A DNA stretch of 64,000 bases from Desulfovibrio mangrovi (GTDB lineage: Bacteria > Desulfobacterota > Desulfovibrionia > Desulfovibrionales > Desulfovibrionaceae): contig NZ_CP104208.1 in NCBI RefSeq assembly GCF_026230175.1, positions 1,488,001 through 1,552,000 on the forward strand. The letters are read 5' to 3'. Each line of letters opens with the position of its first letter. Position 1 is the stretch's first letter. A model generated the notes under the pieces. It saw only the letters and a list, made by a program, of their open reading frames with translations. It searched no databases and was not told where the DNA came from. Both the position numbers and the translations under genes were made by a program. Below, piece after piece: positions 1-64,000 of the stretch.

Positions 1-1
1 C

Positions 2-421
2 GAATCCCGCAGCGTCTTCCAGCAGCTTGCCAAGGAACGGCCGGACGTGCCCAACCCCTTAACCGGCACAGCCAACTTCCTGCTGAAACAGGGAAATTAC
101 ACGGCCGCAGCCCGCGCCTTTGCAGAAAGCCACCGGCTTGAGCCGCAGGCAGACCTGACCACCCAGATATCCCGAGCATGTCACTTCACCGACAAACCGG
201 AAGCGACTGCCAAGGCACTGTACCTTGCTCTGGAGCATCTGGGTGAAAAGGACATTGCCGAACGCATCCATCGCAGGATCCTTTCCGATCCTTCTCCGCG
301 GGATGCCCATCCATCCTCTGCCTTGCTGTCCCGCTTCCCGCGGCTCACCGAGATGCTCTCCGTCGCCCGATACACCATTCGGCTGTATCGTGAGACAAAA
401 CTGGCTGACGACGCAGCGTAA
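2..421 (+). CDS. TPR-like repeat protein, C-terminal part (5' end outside window)
   Basis: The reading frame is open from base 2, so the gene begins upstream of the window and only 139 codons are visible. Helical repeats with alternating small and hydrophobic residues (N-F-L-L-K-Q-G-N-Y-T-A-A-A-R-A-F followed by E-S-H-R-L-E-P) are typical of tetratricopeptide repeats, which mediate protein-protein contacts. No catalytic motif is visible. A GTG at 47 could serve as a start, but it falls inside the first repeat and I see no ribosome binding site there, so I treat it as internal. A strong terminator follows. Confidence 0.6.
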   Translation, partial: ESRSVFQQLAKERPDVPNPLTGTANFLLKQGNYTAAARAFAESHRLEPQADLTTQISRACHFTDKPEATAKALYLALEHLGEKDIAERIHRRILSDPSPRDAHPSSALLSRFPRLTEMLSVARYTIRLYRETKLADDAA

Positions 422-444
422 GCGCAATCAGAAGAAAACAGAAA

Positions 445-467
445 AGCCGGGCAGTGCCCGGCTTTTT
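445..467. terminator. Bidirectional intrinsic terminator
   Basis: An 8-bp GC stem (AGCCGGGC / GCCCGGCT) has a 3-base loop and T5 on the plus side and A4 on the other. It sits between the convergent TPR gene and darP and can serve both. Confidence 0.85.
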
Positions 468-479
468 CATGCGATCAAC

Positions 480-1013
480 CTACTCCTGTTCCTCAAAATC
501 TCTCAGATATCGGAACAGTGTTCTGGCTGCCTTGGGTGGCTTACCCGCAGCAATTTCCTTCTTGCCGTTGCGCACCAACTGGCGCACGTACTGCACATCC
601 GCTGCCGGATACATTTCCAGCATGTCGTCCAGTGCATCGGCCTTTTCGGCCATAAGCCCATCCCGCAGCCTCTCAAGATGATGAAAGTCGGCTGTAGCGG
701 AAGCGCGTCCGGCATGATAGTCGTTCAAGCGGGCTTCAATCTCGGTGATATCGATCTCTCGCAACATTTTTCCGATGAATTGCATCTGTCGGCGTTTGGC
801 TTCATGCTTGGAATACTTGTGATAGTCTTCAAAGGCCGCCACAAGGGCAGGCGGAAGCCCGAAGCTGCGCACTGCCGTTATGGGCATGCACGCCAGATCT
901 TCGCCGATCTTCTGGCGGGCCGTGCTTCTGCGCTTCTTTTCTGAACGGCTGAGATACTCCTCGTCCCCGTTCTCATCCAATTCGTCGTTCATGATATCAA
1001 AATCTTCAGTCAT
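480..1013 (-). CDS. darP: Ribosome-associated protein DarP (YjgA/DUF615 family)
   Basis: This 177-residue protein matches the DUF615/YjgA family in length and layout. It has an acidic N-terminus, then S-R-S-E-K-K-R-R followed by a long helical body containing D-Y-H-K-Y-S-K-H-E-A-K-R-R-Q-M-Q-F-I-G-K and ending in a leucine/arginine-rich helix. In E. coli the family binds the 50S subunit late in assembly and helps peptidyl-transferase-centre maturation. The start at 1013 is supported by GGAGG a few bases upstream. A later ATG seven codons in is possible but has no ribosome binding site. It appears to be a single-gene unit. Confidence 0.88.
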   Translation of the reverse strand: MTEDFDIMNDELDENGDEEYLSRSEKKRRSTARQKIGEDLACMPITAVRSFGLPPALVAAFEDYHKYSKHEAKRRQMQFIGKMLREIDITEIEARLNDYHAGRASATADFHHLERLRDGLMAEKADALDDMLEMYPAADVQYVRQLVRNGKKEIAAGKPPKAARTLFRYLRDFEEQE

Positions 1014-1083
1014 GCGTCCTCCGCTGCCAAGCCCTGTACGCTACCAAGGCATATACGTCCACCCCCCACCCGCGCCGTGGGGA

Positions 1084-1112
1084 TATAAAAAAGCGGCCCT
1101 CAGGCGGGCCGC
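1084..1112 (-). terminator. Intrinsic terminator of the 1137-1460 gene
   Basis: Stem GCGGCC(C)/(G)GGCCGC with a short loop, followed on the minus strand by T6. Confidence 0.75.
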
Positions 1113-1136
1113 TTCATCATACTCGCAATGGTAATT

Positions 1137-1460
1137 TCATGCACGCTTTTCCGGTGTGGTTATCTTCCAGAGGGCCGGCGGCAATTCCACATTGAACTCC
1201 ACATCCCGTTCCGGCACCGACAGCACCAGCAGCAAGTTGCCCGAAGGTTCCAGCCGGAAGACATACTGGAACAGCCTGTCATGGATGATCGAAACGGGAA
1301 CCCCTGCCTCTGAGGCGACGTGTTTGGAAGCCTCTTCCAGGACCTTTGCAGCTTCCTGATGCAGGGCGAGGTTCTCGGGATCCATGCATATGACTCTCTG
1401 TTCCGGCCTGAGTACCTGCAAACGCTTGCGGATATACTCCTGGCGCATGGGAATCTGCAT
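1137..1460 (-). CDS. Small uncharacterised protein, paralogue of the next gene
   Basis: A 107-residue soluble protein of unknown function. The open frame extends to 1550, but an ATG at 1460 preceded by AAAGGAG (11 bases away) fits better, and the paralogue at 1631-1957 starts at the equivalent place. The two share a C-terminal core: L-F then an aromatic/hydrophobic strand, E-P-S-G-x-L, a hydrophobic strand, P-E-x-x-x-E and a final P-x-x-W. This looks like a small alpha-plus-beta domain with N-terminal helices. No catalytic residues stand out. A GTG two codons upstream is an alternative start. Confidence 0.6.
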   Translation of the reverse strand: MQIPMRQEYIRKRLQVLRPEQRVICMDPENLALHQEAAKVLEEASKHVASEAGVPVSIIHDRLFQYVFRLEPSGNLLLVLSVPERDVEFNVELPPALWKITTPEKRA

Positions 1461-1630
1461 GACCACACACTCCTTTGCGTAACACGCACCGGCTGCCCAA
1501 TTACCTCCAGTGCTTCTGCTGCGAACAATCAGATCATGGCGCAAAGTCATAAGAATTCACAGATGTTACTCAAAGAATAATTAATGATTCCGCATACTCC
1601 GTCAAGCCTGTTTTCGAAACTCCGCCCTTG

Positions 1631-1957
1631 TCAATTCAAGTAATGGCTCTGGCCCTTGAACGTCCACATGCGCGCAGGCACTTCAGCAAACAGCTCAAGC
1701 CCGTGCTCCGGCATGTAAATGGCCATGACCAGTGATCCGGAAGGCTCCACATAATACATGTTATCGAACAGATTGTTCACCACATCCTGTCCTCGCAACC
1801 CCACGGCTTCTGCGACCTTGATGGCTGAACGGGCAATGGCCCGCTTGCCCTCCATGAGGATGAGAATGTCAGAAGCGCTCACATGCACAGCGCGTTGGCC
1901 CTCGTAGAGCGCCTCAACCCTTTCCACAACTTGTGCTTCAATGGAATATTCCTGCAT
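1631..1957 (-). CDS. Small uncharacterised protein, tandem paralogue of 1137-1460
   Basis: A 108-residue protein of unknown function, aligned end to end with its neighbour. It keeps L-F, V-E-P-S-G-S-L, M-P-E-H and V-P-A-R-M-W at equivalent positions but is otherwise well diverged, so the duplication is old or the two arrived separately. The ATG at 1957 has GAAAGGAGG upstream. The 170-bp gap to the downstream gene is AT-rich, so the pair may be separate units with their own promoters. No membrane segment or signal peptide is visible. Confidence 0.65.
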   Translation of the reverse strand: MQEYSIEAQVVERVEALYEGQRAVHVSASDILILMEGKRAIARSAIKVAEAVGLRGQDVVNNLFDNMYYVEPSGSLVMAIYMPEHGLELFAEVPARMWTFKGQSHYLN

Positions 1958-2229
1958 GACAGCCTCCTTTCGGATAATCTCCCCTCAAATCTTGATGAAA
2001 GACTTGCAATGGCAATGCCACAAATACTAAATGTATTACTATCGACACAATAGCTGCACCCGTGTTAGAGAAAGGAATCACAAGCCCCAGATAGCGAGCA
2101 CCAGGAAAAGAAAATGCGGAAAATCTGACCATGAGAAATGTATTTCCCGCCGCTACATTGACACAGCTTGGGCATCCACTTACCATTCCGAAACAAGTGC
2201 TCAACATTTCTTACAGGAATTAAAGCAAG

Positions 2230-4287
2230 ATGGCAGCAACCAAAACCGCCCTCTCCTCTGACCTCACTGCCTCAAGAGAGAAAGGTTACTACCGGGAAAA
2301 CAAGCTCTTTCCTTTGCTGCTTTGCGCCTTGTTCCTGCTGTTGGCACTTCCGCAAACAGCATCTGCCACATTCCGGAAAGTTACCTTGCAGCTGCACTGG
2401 CAGAATCAATTCGAGTTTGCCGGTTACTACGCCGCCATTGAACAGGGCTACTACCGGCAGGAAGGCTTGGATGTAACCATTTTGGAAGGTGGCCCGGGAA
2501 TTGTTCCCATTACGCAGATCATGCAAGGCAAGGCAGAGTTTTGCGTCGGCGGCTCGGAAATGCTGCTGGCCCGCCTGCGTGGGCAACCCGTTGTAGCCCT
2601 TGCCGCCATTTTCCAGCACTCTGCAGCAACCCTGCTGGTCAGATCCGACTCCGGCATCTACACCCCGCAGGATCTTGCCGGTCGCATACTGGAAATGGGC
2701 GATCTTGAAAGCGATGCCGAAATCTATGCCCTGCTCATGAACGAAGGGCTGACCAAGGACAAGGTCATTCACGTGCCTTCCACCTTTACCATGGATGGCA
2801 TCGTCAACAAAAAGGTGGAAGCCCTCTCCAGCTACCTTTCCAACCAGCCATTTTTTCTGAAGAAGGCCTCCATCCCCTACCGCCTGCTCCGCCCCCTGTG
2901 GTACGGCATCGACTTTTATGGCGACAGCCTGTTTACCACAGAAACTCTTGCCGCTCAGGACCCTGATCTGGTTGAGGCATTCACCCGTGCGTCTCTCAAG
3001 GGATGGCACTATGCCCTGAACCATCCAGATGAACTCATCCGCACCATCTCCACCAAATACCCGCCATCCCTCATCCCGAGAACGCAGGAGCATCTCTGGT
3101 TCGAGTACCAGGAGATGAAGAAGCTGATCATGCCCACGGTAATCGAGATCGGGCACATGAATCCGGGACGATTCCGGCACATGGCAGATACATTTGTCCA
3201 ACTCGGTCTTGCCAAGCCAGGATACAACCTGAACAATTTCATCTACCGGCCCACGCAGGCCATCATCGACTGGCATAGCTACGAAACGCAGTTCGTTCTC
3301 TACGCCACTCCGGCGACTGCCCTGTTGTTTCTGATGTGGTGGACATTCCGACGCAGACTTTTCTCTGAGCATACCCTTCGGGTGCAGACCGAATCCGATC
3401 TGGATACCATGCGCTTCAAAACACGCCAGATTCTTGCCAGCACGCAGGCGGGATATTGGGAGTGGGATATCCGACAGAACGAATTCTATCTGGATGAACG
3501 GGCGGCTTCCCTGCTCGGCCTGCCATCAGTGCCCATCCTGCTTACCCCGGAAGAAATCGATAAGCTTGCCGAATCACCGGTAAGCACCTTCCATGCGGCA
3601 CTGAAGGCCGCGCTGCAGGACAGCACCGAGACAATCAATCTGGAATTCCGAACCAGCGCCAGCGGCCTTCGCTGGGTTGCCTGTAACGGCACTCTGGTGC
3701 AAACCGGCAGCCTGCCTCCCCGACAGGCTTCAGGCACACTGCAGGATATTACTCCCTTCAAGCAGTTGACGAGAGAAGTACAGGAGATTACCCACACCGG
3801 CGCTCTGAACGCCATTCCGAACAGACACCTCTTCTTCCAGAAAGCAGAAGCCTGCTTCGATCAGGTCAGGGAACGGGGTACACCGGCTAGCATTGCCATT
3901 CTGGACATCGACCAGACCAGTGAGCTCTCAGGCACACACGGCATCATCGCCACAGAGCAACTCATAAAGCATTTCAACGCGGCGCTCACGGCATCGTTAC
4001 GTCATCAGGACACGGTGGCACTCATGGGCACCAGTGAGTTTTTCATCCTTTTCCCCGAGGCCGACAAGACTCTCTGCCGTACGTTGATCGACTCCTTCCG
4101 CGCCACAATGGAAACGACAAGCTTCAGTGCCAATGGAACTCCCGTGAAGGTCACATTCTCAGGCGGCATTGCAGACACGATGGAACTGCCCGCCGAAGAC
4201 CTGCGCCCCAGAGCCCTTATTGCCATTGCGGACAAGCGGCTGAACATGGCCAAGAAGACCGGTCAGGACAGAGTCGTCGCCGACTGA
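2230..4287 (+). CDS. Membrane sensor: NMT1/THI5-like periplasmic domain, TM helix, PAS, degenerate GGDEF
   Basis: A 685-residue receptor. Residues about 25-46 form a signal segment ending A-S-A. About 50-345 form an NMT1/THI5-like periplasmic binding domain (L-Q-L-H-W-x-N-Q-F-E-F-A-G-Y-Y-A-A-I-E-x-G-Y-Y). A TM helix lies near 355-373 and a PAS-like region near 400-515 (Y-W-E-W-D-I-R). The GGDEF-like domain (520-680) carries G-T-S-E-F where GGDEF is expected, so it is unlikely to make c-di-GMP and may bind nucleotide or signal by contact. Fusions of NMT1 domains to GGDEF outputs are known, and the ligand is usually inferred to be a pyrimidine-like or other small compound. The start follows a weak AGGAATT site. 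No operon partner is visible. Confidence 0.8.
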   Translation: MAATKTALSSDLTASREKGYYRENKLFPLLLCALFLLLALPQTASATFRKVTLQLHWQNQFEFAGYYAAIEQGYYRQEGLDVTILEGGPGIVPITQIMQGKAEFCVGGSEMLLARLRGQPVVALAAIFQHSAATLLVRSDSGIYTPQDLAGRILEMGDLESDAEIYALLMNEGLTKDKVIHVPSTFTMDGIVNKKVEALSSYLSNQPFFLKKASIPYRLLRPLWYGIDFYGDSLFTTETLAAQDPDLVEAFTRASLKGWHYALNHPDELIRTISTKYPPSLIPRTQEHLWFEYQEMKKLIMPTVIEIGHMNPGRFRHMADTFVQLGLAKPGYNLNNFIYRPTQAIIDWHSYETQFVLYATPATALLFLMWWTFRRRLFSEHTLRVQTESDLDTMRFKTRQILASTQAGYWEWDIRQNEFYLDERAASLLGLPSVPILLTPEEIDKLAESPVSTFHAALKAALQDSTETINLEFRTSASGLRWVACNGTLVQTGSLPPRQASGTLQDITPFKQLTREVQEITHTGALNAIPNRHLFFQKAEACFDQVRERGTPASIAILDIDQTSELSGTHGIIATEQLIKHFNAALTASLRHQDTVALMGTSEFFILFPEADKTLCRTLIDSFRATMETTSFSANGTPVKVTFSGGIADTMELPAEDLRPRALIAIADKRLNMAKKTGQDRVVAD

Positions 4288-4468
4288 TATCGCCTGCAGC
4301 TTCCAGCATAATTCACCCCCTCATCATGCTCCCATCCCCGCGCTCTCCGGGCGGGGGACACCTTGTCGCGTCCACAGACAGGACCTACAACTCCGGCCGC
4401 AGGGCGCATGCTTCGAGATATTGACGCATCGCTTTCGCTGACATAGAGCTATCTCACGGGAGCATTGC

Positions 4469-4963
4469 ATGCGTACACGATTCACGGAAGCGATATCGCG
4501 CTACGTCCGGGTAGCCCCTTTTCCCCATATGACCACAATCAGCATGGCGGGGCTCTCTCTGCTGTGCGGAGCAGAAGCCAGCCTTGAAAGCGATTCCGGC
4601 AATCGTTTTCTTGCTGCCGTGTTCTGGGTTCTTTCAGCCCTGTTTGCATGGGGCATTTTGCTGTGTCAGGCAGACGCCCTTTCGCGCTTCAGGGAGTTCG
4701 AGCGGGTTCGCGCCACATTACGACGCTACGGCTTCAAACCGCGCATTCTGCGACCGGTCTCCTCTTCCCGTTGCCAGCGGGATGCGGCTCTCCTTGCTGC
4801 CTCGGAGACGGGATTCCGTGCACAGGCCCATCGGTATTTCCGCGAGCTTGGCTACCGGTGGTATCACATCCTGCCCGACCGCATTGTGGCCAACCCACTG
4901 TATTTCTTCCATCCCGATTTTTTACGCAGCACCTTTCTGCCCCGCCGCAGCACACAGGAATAG
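4469..4963 (+). CDS. Uncharacterised single-TM protein
   Basis: 164 residues, not recognised. One clear hydrophobic helix lies near residues 48-68 (F-L-A-A-V-F-W-V-L-S-A-L-F-A-W-G), followed by an arginine-rich cytoplasmic-type region. The C-terminus is aromatic, with Y-F-R-E-L-G-Y-R-W-Y-H-I-L-P-D. GGGAG six bases before the ATG supports the start. Codon use resembles the chromosomal backbone. A 180-bp gap separates it from the sensor upstream and about 107 bp from the hydrolase downstream, so co-transcription is uncertain. Confidence 0.6.
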   Translation: MRTRFTEAISRYVRVAPFPHMTTISMAGLSLLCGAEASLESDSGNRFLAAVFWVLSALFAWGILLCQADALSRFREFERVRATLRRYGFKPRILRPVSSSRCQRDAALLAASETGFRAQAHRYFRELGYRWYHILPDRIVANPLYFFHPDFLRSTFLPRRSTQE

Positions 4964-5070
4964 CGCCCATCCCAAAAACCTCCTTTTTCGGGAGGACATC
5001 TCATGACATCCGGAATGAAAGTACTTATAGTCTCCGTGATTCCATCTGACATTCGCATACGGAGAACGCC

Positions 5071-5817
5071 ATGCAGTACAAGATCCACCCCATTGTCATG
5101 GGCACCAAGGTATTCGATAAAGGCATGATGACCTATCAGCACGACTACGGGAAATCCTACACCATTCCCATCTACTGCTGGTACGTTGAAGGCGGCGACA
5201 AGAAGATTCTTGTGGATACGGGCGAAATGCAGCCCATCAAGTCCGAGGATCGTGAAAAGGCCATTGGCGGCCCCATCTACACCTTTGAAGAAGGTCTCGC
5301 CAAATACGGCCTCACGCCGGACGACATAGACATTATCATCCACACGCACCTGCACAACGACCACTGCGAAAACGACTACAAGTGCGCAAATGCCGAAATC
5401 TACGTGCACGAACGCGAGCTTGAACGCATCCACGATCCGCATCCGCTGGACTTCCGCTATCTTGAAGACTACATCGAAGACGTGGAGGAAAACGGCCAGA
5501 TCCGGGCAATCACGGAAAGCGAAAAGGAAATCGTGTCCGGCATCCGTGTCATTCACACCCCGGCACACACCGAGGGCGGCCTGAGTGTGCTTATCGATAC
5601 CGCAGAGGGCACCGTTGCCATCACCGGCTTCTGCGTCATCGACGAAAACCTCAATCCCCCTGCAGAAATACGCGCCAAGGAGATGGAAGTCATTCCCCCC
5701 GGCACCTGTATCAACCCCGTGGAGAGCTACGAAATCATGCTCAAGGTGAAATCCCTGGCTTCCACGGTCATCGCATTGCATGAGCCGCGCTACGCGAGCA
5801 TAGAAACCATAGGCTAA
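5071..5817 (+). CDS. Metallo-beta-lactamase-fold hydrolase (N-acyl homoserine lactonase-like)
   Basis: The 248-residue protein has the HxHxDH zinc motif as H-T-H-L-H-N-D-H (about residues 91-98), a further zinc His in H-T-P-A-H-T-E-G-G, an Asp near G-F-C-V-I-D and a final His in A-L-H-E-P. This set of ligands is typical of the lactonase-like branch of the superfamily, but the branch contains many activities and the substrate cannot be read from sequence. The ATG has GGAGAA upstream. It is followed 11 bp later by an OsmC-like gene on the same strand, so the two are probably co-transcribed and might share a detoxification role. Confidence 0.75.
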   Translation: MQYKIHPIVMGTKVFDKGMMTYQHDYGKSYTIPIYCWYVEGGDKKILVDTGEMQPIKSEDREKAIGGPIYTFEEGLAKYGLTPDDIDIIIHTHLHNDHCENDYKCANAEIYVHERELERIHDPHPLDFRYLEDYIEDVEENGQIRAITESEKEIVSGIRVIHTPAHTEGGLSVLIDTAEGTVAITGFCVIDENLNPPAEIRAKEMEVIPPGTCINPVESYEIMLKVKSLASTVIALHEPRYASIETIG

Positions 5818-5828
5818 CAGGATTCCTG

Positions 5829-6236
5829 ATGAGCAACACCATTCTCGATGTCACCTACGAAGGCGGCATGAAGGTCGCCGCAACCATCCGCAACTTCACC
5901 GTACACACGGACCAGAAGGAAAAGCAGGGAGGAGAAGATAGCGCCCCCACTCCCTTTGAACTCTTCTTTGCCGCCCTCGCCACCTGTGCGGGGGTGTATG
6001 CCAAGCGTTTCTGCGACAAGAAAAACATCTCCGTGGACGGCATAGCCATCTCCATGGAATGCGAATTCGATCCTGATCCGAAGAAGTACCGGGCCCAGAA
6101 GATCACCACCTCCATCACCGTGCCCGCCGACTTCCCCGAGAACTTTGAAACAGCGCTCATCCGCACCGTGGAAGGTTGCGCCGTTAAAAAACAGATTCTG
6201 GAACCGCCGGTATTCGAAGTGCGGATTCAGCGCTAA
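5829..6236 (+). CDS. OsmC/Ohr-like protein
   Basis: A 135-residue protein of the OsmC fold. The central helix F-E-L-F-F-A-A-L-A-T-C-A-G-V-Y contains the first conserved Cys, and the C-terminal V-E-G-C-A-V-K carries the second, matching the peroxidatic/resolving pair of thiol-dependent organic-peroxide reductases. N-terminal beta strands (V-T-Y-E-G-G-M-K-V) also fit. It lies 11 bp after the hydrolase gene and is followed by a terminator, making a two-gene unit. A role in peroxide or reactive-sulfur stress is inferred from the family. Confidence 0.8.
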   Translation: MSNTILDVTYEGGMKVAATIRNFTVHTDQKEKQGGEDSAPTPFELFFAALATCAGVYAKRFCDKKNISVDGIAISMECEFDPDPKKYRAQKITTSITVPADFPENFETALIRTVEGCAVKKQILEPPVFEVRIQR

Positions 6237-6260
6237 GCCGTAAGGCAGCATCAAAGACAA

Positions 6261-6287
6261 AGCCCGCCGCAAGGACGGGCTTTTTTA
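6261..6287 (+). terminator. Intrinsic terminator after the OsmC-like gene
   Basis: Stem AGCCCG/CGGGCT with a 9-base loop, followed by T6. Confidence 0.8.
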
Positions 6288-6620
6288 TTTTCTCATCATT
6301 ACAGCACGATAGACAATAATAATTTCCACCACCGAGCACTCGCAAAGACGCCCCCGGTGGCGGGAGCGCCTTACCCAAAAGCTGCTTTCTGCTCCGAAGC
6401 CAACTCCGGCAAACCGCAGCATGCTCCCTGTAGAAGCCAGCTAACGCAACCGCTACCTGCCCGCGAAATAATCAGACCTCACCGCATTGCCCAGCCTGCA
6501 GCCCACTTTGAGCATTTCACGTATTCACACCCGCTGTAGATTGTGGCATGCTTTCGCCGTATTACCTATAACCCGATCAAATGCAGCGCGTCCCTGCGGG
6601 ACGCTTCAGGAGTTTTCCAT

Positions 6621-7355
6621 ATGCCCACTTCCACCCAACTTTCTCTGCACGTGGCCGAGAATCCGGAAACCCTTGCACGCCTTGCAGCCAAACTGGTCAT
6701 CGAACGCTGCCAAAAGGCCATTGCCGAACGGGGAACCTTCACAATCGCCCTCTCCGGCGGCAAAACCCCCACCCTGCTGTTCCAACTGCTTGCAACCCCC
6801 GAGTTCCAGAAAAGTCTGCCGTGGGAAAAAGTGCTCTTCTATTGGGTGGATGAACGCTGCGTAGACCCCGACCACTCCGACAGCAACTACCGCGTTGCCC
6901 GCGACGAGCTGCTGCAAAAAGTGGAAGCCACCAAGTTTTACCGCATGCGAGGCGAACTGGACCCCGAAGAGGCCGCCCAAGCCTACGAACGTCTGCTCCG
7001 CCAGCATTTCGAACTTGGAGCTGGCGAACTGCCCCGTTTCGACTGCATCCTCCTCGGCATGGGGGCTGATGGCCATGTGGCCTCCCTCTTCCCCGAAGAA
7101 GAAGGGATCAACATCAAGGACCGCCTCGTCATTGACCAGCGAATCAGCAAACTCAAGAGCGACAGGCTCACCCTGACCCTGCCCGTATTGAATAACGCCC
7201 GTTGCTGCATATTCATGGTGCAGGGCAAGGAGAAGCATGAAGTACTGGCAAAGGCCCTGAATATTCTCGGCTCTCCCGACCTGCCTGCCCAAAAGGTGAA
7301 ACCCGTAAACGGCGAACTGATCTGGGTTGTGGATGAGGATGCACGTCAGGGCTAA
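6621..7355 (+). CDS. pgl: 6-phosphogluconolactonase
   Basis: 244 residues, the usual length of the DevB/Pgl family. It hydrolyses 6-phosphogluconolactone in the pentose phosphate pathway. Visible family signatures are L-S-G-G-K-T-P (about residues 45-51), W-V-D-E-R-C-V (about 77-83) with D-S-N-Y following, and G-M-G-A-D-G-H-V-A-S-L-F-P (about 150-162). The frame is open from 6543, but the ATG at 6621 with AGGAG nine bases upstream gives the expected N-terminus. It appears monocistronic. No zwf or gnd is seen nearby. Confidence 0.92.
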   Translation: MPTSTQLSLHVAENPETLARLAAKLVIERCQKAIAERGTFTIALSGGKTPTLLFQLLATPEFQKSLPWEKVLFYWVDERCVDPDHSDSNYRVARDELLQKVEATKFYRMRGELDPEEAAQAYERLLRQHFELGAGELPRFDCILLGMGADGHVASLFPEEEGINIKDRLVIDQRISKLKSDRLTLTLPVLNNARCCIFMVQGKEKHEVLAKALNILGSPDLPAQKVKPVNGELIWVVDEDARQG

Positions 7356-7413
7356 CGGCACCCAAAAAACAACGCACATTGCCGAAAATGCAATGGCAGT
7401 CCAACAAAACAAG

Positions 7414-7441
7414 AAAGGCCGACACGCAAGTGTCGGCCTTT
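7414..7441 (+). terminator. Intrinsic terminator after pgl
   Basis: Stem AAAGGCCGACA / TGTCGGCCTTT (11 bp) with a 6-base loop. Confidence 0.85.
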
Positions 7442-7444
7442 CAG

Positions 7445-7784
7445 ACTAATGGCGAGTTTTTTTTACATATTTCTTTTTCATAAACCGTCAGACGAAGTTG
7501 CACGACTGGCAGTAAAAACAAGCAACAATCTGTTTGTAATCCTTACAATTATATTACAGAAGAATGCCCCACCACAAACTCTTATCATCCCTGGCTCTTG
7601 CAGGCCCGACTACCGGTAGAAAAATCGCCCCCTACGCAAGATGCAATCCTTTTCCGACCGCTGTCACGGCATGACGGAGTCTCATTTTTCTGGACTTCGT
7701 TGGCCGCCGACTGACAGAAAAACCGACACCCGCGTTTCGGCTGTCTTGTTTTTGCAGACTAGGAATGATTCCCGCACGTAACAG
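7445..7784. other. Gene-free stretch with a second hairpin at 7713-7752
   Basis: 340 bp between pgl and the minus-strand IMPACT gene. The left half is AT-rich with T and A runs. The only structure I see is at 7713-7752, where GACAG...CCGA/TCGG...CTGTC forms a nested hairpin with a T-rich tail on both strands. It probably terminates the IMPACT gene. No open frame here looks coding. Confidence 0.5.
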
Positions 7785-8414
7785 CTAGTCCCCCCCTTCA
7801 TTCAACAACTCCACAAGTACGGTACCGTTGGTCATCTCCTCAAGAGCACGCTGCAATCCCTCAGCTCTCTCTTCCGGCATTTCCAGCAGATAGCGAACAT
7901 CCACCGTGAACGATTCCTCCAGCACCACAGCCTCATAGTCAGGCAGCAGGCGCTTGAACAGGGTAACGGCGCTGTAGTCCAGCACTACCTCCATCCGTAC
8001 GGGCACAATACGCTCCCGTACCGGCAGGGTATCCAGCCCCGCCTTCACCATTCCTGCATACGCCCGTACCAGTCCGCCGGTCCCCAGTTTGATCCCGCCA
8101 AAATACCGCGTCACTACGCAGGCAACCTCACCCACAGACGCATGCAGCAACACGTTCAGCATAGGCCTGCCTGCCGTTCCGTGCGGCTCGCCGTCATCGC
8201 TCATGCCCACCTGAGCCGTGCTCCCGGGAGGACCGGCCTGAAACGCCCAGCAGTTATGGGTCGCATCCGGGTGCTCTACCCTGATGCGCTCAATGAACTC
8301 CCGTGCCGCCTCGGTGGATGAGGCATGGGCCATTGTGGTGATAAACCGGCTTTTCTTGATCATCTCCTCCACCCTGTGGAACGAGGAGTCCGGTATGAAG
8401 TAACGTGCGGTCAT
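7785..8414 (-). CDS. yigZ: IMPACT/YigZ family protein
   Basis: A 209-residue protein with the YigZ/UPF0029 signatures: K-K-S-R-F-I-T near the N-terminus, H-P-D-A-T-H-N-C-W-A-F, S-D-D-G-E-P-H-G-T-A-G-R-P, and V-T-R-Y-F-G-G-I-K-L-G-T-G-G-L-V-R-A-Y. The C-terminal DUF1949-like domain (D-Y-S-A-V-T-L-F-K-R-L-L) completes the family layout. Eukaryotic IMPACT relatives regulate translational stress kinases; the bacterial role is unsettled. The frame opens at 8513, but the ATG at 8414 gives the usual N-terminus (M-T-A-R-Y-F-I-P). Confidence 0.88.
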   Translation of the reverse strand: MTARYFIPDSSFHRVEEMIKKSRFITTMAHASSTEAAREFIERIRVEHPDATHNCWAFQAGPPGSTAQVGMSDDGEPHGTAGRPMLNVLLHASVGEVACVVTRYFGGIKLGTGGLVRAYAGMVKAGLDTLPVRERIVPVRMEVVLDYSAVTLFKRLLPDYEAVVLEESFTVDVRYLLEMPEERAEGLQRALEEMTNGTVLVELLNEGGD

Positions 8415-8594
8415 GCTGGCTGGATAGCGGCAGGCAGGCGCAAGGTCAACACACTGTTGAGAAAAGCCATGCCGGAGCCAGCAATGCCATAAGCGCAATG
8501 CCGCACGAAACACACCTCACCCGGCGCCGGATCAGGAAGCCCGACACAAGGCCGAGTTGACCAAATCCCGCATTCGGCCTACATCCTCGGCAAC

Positions 8595-10940
8595 ATGTCC
8601 AAAACGCTCATCATCGCAGAAAAACCGTCAGTCGCGCGGGAAATAGCCCCCCTCGTCAACGCCACCGGCCGCAGGGACGGCTATATTGAAGGCCCCACAC
8701 ATCTGGTCAGCTGGGCAGTCGGCCACCTTGTGGGCATTGCCGAACCTGAAGACCAGCATGAGGTATGGAAAGGCAAGTGGACGCTGGATCAGTTGCCCAT
8801 CATACCGCCCAAGTTCAAGCTTGCCGTCCTCGCTGAAGGCCGCAAGCAGTTTGCCGTGCTGAACAGACTGCTGAATCTGGACGACGTGGACACCGTCATC
8901 AACGCGACGGACGCCGGTCGCGAAGGGGAACTCATCTTCCGCCGCATCTATCTGATGGCGGAATGCTCCAAGCCCGTAAAACGCTTCTGGGCCAGTGACA
9001 TGACCGAAGAAGGGCTGAAAAAAAGCCTGAACAAGTTGCTGCCGGACAGCAACAAACGCAACCTCGGCCTTGCATCCTTTGCCCGCGCCGAAGCCGACTG
9101 GCTCATCGGTATGAACTTCTCCCGGATTTTCACCATCAAGGCCAACAGCCTTGTCTCCGTTGGTCGAGTACAGACGCCGGTGCTCAAACTGCTGGCAGAC
9201 AGACGCCGCGACGTTGAGCACTTCGTCCCCCAGAACTACTGGACGGTAGAAGGATCTTTCGGCAAGCCCAACGCCCCGGCAGACGAGCAGGAACCGCCCT
9301 TTGCCGCCACGTGGCACCGGCCGCCCGATCTGGATGAAACACGCATCAGCAAGGAAGAGCAGGCCAACCGAATTGCCAGCGAGTGCGAAGGCAAAGACGG
9401 CGTTGTGGAGAGCACCACAAGCCGCAAGGGTACCACAAAACCGCCCCTGCCCTTTGACCTGACCACCCTGCAACGCGAGGCCAACACCCGCTTCGGCTAT
9501 TCGGCCAAGGATACTCTGACCATCGCGCAAGCTCTTTACGAACAGAAAAAGCTGCTCACCTACCCCAGAACCGATTCACGGCACCTGACCAAAGAGCTCT
9601 TTGCCGAGATTCTGAACTACTTCAGGGCCATCTATCATCTTTATCCGGATGAGACCGTACCTGCCGTTGAACGCGTACGTGAAGGCAAAAAATTTCCCTG
9701 CGTGGACGACAAGAAAGTCACGGACCACCACGCCATCATTCCCACGGCAAACAAGGCGGACCTTGACCGGTTGTCCGGCGAGGAACGCAACATTTACGAC
9801 ATGGTCTGCCGTCGCTTCATTGCCGCATTCAGCATGGAAGCCACATTTTCCGCATCCACGGTGCACATCGTGGTGGAAGACCACACCTTCATTGCCAAGG
9901 GAAAGGTCTTCAAGGACCGAGGATGGTTACAAGTGGAACCGTGGCGCGCAGCCGAAGACAACCCCCTGCCCGCCCTGCGCAAGGGCAGCAAAGTCAGCAC
10001 TGAGGCCGTTAATGCCGTTCGCCGCCAGACAAAGGCTCCCGCGCATTTCACAGACGCGTCCCTGCTTGCCGCCATGGAAACTGCGGGCAAGTTCGTGGAA
10101 GATGATGAACTGCGTAACGCCATGAAGGAACGGGGACTCGGTACGCCTGCCACCCGCGCACAAATCATTGAAACACTGCTGTCGCGCGGCTACGTAAACA
10201 AAGATGGTAAGAAGCTGATCTGCAGCGACAGAGGGCTTGAAGTCGCGGACATCGTCTCCGCACTGCTTCCCGAAGTCTCTTCGCCGGAAATGACAGGCCA
10301 GTGGGAAAAGAAGCTCAAAGACATTGAGGCCGCACAATACACCTACCCCGACTTCATGCGCGAGATACGCACCATGGTCAGCCGTGGTGTGGGCCACATC
10401 AAGGGACGCAATGTCACATCCCTGATCGTGGCAACCAAGGCCCGTTCCCTGCCGGTACGTGAACCTGACGGCAACTGCCCCCTGTGCGGCGGCGAGATCA
10501 TGGAACGCGAAAAAGGCTACAGCTGTTCCCGCTGGAAACGCGAAGACGGTGGCTGCCTCTTTGTCATCTGGAAAAGCATGTTCGGACGTGAGCTGCCGGA
10601 AGAGATTGTCCGTGAGCTGCTTGCCACAGGACGCACGGCGCAACCTCTGGACTTTGTTTCCAAAGCCGGAAAGCCTTACTCCGCCCGCCTTGTTCTGGAG
10701 GAAGGACAGGTGAAACCGGAGTTTGTCAACGACCGGCCTTATGGACAACAAACAGCGAACTACCGCGAGGAGTCTGATGCAGCTCCGTTACAGAATCCTG
10801 AACAGGCATTAGACGGAGAAGGAGCAGAGACCGGTAGGCAGGCAGACGATCCGCTACCCCAGCCGGAAGCCCCGACAGTAACCCCGGAAGATGGCTTGCC
10901 CGAGGAAGATACCGCCCCCTCGCAGGACAAAGAAATGTGA
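8595..10940 (+). CDS. topB: DNA topoisomerase III (type IA)
   Basis: 781 residues. The Toprim domain opens with L-I-I-A-E-K-P-S-V-A-R-E-I-A and carries N-A-T-D-A-G-R-E-G-E-L-I-F-R. The active-site region is L-T-Y-P-R-T-D-S-R-H-L, with Tyr as the nucleophile. G-T-P-A-T-R-A-Q-I-I-E is another type IA hallmark. The C-terminal region has a CPLCGG zinc-finger-like motif at about residues 634-639, followed by a hydrophilic tail rich in E, P and Q. The enzyme relaxes and decatenates single-stranded regions during replication or recombination. Start ATG 8595; no clear ribosome binding site is seen. It is not inside the integrated element. Confidence 0.93.
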   Translation: MSKTLIIAEKPSVAREIAPLVNATGRRDGYIEGPTHLVSWAVGHLVGIAEPEDQHEVWKGKWTLDQLPIIPPKFKLAVLAEGRKQFAVLNRLLNLDDVDTVINATDAGREGELIFRRIYLMAECSKPVKRFWASDMTEEGLKKSLNKLLPDSNKRNLGLASFARAEADWLIGMNFSRIFTIKANSLVSVGRVQTPVLKLLADRRRDVEHFVPQNYWTVEGSFGKPNAPADEQEPPFAATWHRPPDLDETRISKEEQANRIASECEGKDGVVESTTSRKGTTKPPLPFDLTTLQREANTRFGYSAKDTLTIAQALYEQKKLLTYPRTDSRHLTKELFAEILNYFRAIYHLYPDETVPAVERVREGKKFPCVDDKKVTDHHAIIPTANKADLDRLSGEERNIYDMVCRRFIAAFSMEATFSASTVHIVVEDHTFIAKGKVFKDRGWLQVEPWRAAEDNPLPALRKGSKVSTEAVNAVRRQTKAPAHFTDASLLAAMETAGKFVEDDELRNAMKERGLGTPATRAQIIETLLSRGYVNKDGKKLICSDRGLEVADIVSALLPEVSSPEMTGQWEKKLKDIEAAQYTYPDFMREIRTMVSRGVGHIKGRNVTSLIVATKARSLPVREPDGNCPLCGGEIMEREKGYSCSRWKREDGGCLFVIWKSMFGRELPEEIVRELLATGRTAQPLDFVSKAGKPYSARLVLEEGQVKPEFVNDRPYGQQTANYREESDAAPLQNPEQALDGEGAETGRQADDPLPQPEAPTVTPEDGLPEEDTAPSQDKEM

Positions 10941-10999
10941 GTTTACGAAGAATTATTAGATTTTTCATTTTTTGCTTTACATCGAAACCAGTTTTCTCT

Positions 11000-11014
11000 A
11001 AATAATAATTATTC
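11000..11014. promoter_or_regulatory. Candidate PerR-box upstream of rubrerythrin
   Basis: AAATAATAATTATTC matches 10 of the 14 half-site positions of the PerR consensus (TTATAAT-N-ATTATAA) and lies 72 bp before the rubrerythrin ATG. Rubrerythrins are classic PerR targets in sulfate reducers. The link is inferred. Confidence 0.4.
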
Positions 11015-11085
11015 CTATTAAGGAGAGGCCGCACGGCCAACTCATATACTTTGAACAGACAATTTTATTTAAGGAGAAAAAATCG

Positions 11086-11583
11086 ATGAGTAAGACTCTT
11101 GCCAATCTGATGGAAGCTTTTGCAGGTGAATCCCAGGCCAACCGCAAGTACCTCGCATACGCAAAGCAGGCTGAAAAGGAAGGATTCCCCCAGGTCGCAA
11201 AGCTGTTCCGTGCTGCTGCAGACGCAGAAACCATCCACGCCCACGGCCATCTGCGTAACGCTGGCAAGATTGGCGACACGATTTCCAACCTCAAGGACGC
11301 CATTGCGGGTGAAACCCATGAATTCAAGAACATGTACCCCCAGATGATCGCTGAAGCTGAAGCCGAAGGCGAAAAGGTGGCAGCCCGTTATTTCGGCTTT
11401 GCCAACAAGGCTGAGCAGGTTCATGCGGAACTGTACAGCAAGATGCTTGAATCTCTGGATAACCCCAAGGACGTAGATTACTACAACTGCTCCGTATGCG
11501 GTTACACCAATGAGGGCGAATTCACCGAAGGCAAGTGCCCCATCTGCGGTGCTGCAGCCAAGGCCTTCTACAAGGTCGACTAG
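11086..11583 (+). CDS. rbr: Rubrerythrin
   Basis: 165 residues. The N-terminal four-helix ferritin-like domain supplies the di-iron ligands (E-S-Q-A-N-R-K-Y near the start; A-A-A-D-A-E-T-I-H-A; G-E-T-H-E-F; N-K-A-E-Q-V-H-A-E). The C-terminal rubredoxin-like knuckles are C-S-V-C-G-Y and C-P-I-C-G-A. It reduces hydrogen peroxide in the cytoplasm of anaerobes using electrons from rubredoxin or NAD(P)H-linked partners. The protein is the short form of the family. A strong AAGGAG site lies eight bases before the ATG. It appears monocistronic, with a terminator after it. Confidence 0.95.
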   Translation: MSKTLANLMEAFAGESQANRKYLAYAKQAEKEGFPQVAKLFRAAADAETIHAHGHLRNAGKIGDTISNLKDAIAGETHEFKNMYPQMIAEAEAEGEKVAARYFGFANKAEQVHAELYSKMLESLDNPKDVDYYNCSVCGYTNEGEFTEGKCPICGAAAKAFYKVD

Positions 11584-11633
11584 TCCCTCCTCCCGGCCAG
11601 TCGATACAGACGGTAGCCTGACAGGTACAAACA

Positions 11634-11663
11634 AGCCCCCGCTCTTTCGGAACGGGGGCTTTT
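11634..11663 (+). terminator. Intrinsic terminator of rubrerythrin
   Basis: Stem AGCCCCCG(C)/(A)CGGGGGCT followed by T4. Confidence 0.85.
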
Positions 11664-11671
11664 GCTTGCAT

Positions 11672-11699
11672 AAAAAAAGCCCGCCTTACGGCGGGCTTT
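11672..11699 (-). terminator. Intrinsic terminator of the RRM gene
   Basis: Stem AAGCCCGCC/GGCGGGCTT, with T7 on the minus strand. Confidence 0.85.
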
Positions 11700-11715
11700 C
11701 TGTCAACTGGACGTC

Positions 11716-11979
11716 CTAGTAACGGGGACGACGCTCACGGGGCTGAGCTTCGTTCACACGAAGATCGCGGCCCTGGAAGTTCTGGCCGTTCAGAGCTTCA
11801 ATAGCCTGAAGGGCGTCTGCATTTTCCATCTCAACAAAACCGAAACCGCGGGAACGGCCGGTTTCACGGTCTTCAATAACCTTGGCGGACAGAACGCTGC
11901 CGTAGTCGGAGAACAGGGAACGGAGGTCGTCGTCGGTTGCGGACCAGGACAGGTTGCCAACATAGATGTTCTTGGACAT
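11716..11979 (-). CDS. RRM-domain RNA-binding protein
   Basis: An 87-residue protein made of a single RNA recognition motif. RNP2 is I-Y-V-G-N-L (residues 5-10) and RNP1 is R-G-F-G-F-V-E-M (about 44-51), with a short arginine-rich tail. Such glycine/arginine-tailed RRM proteins in bacteria and cyanobacteria are often cold-induced and bind single-stranded RNA. A promoter candidate about 170 bp upstream (TTGACA at 12176-12181 and TAGTGG at 12152-12157, minus strand) implies a long 5' leader, as is common for cold-shock genes. Confidence 0.9.
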   Translation of the reverse strand: MSKNIYVGNLSWSATDDDLRSLFSDYGSVLSAKVIEDRETGRSRGFGFVEMENADALQAIEALNGQNFQGRDLRVNEAQPRERRPRY

Positions 11980-12254
11980 AGCCTAAAAACTCCAGATAAA
12001 ATAATAAATTGTACAAAGTGTACCGCAGCCTGTCCGAACCCTGTAGATCTCTGAAAGGAAGCCCAAGTGTCTTCAAGGATGCCGTAACACGAACGGTAGC
12101 GCCGCTCTCCCCACACACGGAGAAGGGGAATCCGCTCTTCCAAACATTTCCCCACTAGCTGAGTTTTCCAAAAAGTGTCAATACGTTTATCCTATCTTTA
12201 TGATTATTTTTTCTAACAATTCCGCTCGTAAATAAAATAAGGCTTAACCGATCA
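11980..12254 (-). promoter_or_regulatory. Leader and promoter region of the RRM gene
   Basis: About 275 bp without a gene. On the minus strand TTGACA (12176-12181) and TAGTGG (12152-12157) are separated by 18 bp, leaving a leader of roughly 165 nt. A long leader suits post-transcriptional control, but I cannot predict its fold reliably. The part beyond 12182 is AT-rich with no coding signal. Confidence 0.4.
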
Positions 12255-12285
12255 TCAAAAAGAAACCCCGCCGGAGCGGGGTTTC
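12255..12285 (-). terminator. Intrinsic terminator of argH
   Basis: Stem GAAACCCCGC / GCGGGGTTTC with a 4-base loop, followed by T5 on the minus strand. Confidence 0.85.
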
Positions 12286-12307
12286 ATACTTTTTATAAAA
12301 GCTTGGC

Positions 12308-13687
12308 TTATGCAAGCCAGTCGGTCAGTTCGGCCAGCTGGGCCTTCACGGAGTCAGGCCCTGTACCGCCCTGTGTCTTGCGGCGCGCCACGGCAGCCTC
12401 ATAGGCCAGCACTGTGTACACGTCTTCGGTGATAAGCTCTGAAACAGTCTGGAATTCCTCAACGGTCAGGTCTTCCAGCGCCTTGTTTCTGTCTTCTGCC
12501 AAGGCAACCGCCGCACCGGTAATGTGGTGCGCCTCACGGAAGGGAACACCCTTGCCCACCAGATAGTCTGCAAGCTCTGTGGCATTCAGGAAGCCGGAAC
12601 GCATCACATTGGCCATGCGCTGCGTGTTGAAGCGCAATTCAGAAAGCATGCCCGCCATGAGTGCAAGGGAGTTGGAAACGGTCTTATCCGCATCCATGAA
12701 GGGTTCCTTGTCTTCCTGCAGGTCACGGTTGTAGGTCATGGGCAGCCCCTTCACCGTGGTGAGCAGAGTTGTCAGAGCGCCGTACACGCGGCCGACCTTG
12801 CCACGCATGATTTCCGCCACATCGGGATTCTTCTTCTGCGGCATGATGCTGGAGCCGGTTGCGTAGGCATCCGGCAGATAAATATAACCGAAGTTGGGGT
12901 TGGCCCAGATGATGAGCTCTTCGCAGAAACGGGACAGGTGCGCCATGATGAGCGAACCGCAGAACATGGCTTCAAGCGCGAAGTCGCGATCGGAAACAGC
13001 GTCCATGGAGTTACGGAACGTGCCGAACATGCCCAGCTCCTCCGCCACGGATGCCGGATCAAGCGGATAGGTGGTACCTGCGAGCGCGGCAGCGCCAAGC
13101 GGACAAACGCGCGTACGCTTGTCGCAATCGGCAATGCGGTCATAATCCCGGCGCAGCATCCATGCATAGGCCAGCAGATGATGGCCCAGCGACACGGGCT
13201 GTGCGGGCTGCATGTGAGTGCATCCGGGCAGCAGCGTGTCCACATGCTGCTCTGCCTGCCTGACCAGCTCGGCGATCACGGAACGCACCAGTTCCTGCCA
13301 CTCACGGATGGCATCGGACACGTACAGACGAAAATCCAGCGCCACCTGATCGTTACGGGAACGACCGGTGTGCAGGCGCTTGCCCGCATCGCCCACCAGT
13401 TCGGAAAGGCGGCTTTCGATGTTCATGTGCACGTCTTCCATCTCTCTGCGCCAGACGAACGCGCCGGATTCAATCTCTTCCTGAATCTGCGTGAGACCGG
13501 AAACGATCTTGTCCGCATCGTCCTGCGAGATGACGCCCTGACGTGCCAGCATGCGGGCATGAGCCTTGGAGCCTGCGATATCCTGACGGTACATCAGTCT
13601 GTCGTAAGAGACGGACTGGGTGTACTCTTCCACAAGGGCCGCTGTCTTCTGGCGGAAGCGTCCGCCCCACATCTTCTTTTCTGCCAT
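12308..13687 (-). CDS. argH: Argininosuccinate lyase
   Basis: 459 residues, the standard ArgH length. It cleaves argininosuccinate to arginine and fumarate. The fumarase/aspartase superfamily signature [12 protein letters not shown] (about residues 279-290) carries the catalytic Ser. H-T-G-R-S-R-N-D-Q and [10 protein letters not shown] are further ArgH motifs. The open frame runs to 14089, but [11 protein letters not shown] at 13687 is the conserved N-terminus. It is the last gene of argF-argG-argH, with about 256 bp to argG that contain a large inverted repeat. Confidence 0.95.
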
Positions 13688-13835
13688 GTCTGTTCCGTAT
13701 TGTGCTGCAGTATGGAAACCGTGCCATTGGCGGCCAGAGGACCAGCCGCTCCTTTGGAAACTCCCGCAGGTGCAAACGCCGCATCCGCGAAAAGCCCGAA
13801 AGGTTCCCGATACAATTCTTCCTTCAATGCCAACA

Positions 13836-13871
13836 GTGGGGTAACGCGGCACATATGCCACGCTACCCCAC
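13836..13871. repeat. 15-bp inverted repeat between argG and argH
   Basis: GTGGGGTAACGCGGC (13836-13850) and GCCACGCTACCCCAC (13857-13871) pair over 15 positions with two mismatches on DNA; in each strand's RNA these are G-U or A-C. The loop is six bases (ACATAT, with a central ATAT). No T-run follows on either strand, so it is not a classic terminator. It could be an RNA-processing or mRNA-stability element, or a protein site. Confidence 0.6.
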
Positions 13872-13943
13872 CTGTATAACCTATTCTTCAGACGCTGGTA
13901 AGCCGTAACCGGCTCCCGACGGCAACACCGCCGGAATCTGAAA

Positions 13944-15140
13944 CTACTTCTTGTAGCCGAGCAGGCGCAGGCCCTGCAGACGGATGAAGCCTGCGGCGTC
14001 TGCCTGGTTGTACACCTCGTCCTCTTCAAAGGTAGCGAGGTCTGCACGGTACAGGGAGAAGGGAGACTTGCGACCCACGGGGACCACATTGCCCTTGTAG
14101 AGCTTCAGACGCACGGTCCCGGTAACGTTCTTCTGGGTCTCGTCAATGAGCTTCTGCAGGGCTTCACGCTCGGGAGCGAACCAGAATCCGTTGTACACGC
14201 ACTCGGAGTAACGGGTAATCAGGGAATCGCGAAGATGCATGGATTCGCGGTCAAGGCAGATGCCTTCGAGATCGCGATGGGCAATATGCATGATGGTGCC
14301 GCCGGGGGTTTCATACACGCCACGGGACTTGATGCCCACGAAACGGTTTTCCACCATGTCCAGACGGCCGATGCCGTGCTTGCCGCCCAGCGTGTTCAGC
14401 GCCTTCATCATCTCGGCGGGGCTGAGCTTTTCTCCATTCAGGGCAACCGGATCGCCCTGCAGGTATTCAAGCTCGATGTATTCGGGCGCATCAGGAGCCT
14501 GCTCGATCGGAACAGACATGATGTAAGAGCCTTCCAGCGGTTCACTCCACGGATCTTCCAGTTCGCCTCCCTCAAAGGAGCAGTGCAGCATGTTGCGGTC
14601 CATGCTGTAGAGCTTGCGGGAAGCGGCAACGGGCAGCGGAATGCCATGCTGCTGGGCGAAGTTGGTCAGGTCGGTACGGGAACGGAAATTCCATTCACGC
14701 CACGGAGCAATCATCTTCAGCTTGGGATCAAGAGCCATGGAGGCCAGCTCGAAACGCACCTGATCGTTCCCCTTGCCGGTGGCGCCATGGGCAATGGCCT
14801 GTGCACCTTCGGCATGGGCAATCTCAACAAGGCGCTTTGCAATGAGCGGACGGGCAATGGAGGTACCCAGCAGATAACGGCCTTCGTACACGACGTTGGC
14901 GCGCATCATGGGGAAGATGAAATCGCGGGCGAACTCTTCACGCAGGTCTTCCACGTAGGCGCGGGAAGCCCCGGTGGCAAGAGCCTTTTCATCCACACCG
15001 TCAAGATCCTCTTCCTGACCGAGGTCGGCGGTAAGGGTAACCACTTCGCAGTTATAGGTAAGGGCGATCCACTTGAGGATCACAGACGTATCAAGCCCGC
15101 CGGAATAGGCGAGCACGACCTTTTTGATATCCTTGCTCAT
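13944..15140 (-). CDS. argG: Argininosuccinate synthase
   Basis: 398 residues. It ligates citrulline and aspartate using ATP. The N-terminal PP-loop [13 protein letters not shown] (about residues 9-21) is the AMP-forming signature, and [12 protein letters not shown] binds citrulline/aspartate. The length is normal for the short bacterial form. It lies 71 bp downstream of argF in the same orientation, so the two are likely one transcript. Confidence 0.96.
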
Positions 15141-15211
15141 CGTTGTTCCTTGTATGCACTCAATCTATGCGGGCATGAATCCCGCGTACGAACCGGATCG
15201 CGTTGCGAACG

Positions 15212-16111
15212 CTATGAGAAAATCCATTCGAGAATGGCTTTCTGCATGTGCAGACGGTTTTCCGCCTGATCGAAAACTATGGATGCTTCGCTCTCAAAGA
15301 CTTCCTCGCTCACTTCCTCGCCGCGGTGTGCGGGCAGGCAGTGCATGAACTTGGCGCCCTTGGCAGCGTACTTCATCATATTGCTGTCTATCATGTAGCC
15401 GGCAAAAGCCTTTTCACGACGGGCCTGTTCAGCTTCCTGTCCCATGGATGCCCACACATCGGTATTCACGAAGTGAGCACCTTCAATGGCCTCTTTGGGA
15501 TCATGGGTGCAGTAAATCTTGGCACCGGCCTGCAGGGCAAATCCGAGCATGTTCCTGTCAGGCTCGTATCCGGCAGGGAAGGCCATGAACAACTCGAAGG
15601 GGAAATACATGGCGGCTTCAATCCAGGAATTTGCCATATTGTTGCCGTCGCCTATCCACGCCACACGAATATTGCTGAAATCAGGGTTCTGCTCGTAGAT
15701 GGTGAGCAGGTCGCTCATCACCTGACAGGGATGCCCCTGATCGGTCAGGGCGTTGATAACCGGAATGCTGCCGTAGCGGACGAGTTCTTCGATCTTCTCC
15801 TGCCCGAAGGTGCGCACGATCATGCAGTCATTGTAGCGGGAAAGCACGCGTGCGGTATCCTTGAGCGGCTCGCTGCGGCCAAGCTGGCTCTCGGCAGGGG
15901 TCATGAAAATGGTCTTGGCGCCAAGGTGATGCAGCGCCGTCTCAAAAGACACCCTGGTTCGGGTTGAGGCTTTCTCGAACAACAGGATGGCGGATTTACC
16001 TGCCATCAAGTCGCTGCGATGGTCCGTATCCTTCATTTCCTTGGCGCGGGCAATCAGCCTGTGCGCGTTTTCACAGCCCAGATCTCTGATTCTCGTGAAA
16101 TGCTTTGTCAT
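15212..16111 (-). CDS. argF: Ornithine carbamoyltransferase
   Basis: 299 residues. It converts ornithine and carbamoyl phosphate to citrulline. The carbamoyl-phosphate loop is S-T-R-T-R-V-S-F-E (about residues 50-58), H-P-C-Q follows at about 128-131, and the ornithine-binding C-terminal motif is H-C-L-P-A-H-R (about 269-275). It is the first gene of the minus-strand arg cluster. An inverted repeat CGTAC-N5-GTACG (16134-16148) lies 22 bp upstream of the start and could be an operator for an arginine regulator. Confidence 0.95.
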   Translation of the reverse strand: MTKHFTRIRDLGCENAHRLIARAKEMKDTDHRSDLMAGKSAILLFEKASTRTRVSFETALHHLGAKTIFMTPAESQLGRSEPLKDTARVLSRYNDCMIVRTFGQEKIEELVRYGSIPVINALTDQGHPCQVMSDLLTIYEQNPDFSNIRVAWIGDGNNMANSWIEAAMYFPFELFMAFPAGYEPDRNMLGFALQAGAKIYCTHDPKEAIEGAHFVNTDVWASMGQEAEQARREKAFAGYMIDSNMMKYAAKGAKFMHCLPAHRGEEVSEEVFESEASIVFDQAENRLHMQKAILEWIFS

Positions 16112-16474
16112 TCGGGAAAACCTCTCAGTATGTCGTACATCGCGTACGCTTCATGAAAAGTGTGTTCATAGGCCCAAATGTCCATATTTGTAAACCCGCC
16201 GCAAGGGTTTGAAAGGGCTTTTTTTTCCATCAGATGTTTCGCGTTTGCATACCTTCGCACATTCCTGATACAGAAAATGCAATACTACCGACGGATAAGC
16301 GCCTCGCCGTTGACTGAGACGGCCCTGTGCACGTAAGGCATGGGCGGCTCGATCCGATAAGCAGAACAGGAAACGTGCAACACTTCATACCGGCGGAGCC
16401 GTCCCCCCTCACCGGCATGACCGTTCCTTCAGGTTTCCTTATTCTTTAAAAACACACCAGAAACACGGGGACAG
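16112..16474. promoter_or_regulatory. Gene-free region between argF and the glycosyltransferase gene
   Basis: 363 bp between divergent genes. It holds CGTAC-N5-GTACG at 16134-16148, close to the argF start. Near 16195-16228 AAACCC/GGGTTT is followed by GAAAGGGC and T8. The latter resembles a plus-strand terminator although no plus-strand gene precedes it, so a small or antisense transcript from the argF side is possible. Nothing else was recognised. Confidence 0.4.
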
Positions 16475-17665
16475 ATGGCAGCCATGCAACAAACGACGCG
16501 CCCGCCTGTGGCGCTGTTCATAAAAACCTTCTCCCGCTACGGCGGGGTGGAGCAATTCTGCTACCGCTTCAACGAATTCCTCATCAGCAGGGGCTATCCT
16601 GTCACGGTCTTCTGCGGTGAAGACAAAACCGATGAAGCCGCGGCGGGCAAACCACGCACCGAGGTCGTGGAAGTGGGCATGTGGCGCCCCGGACGTTTTC
16701 TCAAGCACTTCAGCCTGTTTCACAAAATGAAATCGCGCCTTGCCCAATTGCCAAAGGGAACGGTCTCCTTCTGCTTCGGCAATTTTGCGGGCTGCACCAT
16801 ATACCGTTCCGGCGGGCCGCACCTTGATTTTCTGGCCCGCAGCATGCGCGCCCAGCGCAACCCGCTACGCAAGCTTTCCAAGCTCATCGTACGTTTTTTC
16901 TCACCCATCAACTGGCTCATGCCCATGCTGGATCTTTCCGTGTATCCGCATCCGGACACGCGCTGCATTCTCGCCATTTCCAACAAGGTACGGCAGGCCG
17001 TGGAAACCCATTTTCCCGGTACCCACGGGAAGATTGCCGTCATTCCCAACGGAGTGAACACGGCGCGCTTCAACCCGGACAAGTTCAATGAGCTGCGCCA
17101 TGACGCCCGCATATGGTACTCCCTGCACGAAGGACAGAAAGCCATAGGCTTCTGCTCAACCAACTTCGAACTGAAGGGACTGGACCGGCTCATCAAGGCG
17201 CTCACCCTGCTGCCCCCGGAATACATGCTTATTGCCGCAGGCGGGCGCAATCACACCAAGTACATCGAATACGCCCGTTCCCTCGACGTACACGAACGCA
17301 TCATATTCCCCGGCAAGGTGGACGACATGCCCCAATTCTATGCGGCACTGGATGTCTTCTGCCACCCCTCGTTCTACGACACCTTCGGTAGCGTGGTAGC
17401 GGAAGCTCTTGCCATGGGCGTGCCCACGGTAACCACGGAAGACGTCGGCGCCTGCGACCTCATCAAAAACGGCGAGAACGGCATTGTGGTCAACGACCCC
17501 ACGCCGGAGGAATTAAGTCAGGCCATTCTGAACCTACAGCAGGTTCCGGCTGGCCAGCCGTTCAACTGCGTGCAGGATGATGCGGAAGTGTTTGAACGCT
17601 ATCTGGCCCTGATAGAACGGGCAGCCCACAATAGGAAAACGGCAAGCGCGGAACAGCAGGGCTGA
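16475..17665 (+). CDS. GT4-family glycosyltransferase
   Basis: 396 residues with the GT-B fold of family 4. The N-terminal donor/acceptor domain shows G-G-V-E-Q-F-C-Y-R-F. The C-terminal nucleotide-sugar domain has I-P-N-G-V-N-T-A-R-F, K-G-L-D-R-L-I-K-A and the E-x7-E region F-G-S-V-V-A-E-A-L-A-M-G-V-P-T-V. A WaaG-like role in lipopolysaccharide core or capsule assembly is plausible, but the sugar cannot be told. Two further glycosyltransferases follow on the same strand, suggesting a surface-glycan locus. A second ATG three codons in is an alternative start. Confidence 0.82.
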   Translation: MAAMQQTTRPPVALFIKTFSRYGGVEQFCYRFNEFLISRGYPVTVFCGEDKTDEAAAGKPRTEVVEVGMWRPGRFLKHFSLFHKMKSRLAQLPKGTVSFCFGNFAGCTIYRSGGPHLDFLARSMRAQRNPLRKLSKLIVRFFSPINWLMPMLDLSVYPHPDTRCILAISNKVRQAVETHFPGTHGKIAVIPNGVNTARFNPDKFNELRHDARIWYSLHEGQKAIGFCSTNFELKGLDRLIKALTLLPPEYMLIAAGGRNHTKYIEYARSLDVHERIIFPGKVDDMPQFYAALDVFCHPSFYDTFGSVVAEALAMGVPTVTTEDVGACDLIKNGENGIVVNDPTPEELSQAILNLQQVPAGQPFNCVQDDAEVFERYLALIERAAHNRKTASAEQQG

Positions 17666-17823
17666 GCCCCACGGGACCAGCATGACATGTTGACGCATAG
17701 CTGCAAGTATGTTGAAACCCCGCTACAATACTGTAGCCATCCCCTGTCATTGCATTCGCGACAGGGAGCCAAAAAATCCACAAGCCCCTTTTACCGGACT
17801 CAACGCTCAGCCTTGAAGAACGC

Positions 17824-18759
17824 ATGACGCAGACTGAATATGATGTTTCCATTCTGATTCCGAGCTACAAGCCGGACTGGTTCGCCCAATGTCTGGATAG
17901 CTGTTTGGCGCAATCCGTATCAGTCCGTGAAATAATCGTCTCCGACGACTGCCCAACGGACGAAATCAAACGCATTACAGACTCCCGTCTGAGCGATCCC
18001 CGCGTGCGATATATCAGAAACTCGCCATCACTGGGGCTTGCCGCAAACTACCTGCAGTTGGCGCGGGAAGCCAAGGGACGCTGGCTCAAGTTCTTTGATG
18101 ACGATGACATCATGCATCCCGACTGCATTGCCCGCCTGATGCACCATGCCGATGATTCTGTCAGCCTTGTCATAGGCGGCTGCCGCATGATCAAGGAAGA
18201 TGGTCGAATTGAAGAAAAAAGGGAGCCACTGCACCCGGCTACAAATGGGCTGGATTACTTTTTGAAGACATACCCGCGTGTGCCCATCACGTTGTTCTCC
18301 CGCATGCTCGTTCGAAACGATGTCATGCAGGAGCTGCTGGCAGACAATATTCCGCCACGCATGATCAGCCTTGACGAACTTGTGGGACTACGCGCATGTC
18401 TTGTCGGTGATGTTGCATGGGAACCGGACATGGTCTGTGACCATCGGGATTTTTCCGGCGGCTATTCCCGCAACGTCGAACCGGACGTATTGATCGACGA
18501 CCTTGCCTATGTGACCAATCCTTATGAAAGTGCGGTCCGCAAACAGCTCGCCGCTCCGAGAGCCCTGCGAGGCTGGCGAACCGTCATGGTGCGCAAATAC
18601 GCCCGCGGTGTGATCACCAAATTTATCTGGCAGAAAGATCATTCAGGATTGTTCACCTTTCTCACAAAACTTCGCGAACGTTTCGGAATGGTGCTGGCCA
18701 CACGGTGCGCAGCCTCCCCCCGCCTTATCATCAAATTCATCAAGAGCTGCTTCAAATAG
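17824..18759 (+). CDS. GT2-family glycosyltransferase
   Basis: 311 residues with a GT-A fold. The N-terminus reads V-S-I-L-I-P-S-Y-K-P, followed by I-I-V-S-D-D-C (first Asp pair) and K-F-F-D-D-D-D-I-M-H-P-D (metal-binding DxD). It transfers a sugar from a nucleotide donor at the cytoplasmic face. The C-terminal third is basic and may contact membrane. It starts 158 bp after the GT4 gene and ends 8 bp before the next one, so it is probably co-transcribed with the downstream gene. Confidence 0.82.
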   Translation: MTQTEYDVSILIPSYKPDWFAQCLDSCLAQSVSVREIIVSDDCPTDEIKRITDSRLSDPRVRYIRNSPSLGLAANYLQLAREAKGRWLKFFDDDDIMHPDCIARLMHHADDSVSLVIGGCRMIKEDGRIEEKREPLHPATNGLDYFLKTYPRVPITLFSRMLVRNDVMQELLADNIPPRMISLDELVGLRACLVGDVAWEPDMVCDHRDFSGGYSRNVEPDVLIDDLAYVTNPYESAVRKQLAAPRALRGWRTVMVRKYARGVITKFIWQKDHSGLFTFLTKLRERFGMVLATRCAASPRLIIKFIKSCFK

Positions 18760-18767
18760 GATCCCGC

Positions 18768-19886
18768 ATGCGTAAGCCTGTCCTTTTCCGAGTGACAAAC
18801 AACCTGAACATTGGCGGTGTGCAACGCCGCATGCGTTCAGTTCTGCCGCTTCTGACCCAGGATTTCGACGTGCATGTGGTTACCTACAAGGACAAAGGCG
18901 TATTCTGGGAAGAACTGCCGGAACTTGGGGTAAAGACACATTTCGTAAAGCTCAAGGGCAAGTGGGATATTGGCGGCATACGCCGCATGAGCACGCTGTT
19001 CAGAGAGCATAATGCGGATATTGTGCATACCCATTCGCTGGGCGGCAACATTTCCGGCATTCTCGCGGCCGCCATGGCCGGAGTTCCCGTCCGTATTGGC
19101 CAGGTGCACAGCCGTGGCCTGCACTGGTATGCCAAAAGGCCGCTCCACCGCTGGAAGCAAAAGGTGGAAGAAAGCATCATCCACCGCCTCTTCACGGACA
19201 AGGTTGTGCACGTTTCACAGGAGTCGCTGGATTTTTACGCAGAACAGACAGGACTGCCTCTGGACAAACTGGCTGTGCTGCACAACGGCGTGGACTTCAA
19301 CGCCATGCTGCCCGACACCGACCCGCGTGCCCTCAAGCAATCCCTGGGAATTGCGCCGGATAAAATCTGCATAGGTTTCCTCGGCAGACTGGAAAGAGGC
19401 AAGGGCGTGGAATTCTGTATGCAGTTCGCACGCACCCTTCTTTCGCAATCCGACCGTTTTGCCTTTGTTATCGTCGGCGGAGCCCCCAAAGACAAACTGG
19501 ATGCCCTGCGGCAGGAAGCAGCAGGCTACGGAGACGGCAAAAGCGTCTGCTTCACCGGAGAGCGCAAGGACGTAGCGAACTTTTACAACATGTTCGACCT
19601 GTTCATCTTCCTTTCGCAAGCCCAATGGGAAGGTATGCCCGGCGTGGTGCTGGAAGCCTGCTCCTTCGGCCTGCCGGTGCTTGCGCGGGAGACCAGACCC
19701 GTTCGTGAAATTTCCGGCTACTATCCCCGTATTACCTTCATGCAAGACGATGCCGACCCGCTTACTGTGACGGAACAGGCATTGCGGATGCCCCCTGTCG
19801 ATCAGCAGGCCTTCCGCAACCGGTTCAGTGTTGAGGCCATGGCCCAACGCACCAAGGAACTGTATCTCTCACTGCTGAAGCAATAA
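18768..19886 (+). CDS. GT4-family glycosyltransferase
   Basis: 372 residues. Family 4 motifs are N-I-G-G-V-Q-R-R-M near the N-terminus, H-T-H-S-L-G-G-N, H-N-G-V-D-F-N-A at mid-protein, G-R-L-E-R-G-K-G-V-E, and E-G-M-P-G-V-V-L-E-A-C-S-F-G-L-P-V-L with the catalytic E-x7-E-like pair. The frame opens at 18705, but the ATG at 18768 gives the conserved N-terminus. It lies 8 bp after the GT2 gene. A role in outer-membrane glycan synthesis is inferred from the three-gene context. Confidence 0.83.
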   Translation: MRKPVLFRVTNNLNIGGVQRRMRSVLPLLTQDFDVHVVTYKDKGVFWEELPELGVKTHFVKLKGKWDIGGIRRMSTLFREHNADIVHTHSLGGNISGILAAAMAGVPVRIGQVHSRGLHWYAKRPLHRWKQKVEESIIHRLFTDKVVHVSQESLDFYAEQTGLPLDKLAVLHNGVDFNAMLPDTDPRALKQSLGIAPDKICIGFLGRLERGKGVEFCMQFARTLLSQSDRFAFVIVGGAPKDKLDALRQEAAGYGDGKSVCFTGERKDVANFYNMFDLFIFLSQAQWEGMPGVVLEACSFGLPVLARETRPVREISGYYPRITFMQDDADPLTVTEQALRMPPVDQQAFRNRFSVEAMAQRTKELYLSLLKQ

Positions 19887-19978
19887 TCCCATCCAGAGAC
19901 CAGATTCCGGCAAAGGGCAGCCTGACGGCGGCCTATCCCCTGCCGACACCGCACGAACAAGACGCTTCGCCTCCGCTC

Positions 19979-20003
19979 GCTTGTTATGGACCTCGTAACA
20001 AGC
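19979..20003. repeat. 8-bp inverted repeat upstream of the lipoprotein gene
   Basis: GCTTGTTA and TAACAAGC are separated by 9 bp and end 58 bp before the ATG at 20062. The spacing suits a dimeric regulator site, but the regulator is unknown. Confidence 0.4.
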
Positions 20004-20061
20004 TATAGTGATCATTCCATCATGCCGATACGATGGACATGACATAGCAACCGGAGGCACC

Positions 20062-22194
20062 ATGCATCTGATACGGACCTTCCGCGCCGACCTTGTCCTG
20101 CTTGCTTTCCTCTCGGCCTTGCTGCTCGGCGGCTGTGCGGTGGGAGGAAGACGGAGCAGCGCTCTGGTCATGACCTCCGATGCGTTCAACATGTTCAACG
20201 GGGAATACGAAGTGCTCCCCGCCATGAAAAGCCATACCCCCCGTTCGGTCGCCGTGCTGCCCTTCACCGGCAATGCCACGCAGTGGAAATCCGTCCCTGA
20301 AGACTACTCCCCCACCGATCTTGTCCGGCGTGGCATGTACAACCATGTCGCCTCGTTGCCCTTCAGCGATCAGGAGATGCATGAGACGGACCGCCTGCTT
20401 GCCAATGCCGGCCTGAACGCGGAAAGCGCGTACAGCCTGCTGGCAAGCGACTCCAAAAAGCTTCGTTCCGTACTGGGAGTGGATGCCGTGCTCACCGGAC
20501 AGGTGACCGCATTTGACCGTTTTTTCATGGGTATCGTCTCGCAGGTTGCTGTAGGCTGCGAAGTTCAGCTTACGGACCTTGCATCCGGCAAGCTCCTGTG
20601 GCGGGCCAAACATATCTCCCGGGAGATTGGCGGCGGCGTTGCCATAAGCCCCGTAGGTCTCGCAATCAGCACCATTGCCTCGGCGTGGAACATCCGTGAT
20701 GAGCAATACGACCGCAAGACAGACGATCTGTTCCGTGAAATCGTTCAATCGCTGGAAATAAGCCTGCCGGAATCCCTGCAGCGCCGAATTCCACCGTCGC
20801 CCCGTCTGGATTTCTTCACAGTCGCCACGCAAGGGGACTACTTCCGCACTGGCAACGAGATACGTTTCCGCCTTGCCGGTGACCCGGACTGCGAAGCCTA
20901 TGTGGACCTGCCCGGATACAAGACGGGAATCGCATTGCTACCCCTGCCTGACGAACTCAAGTCCAGCGGCTTCAAACCCGCCCTTGAGTCCATAAAGACA
21001 CGCATGAGCGCTGCGGGCAACCCGCTTACCCCGGAACAGGAACAGGAAATCCTCAGGACGCTGCAAAGCCGTGCCGTATACGAGGGAACCATCACCGTGG
21101 CTCCGGATGATCTGGCACTGAACATTCTTCCCCGCGGATACATCATCACCCCCGCAGGCGGCATTGCCAGTGCCTTTGCAGGCACCCGCCTGATCAGCAT
21201 CGACGCAAAGCCCCCCATGGCTCCGCTCGGCCTGCGCGCAACCCCGCTCAACGGGGCTGCGGAACTTGGCTGGAAAGCAAGCCCTACACCGGACGTTCGA
21301 CAGTATGACGTCTACATGGCAGCAGGCGACACTGTGGAGTATTCCCGCATCCACACTTCGGGCGACCTGTCCATGACTGTCAGCGGGCTTGCCAACTTCA
21401 CTCCCGTGCGGTTCTACGTTGTGGCCGTTGATGCGGCAGGCAACGCAAGCGTCCCCACCCAGACACAGCGCGTCGTCCCCGTACCGGACAAGGCTCTCGC
21501 CAAGGCTCGTCTTGCCGACCAGCAACTGGGGGGCATCATCAAGGAACCCGTCCGCCTCACAGCAGACCGATCCCCGTATACCGTACAGCGCCCCATTACC
21601 GTTGTTGACGGCGGCCTGCTGTTCATGGAACCGGGGGTCACTCTCCGGTTCTCCCCCGCCACGGGGATAGCGTTTGAGGGCGGCGCGTTGCGAGCCCATG
21701 GCAGTAAAACCCACCCGGTTCGCTTTATTCCGGCATCCGATACAGCCGCCTCAGGGAGTTGGTCCGGCCTCACCATCAGGAACAACGCCACAATCCATCT
21801 GCAATATGTCGAAATCGACCTCCCCATGACAGGCCTGACAATATCTGACTCAACAGCGGAGCTACGCTACACAAGCATTCGGAATGCCGCACAGGCTGGG
21901 ATATACGTCAGGGAGAATGCACGGGTCACAGTTTCCTGCAGCCATATTGCCGACTGCAAAGGCATGGGTGGCATCGTTACGGAAGGCAAGGGAGCTGCCC
22001 TGTCGATCCACGGCTCGATCATCGAAAAAAACAGTCCGTTCAACATGCAGAACTTTTCCCCGCTTACGCCGGACGCTTCCGGCAATTATTGGCCCACCGG
22101 CATCAACGTGCTCGGAGACATCCTCACTGAGCCGCCGCTGTCCGAAACGCCTCAATCCGAAGCTCCGCAATCCGAAGCTCCGCAATGCGAGTAG
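20062..22194 (+). CDS. Large lipoprotein: GNA1162/DUF799-like domain, FnIII-like and beta-helix regions
   Basis: 710 residues from the ATG at 20062, chosen because GGAGG lies seven bases upstream and a lipoprotein signal follows (L-L-L-G-G-C as lipobox). Residues about 55-245 resemble the GNA1162/DUF799 lipoprotein family (V-A-V-L-P-F-T-G-N-A; V-D-A-V-L-T-G-Q-V-T). A fibronectin-III-like segment follows (D-V-R-Q-Y-D-V-Y-M). The last 180 residues look like a right-handed beta-helix (repeating I-R-N-N-A-T-I and I-S-D-S-T-A). The tail has short repeats of S-E-A-P-Q. It is probably outer-membrane anchored and may act with the next exported protein. Confidence 0.65.
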   Translation: MHLIRTFRADLVLLAFLSALLLGGCAVGGRRSSALVMTSDAFNMFNGEYEVLPAMKSHTPRSVAVLPFTGNATQWKSVPEDYSPTDLVRRGMYNHVASLPFSDQEMHETDRLLANAGLNAESAYSLLASDSKKLRSVLGVDAVLTGQVTAFDRFFMGIVSQVAVGCEVQLTDLASGKLLWRAKHISREIGGGVAISPVGLAISTIASAWNIRDEQYDRKTDDLFREIVQSLEISLPESLQRRIPPSPRLDFFTVATQGDYFRTGNEIRFRLAGDPDCEAYVDLPGYKTGIALLPLPDELKSSGFKPALESIKTRMSAAGNPLTPEQEQEILRTLQSRAVYEGTITVAPDDLALNILPRGYIITPAGGIASAFAGTRLISIDAKPPMAPLGLRATPLNGAAELGWKASPTPDVRQYDVYMAAGDTVEYSRIHTSGDLSMTVSGLANFTPVRFYVVAVDAAGNASVPTQTQRVVPVPDKALAKARLADQQLGGIIKEPVRLTADRSPYTVQRPITVVDGGLLFMEPGVTLRFSPATGIAFEGGALRAHGSKTHPVRFIPASDTAASGSWSGLTIRNNATIHLQYVEIDLPMTGLTISDSTAELRYTSIRNAAQAGIYVRENARVTVSCSHIADCKGMGGIVTEGKGAALSIHGSIIEKNSPFNMQNFSPLTPDASGNYWPTGINVLGDILTEPPLSETPQSEAPQSEAPQCE

Positions 22195-22245
22195 ATTCCG
22201 CTATGCCTTCAACAGCTATGACATCCGTCTACCGGAGGTAGCACG

Positions 22246-23265
22246 ATGCGATACCTGACTCCCATCATTAGCTTGTTATGCACGCTTTGCCTGTTCTCGC
22301 CTGCGCTGGGCAACCCCATGCAGGAAGCCATGGGCTCTTCCGGTTACATAGACTGGCAGAATATGCGCGCCATAGGCTCAGGCATGGGTGTTGTTCCCGC
22401 CAATGCAAGTCAGGCCCAGGCCCGTTTTCTGGGCACGCGGGCAGCTGCGGTGGACGCCCGCCGCAACCTGCTGGAAGTGGTGAAGGGAGTGCGCATCGAC
22501 TCCACCACGGTGGTGAACAACTACCTTGTGCAGAACGATGTCATCGCCTCGCAGGTACAAGGGTTCGTACAGGGCGCGCAGGTAGAGAACACGTGGATCA
22601 CCAATGACGGCATATACCACGCCACCGTCTCCCTCCCGCTGACCGGCGCCTTTGGCAAGATGCTCATGGTAACGCTGGGCACACCTCCCCCCAGAGACGG
22701 CATGGGAGAACAAGACCTTCCCCCGGCCACACGCCAACGCATAGGCGAACTGGAACGCCGGATTGATATTCTCATGTCACAGATGGAGGCTCTTCGTGCG
22801 GCACTGGATAAACAGGAAACGCGCATCTCCGGCGTGGAGTCCGCAATCAGCGGACAGGGCACCACGCTCTCCGAGATGAGGAAACAACTGGATTCACCGG
22901 CACGCCCCCAACAATCCCCCCCCCTTCCCTCCTACTCCGGACTGGTGGTGGATGCCAGAGGCTCCGGCTTCACCCCCTGCCTGCGCCCTGAACTGCACGG
23001 TCCGGACGGCCTCATCTTTCCTTCCCAGACCCTCAACAGACAAGTCGCAGCGGCTGAAGGATTTGTCCGCTACATGGACAGCATCCCCGCAGCCCAACGA
23101 CTGCAACGGGTGGGCAATCTGCCGCTCACCATCAAGGCTACAGGCACCGTTTCCGGCACCCCTTCGGCGCTCACCGTATCTGAAAACGATGCCGCCACGC
23201 TCCACAGCTTGCTTACCGGAGAGAACAACATGCTGGATACCTGCCGCATCGTGATTGTTTTCTGA
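22246..23265 (+). CDS. Exported protein with LPP20-like domain and coiled coil
   Basis: 339 residues. An N-terminal signal peptide (about 1-22, ending A-L-G) is followed by a domain resembling the LPP20/FlgT N-terminal family (A-R-F-L-G-T-R-A-A-A-V-D-A-R-R-N-L-L-E). A glutamate-rich coiled coil (about 165-215) and a C-terminal domain starting Y-S-G-L-V-V-D-A-R-G follow; the latter resembles repeats in outer-membrane trafficking proteins. GGAGG seven bases upstream supports the ATG. It lies 51 bp after the large lipoprotein and is likely co-transcribed. Confidence 0.65.
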   Translation: MRYLTPIISLLCTLCLFSPALGNPMQEAMGSSGYIDWQNMRAIGSGMGVVPANASQAQARFLGTRAAAVDARRNLLEVVKGVRIDSTTVVNNYLVQNDVIASQVQGFVQGAQVENTWITNDGIYHATVSLPLTGAFGKMLMVTLGTPPPRDGMGEQDLPPATRQRIGELERRIDILMSQMEALRAALDKQETRISGVESAISGQGTTLSEMRKQLDSPARPQQSPPLPSYSGLVVDARGSGFTPCLRPELHGPDGLIFPSQTLNRQVAAAEGFVRYMDSIPAAQRLQRVGNLPLTIKATGTVSGTPSALTVSENDAATLHSLLTGENNMLDTCRIVIVF

Positions 23266-23460
23266 GTGCGCCCCGGGAATGTGCCTGCAGAAAGCCGTTC
23301 CACAAGCAAAGAATCTGCGCTGAAAAGGATGCATGCCTGTCCATATAGCGCTATCCCGCTATCCGTCTGGCAGACATGCAACGCAGCATTTTGCCCGGTT
23401 CGCCATTTTGCCACCCGAGAGTGATTGCTAACCTGTTGCAACGGGGGTATAGCTCCCGCC

Positions 23461-24207
23461 ATGAAAGAAACCGTCTATCTCAGTCCACTACGCCACTATC
23501 GCCAGCAGTACACCAGACATGATGGTGAACAGGCGTTTCAAGTCGTTGTGGAAGAGACAGACCTGCATGTAACCGCCTGCTCAGATCTTTCTGCCGAAAT
23601 AAGCTCCTATGTCGCCTCATTGCGCGGCCAGCTCAAATCCTACATTATGCTGCACCCTGAATTCCGCGACAGCTATTCTCCGGTATACGTGCCTGATTCT
23701 GCGGCCGAAGTTCTCAAACGCATGGCGAATGCAGCCGCCATCGCCGGCGTTGGCCCCATGGCGGCTGTTGCGGGAACCATCTCCCAGATGGTGTGTGAAA
23801 ACTTTGCCTCAGCAAGTCCGGAACTCATTGTCGAAAACGGCGGAGACGTTTACATGCTCTCCACACGCGACCGTATCGCCGGCCTGCTGCCCGACCCGCA
23901 TAGCGATGCCACCGTAGGCATTGTCATACACGGCAATGAATTCCCTGTGAGCATCTGTGCCTCATCCGCCACCATCGGCCATTCTCTCAGTCTGGGAAAA
24001 GGTGAACTCGTCGCGGTTCGCTCCCGTGACGGCAGCCTTGCCGACGCATGCGCAACAGCCTTCTGCAATCTTTTGAAGTCACCCGATGCCATAGAGCGGG
24101 TCACTGAAAACGCCGCCGCCCTCGAAGCACAGGGCATCGAGGGCGTGTTTGCACAATGCGGCGGGCGCATCGCCATTTGGGGTAAGATGGAACTGGCAGT
24201 GGTGTAG
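23461..24207 (+). CDS. UPF0280 family protein (ApbE-like fold)
   Basis: 248 residues. The family is recognised from P-L-R-H-Y-R-Q-Q-Y near the N-terminus, A-A-I-A-G-V-G-P-M-A-A-V-A-G-T-I-S-Q, E-N-G-G-D-V-Y-M, and I-C-A-S-S-A-T-I-G-H-S. These correspond to the flavin-transferase (ApbE) fold, but activity for UPF0280 is not settled. Start ATG 23461; the open frame extends 12 codons further without a ribosome binding site. The gene converges with the MerR-like gene. Confidence 0.8.
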   Translation: MKETVYLSPLRHYRQQYTRHDGEQAFQVVVEETDLHVTACSDLSAEISSYVASLRGQLKSYIMLHPEFRDSYSPVYVPDSAAEVLKRMANAAAIAGVGPMAAVAGTISQMVCENFASASPELIVENGGDVYMLSTRDRIAGLLPDPHSDATVGIVIHGNEFPVSICASSATIGHSLSLGKGELVAVRSRDGSLADACATAFCNLLKSPDAIERVTENAAALEAQGIEGVFAQCGGRIAIWGKMELAVV

Positions 24208-24272
24208 ACCGGGCCACGCCAATTCCGAAAATATCGTAATCCGTCCCGCATCACACGGAACAGCGCTGTCAC

Positions 24273-25190
24273 CTATCGCTCAAGACCGTCTTTCACGGTT
24301 TTGAAGAGCATCAAAATAAATTTGTCCGGCACGGCTTCGCCGTCCACAGTCATTTCCCTGAGCTCGGTAACGGCATTTTTGCTGGGCGTTACGGTTGCCG
24401 CCACATTCATATGATACTCGTGCCCCTTGCCGGACTCATCCTCGGTCTCAATACGCAACCGCCAGACATCGTCCTCCTGCTCCCAATCCATGCGCTGAAC
24501 CTTCTGTGACCCGGCATTACGCTTGAGCAAGGCAATGAGATCCCGCAGGGAGAAGGGCTTGCCCTTACCTGCCACTCCAAGGAATTCCCCCCCGGACTTC
24601 ACCACAAGCGGACGGGAGATGACGGAAGCATCCGGCATATCGGCACGCACGCCATCGGTACAGCAATCGTTTATAAGGCGCCCCATGAGGTCTGCCCGCT
24701 CTTTACGGAAGCGGGCTATCTCTTCATCCATCTCAGCGATTTTCGACTCATAGGAACTGATCAGAGCCACCTTCTCCTGCCGGAGCTGAGCCACTTCATC
24801 CCGGAGCAGATCAATCTCCGCGCGAAAGTGCGCCTGCGCTTCCAGAACGGAAGACATCTTGTCCAACACGCCGGCAAGATCGTGCACAAATTCCTTGGTC
24901 TTCAGAGAATCGTCGCCCCTGAAAGACAAAGCTTCCACGGTTACTCCAGTCGCCACATGCTGCATGGCTGCCAACTGCTCTTCAACCTGCTCTGCGGACC
25001 AATTTCTGGTGAACATCTCTCTGATCTCCCTAAAAAGAATTACAGCCTCGGCCGGATACTTCACGCGTCTCCCCTGCCCACCGGCCACGGGGATGTATCG
25101 CGCGAACCTGTCCTTGTAATACGAGATGGTTGACGGGGGGATATCCAACCGCCGACCTATTTCCCGAAGACTGTATGCTTCTCTTACCAT
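24273..25190 (-). CDS. MerR-like HTH regulator with coiled coil
   Basis: 305 residues from ATG 25190. The N-terminus has a MerR-type winged helix (Y-S-L-R-E-I-G-R-R-L-D-I-P-P-S-T-I-S-Y-Y), then a second DNA-contact region (V-K-Y-P-A-E-A-V), a long coiled coil (about 110-175) and a C-terminal domain of unknown type. A further ATG at 25259 extends it by 23 residues but has no ribosome binding site. MerR-HTH plus coiled-coil proteins are often chromosome- or plasmid-associated regulators; no target is evident. Confidence 0.7.
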   Translation of the reverse strand: MVREAYSLREIGRRLDIPPSTISYYKDRFARYIPVAGGQGRRVKYPAEAVILFREIREMFTRNWSAEQVEEQLAAMQHVATGVTVEALSFRGDDSLKTKEFVHDLAGVLDKMSSVLEAQAHFRAEIDLLRDEVAQLRQEKVALISSYESKIAEMDEEIARFRKERADLMGRLINDCCTDGVRADMPDASVISRPLVVKSGGEFLGVAGKGKPFSLRDLIALLKRNAGSQKVQRMDWEQEDDVWRLRIETEDESGKGHEYHMNVAATVTPSKNAVTELREMTVDGEAVPDKFILMLFKTVKDGLER

Positions 25191-25318
25191 TGTTGTATAG
25201 CTGCTCTCTAGTTGTTTAATTGAATACTTTCTAGCAAAGTTATCACTATATGTAAACATGATATATCAATTTTTAAAAAATAAATACAACTATTCAACAA
25301 CTGTTCGATGTGTCAGAC

Positions 25319-25354
25319 GCAAAACATCCCCGCCACCGACGAGCAACGGGGATG
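25319..25354 (-). terminator. Intrinsic terminator of the hybrid kinase gene
   Basis: CATCCCCG / CGGGGATG stem with a 14-base loop, followed on the minus strand by T4. Confidence 0.65.
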
Positions 25355-25398
25355 CAAATTCAATATATTCAGTATGTTTTACAAAACTCCAAGCAACC

Positions 25399-27987
25399 TC
25401 ACTTGAGCACCCTGTCCAAAACACGCATCAACTCCTGCATTTCAACAGGCTTGCTGACATACTCATCCATACCAGCCTCCAGAAAGCGTTCCCTGTCTCC
25501 GGACAAGGCATAGGCCGTCAACGCCACAATGGGAACCCCGGCGAGGCCTCGTGAAGTGCGAATACGTTTGGCAACTTCAACACCATTCATATCAGGCATT
25601 TCTATATCCATGAGTATGCAGTCGAAGGCTTGCTCCGAAAGGATATCAAGCGCCTCCCGACCACCCGCAGCCGTCGTCACCGAACAACCATGGGCCTCCA
25701 GTAGCCTTTGCATTGCCATGCGGCTCACACGCTCATCTTCCACTAACAGCAGATTATGCCCGCCATTCTTTGCCTTGGGTTTTGCATCACCAGGCCACAC
25801 TTCGCTACCCACATCATCCGGGATAAATACGCCCTCACGCACAGGCAATTGCAAACTCATGACCGTGCCCGCCCCCAAGCTGCTTCTCACAGAGATGGAA
25901 CCGGACATCAGGTCGACAATACGCTTCACGATGGACAACCCCAACCCCACCCCCTGCTGCAAACGCCCGCCAGAATCATCCGCCTGCGTAAACCGGTCAA
26001 ACATGACCCGTTGCAGGTCAGGAGACATACCACAACCACTATCCTCCACCTGCAGATGCAACATCAATCCCCCGGGCTCGACACCATTGCCACCCTCTTT
26101 AGTCGCCCATGCCCGCACCTTCACGCCACCGGACTCGGTGAACTTGATAGAGTTGCCCATCAGGTTAAAGAGAACCTGCCGAACCCGCGCCTCATCTCCC
26201 ACGAGCCATGGAGGCACGGACGAATCCACGTCCACAACTACATCCAGGCCCTTCTTCCGCGCTGCAAGATCAAGCACCCGCTTAACCACTTCAAGAGCAT
26301 CCGTCAGACTGAACCGCTCTTCCTTCAGCACCATCATTCCCGCCTCAATCCGTGAAAAATCGAGAATATCACTCAGCAAGGCCAAAAGTCGTCTTCCTGC
26401 CTCCAGAGCAAAGTGCACATGCTCGCTTTCCGTTTCCGGGAGTCGGGCATATTCCAGCAATTGCAGCATCCCCATGATACCATTCAGGGGCGTCCGTATC
26501 TCATGGCTCATATTGGCCAGAAACTCGCTTTTGGATCTATTGGCAGTTTCCGCCTGCTCTCTGGCTCTTTGAATCTCCTCTTCCGCCTTGAGTCGCTCCA
26601 TTTCTCCGGCAGCCCGCATACCGACCAACTTCAGCACGGATTCCGCCAGAGACGAGTTTACCAGCGGCCTGCGACTGATAACCGCAATAAGGCCAACAGG
26701 TTTATGTCCGGCACCCCAGAGAGTCACGCCAACATAACTCTCGGCACACATCTCCTGCAGCACCTCATCTTTCGGGAACAAAGCTCGAACGGAATGAGGA
26801 TAGCAGCACACATCTTCTCCAACCACTTCGCCGCACGGGGTATCTTTCAGTGCATAGCGAATGTTGTCCTGAAATGCTCCATCATAGTACACGGCGACCG
26901 TCTCGGCCATAAGCCCGTCGCCTTCAAGCAGATCGATGCACACAAAATCCATCTCAAGCCGTTCTGCCAGAAACTTCGACAGCGCCTCAAAAAAGACATT
27001 GCCTCCCTCAGACCAGCCATAGTTCAACAAGAAATGCTGGGTAGCCTCCAACCCCTTTCGTTCTGTCACATCATCCACAACCCAGACAAAACAATATGGC
27101 GCACCTTCTCTGGTGCGCAGCAACGAAGCAACCATATTTACCCAGATGGTCTCACCACTGCGCTTTATCAAACGCTTTTCAACCTGATGGGAGGACACCC
27201 TGCCCGCCAGCAGAGCATCATATTCAGCGGCATCGATCTGCATGTCATCAGGATGGGTCAAATCCTCCAGACGAAGCCTGCTCAATGCCATGTTGTCATA
27301 TCCACAAATATCAAGAAACCGGCTGTTTGCCTTGAGAAAGTCACCGTTCAAAGCACAGTGTATGATACCCACGGCGGCATTCTCAAAAATGGCCCGATAC
27401 TCCTGAGCCGCAAGCGACATGATGCTGCGGGATTCCGGCACATCAACCAGCCGAAATTCCACTTCGCGCTCAACATCGTCATGCACAACGGCATTTCGAA
27501 GAGTATAGGCATAGGATCTGGCATTTTGTTGAAGCAGCTCAAGCAGATCTGCATCTGCCACCGGCTCCGGCAAGGAGAGCACCACCGCCCCGATACGACT
27601 GCCAGCACAATCGAGAGGAATAAACAGTATCGCCCGGCTACCGGAACACACCCCTCCCTCGACCTGCAGATCTGCGATTTCAGCTTCACCCAGACAAAGA
27701 ACGGCATCCTGTTCACGTAACGCATGCGCCACCCGGACAGCACGCTCAGTGCACCGCATGTCGGGACACAAAGCGCCATACGCCCCAATCTGGACACATC
27801 TACCCTTCTCGACACTGCGGCTGCACAAAAACACTACCCCATAGTCAGCCTTGAAGTATTCGCCAAGAATACGAGCCAAATACGTCCCGCACTGCTCTGT
27901 CGCCTTAGGCAACGACAACAGGCTGACAAGGTTTTCCGCCAACCCCGTCAACCTGCCATGCCAATCTGAATAGCTGATTCCTACCAT
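25399..27987 (-). CDS. Hybrid sensor histidine kinase with GAF, PAS, GAF-like, HisKA, HATPase and receiver domains
   Basis: 862 residues from ATG 27987, chosen because GGGAG lies just upstream; the open frame extends 57 codons further without support. The order is GAF-like (about 20-170), PAS (about 205-335, [12 protein letters not shown]), a second GAF-like region, and HisKA with [10 protein letters not shown] (about 520). The ATP-binding domain has [10 protein letters not shown] and [10 protein letters not shown] receiver with V-E-D-E-R and [11 protein letters not shown] completes it. No TM helix is seen, so it is probably cytoplasmic. No HPt domain is visible, so phosphotransfer needs another partner. 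Confidence 0.85.
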
Positions 27988-28183
27988 GCCCGTCTCCCGC
28001 CTCCCCCGGATGCATAGTTTTCCTGCTAAAGAACATATCTCCCATCTCTCAATGTAGCGACAGGACAAAGGCAAGGGCATGATAAAAAGCAACAGGACTG
28101 TACCACCAAAAACAGACTGCTGAAGACAATCAAGAAAGACTTGACGCTCATGGGCCATAGCGATATAAGGCCCTTCTCAATTT

Positions 28184-28265
<82 letters not shown>

Positions 28266-28267
28266 TT

Positions 28268-28306
28268 AAGGCCTGACAAGGATTTACACCTAGTCAGGCC
28301 TTTTCT
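28268..28306 (+). terminator. Terminator directly after tRNA-Thr
   Basis: Stem AAGGCCTGAC / GTCAGGCCTT with a 14-base loop and T4, just inside attL. It would insulate the element from tRNA transcription. Confidence 0.75.
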
Positions 28307-28847
28307 TGTACTGTTCAATACTAGTCAGAATCGGGCATTTTTTTACGCACAATGCGTAAAATTTGCGTAAAGTTTGCGTAAAGTTTTTTGCGCCAAATTT
28401 TGCCATTTTCCGGCCCTCTGCCGCCGCCCATCCCCCCCTTGCGCAATGCGGCCTTTACGCAATTCCTGCTCCCCCTCCTGCCCCTCATAGCTTTACGCAT
28501 ATTGCGTGAAGCGGGGACGGAAAAAACATATCCGTTCCGCTATCCATCAGGGCTCCGGCCCCACGACTCCATCTTACCCACTCCCGAGATTTGGCACTTT
28601 TTTGCAATCTCTTGCACAGTGTGCAAAAGGCCATCCTCCTGTTCAGCCCGCACCGCGCCTGCTTTAAGCCCCTGTTGCACGCGCATTTTTGTTGCACAAA
28701 ATCGCCCCAAAAACTCCGAAGGCGTGGGGCGGAGGAGTTCGATTTTTTCCGGCGGCGGCGTTTTTTCTGGATATGTGGAACCGGGCTTGATAGTAGAAAG
28801 CAATCCATACCGGTTTTACTTTTCGCACAGAACTGCAGGGGGTTAGA
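28307..28847. other. Gene-free left end of the element
   Basis: Apart from the arm-site cluster it holds TTGCACA-type repeats: TTGCACAGTGTGCAA, a 15-bp palindrome, at 28612-28626; TTGCAC at 28675; and TTGCACA at 28692. These precede the HNH operon and may bind its regulator. Open frames on both strands here lack ribosome sites and biased codons, so I do not call any. Confidence 0.5.
28342..28510. repeat. Left cluster of integrase arm-type sites
   Basis: Direct copies of TGCGTAAA(A/G)T start at 28353, 28364 and 28375, exactly 11 bp apart. Inverted copies (TTTACGCA) lie at 28342, 28454 and 28492, and a variant follows at 28503. The same 11-bp unit occurs twice next to attR. Confidence 0.75.
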
Positions 28848-29864
28848 ATGGAAAAATGGTCACGCAGAGAAGTAGAGCTAGCAGCAGAATCCTACTTCTC
28901 CATGCTTAAACTTGAACTATCAGGAATTTCCTATAACAAAACCAAATTCAGAAACAAACTATCAGAACTTCTACCAAATAGAAGCGATGGATCTATTGAA
29001 TGGAAACATCAAAACATCAGCGCTGCTTTGGCAAATAACAATTTCCCGCACATTTTCGGATACAAACCACATTTCAATTACCAAAAGATACTTGACTCTA
29101 TTATTCCAGACATGGCTTTAAAACGCGACATACCTCAATACCCAATATCTAGCAAAACTTGGGAAATATTATCTACAAGCGAGATATTAAAAACAGTCGA
29201 CCAATCATGCATAAAGCACAAAATGACCCGCATACCTAAGAATGTTCGATTCTATTTTGGAGCAGATCCAAAAGCAAAAATGCGGGATATTCTTCTTGAA
29301 TTTTATGGCCAAGAATATCAAGTGACACTTAGAACAGACCCAACAAAGACACGTTCGTCTTTAGTTTGGCGCACCGATCTTTCCAAGATGATCAAGAAAC
29401 ATTGCGCGCTCCTGCCACCAAACACCTCTAAAATGCTCCTGTTTACAAAAACAGAACGCCAAGATTCATACAATCTATCGATTGTTACAGAAAATAACGA
29501 TGAAAACTTCCACTTACGTGACGAAGAATTCCACCCCAGACCTCGGATGGAAGGAACGCTAACAAATCGTAGCTCCATCGTGCGCAAGCGCAGTCAGGCC
29601 AACAGGCTGGCGGCCATCAAGCATCACGGACTAAATTGTGTGGTTTGCGGGTTTAACTTTGAGAAGTTCTATGGCCCGCTGGGACAAGGATTCATTGAGA
29701 TTCATCATGTGAATCCGTTGCACGAAGAGGATGGGGAGAGGGAAGTGGATCCAGTGCAGGATTTAGTGCCGGTCTGTTCGAACTGCCATCGGATGTTGCA
29801 CAAGTCATCTAAAAGCATACACACCATTCAAACTCTAATAGAAGCAGCAAACGACTATGCTTAA
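28848..29864 (+). CDS. HNH endonuclease with N-terminal recognition-like domain
   Basis: 338 residues. The C-terminal HNH domain (about 255-335) has C-V-V-C-G-F, I-E-I-H-H-V-N-P-L and C-S-N-C-H-R-M-L-H, so zinc ligands and the catalytic His are present. The N-terminal region (S-R-R-E-V-E-L-A-A-E-S-Y-F, then K-H-Q-N-I-S-A) resembles a domain I associate with restriction-type HNH proteins; that part is recalled, not searched. The first two thirds are AT-rich and the HNH part is GC-rich, suggesting a fusion. The gene overlaps the next by 8 bp, so the two form an operon. A restriction or anti-phage role is inferred. Confidence 0.75.
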   Translation: MEKWSRREVELAAESYFSMLKLELSGISYNKTKFRNKLSELLPNRSDGSIEWKHQNISAALANNNFPHIFGYKPHFNYQKILDSIIPDMALKRDIPQYPISSKTWEILSTSEILKTVDQSCIKHKMTRIPKNVRFYFGADPKAKMRDILLEFYGQEYQVTLRTDPTKTRSSLVWRTDLSKMIKKHCALLPPNTSKMLLFTKTERQDSYNLSIVTENNDENFHLRDEEFHPRPRMEGTLTNRSSIVRKRSQANRLAAIKHHGLNCVVCGFNFEKFYGPLGQGFIEIHHVNPLHEEDGEREVDPVQDLVPVCSNCHRMLHKSSKSIHTIQTLIEAANDYA

Positions 29865-30834
29865 CACAATATTTACACTGCTATCAATAATAGTTTCCAT
29901 CATAATTATAGATATATATGCATCAAAAAAAGATCCTAAATACACCAATATAAAAGAAATGTTATATGCAGCTTTCCTTTTAGTGATATCAACAACTAGA
30001 TTATCGTACTATTTCCAAAAAAAAATTCTTAAAAATCATCCTCTAAAACTAAAATCTCACATATTATCAAGAAATAATATTGATGTACTATTTTCAGTAA
30101 CGTTGTTTATATCATATATTATATACAAAAAGGAACACAACATAATTGCATCGTCAGCAATACTATATATTTGTACATTAATATATATATTATTATTCAA
30201 CAAGTCAAACAAAGCACTATCTCCAGCAATATATCTTCCGATAGCTCACACAGCAGTATACATAAGCACAATTTTTACGAATACACACATACTATTAATA
30301 ATATACCTCATACACAGATTTAATGAAATAGTAATCGCATTTACGGATGATATAAACGATAAACTTTGCAGCAAGACATCATCATCTCAAATAACTGCAC
30401 ATGAGAGAATAACACTTGCAGCAAAATCATATATTGAAATGATATTTATATTCTCTATACTATACTCATCAATGGAAGGCGATATTACTATAAGCTACAT
30501 AAAACCAATCATGACAAGCCTTGACAACCAATTAACATTCTCAATCGACACCCTACAACCAATTAAAGAAGAATACGGAACAATAAATATATTAAAATCA
30601 AAACTAAATTGCATTCCAGACATTTACCAAGACATCACAACACTTTGCCTAATAATATCGCAAAGAATAATGACACTAACCCTGCTCGTCACCACCTTCA
30701 CAGTATACAACAACAGAGCTTTTTACGAACTTTCCCAAAAAGCACCCCGAGAAGATTGCAAAAACTGCATGCCTTACAACACCGCCAAGCGGCAATGCGC
30801 CCAAAACCCAGACAACATTTGCCCATTCAAATAG
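29857..30834 (+). CDS. Polytopic membrane protein with C-terminal cysteine cluster
   Basis: 325 residues, not recognised. It is very AT-rich, with about six to seven hydrophobic segments (L-L-S-I-I-V-S-I-I-I-I-D at the start; I-I-Y-L-I-H; I-F-I-F-S-I-L-Y). The last 35 residues have C-x2-C-x9-C-x7-C, which could bind zinc or an Fe-S cluster. It overlaps the HNH gene by 8 bp and ends before a terminator, so it is a fixed partner. A membrane partner beside a nuclease is a common layout in abortive-infection systems, but this pairing is not one I know. Confidence 0.6.
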   Translation: MLNTIFTLLSIIVSIIIIDIYASKKDPKYTNIKEMLYAAFLLVISTTRLSYYFQKKILKNHPLKLKSHILSRNNIDVLFSVTLFISYIIYKKEHNIIASSAILYICTLIYILLFNKSNKALSPAIYLPIAHTAVYISTIFTNTHILLIIYLIHRFNEIVIAFTDDINDKLCSKTSSSQITAHERITLAAKSYIEMIFIFSILYSSMEGDITISYIKPIMTSLDNQLTFSIDTLQPIKEEYGTINILKSKLNCIPDIYQDITTLCLIISQRIMTLTLLVTTFTVYNNRAFYELSQKAPREDCKNCMPYNTAKRQCAQNPDNICPFK

Positions 30835-30842
30835 CACCACCC

Positions 30843-30874
30843 AAAAGCCCCGCCATCCGGCGGGGCCTCCTTTT
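30843..30874. terminator. Terminator between convergent cargo units
   Basis: AAAGCCCCGCC / GGCGGGGC stem with a T-rich side on each strand. Confidence 0.8.
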
Positions 30875-30890
30875 GCACCACTCACACGAC

Positions 30891-31703
30891 CTATTGCACT
30901 TCAAGAGTATTACAGCTCTCCATCAGCTCCTCCACGTCATCAGGAAGATCCGGGTAGAAGTTGAAGCCTGTGCGCCGTTCAATCTCATCCACGGTAACCA
31001 GGTACTGACTCATAGGATTTGATTCTGTGGCATTCTGCTCAAAGATATACCCTGCAACCCGCATAGGCGGCTGACCAGGCCTAGCGTCCAGATCCTCAAC
31101 TCCTATGATCTTCCAGTAGCCGGAAGGTATCTGGTGGTCTTTTTTCGCATTCGGCAATTTAGGCATCTCGCGTTCATACAAAGTGCCAGTAATCACATAA
31201 ACAGGTTCTCGCTCTGCCAGCGATCGCACATCATGTTCAAGCTTGGCCCACGGCCCACGATTCAGCTTCATCCTCTGAGGCGTTATGTTCGAAAGGTAGT
31301 TTGTCAGCCACCAATACGGCGTCCCCTTAAATGATGCCAAAGGCGCCTGATGCCCCCGATCCATCTTCAGGGCATTAAACGCCCCATCATAATCACTCGG
31401 AGAAAGCGTTTCTTCCTTGGGCAGGTCAGGATCTCGCTTCCAATTTCGATCCCTTTCACTTGCCCCCGTCACACTGTTCACATCCAGCTTGTACCCTACC
31501 CAGTCCGCAAACTTGGTATACGGGTTATTGCTCAGAACATAGATAACCCTGCGAACAATCAGATTTTGGGAAGAAGTACCCTCTGGCAACCCGAACTGAA
31601 CCTGCTCATACGGATCCACCCTATACACCACACCATCTTGCGCATAGGCCGCTGACACAAGCACCGCCAGAGCGCACACAAACGCAACAGTCAACTTACG
31701 CAT
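30891..31703 (-). CDS. Secreted DNA/RNA non-specific endonuclease (NUC1 family)
   Basis: 270 residues from ATG 31703. The open frame extends to 31781 but would run through a terminator, and GGGAGG lies four bases before 31703. It has a signal peptide (M-R-K-L-T-V-A-F-V-C-A-L-A ending near A-Y-A). The beta-beta-alpha-metal active site is D-R-G-H-Q-A-P (His catalytic), with N-I-T-P-Q downstream supplying the metal Asn. Homologues degrade DNA and RNA. In an integrated element it could digest incoming DNA in the periplasm or act as a nutrient nuclease. It appears to be a single-gene unit. Confidence 0.8.
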   Translation of the reverse strand: MRKLTVAFVCALAVLVSAAYAQDGVVYRVDPYEQVQFGLPEGTSSQNLIVRRVIYVLSNNPYTKFADWVGYKLDVNSVTGASERDRNWKRDPDLPKEETLSPSDYDGAFNALKMDRGHQAPLASFKGTPYWWLTNYLSNITPQRMKLNRGPWAKLEHDVRSLAEREPVYVITGTLYEREMPKLPNAKKDHQIPSGYWKIIGVEDLDARPGQPPMRVAGYIFEQNATESNPMSQYLVTVDEIERRTGFNFYPDLPDDVEELMESCNTLEVQ

Positions 31704-31767
31704 ATCGCCTCCCAGTTTGGCGAAAATATGCGTCGCTGCCACATTTATAGACATGATAAATAATATA

Positions 31768-31794
31768 GAAAGCCCCGCCATTACAGCGGGGCTT
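31768..31794 (-). terminator. Terminator of the 31858 small gene
   Basis: AGCCCCGC / GCGGGGCT stem with T-run on the minus strand. Confidence 0.7.
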
Positions 31795-31804
31795 CTCCAT
31801 TCCT

Positions 31805-31850
31805 ACACTACCTACACCATCCCTACACCATCCCTACACCATCCCTCACC
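31805..31850. repeat. Short tandem repeat (CCATCCCTACA units)
   Basis: An 11-bp unit CCATCCCTACA is repeated with a truncated final copy, just after the small gene's stop. Replication slippage is a likely origin. Confidence 0.7.
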
Positions 31851-31857
31851 CCACCCC

Positions 31858-32049
31858 TCACTCCCGCACATGCAGGTGCGCATCATCAAGGCGTGCGGCG
31901 CAGTCTTCTATGCGTTCGCCAACCAGCCGCAGCAGGCCGAGCAGCTCGCTCGGGCCGTCCTGCAGGGCATCGCAGATAAAGCGCATGCCGCCGGCCAGTT
32001 CGTAGAGTTGGAGAACAACATCGGAGTTGTTGTTGAGATTACGGGTCAT
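31858..32049 (-). CDS. Small protein of CI-like module 1, paralogue of 40157-40363
   Basis: 63 residues, unrecognised, but clearly homologous to the protein at 40157-40363. Both share Q-L-Y-E, G-x-R-F-x-C, A-L-Q-D-G-P-S-x-L-L-G, L-R-L, E-R-x-E-D-C-A-A and L-D-D. It looks helical and acidic. The ATG at 32049 has CGGAGG seven bases upstream, and that ribosome site overlaps seqC, the target of the leader RNA. The gene sits where P4 has kil/eta-type genes downstream of its CI RNA. The function of this protein is unknown. Confidence 0.65.
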   Translation of the reverse strand: MTRNLNNNSDVVLQLYELAGGMRFICDALQDGPSELLGLLRLVGERIEDCAARLDDAHLHVRE

Positions 32050-32057
32050 GATGGGCC

Positions 32058-32072
32058 TCCGTTTGATTTGAG
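32058..32072 (-). promoter_or_regulatory. seqC-like target over the small gene's ribosome site
   Basis: Plus-strand TCCGTTTGATTTGAG is identical to 32292-32306. Its minus-strand form runs into CGGAGG, the ribosome site of the 31858 gene, so pairing with the leader RNA would hide it. Confidence 0.7.
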
Positions 32073-32098
32073 ATTTGAGAGAAAGCCAAAAAAAGAGC

Positions 32099-32159
32099 GA
32101 CCAAGTGCTCTCAGGTTCAAACGGAACCCCCGGGCCTCACGGCTACCGGACACTTGGCC
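32099..32159 (-). ncRNA. CI-like leader RNA, module 1 (seqB)
   Basis: Minus-strand stem GGCCAAGTG (32159-32151) / CACTTGGTC (32107-32099), nine pairs with one G-U, then T7. Inside it TCCGTTTGAACCTGAG (32125-32110) is nearly complementary to two identical upstream/downstream 15-mers. This is the layout of phage P4 CI RNA, where seqB pairs with seqA and seqC to force termination. The size (about 61 nt) is also close to that RNA's 69 nt. Function is inferred. Confidence 0.65.
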
Positions 32160-32244
32160 GCTATATTTACCACATGATGACGGTCATGCGGCAAAAGCAG
32201 TCAAATTGGGATGCACCTATCCCTAGGATACAGGGAAAAGCGCA

Positions 32245-32289
32245 TAAAAAAGCCCCGACTAAAGCGCACGGATGCGCGGGACTCGGGGG
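32245..32289 (-). terminator. Leader terminator t1 of CI-like module 1
   Basis: Minus-strand CCCCGAGT...AGTCGGGG with an inner GCGC/GCGC stem and T6, between seqA and the leader RNA. Confidence 0.65.
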
Positions 32290-32291
32290 AG

Positions 32292-32306
32292 TCCGTTTGA
32301 TTTGAG
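32292..32306 (-). promoter_or_regulatory. seqA-like target at the transcript start
   Basis: A 15-mer identical to the one at 32058-32072, at or just after the predicted transcription start of the module. Confidence 0.7.
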
Positions 32307-32313
32307 GAGGTCA

Positions 32314-32342
32314 GGATTACAGAGAGGGGTGGTGGGTGTCAA
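32314..32342 (-). promoter_or_regulatory. Promoter of CI-like module 1
   Basis: TTGACA (32342-32337), 17-bp spacer and TAATCC (32319-32314) on the minus strand. The start would be near 32307. The sequence TTGACACCCACC recurs in the second module at 40863-40857. Confidence 0.65.
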
Positions 32343-32501
32343 GAGGTGGCGGAATAAAGCCCACCTAAGGACAGCAAGACCGAGGACTAGTAAAAAACCA
32401 CCGCTATTGATGTGCACAATCTTTACAAAAACTAATTTTCGATGTCAAAAGGCATCACTCGCACACCAACCGTAGCCATCCGACATAAGGGATATCAGAC
32501 C

Positions 32502-33479
32502 ATGACCAACGGAGATCTCAAAACAACAACTCTGAATTGGGCTCAACATCCAATTTGGGACACCATATCCTCTGCCACCGAATTACCTGTTTTCAAAAAT
32601 AAAACAGATTTAGAGAATACAGTAAACGCGCGCATCAAAATAACACTCAAAATACTAGAGTTTATAGCATCAACAACAGAAAAAAATGACAATACACTTA
32701 TCGCCATAAACAAACTTGAATGTATGATAACGTCAGGCACCATAATCAGGATAATATCCTTAATTAATTCATCTCTTGAATTGAACAAACTCAACTATGA
32801 CAAGTATGTAACTTCCATTCTTCACAGATGTGCAATTGAGAGCATTACGAGACTCCAATGGATTTTCACCCATACAGATAAAAATAGCTTCGATATATAT
32901 ATTGAAGATGGTCTGAATAATATCGAAAAAAGATTTGAGTACTCAAAAAAAAATTTCTATCCAGACACACAAGAATGCGATGAATACTCAAGAACCATGA
33001 ACAAGGCCATTGATGTCATATATAATTCTTCAGGAAAAAAAAGAAATCCAGTTATTAAAAATAGAAAAATGCCAAAATACAATAAAATATTAGACGAGAT
33101 TGGAAATTCAAACTCATACATACTGTATCAGATGTTTCCATCATCATCAATTCATGGATCATACGATGAGTTACTTGTAACTCGATATGATAAAAAAGAA
33201 TATGAACAACCGTCCAACGATACTTTTACTACCTACAACATACTAATAACCGATGAGGTAATACGACTTATAGAATTATTCATTGAACACATTCTTTCCG
33301 ACAAGACAGCTCACAAATTGCTTTCTAGCAATCTAGATAAATTCCGCCAAGCATCGCGGGCCCTTATTACCCAACTATCACACTTCCACCACGCACCGCC
33401 CCCCTACCCACTAACCCCCTCTAACCTATTCCTATCCGCCCCAACAGCCGCCGCATGCCCATGCACCACGGCGCTTTGA
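32502..33479 (+). CDS. AT-rich cargo protein with chimeric C-terminus
   Basis: 325 residues from ATG 32502 (AAGGGA upstream; the frame opens at 32442). Predominantly helical and AT-rich, with R-C-A-I-E-S-I-T-R-L-Q-W and H-G-S-Y-D-E-L; a faint resemblance to DUF5677-like proteins is possible. The last 25 or so residues are proline/alanine-rich and are read from the antisense of a duplicated gpV 3' end (33405-33533), so the natural stop was probably lost or moved when the cassettes recombined. Function unknown; position beside CI-like module 1. Confidence 0.55.
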   Translation: MTNGDLKTTTLNWAQHPIWDTISSATELPVFKNKTDLENTVNARIKITLKILEFIASTTEKNDNTLIAINKLECMITSGTIIRIISLINSSLELNKLNYDKYVTSILHRCAIESITRLQWIFTHTDKNSFDIYIEDGLNNIEKRFEYSKKNFYPDTQECDEYSRTMNKAIDVIYNSSGKKRNPVIKNRKMPKYNKILDEIGNSNSYILYQMFPSSSIHGSYDELLVTRYDKKEYEQPSNDTFTTYNILITDEVIRLIELFIEHILSDKTAHKLLSSNLDKFRQASRALITQLSHFHHAPPPYPLTPSNLFLSAPTAAACPCTTAL

Positions 33480-33533
33480 TCCGGCTTCGGAACAGCGCCG
33501 TTGTTATGGGTGTGGTCCGCCAGCACGTGCAAG
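33405..33533 (-). pseudogene. Remnant of the gpV (spike) gene 3' end
   Basis: 129 bp aligned without gaps to 35701-35829, the gpV 3' end. Read on the minus strand, it keeps 42 codons in frame through the same stop: L-H-V-L-A-D-H-T-H, P-K-P-D-Q-S, V-V-H-G-H-A, L-E-G-V-S-G. Many differences are silent, so it derives from a diverged allele rather than a fresh duplication. It lies left of the ASCH-X-GNAT cassette. Confidence 0.8.
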
Positions 33534-33546
33534 ACAAAGGGCAAAA

Positions 33547-33571
33547 GAAAAGCCCCGCCGAAGCGGGGCTG
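33547..33571 (-). terminator. Terminator of the ASCH-X-GNAT operon
   Basis: AGCCCCGC / GCGGGGCT stem followed by T4 on the minus strand. Confidence 0.75.
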
Positions 33572-33574
33572 TTA

Positions 33575-34075
33575 CTAGTGAATATAGCTAGGAGGGCACC
33601 CATCTAGATATCCATTGAATACAAACTCATTCATACCAGATACATAGTAGGAAAACCGGACATCCTTCAATTCAAATCCCTTCGACAGAAGCAAGGGGGC
33701 TAATGAGTCCACCCGTTTTTCAGAAACCGTAATCATGGGTAAAACCCCATTAAAAGATCGCAAACTAGCATCTAACAACTGGCGTCCTATCCCACATTTA
33801 CGAAAGGATTTAGCCACCAACAAAGTACAAATCTTATTCTCAGTTAAGCTAGATTTTAAAATAGCCAAACCAGCAATCTTCCCTCTATGCTTAGCGAGTA
33901 AAATCTCACGCTCCCCCAAAACAAGCCCAAAGCCTACTTTAGTCTGTAGCCAGTTCGTAAAGCCTGGATAATCGGCGTCAAGACCCAGAAGCAGAGGGGC
34001 AACAGCTCTGAGATGTCCAGTCACCATAGGCATCGTCAATGCACCATATTGAAAGACTTTCTCAATTTGAACCAT
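33575..34075 (-). CDS. GNAT-family acetyltransferase (third gene of ASCH-X-GNAT operon)
   Basis: 166 residues with the GNAT fold. Motif A is L-L-V-A-K-S-F-R-K-C-G-I-G-R-Q-L-L (the R/K-x-x-G-x-G acetyl-CoA loop), preceded by the beta-strand I-A-G-L-A-I-L-K. The N-terminal half lacks an obvious substrate signature. It overlaps the preceding gene (stop 34062, start 34075) by 14 bp, so translation is probably coupled. GNAT toxins in toxin-antitoxin pairs acetylate aminoacyl-tRNA, but this protein lacks a recognised antitoxin partner. Function unassigned. Confidence 0.75.
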   Translation of the reverse strand: MVQIEKVFQYGALTMPMVTGHLRAVAPLLLGLDADYPGFTNWLQTKVGFGLVLGEREILLAKHRGKIAGLAILKSSLTENKICTLLVAKSFRKCGIGRQLLDASLRSFNGVLPMITVSEKRVDSLAPLLLSKGFELKDVRFSYYVSGMNEFVFNGYLDGCPPSYIH

Positions 34076-35180
34076 TTTCTACGCTCCCCTTTTTGCTGCC
34101 ACCTAAAGGGCTAACCGGAATTTCACCCGAAGAGTTTTCGGAGCCCCGTTTCTGCTGCAACCATTCGCGACCTGTATCATATATATAATTCGACATGCAA
34201 CCCAGCGCAACCGTAAAAAAAAGGACTATCACCGCATAACGCAACCAGAGAAGGCAAGTCGTGCGATCATATTTATTTTTGATCAAGACCAAGCAAGACT
34301 TCACATCTCCTTTAAATTTCCAATGATATGCCAACACACCATTATGTCTTTTCGAATTCAAATAAGCATGATCAATATACTTCTTCCAGACATCACACTC
34401 CAAGTACCTACATACCCCGTACTGTGGTGAGTTAACTAAAATCTCATTGTCAGAACTACATACATAAAAAATATGGACCTTATTAAAAACAAACTCTCCT
34501 TTATCTCTTATCTCATCCCTCAATCTCTTACTTATAGTTCTCAATTCATTGATTTGCAAGTCAGTAATTTCTACACGAGACAAAAACCTTTGAAGATAAG
34601 AATTAGCAAGCTTCTCTTCTGATATACATCCTAAAAGGGCTTCACCTTTCATTCTTAATCGAAAATAAACTTTTCCATTAATATTATCTGGCACTAAAAC
34701 GCTAAAAACGACACCTTCTCCTTCAATTATTGACATATCATAATCACTATGTGTCAATTCATTGAGAATACAAAACAATTCGTCATCTTTTGAAACACGA
34801 TGCTGATAAGCATCGTTAATTACATTAATTCCAAGATCTTCATTAAATACAGAACTCAGGACAGATACATCCTTCATATAGGGAACTAAATCCTGAATAC
34901 CACCAGAATAATATGTTCCATTATGCTTCGGAATAAAGATATTAAACTTAGAAATCTCCTTTGGATTGTATATCATTATTCCAATATCAAAAAAATGATC
35001 ATGGATTTTTCCAATCCCTTTACTAGGGAGCCTCCATATATTTATATGCAAGTCTGCCTGCTGACTATTGGGGAAAGAAGATTCCCACATCGATTTTTTT
35101 GTAAATTTACTAAATTTTTTATTTGAATTTATTTTTTCATTTATCGTAGGCCAAATAACAATACTACTTCTCCCAGCCAT
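34062..35180 (-). CDS. Unrecognised protein with C-terminal TM helix (second gene of ASCH-X-GNAT operon)
   Basis: 372 residues from ATG 35180 (the frame opens at 35234). A soluble N-terminal part is followed by one clear membrane helix near residues 320-345 (L-L-W-L-R-Y-A-V-I-V-L-F-F-T-V-A-L) and a short hydrophilic tail. Local features are H-I-N-I-W-R-L and I-H-D-H-F-F-D-I-G-I-M-I-Y. I recognise no family. It starts 2 bp after the ASCH gene stop and overlaps the GNAT gene by 14 bp. A membrane tether for the other two products is possible. Confidence 0.55.
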   Translation of the reverse strand: MAGRSSIVIWPTINEKINSNKKFSKFTKKSMWESSFPNSQQADLHINIWRLPSKGIGKIHDHFFDIGIMIYNPKEISKFNIFIPKHNGTYYSGGIQDLVPYMKDVSVLSSVFNEDLGINVINDAYQHRVSKDDELFCILNELTHSDYDMSIIEGEGVVFSVLVPDNINGKVYFRLRMKGEALLGCISEEKLANSYLQRFLSRVEITDLQINELRTISKRLRDEIRDKGEFVFNKVHIFYVCSSDNEILVNSPQYGVCRYLECDVWKKYIDHAYLNSKRHNGVLAYHWKFKGDVKSCLVLIKNKYDRTTCLLWLRYAVIVLFFTVALGCMSNYIYDTGREWLQQKRGSENSSGEIPVSPLGGSKKGSVENGSN

Positions 35181-35182
35181 AA

Positions 35183-35614
35183 CTACCTCGAAATATTTAT
35201 ATATGAAAATGATTGAGGAGCTCTCAACCCACACTGAAAATCATCCAGACAGTAGTATTTTGAAAATTTAAAATGTCTACCTATTACAAAAGCATGCCCT
35301 ATTTCTTTTCCATAAAAATACTTAAAAAACCTATCCTCATCTATGCCAGAACAATCAGCACATTTATTCCACAACATCTCAGGATGCATAGATATACAGC
35401 TGTCAGAATAAAAACATCCTGTTATCATTTTAACAGGAGCAGTTTCATATACAACAAAAAGCCTGACTCCATCTCTTGTTTTTTGCTTTCTGAATTCGAA
35501 TTTTTTTTCAGAATTATAAATCTTTTCTACAAATTCAGGATGGATAGAAATCAAACAGACAACAGACGGTACATCCATCTTCGTAACATCTCTTATCATT
35601 TCAACCAGATTCAC
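35183..35614 (-). CDS. ASCH-domain protein (first gene of ASCH-X-GNAT operon)
   Basis: 143 residues from the GTG at 35614, chosen because AGGAG lies seven bases upstream; the frame extends to 35644. The ASCH signature is I-S-I-H-P-E-F-V-E-K-I-Y-N-S-E-K-K-F-E-F-R-K (about residues 21-44), followed by beta-strands with V-Y-E-T-A-P-V and I-G-H-A-F-V. ASCH domains resemble PUA folds and bind RNA, or read modified nucleobases. The pairing with GNAT and the membrane protein is tight, so the three likely work together. The cluster lies at the 3' end of gpV, a usual site for phage cargo genes. Confidence 0.7.
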   Translation of the reverse strand: MNLVEMIRDVTKMDVPSVVCLISIHPEFVEKIYNSEKKFEFRKQKTRDGVRLFVVYETAPVKMITGCFYSDSCISMHPEMLWNKCADCSGIDEDRFFKYFYGKEIGHAFVIGRHFKFSKYYCLDDFQCGLRAPQSFSYINISR

Positions 35615-35699
35615 AGCACGACTCCTGTTCAAAAAAACACACACCCACGAGCAGTTATTTATATATAATTACTCAAAAACACAACTCCTTCAACTACTT

Positions 35700-36824
35700 C
35701 TACCCACTAACCCCCTCTAACCTATCCCTATCCGCTCCCACAGCCCCCGCATGCCCATGCACCACTCCACTCTGGTCTGGCTTGGGTATAGCCCCGCCTT
35801 GATGGGTGTGGTCCGCCAGCACGTGCAAGGCATCGCGCACGTGTTCCCACACGTCCAGCATCAGCGGCAGCAGGCTCACTTCTCCGGCACCAAGACGCAG
35901 GGTATTGCCGCACTGCAGGTTGATATTGGCAGCGGTAATGGTCTTGTCGCCGCCCACGCTTTCCGTGGCGTTTCCGCCCGTATTCTGAGCGCTGTTACCG
36001 GTTACGGTGCAGGCATCATCTGCGCCCACGGTAGTGGTGCGCCCTGCGCCTATGGTCTCGGTTACGGACTTGGCCACCGTCGTTGTCACAGCCCCGCGCA
36101 CATCGGTGCGCACATTGCGACCTACCACCTGCAGCGCATCCTGCCCCACGGTGCAGGCCATGTCTCTGGACGTAGTCAACGCCAGCGAGTCACCGGCAGA
36201 CAGCCGCGCAGAACCTGCCGTCAGCAGGCGCAGCGCGCCAAGCGCTTCCACACGCTTTACGCCGTCCACACGTTCGGTGCTGTTCTCGCTCACGCGGCGG
36301 ATCTCGCGCGCCACGTTCTCCATCTTGCGCACGGCGGTGATGATGCGGTCGCGGCTTGCGTCCGTGATGGCCATGTCCGTTTCGCGCGTCCAGTTACCAT
36401 CCGCGTCTATCCCTTGGTGCGCGGCCTCGCTCTGCATCCAACGCAGTTCACCGGCCTGCAGCATGGGCAGGGATGTACCCAAGGGATACACCTGACTGAT
36501 GAGCGGATGGTCCGGCCTGCCATAGGCAAATTCCACCACCACAAGCGCCCCGGTGCGCGGATAGCCGAACAGTCCAGCCTCATGGCCACACCCGACCGGC
36601 ACAGGCAGCGGCACGGCCTCATAGACTGGGTACGCGGAATCCGGCTCCCCTTCCGGCGTGAGCACCTGAATGTCCACGGCATAACGGGGCCGGTACCGCT
36701 CGCAGGTGTCACCGGCTTGTGGCGTTTCCGCCACGGCCAGCACTCGCGCATAACGCGGCAGATGCAGCCCTGCGGCGATCTCCGGAAAGAGCTTGAGCAC
36801 TATTTTTCTAATTGCTTCGCGCAT
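35700..36824 (-). CDS. P2 gpV-like baseplate spike protein
   Basis: 374 residues. The N-terminal OB-fold-like part (R-Y-A-R-V-L-A-V-A-E-T, V-G-C-G-H-E-A-G-L-F) is followed by threonine/valine-rich triple beta-helix repeats (T-T-V-A-K-S-V-T-E-T-I-G, T-T-T-V-G-A-D). The end carries H-T-H-Q-G-G and V-V-H-G-H-A, typical of the iron-binding spike apex (HxH). It is the membrane-piercing tip of contractile tails. The rest of the tail genes are missing here, so its survival suggests another use or a deletion remnant. Confidence 0.75.
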   Translation of the reverse strand: MREAIRKIVLKLFPEIAAGLHLPRYARVLAVAETPQAGDTCERYRPRYAVDIQVLTPEGEPDSAYPVYEAVPLPVPVGCGHEAGLFGYPRTGALVVVEFAYGRPDHPLISQVYPLGTSLPMLQAGELRWMQSEAAHQGIDADGNWTRETDMAITDASRDRIITAVRKMENVAREIRRVSENSTERVDGVKRVEALGALRLLTAGSARLSAGDSLALTTSRDMACTVGQDALQVVGRNVRTDVRGAVTTTVAKSVTETIGAGRTTTVGADDACTVTGNSAQNTGGNATESVGGDKTITAANINLQCGNTLRLGAGEVSLLPLMLDVWEHVRDALHVLADHTHQGGAIPKPDQSGVVHGHAGAVGADRDRLEGVSG

Positions 36825-36945
36825 TTCACCACCATGCTATCCCCGCGCAGCTGCAGCGCGGTCACATATTCCCCGTTCAGCAGCACGCCGGGACGCAATG
36901 CCGGAATCACGGGCAGGGTTTTGCCGCCGCCTGCAATGGGATGCG
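36800..36945 (-). pseudogene. 3' fragment of the gene preceding gpV
   Basis: In the minus-strand frame overlapping the gpV start by 25 bp, codons read K-T-L-P-V-I-P-A-L-R-P-G-V-L-L-N-G, then L-R-G-D-S-M-V-V-K and a stop at 36802-36800. The left end breaks off near 36945, where the terminase stub begins on the other strand. I cannot name the gene. Confidence 0.5.
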
Positions 36946-37134
36946 GCAGACCGCGAGATTTCGCACGCCTTCATGATGATTCGCCAGACCACCACGCCCA
37001 CCGGCGCCATGACCTATGCCGCCAACAGATCAGAGACCACAGGCCATGCGGACGCCGCCTTTGCCATTCTGCATGCGGTTTCGCACGAACCTTTAGCCAG
37101 ACCCCGCGGCGGCAGTCGCGTGGTTATAGGATAG
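36940..37134 (+). pseudogene. C-terminal stub of P2 gpP-like terminase large subunit
   Basis: The frame reads A-D-R-E-I-S-H-A-F-M-M-I-R-Q-T-T-T, then M-T-Y-A-A-N-R-S-E-T-T-G-H-A-D-A-A-F-A-I-L-H-A and ends at 37134. It matches the C-terminal RNase-H-like end of P2 terminase (x-T-F-A-A-x-R-S-x-x-T-G-H-A-D). All upstream terminase sequence is gone, replaced by the antisense fragment of the gpV-side gene, so this is a deletion or inversion scar. Confidence 0.7.
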
Positions 37135-37143
37135 GAGCACAGC

Positions 37144-38214
37144 ATGACAACCAAATGCACCGCCCGCGCCTTTACCTTCGGCGAGCCGGAACCGGTTCTG
37201 GACGGCTACCAGTATGCCGACCATCTGGGCGTGTACCTGCTGGACAACGGCCGCTACTACCAGACGCCCGTGCCCTTTACCGGCCTTGCGCGCCTGCTCT
37301 ATGCAAACGCCTACCACGGCCCGCTGCTGGAGTTTAAAACGCTCATGGTCATGCGCGGGTTTGTACCTTCCGCCGCCATTTCGCGCCGCAGCATGGAGGC
37401 CGCAGCCACGGACTATTCCGTGTTTGCAAACGCCTATCTGCAGCTGCATCGCAACGGCTATGGCGAGGTGGTGCGCGCAACGCACCTGCCCGCCATAAAC
37501 ATGCGCCGCATGAAAGAGCCGGATACCTACGGCCTGCTGCAAGTTGCCGGAGAGCTTACGCCCTTTGCCGCGGGCGAGGTGTTTCACTTCCGCAACTACG
37601 ATGTAACCCAGAGCATATACGGCAAGCCGCGCTATCTGGGCGCCATTCAGAGCATGCTGCTGAACGAGGACGCCACCCTGTTCCGTCGCCGCTATTACAA
37701 GAACGGCGCGCACATGGGCTATGTGTTCTACACCAGCGGGGCCGACCTGGAAGAAGCCGATCAGGACCGCATTCAAAAGGCCATAGAAGGCGCAAAGGGC
37801 CTTGGCAACTTTCGCAACATGTATCTGCACATTCCCAACGGCGAGGCCAAAGCCGTGCAGATTCTGCCCGTAGGCGATTTTTCCAGCAAGGACGAGCTGG
37901 AAAAGATAAAGAACATCTCCCGTGACGACATAATAGCCGCGCACCGCATTCCGCCCGCCATGGCAAACGTTATTCCCACAAACACCGCAGGGTTCGGCGA
38001 TATTGAAGCCTATGATCGGGTGTATGAGAAAAACGAGATTGCCCCCGTGCGCCAGATGCTGCTGGACGTGAACGAGGTGCTGCGCCCTGATCTGGCAGTG
38101 CGGTGGCAGGTGGCAGCCCCGCTGCCGGAGGATAGTGAAGAGGATGCCGCCGCAGAAAGCATGGCCGGCAAGGGCAAAAGCAAGGGGAAAGATGCAGCGT
38201 TTAAAGCGGGATAG
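37144..38214 (+). CDS. P2 gpQ-like phage portal protein
   Basis: 356 residues, close to P2 gpQ (344). Recognised from D-Y-S-V-F-A-N-A-Y-L, L-P-A-I-N-M-R-R-M-K, E-V-F-H-F-R-N-Y-D-V-T-Q-S-I-Y-G-K-P-R-Y-L, the AHRIPPAMANVIP segment at about residues 267-279 and F-G-D-I-E-A-Y-D-R-V-Y. It forms the dodecameric DNA entry vertex. A Lys-rich tail (K-G-K-S-K-G-K) ends it. The ATG has AGGAG nine bases upstream. It follows the terminase stub by 9 bp and precedes the Ogr gene, and appears intact. Confidence 0.85.
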   Translation: MTTKCTARAFTFGEPEPVLDGYQYADHLGVYLLDNGRYYQTPVPFTGLARLLYANAYHGPLLEFKTLMVMRGFVPSAAISRRSMEAAATDYSVFANAYLQLHRNGYGEVVRATHLPAINMRRMKEPDTYGLLQVAGELTPFAAGEVFHFRNYDVTQSIYGKPRYLGAIQSMLLNEDATLFRRRYYKNGAHMGYVFYTSGADLEEADQDRIQKAIEGAKGLGNFRNMYLHIPNGEAKAVQILPVGDFSSKDELEKIKNISRDDIIAAHRIPPAMANVIPTNTAGFGDIEAYDRVYEKNEIAPVRQMLLDVNEVLRPDLAVRWQVAAPLPEDSEEDAAAESMAGKGKSKGKDAAFKAG

Positions 38215-38278
38215 CTCCCGTCATCGATTGACAGATACAGACGCGAAGACATACTCATAGCTGAAGAGGAATGTGACA

Positions 38279-38536
38279 ATGAGACCTGTATTAGTTCGAT
38301 GCAACAGATGCGGGAGCGCTGCCGCCATAGACTCCAGCAAGGAGATTTCTGACGTGGTGAAGCACCTGTATTGCATGTGTAGGAATGTGGAGTGCGGTCA
38401 CACCTTTGTGGTCAGCATGGAGTTCTCTCACACCCTCTCCCCTTCTGCCCTTGATCTGCCGGAAGACGTTAGAGAACGGCTGAAAGGGTATAGCAGGTCA
38501 CAACAGCAATTGCTATTTTCATCAATACAATCTTAA
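38279..38536 (+). CDS. Ogr/Delta-like zinc-finger late-gene activator
   Basis: 85 residues. The Ogr/Delta zinc ligands are seen as C-N-R-C-G-S, then C-R-N-V-E-C-G-H-T-F (C-x2-C plus C-x4-C). P2 Ogr and P4 Delta bind late promoters and recruit RNA polymerase. A GTG at 38273 is possible, but the ATG at 38279 is better placed for GAGGA. It follows the portal gene by 64 bp on the same strand. A satellite could use it to turn on helper late genes. Confidence 0.8.
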   Translation: MRPVLVRCNRCGSAAAIDSSKEISDVVKHLYCMCRNVECGHTFVVSMEFSHTLSPSALDLPEDVRERLKGYSRSQQQLLFSSIQS

Positions 38537-38551
38537 AACAACGAGCACACG

Positions 38552-38983
38552 ATGCAAAATATAGACTTTAAAAACTTTATAAGAAACCACAAAATCAAAC
38601 AAAACAATAATGAATACTACACAATAGAAAGATTTAGAACTGAGAGTAAGCATGCACAAAACAGTGTAAAGCCCAATGAACAACAAGTAGATTACATACT
38701 AAAGCTAATTATTTATTCAGCATACATAATACCTCCAACACTATTTGGATTCTTATTATCATCTTTTATCAATAACAATTACTCAAATAGCATAACAATG
38801 GATGGAATAGTATCATCTGTTGCAACAATATCAGCAATTTTAGCTGCACTATACTGCGGCAAGACATCAGTAAACCATCAGAAATATGTATATGAAAAAG
38901 ATCTTTACAATACTAACAAAAAGCAATCCTTATGCTCGATACTAGCCATACAAAAAAATTTCACCTATGCACACATCTACTAG
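38552..38983 (+). CDS. AT-rich two-TM protein, probably frameshifted (first half)
   Basis: 143 residues, unrecognised. Two membrane helices lie near residues 52-72 and 87-106 (I-P-P-T-L-F-G-F-L-L; I-S-A-I-L-A-A-L-Y-C). The frame ends soon after a run of seven A (38952-38958). Removing one A joins it to the frame that continues at 38967, giving one protein of about 265 residues. A 17-bp overlap between the two is the alternative reading. It follows ogr by 15 bp. Confidence 0.45.
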   Translation: MQNIDFKNFIRNHKIKQNNNEYYTIERFRTESKHAQNSVKPNEQQVDYILKLIIYSAYIIPPTLFGFLLSSFINNNYSNSITMDGIVSSVATISAILAALYCGKTSVNHQKYVYEKDLYNTNKKQSLCSILAIQKNFTYAHIY

Positions 38984-39356
38984 ATCAAATATAGCAAAAA
39001 TTCTCTGTGATATAGACACACACGATCAAAACAATGAAACAATAGAAACAAAAATTGAAGCAATTTTTTTAAATATAAATACAGATTTTAACGAAATAAT
39101 AAGCATCGAGCAATTAAACACTCTTAACCTAAAATCACAAACTGCAATTATAAATTTTTTAAGCACCATAGAAGAAATAAAACACATACCAACAGAGCTA
39201 ATATTTGAAAATTACCTTATAGATACACCATATGCTGCAGAAAGAATATACATGCACTACAAACTACGAATATCTTCCATTTTGACAAAACTAGACAATA
39301 CTGAACGAGAATTAGAAGAATCACTCGATCACTCATATCGCCAAATAAATTCATAA
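38967..39356 (+). CDS. Soluble half of the same cargo protein
   Basis: 129 residues, unrecognised and helical, with I-A-K-I-L-C-D-I-D near the start and a C-terminal coiled-coil-like segment (S-I-L-T-K-L-D-N-T-E-R-E-L). The ATG has no ribosome site, and the frame is open without an ATG from 38946, which favours a single interrupted gene. Confidence 0.4.
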   Translation: MHTSTRSNIAKILCDIDTHDQNNETIETKIEAIFLNINTDFNEIISIEQLNTLNLKSQTAIINFLSTIEEIKHIPTELIFENYLIDTPYAAERIYMHYKLRISSILTKLDNTERELEESLDHSYRQINS

Positions 39357-39389
39357 CTACAAAACCAATTTATTAAAATACCTATCAAT

Positions 39390-39809
39390 ATGCAAAACCC
39401 TCTAGCGAAATACACAATAAAGTTTAGCGCAACAGGCCAGCTTTCACATTATCGATACTTATATTCAATGATTTTAACCATACTCATACTGACACTAACA
39501 CTTAAAACATCAGATTCACAACATATTCCACTAATTTACAACACAACACTGAGTTCATATTTTAACCAATTTCAATATGGCAACGACATAATACTGTCAA
39601 TAATAAGCAGCATAGTTGCTAGCTTTATATTTTATTACTTCGTAGTCTACAGACCAAAAGTACATAACGCAAACAAACTACTAGCTAGCCTATACGCCGG
39701 ATCAACTGTAATGCTCCAAGGACTGACAGGACTATCAACAGACCGATTATATATGAACATTTTCTACACCAATCAGGAAATAAAAAATTCACCGACACAC
39801 CATACATAA
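39390..39809 (+). CDS. AT-rich two-TM protein, probably frameshifted (first half)
   Basis: 139 residues with two hydrophobic helices (I-L-T-I-L-I-L-T-L-T-L and I-I-S-S-I-V-A-S-F-I-F-Y). A heptamer A-AAA-AAT lies at 39782-39788 in the right phase for -1 slippage, and the -1 frame stays open to 40060. Either a programmed frameshift, a real 1-base loss, or a sequencing error could explain it. It follows the previous cargo gene by 33 bp. Confidence 0.45.
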   Translation: MQNPLAKYTIKFSATGQLSHYRYLYSMILTILILTLTLKTSDSQHIPLIYNTTLSSYFNQFQYGNDIILSIISSIVASFIFYYFVVYRPKVHNANKLLASLYAGSTVMLQGLTGLSTDRLYMNIFYTNQEIKNSPTHHT

Positions 39810-40060
39810 ATGACAAAGTTGACAAAAAAATTATATCTGCATCTTTTGCAATAATAAATATAGCATCAATATACCTACACAAAGACTTGGACATAAACGA
39901 CAAAGACGAATTAACCACACATAGAATCCTGTACCTCATGCAATCAATCAAAACACTCATATATTCAGATACTCCAAACCCTGAAGAAATACAGAATGAA
40001 ACTACTACACTATTCAATAAGTACCTAGATCTATTTAGCGGAAAGCTTACCAAATCCTAA
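39788..40060 (+). pseudogene. Continuation of the 39390 gene in the -1 frame
   Basis: 91 codons including a stop, with coding-like composition (F-T-D-T-P-Y-I-N-D-K and L-F-N-K-Y-L-D-L-F). No start codon or ribosome site of its own. Fused to the upstream frame it would make a protein of about 222 residues. Confidence 0.5.
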
Positions 40061-40076
40061 CCACTCTCCAAAACAA

Positions 40077-40107
40077 CAAAAGCCCCGCCGAATCCGGCGG
40101 GGCTTTT
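40077..40107. terminator. Bidirectional terminator between convergent units
   Basis: AAAAGCCCCGCCG / CGGCGGGGCTTTTT stem, U/A tracts on both sides. Confidence 0.85.
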
Positions 40108-40156
40108 TCATTTCTTCATCTTCTTCTCTTCACTTCCTCAAAAACACCAGACCACC

Positions 40157-40363
40157 TTACCCATCCCTGGACGTGGCGCGCAGATTCTCGGGCGGCAGAT
40201 CATCCAGACAGGCGGCGCAGTCTTCCAGCCGCTCATGCATCAGGCGAAGGATGCCCAGCAGGTCGGAAGGACCATCCTGCAGGGCCGTGCAGACAAAACG
40301 CAGGCCATAAGAGATTTCATACAACTGCCTAGGTACATCTGGGATATTCGTGCGGGATTTCAT
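40157..40363 (-). CDS. Small protein of CI-like module 2, paralogue of 31858-32049
   Basis: 68 residues. It shares Q-L-Y-E, G-L-R-F-V-C, A-L-Q-D-G-P-S-D-L-L-G, L-R-L, E-R-L-E-D-C-A-A and L-D-D with the module 1 protein. Unlike module 1, another small gene sits in front of it, overlapping its start (stop 40360, start 40363). Function unknown. Its conserved Cys in R-F-x-C and E-D-C-A-A is notable. Confidence 0.65.
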   Translation of the reverse strand: MKSRTNIPDVPRQLYEISYGLRFVCTALQDGPSDLLGILRLMHERLEDCAACLDDLPPENLRATSRDG

Positions 40364-40575
40364 GAATCCACCCTCCTTTCAATCGTGTTTGCATTTTGCA
40401 CTACACGATCAATCAGGTGATCCAGTGCCACACTGTGGGCCGGAAGAGCATCATCGCGCAGCCGGTTCAATGTGCCGGCGATGTCTCGCAGATCTTCTGC
40501 GACCGATTGGATAGCGGGCTGGATAACGGGCGGTGGAACAGGCCGGGGAAGGTTAGGGGTAGCGTTCTGTGCCAT
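40360..40575 (-). CDS. Small proline-rich/helical protein of CI-like module 2
   Basis: 71 residues. The N-terminus is proline-rich (R-P-V-P-P-P-V-I-Q-P), followed by a helical region with A-E-D-L-R-D-I-A-G-T-L-N-R-L. It is the first gene after the module 2 leader RNA. AGGAGG lies five bases before the ATG. It has no relative in module 1. Function unknown. Confidence 0.55.
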   Translation of the reverse strand: MAQNATPNLPRPVPPPVIQPAIQSVAEDLRDIAGTLNRLRDDALPAHSVALDHLIDRVVQNANTIERRVDS

Positions 40576-40624
40576 GGGGCACCTCCTCTTGTGATTTGTT
40601 CGGTTGGCCCCTCAGAATAAAAGA

Positions 40625-40703
40625 GGCCGGGAGCTGAACACCGTCACAAGGCGGCTGGAGGATTTCCCCTTGCGGGTATTGTATAGCCTCCGAACTCCCG
40701 GCC
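40625..40703 (-). ncRNA. CI-like leader RNA, module 2
   Basis: Minus-strand GGCCGGGAG (40703-40695) / CTCCCGGCC (40633-40625) is a perfect 9-bp stem followed by TCTTTTATT. GTGTTCAGC (40641-40633) pairs with GCTGAACAC at 40827-40819 near the transcript start (seqA-like). A seqC partner near 40590-40610 is only partial. It has the same arrangement as module 1 with different pairing letters. Confidence 0.55.
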
Positions 40704-40838
40704 AAATATTGGCGCAGATATGGCAAATGCACGTCCCCCATCGAGTACAGGCCAAAGCTTGCACACAGGACGCAAAAAAACCACTACTAACGGGAGCGGA
40801 GACCGCTTGTGAAAAGGTGTGTTCAGCACCTAGTTGGA

Positions 40839-40868
40839 AGTATGTGGGATGATTGGGGTGGGTGTCAA
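40839..40868 (-). promoter_or_regulatory. Promoter of CI-like module 2
   Basis: TTGACA (40868-40863), 18-bp spacer, CATACT (40844-40839) on the minus strand, start near 40832. It shares TTGACACCCACC with module 1. A decayed copy with 20-bp spacing is at 41634-41665. Confidence 0.6.
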
Positions 40869-40877
40869 GGGGGTGGG

Positions 40878-41423
40878 TTACTGAGCAGCCAGATACGCCC
40901 GCAGTTCATCTTCACGGGCCTTCATTTCACGATAGGGATCAAGGTCAACTCTAAGAACATACTTGCTATAATCCGATGCAAGGAACCAATCGCCATCGGG
41001 AGCCTCCGTAAACTCCACGAATTCAACAGGAATATCCTCCTCCCCTCTCAGCCCTTGAAAACTACCACGATAGTAGACCTTGCAAACATCGCGCACGACA
41101 ACAGCCCGAAGGATGAAATCGACCACCATTAGATACCTTCCATCATACTCCCGAATAGCCGCAGCAAGAAAAACTCCTTTCGTGTCAGCCACCACCTCTT
41201 CAAACAGAACAAAGCCAAGATCATATTCACCATCCCAGAGAACGACCTCCATATCCCCAACAGGAATAGGATGGCGTATTCCGAATAAAATCTGAGGGTC
41301 CACCATCTGACCAGGCTTGCTCGGCATTTTCCACTGCACGTACAGCACGACCTTGCGCACTGCCCAATACACAGCCCAAAGAACACCCCCCAAAAGAATT
41401 CCAATCGCAAGCCACATTGCCAC
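40878..41423 (-). CDS. Small membrane-anchored cargo protein
   Basis: 181 residues from the GTG at 41423 (AGGAGG six bases upstream; an ATG two codons on is poorly spaced). The N-terminal 25 residues form a TM helix (I-G-I-L-L-G-G-V-L-W-A-V-Y-W-A-V), followed by a soluble beta-rich domain with V-V-L-W-D-G-E-Y-D-L-G-F. Unrecognised. It lies between the two promoter repeats, so it may be a later insertion into a CI-like leader. Confidence 0.55.
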   Translation of the reverse strand: MAMWLAIGILLGGVLWAVYWAVRKVVLYVQWKMPSKPGQMVDPQILFGIRHPIPVGDMEVVLWDGEYDLGFVLFEEVVADTKGVFLAAAIREYDGRYLMVVDFILRAVVVRDVCKVYYRGSFQGLRGEEDIPVEFVEFTEAPDGDWFLASDYSKYVLRVDLDPYREMKAREDELRAYLAAQ

Positions 41424-41503
41424 AACAAGCCTCCTGCATCATATGCAGCGCCCAATACCAGCTTCACTGCAGAGAAGGAAGTGCCTGTGCGTGCTAGATA
41501 AAC

Positions 41504-41533
41504 AAAAACCCCGCCGAATTCGGCGGGGCTTCT
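41504..41533 (-). terminator. Terminator downstream of the KAP gene
   Basis: ACCCCGCCGAA / TTCGGCGGGGCT stem with T5 on the minus strand. Confidence 0.8.
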
Positions 41534-41587
41534 TCATGTAGTCATCGTCTTCTCTTCACACCCTCAGCGCCACCCTACCCCTTCCTG

Positions 41588-41665
41588 AGCGGAGACCACT
41601 GTGGAGTATAGGCGTTGAGAGCGCCTAGTTGGAAGCATGTGAGGTAATTGGGGGGTGGGGGTCAA
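41588..41665 (-). repeat. Decayed copy of the module 2 promoter and leader start
   Basis: Aligns with 40797-40868: GAGCGGAGACC, CCTAGTTGGAAG(T/C)ATGTG, GGTAATTGGGG and GGTCAAGGGG are shared. It overlaps the KAP stop codon. No leader RNA follows, so it looks like a partial duplicate. Confidence 0.65.
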
Positions 41666-43164
41666 GGGGTGGGCTTCTTAGGAAAAGGCTGCCCAAAACT
41701 CATAAAGCCACCTTCAGCTGCGGGAAACATAAGAGCATCGTAAGACTGAAGACCTCTCTTGTAGTAATCAAAAAATTCATCAACCTTCCCACACTTCTTA
41801 AGAGCGCGACCCAGAAAAAGGGGCAACCTTCCAATACTATCACATGAATTCGCTGCTTTTTCGATTTCGTCATCATCAACATAATGACTATTTGAAATAG
41901 TCATCAATAGATTATAATAAAACCCTCTATTGGTCCCCAAAGAACGCAAACCATCTTTATCAACACCAAAACTCTTTGGCCACCTGCTATAACAATCAAC
42001 ATCACCCTCGCGCAGCAAAGACAAAAGTACAAATATAAAATAAAAATTACACAAGACACCACGAAGATATTCATTGACATCACATGGCTTAGTCATACCA
42101 GATATATGCAAAAAATGCCCCTCACCAGCCAGCATAAAAAAACCACTATCAGAAATAGAACAACGTTTCGACATCAAAGGAGAAACTTTTATCAAAGCCC
42201 TATATATACCCCTTGTTTGAATTTTATAAACGTCTACAATCTCTTTGACAAATTCAACAAATCCATCAACATCTTCTTTGCTTTTTAAACATCCTTTATC
42301 AAAGTGCAATATATCGATAGATACAAACCTAATGAATAATTCTATGTCAACATCGGCCATAACGTACTCAACATCAACAAACCGACCAAGATATCCACTC
42401 GCATCGTACCCTTTACCATATCGAACCTGAGCCATTGAACCAAGTTTCGCCATGTCCACTGACAAAACAAAAATTATATTCTCAACATCAAAAAAATGCT
42501 TCACACTTTCGAGAAGCTTAATCGCATATTCCGGCTCACACCGATCCAACTCATCGATAAAGAAATAGAGAGGCTTTTTCCCGCCATCAGTAACCAGGCT
42601 CACAAATTCTCGCAGTCCGTCTTTAAAGACCCTGAGGGACGTCTTCAGATCAGAATGCCCACCCTGCACATAGTTCCGAACCCTCTCGGCCGCCCCCCCT
42701 CCTCCATTCAGCGTTGCAGCCAATGGCCCCACCCCCGGAACCGCCCACGAAAGAAACGTCGCCATTCCTGCCGTGGCCTTTAACAAACCCGGCAACTCTT
42801 CGACCACCTTTGCAAACGCGTCTAAAGCCCGCCCATACCAGCTACTGGACTCTTTATGACTTTTAATAAATTCACCAATCTCCCCCATACAACCCAACAA
42901 TGGTTCCTTATTAAAATCACTCTCCCATGCATCAAAAACAATACAACAATGCTCGCCCCCGTCGGGGCTTTCCAAATAAGCTTTCCACATCCTGACAAAC
43001 GAACTTTTCCCCCCACCCCAAGGAGCGCTCAGCGTCATAACTAACGGAGTATCGGCACCTTCCATCAGACGGGCAAGCCTTATAATCTCTACATCACGGC
43101 CAAGCTTATCGCTGCCCCACGGATCTTCTGGAGTAGCTGTAAATTCTGGGGGACGACGGAACAT
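41662..43164 (-). CDS. KAP-family P-loop NTPase, partner of the DAC-like gene
   Basis: 500 residues. Walker A is S-A-P-W-G-G-G-K-S-S (about 46-55). A hydrophobic segment at about 131-155 lies inside the NTPase domain, as is usual for KAP proteins, which are membrane-associated. Walker B is Y-F-F-I-D-E-L-D-R-C (about 200-209), and E-N-I-I-F-V-L-S-V-D-M-A follows as a sensor strand. KAP NTPases include the plasmid F PifA protein, which excludes phage T7. It begins 31 bp after the DAC-like gene, same strand, and is AT-rich. An anti-phage role is inferred. Confidence 0.8.
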   Translation of the reverse strand: MFRRPPEFTATPEDPWGSDKLGRDVEIIRLARLMEGADTPLVMTLSAPWGGGKSSFVRMWKAYLESPDGGEHCCIVFDAWESDFNKEPLLGCMGEIGEFIKSHKESSSWYGRALDAFAKVVEELPGLLKATAGMATFLSWAVPGVGPLAATLNGGGGAAERVRNYVQGGHSDLKTSLRVFKDGLREFVSLVTDGGKKPLYFFIDELDRCEPEYAIKLLESVKHFFDVENIIFVLSVDMAKLGSMAQVRYGKGYDASGYLGRFVDVEYVMADVDIELFIRFVSIDILHFDKGCLKSKEDVDGFVEFVKEIVDVYKIQTRGIYRALIKVSPLMSKRCSISDSGFFMLAGEGHFLHISGMTKPCDVNEYLRGVLCNFYFIFVLLSLLREGDVDCYSRWPKSFGVDKDGLRSLGTNRGFYYNLLMTISNSHYVDDDEIEKAANSCDSIGRLPLFLGRALKKCGKVDEFFDYYKRGLQSYDALMFPAAEGGFMSFGQPFPKKPTP

Positions 43165-43194
43165 AATCTACCATAACCTCCACTCAACTTATCT

Positions 43195-44463
43195 CTACCC
43201 GACAGAATATATACACTTACCATTCTTAAAAATTGAAATAGGGCCATCCTCAGAAACTTTTGCTGACACTCCATAAACAGAGGCCGCAAGCGCCGCAGTA
43301 GATCGTCCTCCGCCTCCAATCTCTCCTTTTGGAGACTTAGAAGTGTTAACTATAACATTAACATCAAGCAACTTTGTAAAACCTTTTTTTATCAACGTCA
43401 TACCATCAGTCGTAAGAATCCGCATCAACTCTCCAGAATCACAAACATCAATAACTGATTTTTTCTTCATATTTTTCAATATAACATCTAAAACGCCATT
43501 ACCACCATCTATATGCTTCTTGATGAACCCATCTTTTTTAATTTTCCCTAAATTTCTTGTAACAACAAAAACAGTTCCCCTTCTAATTTTCGACAGCGAA
43601 TACATCATTTTCCAAGGAGAAAAATCATTAGATACACCAAAACATCCATCTATCACCCTGTTATCAAAAATTCTCCACTTCCCTTTTCTATAAACAAACC
43701 TAGATTTATTACTTTTGAATATTTCAACCTCAGAAGAAGAGTTTACGCATATATAAAACAAACAATCCCTAACATTATCCATAACCTCTATAACACTTTG
43801 ACCAGTAAGTCTATCAAATACGTTTTTCCTATTTGCTACAACATTATAATATCCAACAACATCCAAGTTAGTGTCACAAACAAAAAACGAATCTACCCCA
43901 TCGACATACCTAAAAAACGAAGTATCTTTTACAACTTTCTCACTTATTCTAATTGTCTTAAGCTTATTTTTTTTATCTTTTAATATAAAAGACACAAACT
44001 TCGCATCAAAATCATAATTTTCATAATCGCCCAGAGGGCTATTCCCCCTCCGCACTACTACTCCAGCACGCACAGACTCTCCCTCATAACGCTCATAACT
44101 AAGCGTCTTCATACACTGTATCAAACTAAAAATATTTATAAAATTTTGAGATCCAGACAAGAATGTTGCTATCGCGACATCCATTGCATTATTTACCACC
44201 AATGAATTAAGATAATCCTTGTCAATTCCAGATGCTTCTTCAGGATTCATCTTTTTATAAACCTCCATCACCCTGAATATCACCCTCTTTTCTAGTTCAG
44301 AAAAACCCACAAGCCTTGAAAACTCAACATACCTACCGAACATGGGCAACCAGAACTTTTTAACACCTTCGCTTCCCCCCTCCCTTCTTACAACGCACTT
44401 ACAACCCAAAGCCACTTCTATATCTTCAAGAAGAGACCTAAACGCTCGAGAATCAACAGACAT
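43195..44463 (-). CDS. DAC-like (diadenylate-cyclase-fold) probable sensor protein
   Basis: 422 residues from ATG 44463 (GGGAG five bases upstream; the frame opens at 44496). The C-terminal 130 residues resemble the DisA/CdaA DAC fold: T-T-D-G-M-T-L-I-K-K (DGA position), E-I-G-G-G-G-R-S-T-A-A (RHR position) and A-K-V-S-E-D-G-P-I-S-I-F (SEE position). RHR is replaced by RST, so cyclase activity is doubtful; a ligand-binding role like the described DACNx sensor domains is more likely. The N-terminal part has L-S-Y-E-R-Y-E-G-E. It is the first gene of a two-gene operon with the KAP NTPase. Confidence 0.65.
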   Translation of the reverse strand: MSVDSRAFRSLLEDIEVALGCKCVVRREGGSEGVKKFWLPMFGRYVEFSRLVGFSELEKRVIFRVMEVYKKMNPEEASGIDKDYLNSLVVNNAMDVAIATFLSGSQNFINIFSLIQCMKTLSYERYEGESVRAGVVVRRGNSPLGDYENYDFDAKFVSFILKDKKNKLKTIRISEKVVKDTSFFRYVDGVDSFFVCDTNLDVVGYYNVVANRKNVFDRLTGQSVIEVMDNVRDCLFYICVNSSSEVEIFKSNKSRFVYRKGKWRIFDNRVIDGCFGVSNDFSPWKMMYSLSKIRRGTVFVVTRNLGKIKKDGFIKKHIDGGNGVLDVILKNMKKKSVIDVCDSGELMRILTTDGMTLIKKGFTKLLDVNVIVNTSKSPKGEIGGGGRSTAALAASVYGVSAKVSEDGPISIFKNGKCIYSVG

Positions 44464-44631
44464 AAGAACTCCCAACTCAATAAAATTACTCAGCACTCTT
44501 CCCCACTACACCTAAACCGCTGCGCATTCACATCACTGCGCTTACCCTTCAAATACCGACCATTGGCTGCGTTCTCTGCTTGGCCGTAGCACAGAACTTT
44601 ATCGAACGCGCGAACGGCAGCACTCAAACAG

Positions 44632-46833
44632 CTAAGCGACCTGCGCCACCATCTCGCTTCCAAAATCTGCATATCCTTCATCAACCATTTCGCAGGTCAC
44701 ACACTGCCTACCCTGCAACACTGAGCAGACTGCCGTATTCACAAGGTCACGGGCAAAATCCCGAGATTCTCCACATTGATACATATCTTGCAGAACCTTG
44801 TGCAGCTTTGCATGGGCAATGGTAGCAGAGGTAACGCTATCAAACTCTTCTTGCGACAACCCACTTTGCATTACAACATCCAAATACTCTTCTTTCAGCA
44901 CCTGGAACATCTGCACGGCATCATCTTCTACAAACGCATCAAGCGTCTTCTTTGCAATAACCCCACTCACAAAGGCACCAGTCATAGCCCCGAGAACGGG
45001 GATCGGAATCAATGCCTGGCCAATAGCAGTCCCCACCAACGACGTGGCGCCAACCGCTGAATTCTTCATAAGCTGCTTTTTAGAAATCTTTCCGCGAAGA
45101 GCACGAACAATGTCCGGCCCAAAAACAATCACCCCAACTACACCACCGGCAATAACAGCCCTTCCGGTCACAGCGCGAAGACCAAAAAACTCACCTACGG
45201 AAGTCTTCGCAAGACTAGACTCACTAATCGACCGGGCCATTCCATCACTCAATTTTGCAATCGGATTATTAATACCTTTGAAACCAGCGCGAATACCATC
45301 TTTGGTGAAATTTTTGACAAACACGTTCGCAAACTGCTTACGGGAAAGCTGCATTGTCAGAGTGTAAACCAACACCCCCTTACCCATAGTGCTCAGCGTA
45401 ACCCCAATACTTGTCTTGGCCGCCTCCTTAACATCCTTGCCCTGCCAAACACACGTAGCAAAAACAATCGCGCCGGATATTCCCCCCGCCATGGAAGACG
45501 AAACAACCCCCGTTGCCATATCAACCGCAAGGCTCTCCAACGTACCAGCCTTGCCGATGTTACAAGCCTGATTATACGTAAACCAACCTTTCTTCACATA
45601 CTTAGCCGCAGGTGTGCCAGCCGGAGCATTCGGCACCTGCCCGCTATCAATTCGCTTCTGCATGCAGGCAAGTGCCTGTTGATACTGATCTCGCGCAACC
45701 TCAATTGGCATCATCGTACCGTCAGGATTCAAGTACACGGCCTGCTTATGAACAAAAGCAGCGCCTATGCTTTCATTTGCAGTCTTGTAGTATTTTGCCT
45801 GCGTAGCCACCCCATCAACAATGCGGTCAGCGCCTCCCTTAACTTGCCTACCGGTACTGTCGAGTTGCTGTCCGGCATTAACAACCTGCCTGCCGACAAG
45901 CCTATCCATTGCAGTGTTCCCATACTCAGCCGAATACCCATGCCCCCTAGAACCATCCATGTGCCCCTTAATTTCAGCATAATTATCCTGAAACTTCACA
46001 GCAGCACCGAGCACCCCAGAAATCTCTGAAGCTGTCTTCACACTCGCAACAACCTGCTCACTCTGAAATTGTTCATCAATTTCATCACAGTTATCGTCTT
46101 CATAAACAACATTGCCATCATACAAAACCTTGGGAACCGAGCTATCTTTCACACACGCAATGATTTTGCCAACAGACTCCAAAGAAAGAGTCGTCATACC
46201 ATTTTTAAGCTCAACAACCTTTTTCTCATCAGAATCATGAGCTATGAAATTAACTTTTATCTTCGATTTATCTAAAGAATAATCAACTACGCCAGCAAAC
46301 GGAACGTGCACATCATACGAGTTCCAACCCCCATCACTTTTTTTGCTTCCTTGAACACTCACATACAATCCATCTCTTGTTATCACCGTTCCATACTCTC
46401 TAACCTCATTAAAGTCAGAACTTGGAATTGCAGAAAAATAATAAACTTCTATTTCATTAGCAGACTTGTTAAAGAAATTGAGAAATGCATTCAATCTGCC
46501 ATATGGCAAGTTGCCTTCTTCACCCTTAAAAATATATCCATTCCTATTATTCGCATCAACAATTCCAGAATCTTCTACAAATCGGCTGACAATTCTATCT
46601 ATTTCATAAGTAGAAAGAGGATCTGAAGCTTTCTTTTTCCATTTCTTTATTTTGCTCTTTTCATGAAGATGAGCCCAAATACACAAGACAAAGAACGCCC
46701 CCAACACAGGAAGAGCTATTTTCCAATACAAATATGTAACCCAAATAGTTACGCCGATTATCGCAGCACCAAGTGCATATCTCCAGAGGTAAGCAGCAAG
46801 AGCAAGCCCAATTACGATCAAGAGAATGTTCAT
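44632..46833 (-). CDS. Large membrane protein of an uncharacterised family
   Basis: 733 residues. Two TM helices lie at about 3-50. A soluble part contains D-R-I-V-D-G-V, K-Y-Y-K-T-A, N-P-D-G-T-M-M-P-I-E-V and Y-N-Q-A-C-N-I-G-K-A-G-T. More glycine-rich hydrophobic segments follow (about 455-640: S-M-A-G-G-I-S-G-A-I-V-F-A; A-V-I-A-G-G-V-V-G-V-I-V-F-G), ending in a helical cytoplasmic tail. I recall this motif set from unnamed proteins in other bacteria, but I know no function. It is the longest cargo gene and lies 168 bp upstream of the DAC-like gene on the same strand. GGTGA precedes the ATG. Confidence 0.65.
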   Translation of the reverse strand: MNILLIVIGLALAAYLWRYALGAAIIGVTIWVTYLYWKIALPVLGAFFVLCIWAHLHEKSKIKKWKKKASDPLSTYEIDRIVSRFVEDSGIVDANNRNGYIFKGEEGNLPYGRLNAFLNFFNKSANEIEVYYFSAIPSSDFNEVREYGTVITRDGLYVSVQGSKKSDGGWNSYDVHVPFAGVVDYSLDKSKIKVNFIAHDSDEKKVVELKNGMTTLSLESVGKIIACVKDSSVPKVLYDGNVVYEDDNCDEIDEQFQSEQVVASVKTASEISGVLGAAVKFQDNYAEIKGHMDGSRGHGYSAEYGNTAMDRLVGRQVVNAGQQLDSTGRQVKGGADRIVDGVATQAKYYKTANESIGAAFVHKQAVYLNPDGTMMPIEVARDQYQQALACMQKRIDSGQVPNAPAGTPAAKYVKKGWFTYNQACNIGKAGTLESLAVDMATGVVSSSMAGGISGAIVFATCVWQGKDVKEAAKTSIGVTLSTMGKGVLVYTLTMQLSRKQFANVFVKNFTKDGIRAGFKGINNPIAKLSDGMARSISESSLAKTSVGEFFGLRAVTGRAVIAGGVVGVIVFGPDIVRALRGKISKKQLMKNSAVGATSLVGTAIGQALIPIPVLGAMTGAFVSGVIAKKTLDAFVEDDAVQMFQVLKEEYLDVVMQSGLSQEEFDSVTSATIAHAKLHKVLQDMYQCGESRDFARDLVNTAVCSVLQGRQCVTCEMVDEGYADFGSEMVAQVA

Positions 46834-47033
46834 AGCATCACCGCACAGTTAGTATGAAAAACGCACTCACAAAAAATGAAGCCACACCCCAACCCACCGC
46901 ACTCACTAGGACTTTTACACCTACCAATGCATTCACACCTACGCCATAGAGCATTCACTTGCAATTAGGTATTCGATATTTGAGATGGAAAGATTGCGTA
47001 GACAGAGCCGAAGCAACCAGAGGGCAAAAAAAA

Positions 47034-47067
47034 GGCCCCCGCCACATTCCGTGACGGGGGCTTTTCA
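47034..47067. terminator. Terminator between the 102-aa gene and the 733-aa gene
   Basis: AAGGCCCCCGCCAC / GTGACGGGGGCTTTT stem with T/A tracts on both sides. Confidence 0.8.
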
Positions 47068-47075
47068 TTTCCCTT

Positions 47076-47384
47076 TCACTGCCTCCCCACCCTAAACCTT
47101 CCCTCCCGCACCTCCACATAGCCATGGGCAACAAGCCATGCCACGCTTCGGTATGGCAAAAGGCCGCCGCCAAGCTGCAGCTGCAGGCGGATCAGGCGGG
47201 AGTATCGGGTCAGCACCATCTGCACCCACCGCTGATGGGCCAGCTCCTCACGTGTTTCGCGGTAGCGCTTTTCATGCTGCACCACCACATCCGGCCCAGC
47301 GGATGCCTCCGCAAGCTGCACGCGCACGCCACGGCACGCCAGCTCATACACGGGGTCAAAGAATCTGCATACGCGGTTATCCAT
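47076..47384 (-). CDS. Small phage-type hypothetical protein
   Basis: 102 residues, GC-rich and arginine-rich, with codon use like phage genes rather than the AT-rich cargo. A helical centre contains E-K-R-Y-R-E-T-R-E-E-L-A-H-Q-R. Unrecognised. It is flanked by terminators on both sides, so it is its own transcript. Confidence 0.45.
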   Translation of the reverse strand: MDNRVCRFFDPVYELACRGVRVQLAEASAGPDVVVQHEKRYRETREELAHQRWVQMVLTRYSRLIRLQLQLGGGLLPYRSVAWLVAHGYVEVREGRFRVGRQ

Positions 47385-47444
47385 TCCGCCAGCATCGCAC
47401 AGGCCAGAGAATCAGGGAACATAACGCAGAGTGAGTTGCGCATG

Positions 47445-47475
47445 AAAAAAGCCCCAGCTTAGGCGGGGGCTTTTT
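47445..47475. terminator. Terminator of the 47485 gene
   Basis: GCCCC / GGGGC stem with a 10-base loop and T6 on the minus strand. Confidence 0.65.
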
Positions 47476-47484
47476 ATGCATCAT

Positions 47485-48561
47485 CTACTGCTGCTCATAG
47501 CGAATCTTAAATGCTCCCAAAGAGAACACCTTTTCAACACTCGCAGCAGCCAACGATCCAGCACACTTCACTTCCCCTAAGCAGCGCCTGGAGGCATCGG
47601 CTACCAGCTTTAAACGAGCAACTCTATGTTCATCAAACAGAGAGCTGTCACTGCGATATAAGTCTCGCAGCAATCGCAGCATGGACTCAAGGCGGTTCCT
47701 CTTCTTGCGCGCATCCAGCTTGTCAGATGCCATTATCCCCTCAAGACGCACAATGGACATATCCAGAACCTGCTGCTTTTCTAACGCCCCCATCACGGCA
47801 GAGGAAGCCGCAACACCTTCACCTATTGCATTTACCAGCATTATGGACTGATGAATCTCAAGCGGAAGCGAAATGGGCAAGTCGGTGTAGGCCTTACCAC
47901 TATCCAGGGCAGAATCGATGAGAAAATGAAATGCCAGACCGGCAGAAATGGAAACCGAGGCCAATGACAAGGCCGCATCAGCCTTAATGACAGACTTATC
48001 CCAGAAGGAATGATGATCTTCAGGAAGATAAAAATATACAATATCAATCAAATCCAAAAAGGAAAGCGTTGCGCATTCTACCAACACTCCGGCGAACATA
48101 GAATGGGTCAGAATTGAACGATGCGCTCCCAATCCGGCTAAAGCCAAATCAAGGTCGGGAATCCCCCCATCTCCATCAAGCCCACCTGAACCAGCATAAA
48201 AACCAAGCACCGCAACAGCAACGTGAACAGCCCCTTGCTTAGGATCGCTCGCCACAATCTGGCGCAGGGCATTCGCCCCCTTTGCAACCTCGCCAGCTTT
48301 ATCCCCCACTGTCAGTGCAGACTGCTTCACATATCTCAAAAACTCTTTGTTGTATGCGCTTTGAGCCGCCTCCAAGGCCACTCCGTATACCCCAGAAACA
48401 ATCTTGGCCGGCAATACAGCCAAGCCAAACAACCGCCGCGTTGCAGCAAGCCGTAAAGCCTCAGCGGTACGCACCGCCCAGGGGCCCAGTTCTTTTGCAG
48501 GAAGGCTCCCCAAGCCAACACGCAACTCTTCAATAATCTGCTTTCTGTCATCAGGTGTCAT
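47485..48561 (-). CDS. Membrane protein with G-D-G-G-I-P-D-L-D and H-R-S-x-L-T-H-S motifs
   Basis: 358 residues from ATG 48561 (AGGGAG eight bases upstream; the frame opens at 48591). Conserved-looking polar motifs in hydrophobic surroundings are G-D-G-G-I-P-D-L-D-L and A-H-R-S-I-L-T-H-S. They resemble the metal-ligand pattern of membrane-bound hydrolases of the YdjM/DUF457 type (P-D-x-D and H-R-x-x-T-H-S). The C-terminal third is a basic helix (D-A-R-K-K-R-N-R-L-E-S-M). No family was confirmed. It stands alone between terminators, suggesting a defence cargo unit. Confidence 0.6.
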   Translation of the reverse strand: MTPDDRKQIIEELRVGLGSLPAKELGPWAVRTAEALRLAATRRLFGLAVLPAKIVSGVYGVALEAAQSAYNKEFLRYVKQSALTVGDKAGEVAKGANALRQIVASDPKQGAVHVAVAVLGFYAGSGGLDGDGGIPDLDLALAGLGAHRSILTHSMFAGVLVECATLSFLDLIDIVYFYLPEDHHSFWDKSVIKADAALSLASVSISAGLAFHFLIDSALDSGKAYTDLPISLPLEIHQSIMLVNAIGEGVAASSAVMGALEKQQVLDMSIVRLEGIMASDKLDARKKRNRLESMLRLLRDLYRSDSSLFDEHRVARLKLVADASRRCLGEVKCAGSLAAASVEKVFSLGAFKIRYEQQ

Positions 48562-48633
48562 CAAACATACTCCCTGCAAAAACGGCATCAATGAATAGCT
48601 ATCTACCCATATCCCATTGCGAAATATGGGGCA

Positions 48634-48675
48634 ATTAGAAGCCCCCGAAACCGTTATGGTCTCGGGGGCTTCTAA
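48634..48675. terminator. Terminator with 14-bp perfect stem
   Basis: TTAGAAGCCCCCGA / TCGGGGGCTTCTAA with a 14-base loop. It follows the 48693 gene. Confidence 0.8.
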
Positions 48676-48692
48676 TTTTGTTACTCCAAAAC

Positions 48693-49136
48693 TTACCGAG
48701 TCAACTTCTCAACCCTTTCCAAATACTCTTCCAGCGCGTCCAAACGGCTTGTCATGCCACTCACATTCCGCTTCACACACAAAGAAAGCGCTTTGTCATA
48801 CAACTCCTCAAAGGCTCGCGCCTTCTTGGCCATAGCACGCACCTTTGCCCCGGCAATGAGCCAGTCTTCTCTCAATTCTTCATCCGAAAAATGAATTGCC
48901 GGATGCTGCGCATTCACATCCCTTGCCACCTCAGACACCTTGCCTACGGATACAGCAGGCACTTTTTTGCTCGCCTCGCGCACCTGCACACCATCCACAA
49001 ACACCAGCATGGCAAGCATAGGCCGCACATGCTCCGGCAGAACGGGGTGATCCAGATACCCCGTCCACATATCGGCTAGCTCCTTAATCGTCTTGTCCGT
49101 CGCCCCGACACTAACAGCTACATCCAACCGGCTCAT
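48693..49136 (-). CDS. Phage-type hypothetical protein beside the candidate origin
   Basis: 147 residues, helical and soluble. It ends with a leucine-zipper-like segment (S-R-L-D-A-L-E-E-Y-L-E-R-V-E). No motif is recognised. It reads away from the candidate origin and its ATG is preceded by GAAGGAG. A replication-accessory or cnr-like role is conceivable by position only. Confidence 0.5.
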   Translation of the reverse strand: MSRLDVAVSVGATDKTIKELADMWTGYLDHPVLPEHVRPMLAMLVFVDGVQVREASKKVPAVSVGKVSEVARDVNAQHPAIHFSDEELREDWLIAGAKVRAMAKKARAFEELYDKALSLCVKRNVSGMTSRLDALEEYLERVEKLTR

Positions 49137-49165
49137 ACAGTCTCCTTCTTCACTCAGGGGGTACC

Positions 49166-49451
49166 CCCCCCTTGCATATATGGTTACATTTCAATTTTTA
49201 GCCATTTTTTGCGCAATAACACGCTATAATAAATAACTATTTTATGTGGCAGAAAAAAGGTCACATTTTGGGCACAAAAAGTTACACATCTATAATTTCA
49301 GCAGGTTACAAAACCACATTTTTGCCACAAATTTTTGCCACATGTGACCTTTTGTACCCCAAAAAAGGTCACACTTTTTATCGATAAATTTCAAGTGATT
49401 AAGTATCATTTTTAGGGTGTGTAACTTTTGTAACCATGTATGCAAGGGGGG
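49166..49451. other. Candidate replication origin with iterons and a 23-bp inverted repeat
   Basis: The gene-free 384 bp between 49137 and 49520 are bracketed by an inverted repeat at 49166-49188 and 49429-49451 (22 of 23 match). Inside are AAAAGGTCACA-type repeats (near 49257, 49347 inverted, 49367), GTTACA-type repeats and long AT-rich blocks. It lies right after the frameshifted replication protein, as P4 ori does near alpha. Function inferred. Confidence 0.6.
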
Positions 49452-49520
49452 TCTCTTAGAGAATCGGCCATTTTTTTACGCGCGCACATACACACGCGTA
49501 TAGCGTGTTAAATCAATACA

Positions 49521-50177
49521 TTAAACCTCAAACCACCAATATTTGGCACTTTCCCCTGTCCAACGGCTTCTATAGCTCTTGTTCTTATCCACAAAAGCAT
49601 GCCTGCGGGATGTGACCAGATGCCGTTTCAGGAGAGGGATGTCAGGAACAGACAGACCGCCATCCTTGCATGCGGCTGCGAATTCCTTGAGGTGAAGGAT
49701 GATCTTGGTTTCATCCTTGGAGTGGTTCAGCCAGCCATGCTTGCGGGTACGGCTGTCGCTGTTCAGGTAATGGAAGCTTTCCCAGAAATCCTCCACAAGG
49801 GGATGATCTCCGGCAAGCAGGGCCTCGCGCTGGCTTGCCCGTTCCAGCAGGTAATCCCCCAGCCTGTCTATCCGCTCCCTGGTCATTTGCGGAAACAGAA
49901 TGTAAAGAGCTTCTCCGGCTGCAGCAACCTGCGCGTGGTTCTTGATGACGCGCTCACTTTTCAAATGCGGGGTGAACCGCGCCTCAAACTTGTCAAACGC
50001 AGCAAAATACGTCTCAAGTATCTGCCTCTCTGCCTTCAGGGCCTTTCGCAGCATCCCGCCTACCTCTTCTGCGGTCTGCCGCTCAAACCAGCGCGCCAGC
50101 TCTCTTGTTCCGGCTCCGTGATGCTGCTTGTCGGCATGGCAATGCACAATGCGCTCAAGCAAGGCATCGGACGCCTC
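49521..50177 (-). pseudogene. C-terminal part of the replication protein (shifted frame)
   Basis: 218 codons. The first residues E-A-S-D-A-L-L-E-R-I-V-H-C continue the upstream protein's G-S-V-V-I-A-Q-N-A-E in the normal family order, so it is the tail of the same gene. The frame differs by one base; adding a base within 50178-50180 restores a single reading frame of about 897 codons. Confidence 0.8.
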
Positions 50178-52213
50178 AACTCCGCGTTCTGCGCAATAAC
50201 CACAGAGCCCTGAAACAGGCTTTCCTCAATCTCGTTACCGCGGGTAGGCACCCCCACCGTGCCTGTGGCGCGTCCATTGTAATAAGGCTTGAACTCATCA
50301 AAGTTGAACTGGCGCACCCGCCCGTCCCTGCTGCCGGAATCGCGGTCAGACTCAATGATGACAAGGGGAAGATTGGAGAGCTGGCTCAGCGCACGGCGGC
50401 GGCCTGCAGGACTGGATTTGAGCAGGTCAAAGCCCTCATACCCGTCACGGCCAAAGCACTTCCAGAGGAATTCAAGCACAGTGGACTTGCCCGCCCCGGG
50501 CTCGCCGGTCAGTTCAAAGAACGGATATGACTTCTGGGCTTCGCGTATCTGCTGCGCAAACAGCGACCCAAGCCAGAAGCTCAGCAGGGCAAGCCCCTGC
50601 CAGTGGAACACGCGCACATAGTTATCCAGCCAGTCCGGAGAGAACCTGCCGTCTGTCTGAATATGCATGCTTTGCAAATGCGGCCGCACCCCGTGCTTGC
50701 CGATACGAAAAAAGCCTTCGTCGTTCAGCGGAATCTCTTTGCCCTTGTAGTATGCAGACTTGTCGAACACATACGCATCCAGCGACTTCACATAGCCCAG
50801 ATACTGCGTGCGCCGTATGCTCTTCTGCTGGGCGATATCCAGCCAGCGCTTGCGCAGGTACAGAAAATCGCCGTTCGTGCCGGAAAAGTCTGAGCCTGCC
50901 GTCTTGTTGATGAGAGCGGATGAGAACGTAAGCCCCGAGAGCAGGCAGGAACCTTCCATCGGCACAATCTGCGATGCACCGCTTGGAAAGGTAATACGGA
51001 ACACATAAAACTGGCTGGTTTCAACAAGGTCATCCGCCTCATGGTAGAGGCATTCGGGATAGACGTTGGCAATCTGGTCCAGATCCGCATGCTGCAGGAA
51101 CATATCCCAGCCGCGCGGTGATTCCAGAATGGCGCGGCGCAGGGCTGCTATGCTTTCCTTTTCCGCGCCGTCCGCATCGCCGCCCTCTTCTTCCGCCTTG
51201 TTCCGGCGGGTAATGGCGGCCGTTTCCAAGGCTTCGGAAAGCTTCTGGCCAGCCTCCACGCGGTAGAGGTGGTTCTCAAAGTCTATGATGAAATACTTGG
51301 ATTCGTGCCGCACGTAATAGTGATAGGCCTTTTCGTTGGCAGACTCCGCCATGAACAGGCGGCCGTAGTACATGCAGTCGCTGATGAACTTGTCCGTTAT
51401 CCTGCCGGCGCGGTACAGGTCGTCCCAGTCCTGCTTCCCGGGCAGGCGGCAGACCTCGCAGCGCTCTTGCAGCACCTGCAGCTTTGCGGCGTGGCGTTTG
51501 GTGTAATCGGCTCCGGCCTTGTCACCGTCCAGCGCCAGCACCCAGCGCACCTTCTTGTCCTTGTGCGCCTCTATGAACGCATCGGGAAAGTTCGAGCTGG
51601 AAAGCGCGGCCACGGCCTTGATGCCAGCGTGATACAGCGCAATGGCGTGAAAGATGCCTTCCACAATGAACACGCGGTCGCCCTTTTCTATGGTCAGCGT
51701 GGGCGGGGCCCAGACCATGCCCTTGTAGTCGCCGTTAAAACGCGCCTTGCCTTTGTTCTGGGCATCGGCAAGGGGCTTGATAAGCCGCTGCCAGTAGACA
51801 TTCTTCTCCTTGTCCAGAAAGAAGCGCACCGTGGGCGTGAAGTAGCTGGAATGCGGGTACTGATACGTGCCCTGGTCATACCATCCGCGGATCCTGGAAA
51901 GGTCGAAGCCGCGGTTCATGCCCAGATACACGTTGGCCGTGCGGTCCGGCTCCTCGTCGGTGGGCGGATAGCGGTCTACGAAATTCTCGAAAAGCTCCGG
52001 CAGCAGATCGCGCACCGGCTCTTCCCACGCGCACTTGTTCAGCCGGCTGCACTTGAGCACCCACGGCTTTTCCACACTGACAAACAGCTCCCTGCTTCCG
52101 CACCCGGGGCAGGGGCCACCGCGAAGGTAAGCCCCTTTCTCCTGCAACTGAAAACGCGCGTCTGCCTTAAGCGCCTGCACAATGTCGCGTGCGGGAATTT
52201 CGTATCCGCTCAT
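50060..52213 (-). CDS. P4 alpha-like primase/helicase, N-terminal 717 residues (frameshifted)
   Basis: Zinc-binding CPGCG (residues about 35-39) with C-S-R-L-N-K-C, a Toprim domain (V-F-I-V-E-G-I-F-H-A and L-A-L-D-G-D-K-A-G), and a C-terminal helicase with E-L-T-G-E-P-G-A-G-K-S-T (Walker A) and L-V-I-I-E-S-D-R-D (Walker B). It would make primers and unwind the element's own DNA. True homology ends near residue 678; the last 39 residues are out of frame. The start overlaps the preceding gene stop. Without the C-terminal part it may be inactive. Confidence 0.8.
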   Translation of the reverse strand: MSGYEIPARDIVQALKADARFQLQEKGAYLRGGPCPGCGSRELFVSVEKPWVLKCSRLNKCAWEEPVRDLLPELFENFVDRYPPTDEEPDRTANVYLGMNRGFDLSRIRGWYDQGTYQYPHSSYFTPTVRFFLDKEKNVYWQRLIKPLADAQNKGKARFNGDYKGMVWAPPTLTIEKGDRVFIVEGIFHAIALYHAGIKAVAALSSSNFPDAFIEAHKDKKVRWVLALDGDKAGADYTKRHAAKLQVLQERCEVCRLPGKQDWDDLYRAGRITDKFISDCMYYGRLFMAESANEKAYHYYVRHESKYFIIDFENHLYRVEAGQKLSEALETAAITRRNKAEEEGGDADGAEKESIAALRRAILESPRGWDMFLQHADLDQIANVYPECLYHEADDLVETSQFYVFRITFPSGASQIVPMEGSCLLSGLTFSSALINKTAGSDFSGTNGDFLYLRKRWLDIAQQKSIRRTQYLGYVKSLDAYVFDKSAYYKGKEIPLNDEGFFRIGKHGVRPHLQSMHIQTDGRFSPDWLDNYVRVFHWQGLALLSFWLGSLFAQQIREAQKSYPFFELTGEPGAGKSTVLEFLWKCFGRDGYEGFDLLKSSPAGRRRALSQLSNLPLVIIESDRDSGSRDGRVRQFNFDEFKPYYNGRATGTVGVPTRGNEIEESLFQGSVVIAQNAELRRPMPCLSALCIAMPTSSITEPEQESWRAGLSGRPQKR

Positions 52214-52488
52214 TACTGCACCGTCCCCATATTGTCGCCGCAGTTGTCGCCGCTGACGATTATCTCTGCTGCAAAGCGCACCGTGGCCTGCTCATCACGT
52301 GTTGGCGCGCCGCCCGATTCCAGTATTGAATGCAGGTAGCCTATGGCCCTATCCTGCCTGCCGGAATGCTCTTCCAGCGCGCGGATGTATTCCACTATCT
52401 GCTGCATATAGGGCGTGGCCGCATCAATCTTGGCCACAACCGCCATCTCCAGAAGCTGCACTGCCTGCGGTCGTTCCGGCTTAGCCAT
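52213..52488 (-). CDS. Small helical protein upstream of the primase
   Basis: 91 residues, unrecognised and helical (A-V-V-A-K-I-D-A-A-T-P-Y-M-Q-Q-I-V-E-Y-I). It overlaps the primase start by 1 bp and the CII-like gene by 8 bp, so all three form one operon. A role in replication control is likely from position. Confidence 0.6.
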   Translation of the reverse strand: MAKPERPQAVQLLEMAVVAKIDAATPYMQQIVEYIRALEEHSGRQDRAIGYLHSILESGGAPTRDEQATVRFAAEIIVSGDNCGDNMGTVQ

Positions 52489-52993
52489 GACTGCCTCCCT
52501 GTTCTTTCATGGATCGCTCCAGCACGCGCAGGTCGCCGATAAGGGCCACGCTGCGGTCCACCACGTCGTTCAGCTCGCGGATGATGCGGCGCAGCTCCTT
52601 GGGTTCCAGCTTGCCGTCCTGAATGGCGGCAGAAGCCTCCTGCCCCACGTCGCTCATCTCGCCGAAGAGTTCGCCCATGCGCTTCACCAGCTCGGCGCAG
52701 TCCACGTCCACATGCTTGGGCGCAATGCCGTAGTACATGGCCTGCACCTGCAGCCATTGGATGATGATGGTGTTGCCCACCACGCTGCAAAAGCGCGGCA
52801 GGTCTTCAAAGGTGGGAAAGTAGCGTTCCGGACTGAACACGCGGCGGGCGTGCGATTCCGTCCAGCCCATCTCGCTCATCACGGTCGGCATGGGCTTGTT
52901 GCCTATCTCCCATGCGAGCTTGAAGGCATCCACGGCATCAAGGCCCACAAGGGACTGCCGCACGTTTTCCTGATTCGAACAAGGGGTTGCCAT
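52481..52993 (-). CDS. Phage CII-like regulator
   Basis: 170 residues. The N-terminal part has a helix-turn-helix-like L-A-W-E-I-G-N-K-P-M-P-T-V-M-S-E-M-G-W. It is followed by regions seen in phage CII-type proteins (F-C-S-V-V-G-N, then a coiled tail). The assignment is by layout and position at the head of the replication operon, not by a clear motif. AGGAGG lies eight bases before the ATG. Confidence 0.55.
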   Translation of the reverse strand: MATPCSNQENVRQSLVGLDAVDAFKLAWEIGNKPMPTVMSEMGWTESHARRVFSPERYFPTFEDLPRFCSVVGNTIIIQWLQVQAMYYGIAPKHVDVDCAELVKRMGELFGEMSDVGQEASAAIQDGKLEPKELRRIIRELNDVVDRSVALIGDLRVLERSMKEQGGSHG

Positions 52994-53067
52994 TGTGATT
53001 ATCCTCCTGAAAAAACATGGTTATTGAACGCAGAACACCCGCAGGACATGAGAAGGGTCTGCCCCTC

Positions 53068-53373
53068 CTAGTCCCTGCGGGTGTCTGTTCCGATTGCCGG
53101 ATGCTCCAAAGCGCTGTTCACCTGCCGCATCAGCATTCGGGCATCCTGATCGGATACGTTGCAGTGCGTGCGCAGCAGGCGGATGAATGCACGGAGGCGT
53201 ATAAGGTTTGCTTCACACGCTATGCGGGCGCGCAACTTGCCGCTGGGTGAAGTCTTTGCCCGCCGTATATGGCGGGGAGCCATGTCTACTGCGCGAGCCA
53301 CACCGGAAAAGCTGCCGTGTGCGGCAAGCAGAATCCGAAGATTCACTTGAAAAGCGGTATTGGTTGTTTTCAT
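53068..53373 (-). CDS. Small HTH-like regulator, divergent from the repressor
   Basis: 101 residues from ATG 53373. A helix-turn-helix-like stretch is F-S-G-V-A-R-A-V-D-M-A-P-R-H-I-R-R. The predicted -10 (53387-53382) is only about 8 bp before this ATG, so the mRNA is probably leaderless or nearly so. It is the first minus-strand gene opposite the repressor, a Cro position. Its role is inferred. Confidence 0.55.
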   Translation of the reverse strand: MKTTNTAFQVNLRILLAAHGSFSGVARAVDMAPRHIRRAKTSPSGKLRARIACEANLIRLRAFIRLLRTHCNVSDQDARMLMRQVNSALEHPAIGTDTRRD

Positions 53374-53381
53374 GCGTCCAA

Positions 53382-53410
53382 AGTTAGGACATTTTAACAC
53401 CTAGTGTCAA
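53382..53410 (-). promoter_or_regulatory. Early promoter with repressor operator
   Basis: TTGACA (53410-53405), 17-bp spacer, CTAACT (53387-53382). The 14-mer GTTAAAATGTCCTA lies in the spacer and reaches into the -10 (53398-53385). The same 14-mer is placed the same way in the 53845 promoter. Confidence 0.65.
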
Positions 53411-53460
53411 AGGTAATTTTAGCACTATTAAGAACGACATTACGTCCCTATTATTGATAC

Positions 53461-53763
53461 ATGAAAAAACACCTCGACATACAAACTCTCAACGAAGGAT
53501 TCGAGATCGCTTTTATTGAAGCGATCTGCGACCGACTTGAGAAACTCAAGATCTCAAACCGCCAGTTTGGCATTGCAATCTTTGGAGAGGACTCCGGCCC
53601 CCGCATATGGCTAAGAACCAGAGCGCCAAACCCAGGAGAAAAGCGACGAAACCTGACACTTGAAGAGGCCGGACGAATAGCAACCTACTTTGAAACCGAA
53701 CTGCCAGACCTAATCCTCCGAATATACAAAGAAAGACAGCTCACACTAGAAGACAAAATTTAA
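53461..53763 (+). CDS. Phage CI-like repressor
   Basis: 100 residues, small and acidic. An HTH-like segment S-N-R-Q-F-G-I-A-I-F-G near residue 35 and E-E-A-G-R-I-A-T-Y-F support DNA binding. The predicted -10 (TATTAT, 53449-53454) is close to the ATG, as in leaderless repressor mRNAs. It is divergent from the Cro-like gene and followed by a terminator. The repressor assignment rests mainly on position and size. Confidence 0.6.
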   Translation: MKKHLDIQTLNEGFEIAFIEAICDRLEKLKISNRQFGIAIFGEDSGPRIWLRTRAPNPGEKRRNLTLEEAGRIATYFETELPDLILRIYKERQLTLEDKI

Positions 53764-53796
53764 AAAAGGCTCAGATCACAAGATCTGAGCCTTTTT
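53763..53796 (+). terminator. Terminator of the repressor gene
   Basis: AAAAAAGGCTCAGATC / GATCTGAGCCTTTTT stem, loop of 4. Confidence 0.85.
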
Positions 53797-53844
53797 ATTA
53801 CATCCTGCCACCAAATTATCTGTCAAAAAATCCTCACCAAGATA

Positions 53845-53873
53845 TTGATTATCGAGTTAAAATGTCCTATCAA
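53845..53873 (+). promoter_or_regulatory. Promoter of the excisionase-integrase operon with the same operator
   Basis: TTGATT (53845-53850), 17-bp spacer, TATCAA (53868-53873). The 14-mer GTTAAAATGTCCTA at 53856-53869 is identical to the one on the minus strand at 53398-53385, and sits in the same place relative to the -10. Confidence 0.65.
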
Positions 53874-53913
53874 GGATTCACTTGGTTGAAACATTTTATC
53901 ACCCCCATCCCTT

Positions 53914-53958
53914 GGCCCGTGGCGGCCCGCCCCAATCGCCACGGGCCTCTTCTTTTTC
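53914..53958 (+). terminator. Leader terminator before the excisionase gene
   Basis: Perfect 11-bp stem (GGCCCGTGGCG / CGCCACGGGCC) followed by TCTTCTTTTT, 12 bp before the excisionase ATG. It lies between the promoter and the gene, so it must be bypassed. Confidence 0.75.
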
Positions 53959-53969
53959 GAGGTGAGCAC

Positions 53970-54191
53970 ATGTCATATTCGCGCCAACTCAAAATGAAGC
54001 AGGCAATGGAACTGCTGAACGTATCCCGCAACACCATGCGCAAGTACTGCGAAGAAGGCATTGTAGATGCCACGCAGATTCCTGCCGGAAAGCGGATGGA
54101 CTGGCGCATAAGCGAAGACAGCTGCCTCGCCCTGCTTAGCGGAAGCATGCAAAAAATCACATTGCTTGAGCAGCTCAAATCCCTGCGCTAA
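53970..54191 (+). CDS. Excisionase (Xis)/MerR-like small HTH protein
   Basis: 73 residues from ATG 53970 (AGGTGAG upstream). The HTH stretch M-K-Q-A-M-E-L-L-N-V-S-R-N-T-M-R-K-Y is typical of MerR/Xis proteins. The wing region (R-M-D-W-R-I) follows. It is 9 bp before the integrase gene, so the two form an operon. Confidence 0.75.
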   Translation: MSYSRQLKMKQAMELLNVSRNTMRKYCEEGIVDATQIPAGKRMDWRISEDSCLALLSGSMQKITLLEQLKSLR

Positions 54192-54200
54192 CCATGCGCC

Positions 54201-55211
54201 ATGAGCCTACGACCACCGTTCCAGATTCCCGGTTCACCCAACTGGTACTACGAGATCAACCGTAAGCGACGCTCGCTGAAAACCGCCCACAAGGCGGCAG
54301 CGCTGCGCCTTTTCAACGAGATCAAGCGTCAGTACCTTGCGGGCAAACTGCTTGTGCTCTCCGGAGAGTGCCCTGTCACGCTGGGCGATTTCTGGGATGA
54401 ATACGAGGAATGGGCGTCTGTAAACCGCCCGCGGCATACCTACAACGCAGACATGCTTGCCCTGAAGCAGCTGTTAGACATCTGCGGCAAGACAATCCGG
54501 CTGGACCGGCTGGGAAAGAAGGATGCCGACAAGATCATTACGGCCTGCCGCAAGCGCGGACTCAAGCCGAACTCCATCAACAACTACATCCGGCACCTGC
54601 GCAGCGTGTTCAACAAAAGCGTGGAGTGGAACTACCTGAAGGAGAATCCCTTCCAGGGCGTGAAGGAATTGCGCACAGAGAAGAAGCCCCCGTCATTTCT
54701 GAGCAGAGCCGACATCTCACGCGTGTTTCTGGCAGTGAAGGATGAAGACCTGCGCCGCCTCATCATGGCCTACCTTGCAACCGGCCGGCGGCGGGTTGAA
54801 CTGCTGAGCCTGATCTGGGAAGACATAGACTGGCAGGGCAACCGGTACTTCATCCGCAAAAGCAAATCACATCTCTGCAAGTGGTATCCCATGGCGCCCG
54901 CATTCAAGACCATTCTGCAAAGCATGCCACGCGGCAATGGCAAGATCTTCTCACGCTGGCAGCATCCGGACACCATCACCCACAACGTGAAAAAGGCACT
55001 GGTGCAGGCAGGCTTTTCTTCCATGCGCCTGCATGACCTGCGGCACTCCTTCGCCTGCCTGTTCATCTAGGGCGGCGGAGAGCTGCGCACCCTGCAGGAA
55101 CTGCTTGGCCACTCCCGCTACCAGACCACAGAAATCTACGCCCACGTCTCCGACAACCACCTGCAGGAAGAGATCCGGCGAGTGAACCTGCCCCCCGTTC
55201 AACTCAAGTGA
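54201..55211 (+). pseudogene. int: Tyrosine-type integrase, interrupted by an in-frame TAG
   Basis: The frame is 289 codons to a TAG at 55068-55070, then stays open for 46 more codons to a TGA at 55209-55211 and ends in Q-L-K. First-half motifs are present (A-T-G-R-R-R-V-E-L-L-S-L and H-D-L-R-H-S-F). The second half keeps L-L-G-H-S-R and T-T-E-I-Y-A-H with the catalytic Tyr. TAG sits where family members usually have Q or another residue before G-G, so a single CAG-to-TAG change fits. The truncated protein lacks the last His and the Tyr. Confidence 0.88.
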
Positions 55212-55232
55212 TGCGTAAAGTTTGCGTAAAGT
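55212..55232 (+). repeat. Right integrase arm-type sites
   Basis: Two copies of TGCGTAAAGT start at 55212 and 55223, 11 bp apart, as on the left side. Confidence 0.75.
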
Positions 55233-55264
55233 GAGCCCACGAACCAAGCAATACCGCCACTTCC

Positions 55265-55322
55265 CAACTGATTCGTAATCAGCAGGTCGTCAGTTCGATT
55301 CTGACTACTGGCTCCAGAGAAA
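55265..55322 (+). repeat. attR: right direct repeat of the integrated element
   Basis: 58 bp matching 28208-28265 with one mismatch. It is the 3' part of a tRNA-Thr, with no intact tRNA around it. Confidence 0.93.
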
Positions 55323-55327
55323 AGAAA

Positions 55328-55358
55328 AGCGCTCAGGACATTGTCCTGAGCGCTTTTT
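55328..55358. terminator. Terminator after attR
   Basis: AGCGCTCAGGACA / TCCTGAGCGCT stem with T4, just outside attR. Confidence 0.8.
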
Positions 55359-55416
55359 CGTGGTCTGAAGTACGGATTGGTCTACAGGGATGCTTCCCGG
55401 TGCAAAGCCCTTTCCC

Positions 55417-56271
55417 CTACCCTGCACAGGCCATGCGCCCCAAACCACAGGGCAGGGAGGGCATGAACTTGGTGGTGAAAAACACATAACGATCCCTGTC
55501 CAGCTGCAGAGGGTCTTCCTTGGGGGTAAAGTGGATATCAAGGGTATGGTCACTGAAGGTCAACTGCATGGGCACCACTTCACGTTCAGAATCGCCGCAC
55601 AGGCTTTCGCGGTAGCTGGGAACATGGCTGGCACGGGAACCGTCCGGACATACGACCGTGATACGCGACGAGACCGTGGTCGCAGCGACAACGCTGCCAT
55701 CCCGCGAGAAGGTCAGAGAATTGGTATCGCCATTTATGCCCACGGCATCGGAATCATAGGCAATCACCTCACCAATATCCGTCATGACAGCTGTTGGTTG
55801 TGCCGGTTCCAGCGAACGAATTGAACCATCCGGATAAAAACTCACACCGATACGGGCACGAATCACACCCACGGGAGTCTGTACGGATACAACCTCGTCA
55901 GGCCACAGGGTGATGCTGCGTAGAGCCTGCGACTCATAAAAACAAATGCTGATGACACGTGCCGTCATGGTACCCGCAGGCGTCCGAAGCGCGACAGGCT
56001 TTGCCAGCCCCGCTTCATCGGCTTCCGTCCAGTAGCCGGACAGCTTCCCGTTAAGCGGAAAAACACGCTTGATCGTACCGTTAGGATGAAAGGACACGCA
56101 TTCCGCCGGAACAGGGCCTGCCGGAGTTTTTATGACGGTTTGGCTCTCCAGAGGCAGCAAGCGCGGGTTACCGTCTGCGTAAAGCTGCACCGGCTGCAGT
56201 TCCTTTCTGCGAAGATCATCCGTGCTGTACTGAGGAACCAGCTCGCCGTAAGGGGTGGTGAAGACCTGCAT
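55417..56271 (-). CDS. Uncharacterised protein of the nifV-modAB operon
   Basis: 284 residues from ATG 56271 (AAAGGAGG upstream; the frame opens at 56316). Repeating units such as F-H-P-N-G-T-I-K-R-V and F-Y-P-D-G-S-I-R-S-L, plus K-T-P-A-G and R-T-P-A-G, suggest a multi-strand beta structure like MORN- or YwqK-type repeats. No signal peptide is seen. It overlaps the modB end by 56 bp, so it belongs to the operon. A role in molybdenum supply or nitrogenase is inferred only from this. Confidence 0.6.
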   Translation of the reverse strand: MQVFTTPYGELVPQYSTDDLRRKELQPVQLYADGNPRLLPLESQTVIKTPAGPVPAECVSFHPNGTIKRVFPLNGKLSGYWTEADEAGLAKPVALRTPAGTMTARVISICFYESQALRSITLWPDEVVSVQTPVGVIRARIGVSFYPDGSIRSLEPAQPTAVMTDIGEVIAYDSDAVGINGDTNSLTFSRDGSVVAATTVSSRITVVCPDGSRASHVPSYRESLCGDSEREVVPMQLTFSDHTLDIHFTPKEDPLQLDRDRYVFFTTKFMPSLPCGLGRMACAG

Positions 56272-57028
56272 GGGGAACCTCCTTTGTACAAGAATGATTC
56301 TGAATCGCGCCCTCATGAGCGGTTACTGCCGTGCAAACAGGAACATGGCGGCGGCGGGAAACAACCGGTCCCGATAATCCCTGCCTGCCGATGATGAGCA
56401 ACGCAACGTAGCTGACAAGCATGAGCACCAGCGACAGCAGGGCCGCTGCGCCGTAATCCAGTGTCTCCGTATGTTCAAAGATGGCAATGGACGCCACGCG
56501 GGTTTCGCCCGGAATGGAACCGCCGATCATGAGCGCCACGCCAAACTCACCCACGGTGTGCGCAAAGATGAGCGCTGCCGAAGCAGTGATGCCACCGATG
56601 GAATTGGGCAGAATGACATGAAAAAACGTCTGAGCCTGCGTCATGCCAAGGCTTCTGGACGCTTCGATTATTCCGTGGTCCACTTTCTCAAAGGCCGCCC
56701 GCATGGGCAGAACGCCGAATGGCAGGCTGTAAACCAGGGAACCGAGAACGAGACCGGAGAAGGAAAAGGTCAGGGCGGAACCGGTTATCTCCTCCCAAGC
56801 CCTGCCCAGAGGCGAAACCGGACTCATGATCATGAGCAACCCGAACCCGAGTACCGTAGGCGGCAGAACCATGGGCAGGTTGCAGGCGGCCTCGATAAAG
56901 ACCTTGCCCCGCATCCGGCTGGAAGCCAGCCACCACGCAAGTGGCATGCACAGAACAAGCAGCACGGGAGTTACGGCCAAAGCCAGCTTGCCGGTAACCA
57001 GTAGCGCTGTGACATCAATACTATTCAT
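56216..57028 (-). CDS. modB: Molybdate ABC transporter permease
   Basis: 270 residues, longer than the usual ~225 because the frame runs 56 bp into the next gene. Membrane helices occur throughout. The EAA-like loop is A-S-R-S-L-G-M-T-Q-A-Q-T-F, and M-V-L-P-P-T-V-L-G-F-G-L is typical of ModB. It overlaps modA by 8 bp. No modC ATPase follows, so the ATPase must be elsewhere or shared. Confidence 0.87.
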   Translation of the reverse strand: MNSIDVTALLVTGKLALAVTPVLLVLCMPLAWWLASSRMRGKVFIEAACNLPMVLPPTVLGFGLLMIMSPVSPLGRAWEEITGSALTFSFSGLVLGSLVYSLPFGVLPMRAAFEKVDHGIIEASRSLGMTQAQTFFHVILPNSIGGITASAALIFAHTVGEFGVALMIGGSIPGETRVASIAIFEHTETLDYGAAALLSLVLMLVSYVALLIIGRQGLSGPVVSRRRHVPVCTAVTAHEGAIQNHSCTKEVPHAGLHHPLRRAGSSVQHG

Positions 57029-57761
57029 AGCCGTACCTGCCGATTACAGCTCTTGCGGAAGGCGTTGCGAACCATGCAAGAAAAGACCTTGCCTCATCCG
57101 CATGACCGCTGCTCAGCACACAGGCTCCCTGTCGCACAGGTTCAGCCTCCGGCACGGGCCAGTACACGCCCTCCGCTCCGGAACCTGAAAGTGCCTGCGA
57201 GAGTGCCCCGAACGACACGTCCGTTCCCTGCGAATAGGCATACTGAAAGGCTGCACTCACGTTCTTGCCGAAGACCAGTTTCTCCGCCACCCGCTCAAGC
57301 AAACCCTGGCGACGCAACGCCTCTTCAGCCAGTCGCCCGTATGGAGCAGCCTTGGGGTTCGCCAAACCGATCTTGCGCACGTTTTCAGAGAGCACCACAT
57401 CCCGCCAGTCGGAAAGCGAGGCCAGTTCGGCACGGGCCGACCAGAGAATCACCCTGCCCTTTGCGTAAAGCTCACAGGGCTGAGCAATGCCTGTTTCATG
57501 CAGCAACTCCGGGGTTGCCTCATCCGCTGCGAAGAAGAGGTCATATGGAGCTCCGTTGGTGATCTGACCATACAGCATGCTGGTGCTGCCGAACGTACAC
57601 AGAACACGCGTACCCGTTTCCTTTTCGTACATGGCGGCAAGCTCTTTCATGGGAGCCGTGAAGTTGGCGGCGCAGGCCACGGATAACTCCGCCGCCGCGC
57701 TCGCGCTGCACAATACGAAACTCATCAGAATTGCAAGGAAACAACTTTTAGCAAAATACAT
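57021..57761 (-). CDS. modA: Molybdate-binding periplasmic protein
   Basis: 246 residues. A signal peptide (about 1-23, ending S-A-A-A) is followed by the ModA pattern: A-C-A-A-N-F-T-A-P-M-K-E-L-A, T-F-G-S-T-S-M-L-Y-G-Q-I, and A-N-P-K-A-A-P-Y-G-R-L-A. It delivers molybdate to ModB; here it supplies nitrogenase cofactor. AGGAGG five bases before the ATG. It starts 9 bp after nifV, so both share a transcript. Confidence 0.9.
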   Translation of the reverse strand: MYFAKSCFLAILMSFVLCSASAAAELSVACAANFTAPMKELAAMYEKETGTRVLCTFGSTSMLYGQITNGAPYDLFFAADEATPELLHETGIAQPCELYAKGRVILWSARAELASLSDWRDVVLSENVRKIGLANPKAAPYGRLAEEALRRQGLLERVAEKLVFGKNVSAAFQYAYSQGTDVSFGALSQALSGSGAEGVYWPVPEAEPVRQGACVLSSGHADEARSFLAWFATPSARAVIGRYGYE

Positions 57762-57770
57762 GACGGCCTC

Positions 57771-58877
57771 CTAATGCTTGTGAATGGAGTCGGCCAGATC
57801 AGTAAACTCATTGGGAGTAAGCGGCCTGCCAAGCTCCCACGACATTCGTCGGACTGAAGCCACCAGATTGTCAAGCTGTTCTGCAGGATACGCGGTTTTC
57901 CCCTTGCCCAACGCCGAGGATACAGCCGCCCTGCCGCTCTTGCCGCCAACGGCCGTCTTGCGGTCCGCACCGATGAGCGCGGGGTCGTAGGGCTCGAAAA
58001 GCTCGGGAGACTTACTCAGAGCATGTGCATGCAGACCGGATTCGCAGGCGAAAATATCCGCTCCGGCCACAGCCTTGTTCCGCGGGATATCCACACCGGC
58101 CGCACCGGCCACCAGTGCGCAAAGATCACGCAGGTACTCAACACGGTATTTCACATCGCCGCCACGCACGGCCATGTAAGCGGCCAGCTCTTCCGTGGCA
58201 GCAATGCCGGAACGCTCTCCGATGCCGAGAACACTGACATCCGCAAAGGTCGCACCGCTCTGCAACGCGCTTACGGCGTTGGCCGTGGCCATACCAAAAT
58301 CATTATGGCAATGCACGGCCACAGGAATATCCAGATGCATGCGAAAAGCCGCCACGAGCTCGCACATATCGCGGGGCGAGAGAACGCCGAGCGAATCCGC
58401 CAGCCGTATGCGGGAAGCTCCCATGGTCTGGGCAAGCAGGGCTGCATCCAGCGCAAAACTGCGATCAGCCCGCGAAACATCTTCAAGCCCTACTGAAACA
58501 TAATTGATTCCCGCCAACCCGGCGGAAAGCACCATGCGCCCCAGCTTTTCCAGAAGTCCTTTGCGGTTCAGTCCCAACCGCTTGCCCATATGGGCGTCAG
58601 AGACAGGAATGCCGATGTTGACCCGGTCCACCCCAAGCGTTGCGGCTGTGCGAATATCCGCGGAACGGCAAGGACTCCACACGCTCAGTTTCGTCTCCCC
58701 GGCTCCATGGCGGATGCGTCGAACCAGCTCTTCCAATCCTTCCTGCCCGACCCAGCCGACTTCGACCTCATCCACGCCAAGACGCAGCAGTCCTGAAAGA
58801 ATGTCTTCCCGTGTCTCCATTCTGAAATAGGCACCGAACAACTGTGCCCCTTCCCTGAGTGTCGTATCGATCAGCAT
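57771..58877 (-). CDS. nifV: Homocitrate synthase NifV-like
   Basis: 368 residues from the ATG at 58877 (AAGGAG seven bases upstream; a second ATG at 58883 is too close to it). The TIM-barrel DRE-type metallolyase motif is D-T-T-L-R-E-G-A-Q, with H-C-H-N-D-F-G-M-A and G-I-G-E-R-S-G as further signatures. It condenses acetyl-CoA and 2-oxoglutarate into homocitrate for the FeMo cofactor. Context in front of nifHDK and modAB makes NifV much more likely than leucine or lysine pathway relatives. Confidence 0.85.
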   Translation of the reverse strand: MLIDTTLREGAQLFGAYFRMETREDILSGLLRLGVDEVEVGWVGQEGLEELVRRIRHGAGETKLSVWSPCRSADIRTAATLGVDRVNIGIPVSDAHMGKRLGLNRKGLLEKLGRMVLSAGLAGINYVSVGLEDVSRADRSFALDAALLAQTMGASRIRLADSLGVLSPRDMCELVAAFRMHLDIPVAVHCHNDFGMATANAVSALQSGATFADVSVLGIGERSGIAATEELAAYMAVRGGDVKYRVEYLRDLCALVAGAAGVDIPRNKAVAGADIFACESGLHAHALSKSPELFEPYDPALIGADRKTAVGGKSGRAAVSSALGKGKTAYPAEQLDNLVASVRRMSWELGRPLTPNEFTDLADSIHKH

Positions 58878-58933
58878 GGTCATGCTCCTTGGTAGACGTC
58901 ACATGAAAGTCCCTTGTGGACATTTTATAGAGA

Positions 58934-58948
58934 GCACGAACGATGCCA
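58934..58948 (-). promoter_or_regulatory. Sigma-54 promoter of nifV-modAB
   Basis: TGGCATCGTTCGTGC: GG and GC elements 10 bp apart, as required for sigma-54. Confidence 0.7.
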
Positions 58949-59026
58949 AGAACATCCCTGCCTGTATCCTCATGTAATGTAATGAGAATACACACAGGGC
59001 TCCCAAAAGGTAGAAAGCTGCACTTT

Positions 59027-59040
59027 TGTAGCTTCCTACA
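59027..59040. promoter_or_regulatory. Upstream activator site 1
   Basis: TGTAGCTTCCTACA, an inverted repeat (TGTAG-N4-CTACA), identical to site 2. It is about 85 bp from the nifV -24 element. The spacing differs from the enteric NifA site TGT-N10-ACA. Confidence 0.6.
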
Positions 59041-59057
59041 ATTACGGTTGGTGGCTG

Positions 59058-59071
59058 TGTAGCTTCCTACA
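59058..59071. promoter_or_regulatory. Upstream activator site 2
   Basis: Same TGTAGCTTCCTACA, 31 bp from site 1 (about three helical turns) and about 86 bp from the nifH -24 element. Confidence 0.6.
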
Positions 59072-59100
59072 CTGCCCTCCCACAGTTCACCCCACCCGCA

Positions 59101-59117
59101 AATGATAATTTATCATT
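59101..59117. repeat. 17-bp perfect palindrome in the nif control region
   Basis: AATGATAA-T-TTATCATT. It resembles Fur-type ATGATAAT spacing and could be an iron-linked site, but this is only a similarity. Confidence 0.5.
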
Positions 59118-59150
59118 ACAAATCAGCCAACTACGCATTCGAATGATATT

Positions 59151-59165
59151 TGGCACGACGCTTGC
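59151..59165 (+). promoter_or_regulatory. Sigma-54 promoter of nifH
   Basis: TGGCACGACGCTTGC fits the -24/-12 consensus (TGGCAC-N5-TTGC) exactly. The predicted start is about 12 bp downstream. Confidence 0.85.
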
Positions 59166-59170
59166 CCTAG

Positions 59171-60037
<867 letters not shown>

Positions 60038-60078
60038 CAGCCGGACAACAACTCAGCCACAGCACAGGAGAACAGACA

Positions 60079-60426
60079 ATGATGATCATGGTGAGAGCAA
60101 TCGTACGACCCGAAAAAGCTGATGATGTTCTGGCAGCCCTCATGGACAACGGCTTCCCCGCCGTCACCAAGTACTCCGTCGCAGGCCGCGGCAAGCAGCG
60201 CGGCATCAAGATCGGCGAAGTGACCTATGACGAGATTCCCAAGACCATGCTCATGTGCGTCATCAAGGCCGAAGACAAGGACTTTGTCATCAAGACCATT
60301 ATGGAAGCCGCCCGATCCGGCTCCAAGGGTGCCTTCGGCGATGGCAAGATCTTCGTGAATGAGGTGAGCGATGTGTACACCATCAGCTCCGGCGTGTGCG
60401 ACACGGCCAAGGAGGAGGCTGCATAA
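60079..60426 (+). CDS. nifI1: Nitrogen regulatory PII-like protein NifI1
   Basis: 115 residues with the PII-type fold. M-M-I-M-V-R-A-I-V-R-P starts the first strand. The T-loop region (V-A-G-R-G-K-Q-R-G-I-K-I) differs from GlnB, as in NifI proteins. The C-terminal D-G-K-I-F-V-N-E-V is the B-loop-type end. In archaea and sulfate reducers NifI1/NifI2 inhibit nitrogenase directly when ammonium is high, relieved by 2-oxoglutarate. It lies 41 bp after nifH. Confidence 0.9.
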   Translation: MMIMVRAIVRPEKADDVLAALMDNGFPAVTKYSVAGRGKQRGIKIGEVTYDEIPKTMLMCVIKAEDKDFVIKTIMEAARSGSKGAFGDGKIFVNEVSDVYTISSGVCDTAKEEAA

Positions 60427-60800
60427 TGAAGGAAGTTATCGCAGTCGTTCGCATGAACATGATGAACCGTACCAAGGCTGCCCTCAATGAAGCAGGCATA
60501 GATGCCTTCTTCGCTCACGAGGCACAGGGCCGCGGCAAGGGGTTTGTCAGCGCGAACGTTCTTGAAGGTGCGGAGAGCGGCTATGAGGAAGCCGCCGCCG
60601 TGCTCGGTGAAAAGGGCAAGCTTTATCCCAAGCGCATGCTGACCATCGTGGTTCCCGACGAACAGGTGGACGAAGTGGTGGAAGTGATCACCACGGCCAA
60701 CAAGACCGGCAAGCCCGGCGACGGCAAGATCTTCGTTCTGCCCCTTGGCGATGCGGTTCGCGTCCGAACCGGGGAAAAGGGCAAGAAATCCATATCCTAA
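60426..60800 (+). CDS. nifI2: Nitrogen regulatory PII-like protein NifI2
   Basis: 124 residues. The ATG overlaps the nifI1 stop by one base, so translation is coupled. The start M-K-E-V-I-A-V-V-R-M and the T-loop E-A-Q-G-R-G-K-G-F-V distinguish it from NifI1; the B-loop end is D-G-K-I-F-V-L-P. It forms the switch-off complex with NifI1. Confidence 0.9.
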   Translation: MKEVIAVVRMNMMNRTKAALNEAGIDAFFAHEAQGRGKGFVSANVLEGAESGYEEAAAVLGEKGKLYPKRMLTIVVPDEQVDEVVEVITTANKTGKPGDGKIFVLPLGDAVRVRTGEKGKKSIS

Positions 60801-60954
60801 CGACCGAGAAAGAGCACTGACGGCTGCATCGGACACACGGGCTCATGCGGATGCCTGATGACCGAGGGACTATGGGGCCTCTGAAGCCTCTGGGGCCTGT
60901 AGCTGCATGACGCCACACCGCACTGAGTGAGCGGTCTACGCAAGGAGAATAGAG

Positions 60955-62592
60955 ATGGCAAAGACGAAGAAGCTGGTGCAGCTGGACCCCGCAGACATCA
61001 AGGAAGAGCTTCTGAAGAAGTATCCTCCCAAGGTGGCCCGCAAGCGCGCCAAGCAGATAATGATCAATGAAGCCCTTGGGAATGAAACGCCGCCGGAAAT
61101 CGTGGCCAACGTACGCACCATACCCGGCATCATTACCATGCGCGGTTGTACCTACGCAGGCTGCAAAGGCGTTATTCTGGGCCCCACCCGTGACATCGTG
61201 AACATTACCCACGGCCCCATCGGCTGCGGCTTCTATTCCTGGCTTACCCGCCGCAACCAGACCGATGCCGGTTCTGACGGCGAAAACTACATGCCCTACT
61301 GCTTCTCCACCGACATGCAGGATCAGGACATCATCTTCGGTGGTGAAAAGAAGCTGGAAGCAGCCATTCAGGAGGCATACGACCTTTTTCATCCCAAGGG
61401 CATCGCGGTGTTCGCCACCTGTCCCGTGGGCCTCATCGGCGATGACATTCACGCCGTGGCCCGCAAGATGAAGGCCAAGTTCGGCGACTGCAACGTCTTC
61501 GCTTTCTCCTGTGAAGGCTACAAGGGCGTTTCCCAGTCCGCCGGTCACCACATCGCCAACAACCAGGTGTTCACCCACCTTGTGGGCGAGAATGAAACGC
61601 CCAAGGAAGGCAAGTACAAAATCAACCTGCTGGGTGAATACAACATCGGCGGCGACGGATTCGAAATCGACCGACTGCTGAACCTGTGCGGCATCACGAA
61701 CATTGCCACCTTCTCCGGCAACTCCACCTACGACCAGTTCGCCTCGGCCCAGCATGCCGACCTGAACACGGTCATGTGTCACCGGTCCATCAACTACGTG
61801 GCAGACATGCTGGAGGCCAAGTACGGCATCCCGTGGATCAAGGTGAACTTCATCGGTACGGAAGCCACGGCAAAGTCCCTGCGCAAGATCGCCCAGTACT
61901 TCGGCGACAAGGCGCTTATTGACCGCGTGGAAGAAGTGATCGCTGAGGAAATGCCCAAGGTGAAAGCGGTTGCCGCAGATGTACGCACCCGTACCACAGG
62001 CAAAACGGCCATGCTCTTCGTGGGCGGCTCCCGTGCGCACCACTACAACGAGCTGTTCATGGAAATGGGCATGAAAACCATTTCCGCAGGCTACGAGTTC
62101 GGTCACCGCGACGACTACGAAGGCCGTCAGGTCATTCCGGACATCAAGGTGGATGCCGACTCCCGTAACATCGAGGAGCTGGAAGTAACGCCGGATGAAC
62201 ATCTCTACCGCCCGCGCAAGAGCTCCGATGAACTCGCCGCGCTGGAAGCGGCAGGATACAAATTCAAGCATTACGACGGCATGAATGCCGACATGGACAA
62301 GGGCACCATCGTCATCGACGACCTCAACCAGTACGAAGCCGAAAAGCTGGTGGAAATCATGAAGCCGGATCTCTTCTGCGCCGGCATCAAGGAGAAATTC
62401 TCCATCCAGAAACTCGGCATCCCCATGAAGCAGCTGCACAGCTACGATTCCGGCGGCCCCTATGCAGGGTTCAAGGGTGCGATCAACTTCTACAAGGAAA
62501 TTGACCGCCTCGTGAACAGCAAGGTGTGGGGCTACATGAAGGCCCCGTGGCAGACGAATCCGGAACTCGCAGCGACCTTCGTCTGGGAATAA
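60955..62592 (+). CDS. nifD: Nitrogenase molybdenum-iron protein alpha chain
   Basis: 545 residues. P-cluster cysteines are visible in R-G-C-T-Y-A-G-C, G-P-I-G-C-G-F-Y and A-T-C-P-V-G-L-I-G-D-D. The FeMo-cofactor ligand His is in L-H-S-Y-D-S-G-G-P-Y. The length is that of the longer NifD type found in many anaerobes, with an inserted loop. AAGGAG before ATG. The 154-bp gap after nifI2 has repeated GGCCTCTG-type sequence but no clear terminator. Confidence 0.97.
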   Translation: MAKTKKLVQLDPADIKEELLKKYPPKVARKRAKQIMINEALGNETPPEIVANVRTIPGIITMRGCTYAGCKGVILGPTRDIVNITHGPIGCGFYSWLTRRNQTDAGSDGENYMPYCFSTDMQDQDIIFGGEKKLEAAIQEAYDLFHPKGIAVFATCPVGLIGDDIHAVARKMKAKFGDCNVFAFSCEGYKGVSQSAGHHIANNQVFTHLVGENETPKEGKYKINLLGEYNIGGDGFEIDRLLNLCGITNIATFSGNSTYDQFASAQHADLNTVMCHRSINYVADMLEAKYGIPWIKVNFIGTEATAKSLRKIAQYFGDKALIDRVEEVIAEEMPKVKAVAADVRTRTTGKTAMLFVGGSRAHHYNELFMEMGMKTISAGYEFGHRDDYEGRQVIPDIKVDADSRNIEELEVTPDEHLYRPRKSSDELAALEAAGYKFKHYDGMNADMDKGTIVIDDLNQYEAEKLVEIMKPDLFCAGIKEKFSIQKLGIPMKQLHSYDSGGPYAGFKGAINFYKEIDRLVNSKVWGYMKAPWQTNPELAATFVWE

Positions 62593-62670
62593 AGGAGCGC
62601 GGGAAAAGCCCGGCACCTGCCCCGCTCCCCCGACCGGCTTCAACTGATTGCAAGCGATAAGGAAGAGAAC

Positions 62671-64000
62671 ATGCTACTCAGACATACCCCCAAAGACGTC
62701 GTTAAACGCAGCGCCCTGACGATCAACCCGGCCAAGACCTGCCAGCCCATCGGCGCGATGTACGCCGCGCTCGGCGTACACGGATGCCTCCCGCACAGCC
62801 ACGGCTCGCAGGGGTGCTGCTCATACCACCGTTCCACTCTGACCAGGCACTACAAGGAACCCGTTCCCGCCGCCACCAGCTCCTTTACCGAAGGTGCCTC
62901 CGTTTTCGGCGGGCAGGCCAACCTGCTGCAGGCCATAGACAACATCTTCACGGTGTATGAGCCGGACGTGATTGCCGTGCACACCACCTGCCTTTCCGAG
63001 ACCATCGGCGACGACCTGAAGCAGATCGCCGACAAGGCCATGAAGGAAGGCAAGATCCCCGAAGGCAAGACCGTCATCGGGGCCCCCACGCCGAGCTACG
63101 TGGGCTCCCACGTCACCGGTTTCTCCAACATGGTCAAGGCCATGGCGGAGCTGGCAGTGCCCTCCGGCAAGAAGAACGGCAAGGTCAACATCATTCCCGG
63201 CTGGGTGGAACCCGCCGACATGGTGGAAATCAAGCGCCTCGCAGCCATGATCGGCGTGGACATCACCATGTTCCCCGACACTTCCGGCATTCTGGATGCG
63301 CCCCTCACCGGTGAATACACCATGTTCCCCGAAGGCGGCGTGACCATTCCCGAACTCAAGGCTGCAGGCGATGCCGCGGGCACCCTGGCTCTTGGTGAAT
63401 GGTGTTCCGCAGATGCTGCCCGCTGGCTGGACGCTAAGTGCAAGGTACCCTGCACGGTGCTTGACATGCCCTTCGGCCTTGCCTCCACCGACCGCTTCAT
63501 CAACGTGCTGCGCACGGTGGGTGGCACCACCGTACCGGAATCCATCATGCACGAACGCGGCCAGCTCGTGGACATGATTTCCGACATGCACCAGTACTTC
63601 TACGGCAAACGCGTAGCCATCTGGGGTGATCCGGACCAGCTCATTTCCATGTGCGAGTTCCTCGTCTCCCTCGACATGCAGCCCGCATACGTGGTGACCG
63701 GCACCCCCGGTTCCCGTTTCGAGACCCGCATCAAGGAAATCTGCGCCGGCCAGCCGTATGAAGTGAAAGTGAAGGCCCGCGGCGACATGTTCGAGATGCA
63801 CCAGTGGATCAAGAACGAACCCGTGGATCTGCTCATCGGCAACACTTACGGCAAGTACATTGCCCGTGACGAAGACATTCCGTTCATGCGCTGGGGTTTC
63901 CCCATTCTTGACCGTCAGGGCCACCAGTACTTCCCGACAGTCGGTTACAAGGGCGGACTCAGGCTTCTGGAGAAGATGCTCAACCTCATTCTGGACCGCA
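62671..64000 (+). CDS. nifK: Nitrogenase molybdenum-iron protein beta chain (3' end outside window)
   Basis: 443 codons visible. P-cluster cysteines are in C-Q-P-I-G-A-M-Y-A-A, S-Q-G-C-C-S-Y-H and T-T-C-L-S-E-T-I-G-D-D. The short N-terminus (M-L-L-R-H-T-P-K-D) fits anaerobe-type NifK. GGAAGAG precedes the ATG. It forms the MoFe tetramer with NifD. The gap to nifD is 78 bp with no terminator. Confidence 0.96.
   Translation, partial: MLLRHTPKDVVKRSALTINPAKTCQPIGAMYAALGVHGCLPHSHGSQGCCSYHRSTLTRHYKEPVPAATSSFTEGASVFGGQANLLQAIDNIFTVYEPDVIAVHTTCLSETIGDDLKQIADKAMKEGKIPEGKTVIGAPTPSYVGSHVTGFSNMVKAMAELAVPSGKKNGKVNIIPGWVEPADMVEIKRLAAMIGVDITMFPDTSGILDAPLTGEYTMFPEGGVTIPELKAAGDAAGTLALGEWCSADAARWLDAKCKVPCTVLDMPFGLASTDRFINVLRTVGGTTVPESIMHERGQLVDMISDMHQYFYGKRVAIWGDPDQLISMCEFLVSLDMQPAYVVTGTPGSRFETRIKEICAGQPYEVKVKARGDMFEMHQWIKNEPVDLLIGNTYGKYIARDEDIPFMRWGFPILDRQGHQYFPTVGYKGGLRLLEKMLNLILDR

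What the first reader, a model, noticed from the sequence alone, without database searches (positions are those of the whole stretch)
31858..32342. P4 CI-like RNA immunity module upstream of a small gene (module 1)
Seen: promoter TTGACA-N17-TAATCC on the minus strand. A 15-mer (plus-strand TCCGTTTGATTTGAG) occurs right at the transcript start (32292-32306) and again over the ribosome site of the 63-aa gene (32058-32072). Between them a 9-bp-stemmed leader RNA with a T7 tail (32099-32159) contains a near-complement of the 15-mer (32110-32125), and a terminator-like hairpin lies at 32245-32289. Known: in phage P4, CI RNA seqB pairs with seqA and seqC and causes early transcription termination. 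Inference: this is an RNA-only immunity switch of the same kind.
Basis: partly seen in the sequence, partly recalled or inferred. Interest (0 to 1): 0.85.

Follow-up and report, generated by a model that had tools for sequence, protein, structure and literature searches.

The report
C4-type antisense RNA switch in prophage
A small prophage RNA appears to silence the gene next to it by pairing with the start of its own transcript and with the gene's ribosome site, and an RNA family usually called a virulence RNA seems to work in the same way.

Summary
A 15-mer lies at the predicted transcript start (32292-32306) and over the ribosome site of a 63-aa gene (32058-32072); between them is a small RNA whose loop is its near-complement. 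The RNA matches Rfam c4-2 (39 bits, cut-off 41, E 1e-6), in the clan that also takes phage P4's CI RNA.

In four lineages loop, leader target and RBS target change together; each RNA prefers its own targets, 8 of 8. Blocking seqA in silico flips an antiterminator to a terminator here (P 0.10 to 0.96). Two of the four lineages and P4 lack this, and in a third a control block does much of it.

Wider result: module 2 (40880-40157) is an sRNA-Xcc1 RNA before a paralogous small gene. In 96 and 116 different sRNA-Xcc1 loci the RNA fits its own leader and RBS better than others' (z 10-21), and phage antirepressors often follow. sRNA-Xcc1, treated in print as a virulence sRNA, looks like a C4-type phage regulator.

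The element is best read as a deleted P2-like prophage. Expression, termination, immunity and the 63-aa protein's role are untested.

The parts
32314..32342 (-). sigma-70-like promoter TTGACA-N17-TAATCC
   Evidence: read; similar in L004 and L005; not listed by the consensus scan
32292..32306 (-). seqA: leader target CTCAAATCAAACGGA at the predicted transcript start
   Evidence: own-RNA preference
32279..32294 (-). predicted antiterminator hairpin GGACUC-CCCC-GAGUCC; its 5' arm begins with the last three bases of seqA
32246..32288 (-). intrinsic terminator CCCCGA...UCGGGG-C-U6 behind seqA (the position that the isrK match has in P4)
   Evidence: P4 control
32091..32165 (-). c4-2-like (C4-clan) antisense RNA
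   Evidence: Rfam RF02944, 39.0 bits, cut-off 41, E 1e-6; fold z -4.07
32110..32125 (-). seqB: hairpin-2 loop and 3' linker, complementary to seqA and seqC
32058..32072 (-). seqC: second target, overlapping the Shine-Dalgarno sequence GGAGG of the 63-aa gene
31858..32049 (-). 63-aa small gene, proposed target of the switch; predicted helical hairpin, no family over cut-off
31769..31795 (-). terminator-like hairpin closing module 1
40803..40827 (-). module 2 seqA (GCTGAACAC...TCACAAGCGG)
40774..40799 (-). module 2 leader terminator CCGCU...AGUGG-U7; a GCGG-UCU-CCGC antiterminator overlaps it
40617..40703 (-). module 2 sRNA-Xcc1 RNA, loop CCUUGUGA
   Evidence: RF02221, 73.3 bits, cut-off 53
40588..40594 (-). 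module 2 seqC, TCACAAG just upstream of the SD
   Evidence: read; the ungapped score picked another downstream stretch for this locus
40360..40575 (-). module 2 first gene, 71 aa
40157..40363 (-). module 2 second gene, 68 aa, paralogue of the 63-aa protein (64% over 53 aa)
28208..55322 (.). carrying element: P2-like prophage remnant bounded by a 58-bp att-like repeat (28208-28265 in tRNA-Thr, 55265-55322)

Best explanation
Module 1 is a C4-type (P4 CI-like, nearest Rfam family c4-2) antisense RNA module of a P2-like prophage remnant. One promoter makes a leader with seqA, a terminator, the 75-nt RNA and then the 63-aa mRNA. The processed RNA pairs through its hairpin-2 loop and 3' linker with seqA of new transcripts and with seqC over the ribosome site. 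Pairing with seqC should block translation (inferred). Pairing with seqA takes away the 5' arm of an antiterminator hairpin, so that transcription ends at about 32246 before the RNA and gene are made again (inferred; predicted clearly for this leader, not for all relatives). The small gene is thus held off in a lysogen and opens when free RNA is scarce; it probably acts as an antirepressor-like or other early lytic function (inference). Shown by sequence: architecture, family match, co-change of RNA and both targets. Not shown: expression, processing, termination, repression, immunity.
For: Match to c4-2, E 1e-6; its genus relative L004 exceeds the cut-off (43.3 bits). P4 CI matches C4 of the same clan and P4's seqA leader matches isrK, with the same order leader-terminator-RNA-target. 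Four lineages (own, G009, G003, viral contig L300) carry different loops, and each RNA fits its own seqA and seqC best: 8 of 8 by score and by RNAduplex energy. Leader model: P(terminator) 0.10 free, 0.96 with seqA blocked, 0.05 with a control block. The same logic holds in sRNA-Xcc1 modules (leaders 47, 90). Of 11 places in the genus that match the 63-aa protein, 10 (own copy included) lie behind a c4-2 or sRNA-Xcc1 RNA (places); the eleventh is a 25-aa fragment match with E 0.095.
Against: The match is 2 bits below Rfam's cut-off; relative L005 is 8 below. The antiterminator is not predicted at equilibrium for G009 (0.83 free), L300 (0.97 free) or P4 (0.98 free), and in G003 a control block also raises the terminator from 0.19 to 0.78; so the attenuation step is not a conserved property of the c4-2 branch. 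Three of the seven more distant c4-2 matches (L035, L036, L039) show no convincing own targets (by eye). Module 1's gene is not a recognised antirepressor. No RNA or protein data exist here.
Confidence: 0.85

Rival explanations
1. Type I toxin-antitoxin module: the 63-aa protein harms the cell and the RNA is its antisense antitoxin, keeping the prophage in the cell.
For: An sRNA-Xcc1 cassette in Xanthomonas carries symE (PMC12444791 passages), and one of 95 sRNA-Xcc1-led genes scanned matches SymE.
Against: Most of the Pfam matches among those 95 genes are antirepressor families. The 63-aa model is a two-helix hairpin with many charged residues, not an obvious membrane toxin (no membrane predictor was run). 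The leader target seqA is not needed for a simple type I pair.
Confidence: 0.15
2. Purely translational control: the RNA blocks the ribosome site at seqC, and seqA is a decoy or sponge (IsrK-like) that titrates the RNA; the leader terminator is constitutive.
For: The terminator dominates without any block in L300, G009 and P4 leaders. In Gifsy-1 the short IsrK transcript acts in trans and shares complementarity with STnc1160 (PMC4825925 section 21).
Against: The own leader switches, and 33 of 66 and 36 of 81 analysable sRNA-Xcc1 leaders gain more than 0.2 when seqA is blocked, against 11 and 15 with a control block.
Confidence: 0.3
3. The repeats are DNA operators for a repressor protein, and the complementary RNA loop is chance.
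For: Two direct copies lie close to a promoter.
Against: Loop, seqA and seqC change together in four lineages, and the RNA has a family match and a strong fold.
Confidence: 0.03
4. Full P4-style superinfection immunity by RNA alone.
For: Same anatomy as P4 CI.
Against: The element looks like a P2-like prophage remnant; no immunity data; the target is one small gene closed by its own terminator-like hairpin, not a replication operon.
Confidence: 0.2

Closest known systems
c4-2 RNA (Rfam RF02944, clan CL00128)
   Same: Closing stem, two hairpins, U tail; E 1e-6 over the full model
   Different: 39.0 bits, 2 below the cut-off. The defining paper (Weinberg 2017, recalled) was not held, so I do not know whether it describes seqA/seqC targets.
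Phage P4 CI RNA with seqA/seqC (RF01695 C4; leader RF01394 isrK)
   Same: Order seqA - intrinsic terminator - RNA - seqC over the RBS; two-part complementarity by loop and 3' linker
   Different: P4 leader shows no antiterminator in the model; P4 controls replication genes, this RNA stands before a 63-aa gene in a P2-like prophage remnant
Gifsy-1 IsrK / STnc1160 / orf45-anrP (PMC4825925, section 21 read)
   Same: Terminated leader RNA, processed RNA behind it, small ORF under control; its authors compare it with P4 SeqA/CI
   Different: There anrP (an antirepressor by recall) is translationally coupled to orf45; here the operon ends after the small gene
P1/P7 C4 and the A. baumannii C4 group (PMC5320573, passages read)
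   Same: Antisense loops, one occluding the RBS; antirepressor control in P1 is recalled
   Different: Rfam family C4, not c4-2; different target genes
sRNA-Xcc1 (RF02221; PMC2996969, PMC12444791, PMC12189769, passages read)
   Same: Module 2 of the same element is a member (73.3 bits) with the same architecture and a paralogous gene
   Different: In print a virulence-linked, trans-acting sRNA, without clan in the Rfam table; here it behaves like a C4-type regulator of its own locus

Membership tests
C4 / CI antisense RNAs (Rfam clan CL00128), module 1 | Covariance-model match over the curated cut-off | tested here: inconclusive
   39.0 bits against 41, E 1e-6; close relatives L004 43.3, L005 32.8
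C4 / CI antisense RNAs (Rfam clan CL00128), module 1 | Closing stem, two hairpins, antisense loop, U tail | tested here: met
C4 / CI antisense RNAs (Rfam clan CL00128), module 1 | Complementary to a leader target and to the RBS of the gene it precedes | tested here: met
C4 / CI antisense RNAs (Rfam clan CL00128), module 1 | RNA and targets change together between relatives | tested here: met
   4 lineages, 8 of 8 own targets best
C4 / CI antisense RNAs (Rfam clan CL00128), module 1 | Processed from a longer transcript (RNase P in P1/P7) | not testable with these tools
   needs RNA mapping
C4 / CI antisense RNAs (Rfam clan CL00128), module 1 | Controls an antirepressor or other early lytic operon | tested here: inconclusive
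   63-aa protein without a family over cut-off; its relatives also stand behind sRNA-Xcc1 RNAs
P4-like satellite | No phage structural genes of its own | tested here: not met
   Portal and baseplate genes present; relative G009 has a P2-like structural block between the two modules. P4 genes such as psu and sid were not searched for.
sRNA-Xcc1 (RF02221), module 2 | Covariance-model match over the cut-off | tested here: met
   73.3 bits, cut-off 53
C4-type regulators, for the sRNA-Xcc1 family | RNA complementary to its own leader and own RBS more than to those of other loci | tested here: met
   96 loci: z 10.5 and 21.3; 121 loci: z 18.1 and 19.1; 116 after removing loci shared with the first set: z 17.7 and 19.0. 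Xanthomonas L111 and L126 keep the leader target, without a clear RBS target. Relatedness not corrected.
C4-type regulators, for the sRNA-Xcc1 family | Precedes phage antirepressor genes | tested here: met
   95 first ORFs: Bro-N 25, P22_AR_C 17, P22_AR_N 12, KilA-N 10, Rha 9, AntA 8; overlaps not resolved
Type I toxin-antitoxin | Gene product toxic, RNA antitoxic | not tested
   needs expression

The most novel reading that the evidence does not exclude
The whole sRNA-Xcc1 family, known as an integron-borne, HrpG/HrpX-controlled 'virulence' sRNA, is a large C4-type class of phage antisense switches. Its RNA, seqA and seqC coevolve so that each locus has its own specificity, mostly guarding antirepressor genes. 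Unlike P4, many of its leaders (and some c4-2 leaders such as module 1) add an antisense-operated antiterminator/terminator switch at seqA.
Probability: 0.55. Interest if true: 0.75.

Novelty: new variant of a known kind. Interest (0 to 1): 0.62.

Why it matters
It gives a testable mechanism for a widely annotated RNA family (sRNA-Xcc1) that is read in print as a virulence sRNA. It links that family with C4/CI RNAs through one prophage element that carries both RNA types in front of paralogous genes, and it offers loop-target sets of different specificity as ready-made tests. If the leader switch is real, one small RNA controls both transcription and translation of its own operon. Papers that predict host or plant targets for sRNA-Xcc1 homologues, or count its copies as virulence traits, would need re-reading.

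Tried and rejected
Tried: Rfam at the gathering cut-off does not list module 1; the E-value search does. The consensus promoter scan misses the promoter. Viral scan for a 16-mer of the c4-2 stem: 9 stretches, only 1 (L300) a real relative, the other 8 look like chance matches. More distant c4-2 matches (by eye): L035, L036 and L039 show no convincing own targets; L040 shows a repeated CTGTGAGGC target on both sides; L037, L038 and L041 look intermediate between c4-2 and sRNA-Xcc1. Large c4-2 searches are lower bounds: (5 of 395 genomes) lost the window's own match and (5 of 199) lost the G003 and G009 matches, probably because of stricter filters. One search is a lower bound too: it does not list the 70.3-bit sRNA-Xcc1 match in G005. 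Fold search of the 63-aa model against viral structures: 357 matches, none with E <= 0.001, a plain helical hairpin. Pfam and PHROGs on the small proteins: nothing over cut-off. The first attenuator test on module 1 relatives blocked part of the terminator arm and was redone with hand-chosen stretches. A locus-orientation error was corrected.

Rejected: P4-like satellite; DNA-operator reading; chance. Not done: a relatedness-corrected coevolution test; the permutation z-scores treat loci as independent. Dropped rows: 3 of 102 sRNA-Xcc1 places not fetched; 3 of 99 identical or with short flanks; 17 occurrences near a contig end and all duplicate RNAs; 5 of 121 loci of the second set repeat loci of the first (which gives the z-scores without them); 26 of 121 loci without a usable first ORF; 33 of 99 and 40 of 121 leaders not analysable for the terminator.

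Full report
Observation. The 15-mer occurs twice in the window, at 32058-32072 and 32292-32306; 2 of 20,000 Markov shuffles of the region had any 15-mer repeat. The RNA between the copies folds at -38.1 kcal/mol, z -4.07.

Identity. With an E-value threshold, Rfam puts 32165-32091 in c4-2 (RF02944, clan CL00128) at 39.0 bits, 2 below the cut-off, E 1e-6, over the full model. As a positive control, phage P4's immunity region scores 74.9 bits for C4 (RF01695, same clan), 60.8 for isrK over the seqA leader and its terminator, and 44.1 (cut-off 46.7) for c4-a1b1. In P4 the 3' linker TTCTCAC pairs with GTGAGAA in the leader and downstream (scored); the loop CCTGTGAA fits TTCACAGG in the leader and before the RBS (read by eye in the same output). 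Module 1 has the same order and the same two parts.

Coevolution in module 1. In the genus, 3 of 10 genomes have a c4-2 match, 1 over the cut-off, and one viral contig carries a fourth relative (L300). Loop, seqA and seqC differ between the four and change together. In a 4 by 4 comparison each RNA scores best with its own seqA and its own seqC, 8 of 8, by ungapped complement score and by RNAduplex energy. This is the strongest evidence for the pairing. More distant c4-2 matches are mixed (see Tried and rejected).

Leader switch. Folding favours GGACUC-CCCC-GAGUCC, which overlaps the terminator; without the seqA end the terminator folds. Blocking the seqA core raises P(terminator) from 0.10 to 0.96, a control block gives 0.05. 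Against this as a general rule: G003 0.19 to 0.97 but control 0.78; G009 0.83 to 0.95; L300 0.97 to 1.00; P4 0.98 throughout. So termination by this route is a proposal for this leader.

Module 2. 40703-40617 is sRNA-Xcc1 (RF02221, 73.3 bits, no clan in the table). Its loop CCUUGUGA fits UCACAAG in its own leader and at the RBS of a 71-aa gene, followed by a 68-aa paralogue of the 63-aa protein; leader model 0.25 free, 0.97 with the loop target blocked, 0.47 with a control block. One element thus carries two RNA families in front of paralogous small genes. Of 11 places in the genus matching the 63-aa protein, 10 (own copy included) lie behind one of the two RNAs (places).

sRNA-Xcc1 as a family. 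In the order, 47 of 199 genomes have a listed match (a lower bound); 99 of 102 places were held, 96 distinct were compared. Own leader and own RBS complement the RNA better than those of other loci: mean score 22.7 against 19.4 (z 10.5) and 22.6 against 16.1 (z 21.3); own best or tied in 8 and 25 of 96, in the top 5% in 20 and 45; shuffled own flanks give 19.0 and 16.2, the reverse complement of the RNA 19.6 and 14.2. A second, mostly different set was found by the exact core ATACAATACCCGNAAGGGGAA: 62 genome stretches, and 120 viral stretches with the scan cut at its limit. Its 121 distinct loci gave z 18.1 and 19.1; without 5 that repeat the first set, 116 loci (52 genome, 64 viral) gave z 17.7 and 19.0. 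The z-scores ignore relatedness. The first gene behind the RNA, found in 95 of 121 loci, matches Bro-N in 25, P22_AR_C 17, P22_AR_N 12, KilA-N 10, Rha 9, AntA 8, SymE 1 (overlaps between families not resolved). In Xanthomonas loci L111 and L126 the leader target is present but I saw no clear RBS target.

Attenuation in sRNA-Xcc1 leaders. In 66 of 99 leaders that could be analysed P(terminator) rose from 0.31 to 0.61 when the loop target was blocked, control block 0.38; 33 gained more than 0.2, 3 lost, control 11 gained (tally). In 81 of 121 of the second set: 0.36 to 0.58, control 0.41; 36 gained, 8 lost, control 15 gained. The effect exceeds the control (Wilcoxon 5e-6, 6e-4) but is far from universal: 14 of 66 and 17 of 81 leaders already exceed 0.8 without any block.

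Context. The modules lie in an element between a 58-bp repeat of the tRNA-Thr 3' end, 28208-28265 and 55265-55322, with integrase, excisionase-like gene, primase, Ogr, one portal and one baseplate gene. In the relative G009 the two modules flank a P2-like block with terminase, capsid, scaffold, sheath, baseplate and fibre genes. Baseplate and portal genes that are 19 kb apart there adjoin here at about 36927-36938, so the element is best read as a deleted P2-like prophage.

Literature. IsrK/STnc1160 in Gifsy-1 is compared by its authors with P4 SeqA/CI (PMC4825925, section 21 read). C4 in P1/P7 and A. baumannii: PMC5320573, passages. An antirepressor under a small RNA in N15 and P22: PMC10732415, passages. 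Small proteins that inactivate phage repressors: PMC10432266, passages. 18 held papers name sRNA-Xcc1; I saw passages of 10 of them. They treat it as a virulence-linked or trans-acting RNA (one suggests a virulence role from 15 copies in an Aeromonas genome, PMC8780938), list it, or only cite Chen 2011. Of the 18, 6 also hold 'repressor' (passages seen for 5 of these 6, for 'repressor' itself only in PMC8780938) and 1 holds 'C4 antisense', where both families are listed side by side without a link in the passages I saw. Searches for the Rfam numbers gave 5 papers, for C4-like antirepressor RNAs 0; one search listed 15 of 418. I found no paper that makes the C4 link, but subscription papers, among them Chen 2011, were not held.

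Verdict. Antisense pairing in the C4 manner is very likely; control of translation is likely; attenuation at 32246 is plausible; immunity and the role of the 63-aa protein are open. The sRNA-Xcc1 reading is the more novel result.

Noticed in passing
window 36927-36938: Baseplate and portal genes adjoin, while 19 kb of head, tail and packaging genes lie between them in relative G009; the element looks like a deletion derivative of a P2-like prophage.
   Followed up: partly
window 28208-28265 and 55265-55322: 58-bp direct repeat of the tRNA-Thr(CGT) 3' end: likely att sites of the element.
   Followed up: yes
window 54201-55070: The integrase ORF (289 aa) ends at position 137 of 172 of the Pfam catalytic-domain profile, so it may be cut short.
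   Followed up: no
L003 (own genome C1:341689-341779, minus): Third C4-type module in the genome: an sRNA-Xcc1 RNA with its own loop before a 94-aa gene.
   Followed up: partly
L037, L038, L041: RNAs that match c4-2 weakly but have sRNA-Xcc1-like leaders and linkers; the N-terminus of the protein behind L038's RNA is nearly that of the protein behind an sRNA-Xcc1 RNA in L057 (not scanned). Possible intermediates between the families.
   Followed up: partly
L042, L044, L048, L049 (genome G008): G008 has 13 listed sRNA-Xcc1 matches, several within a few hundred bases of each other, with different loops.
   Followed up: no
window 30891-31781 and 41662-43164: Possible cargo of the element: a non-specific DNA/RNA endonuclease and a KAP-family P-loop NTPase.
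   Followed up: no
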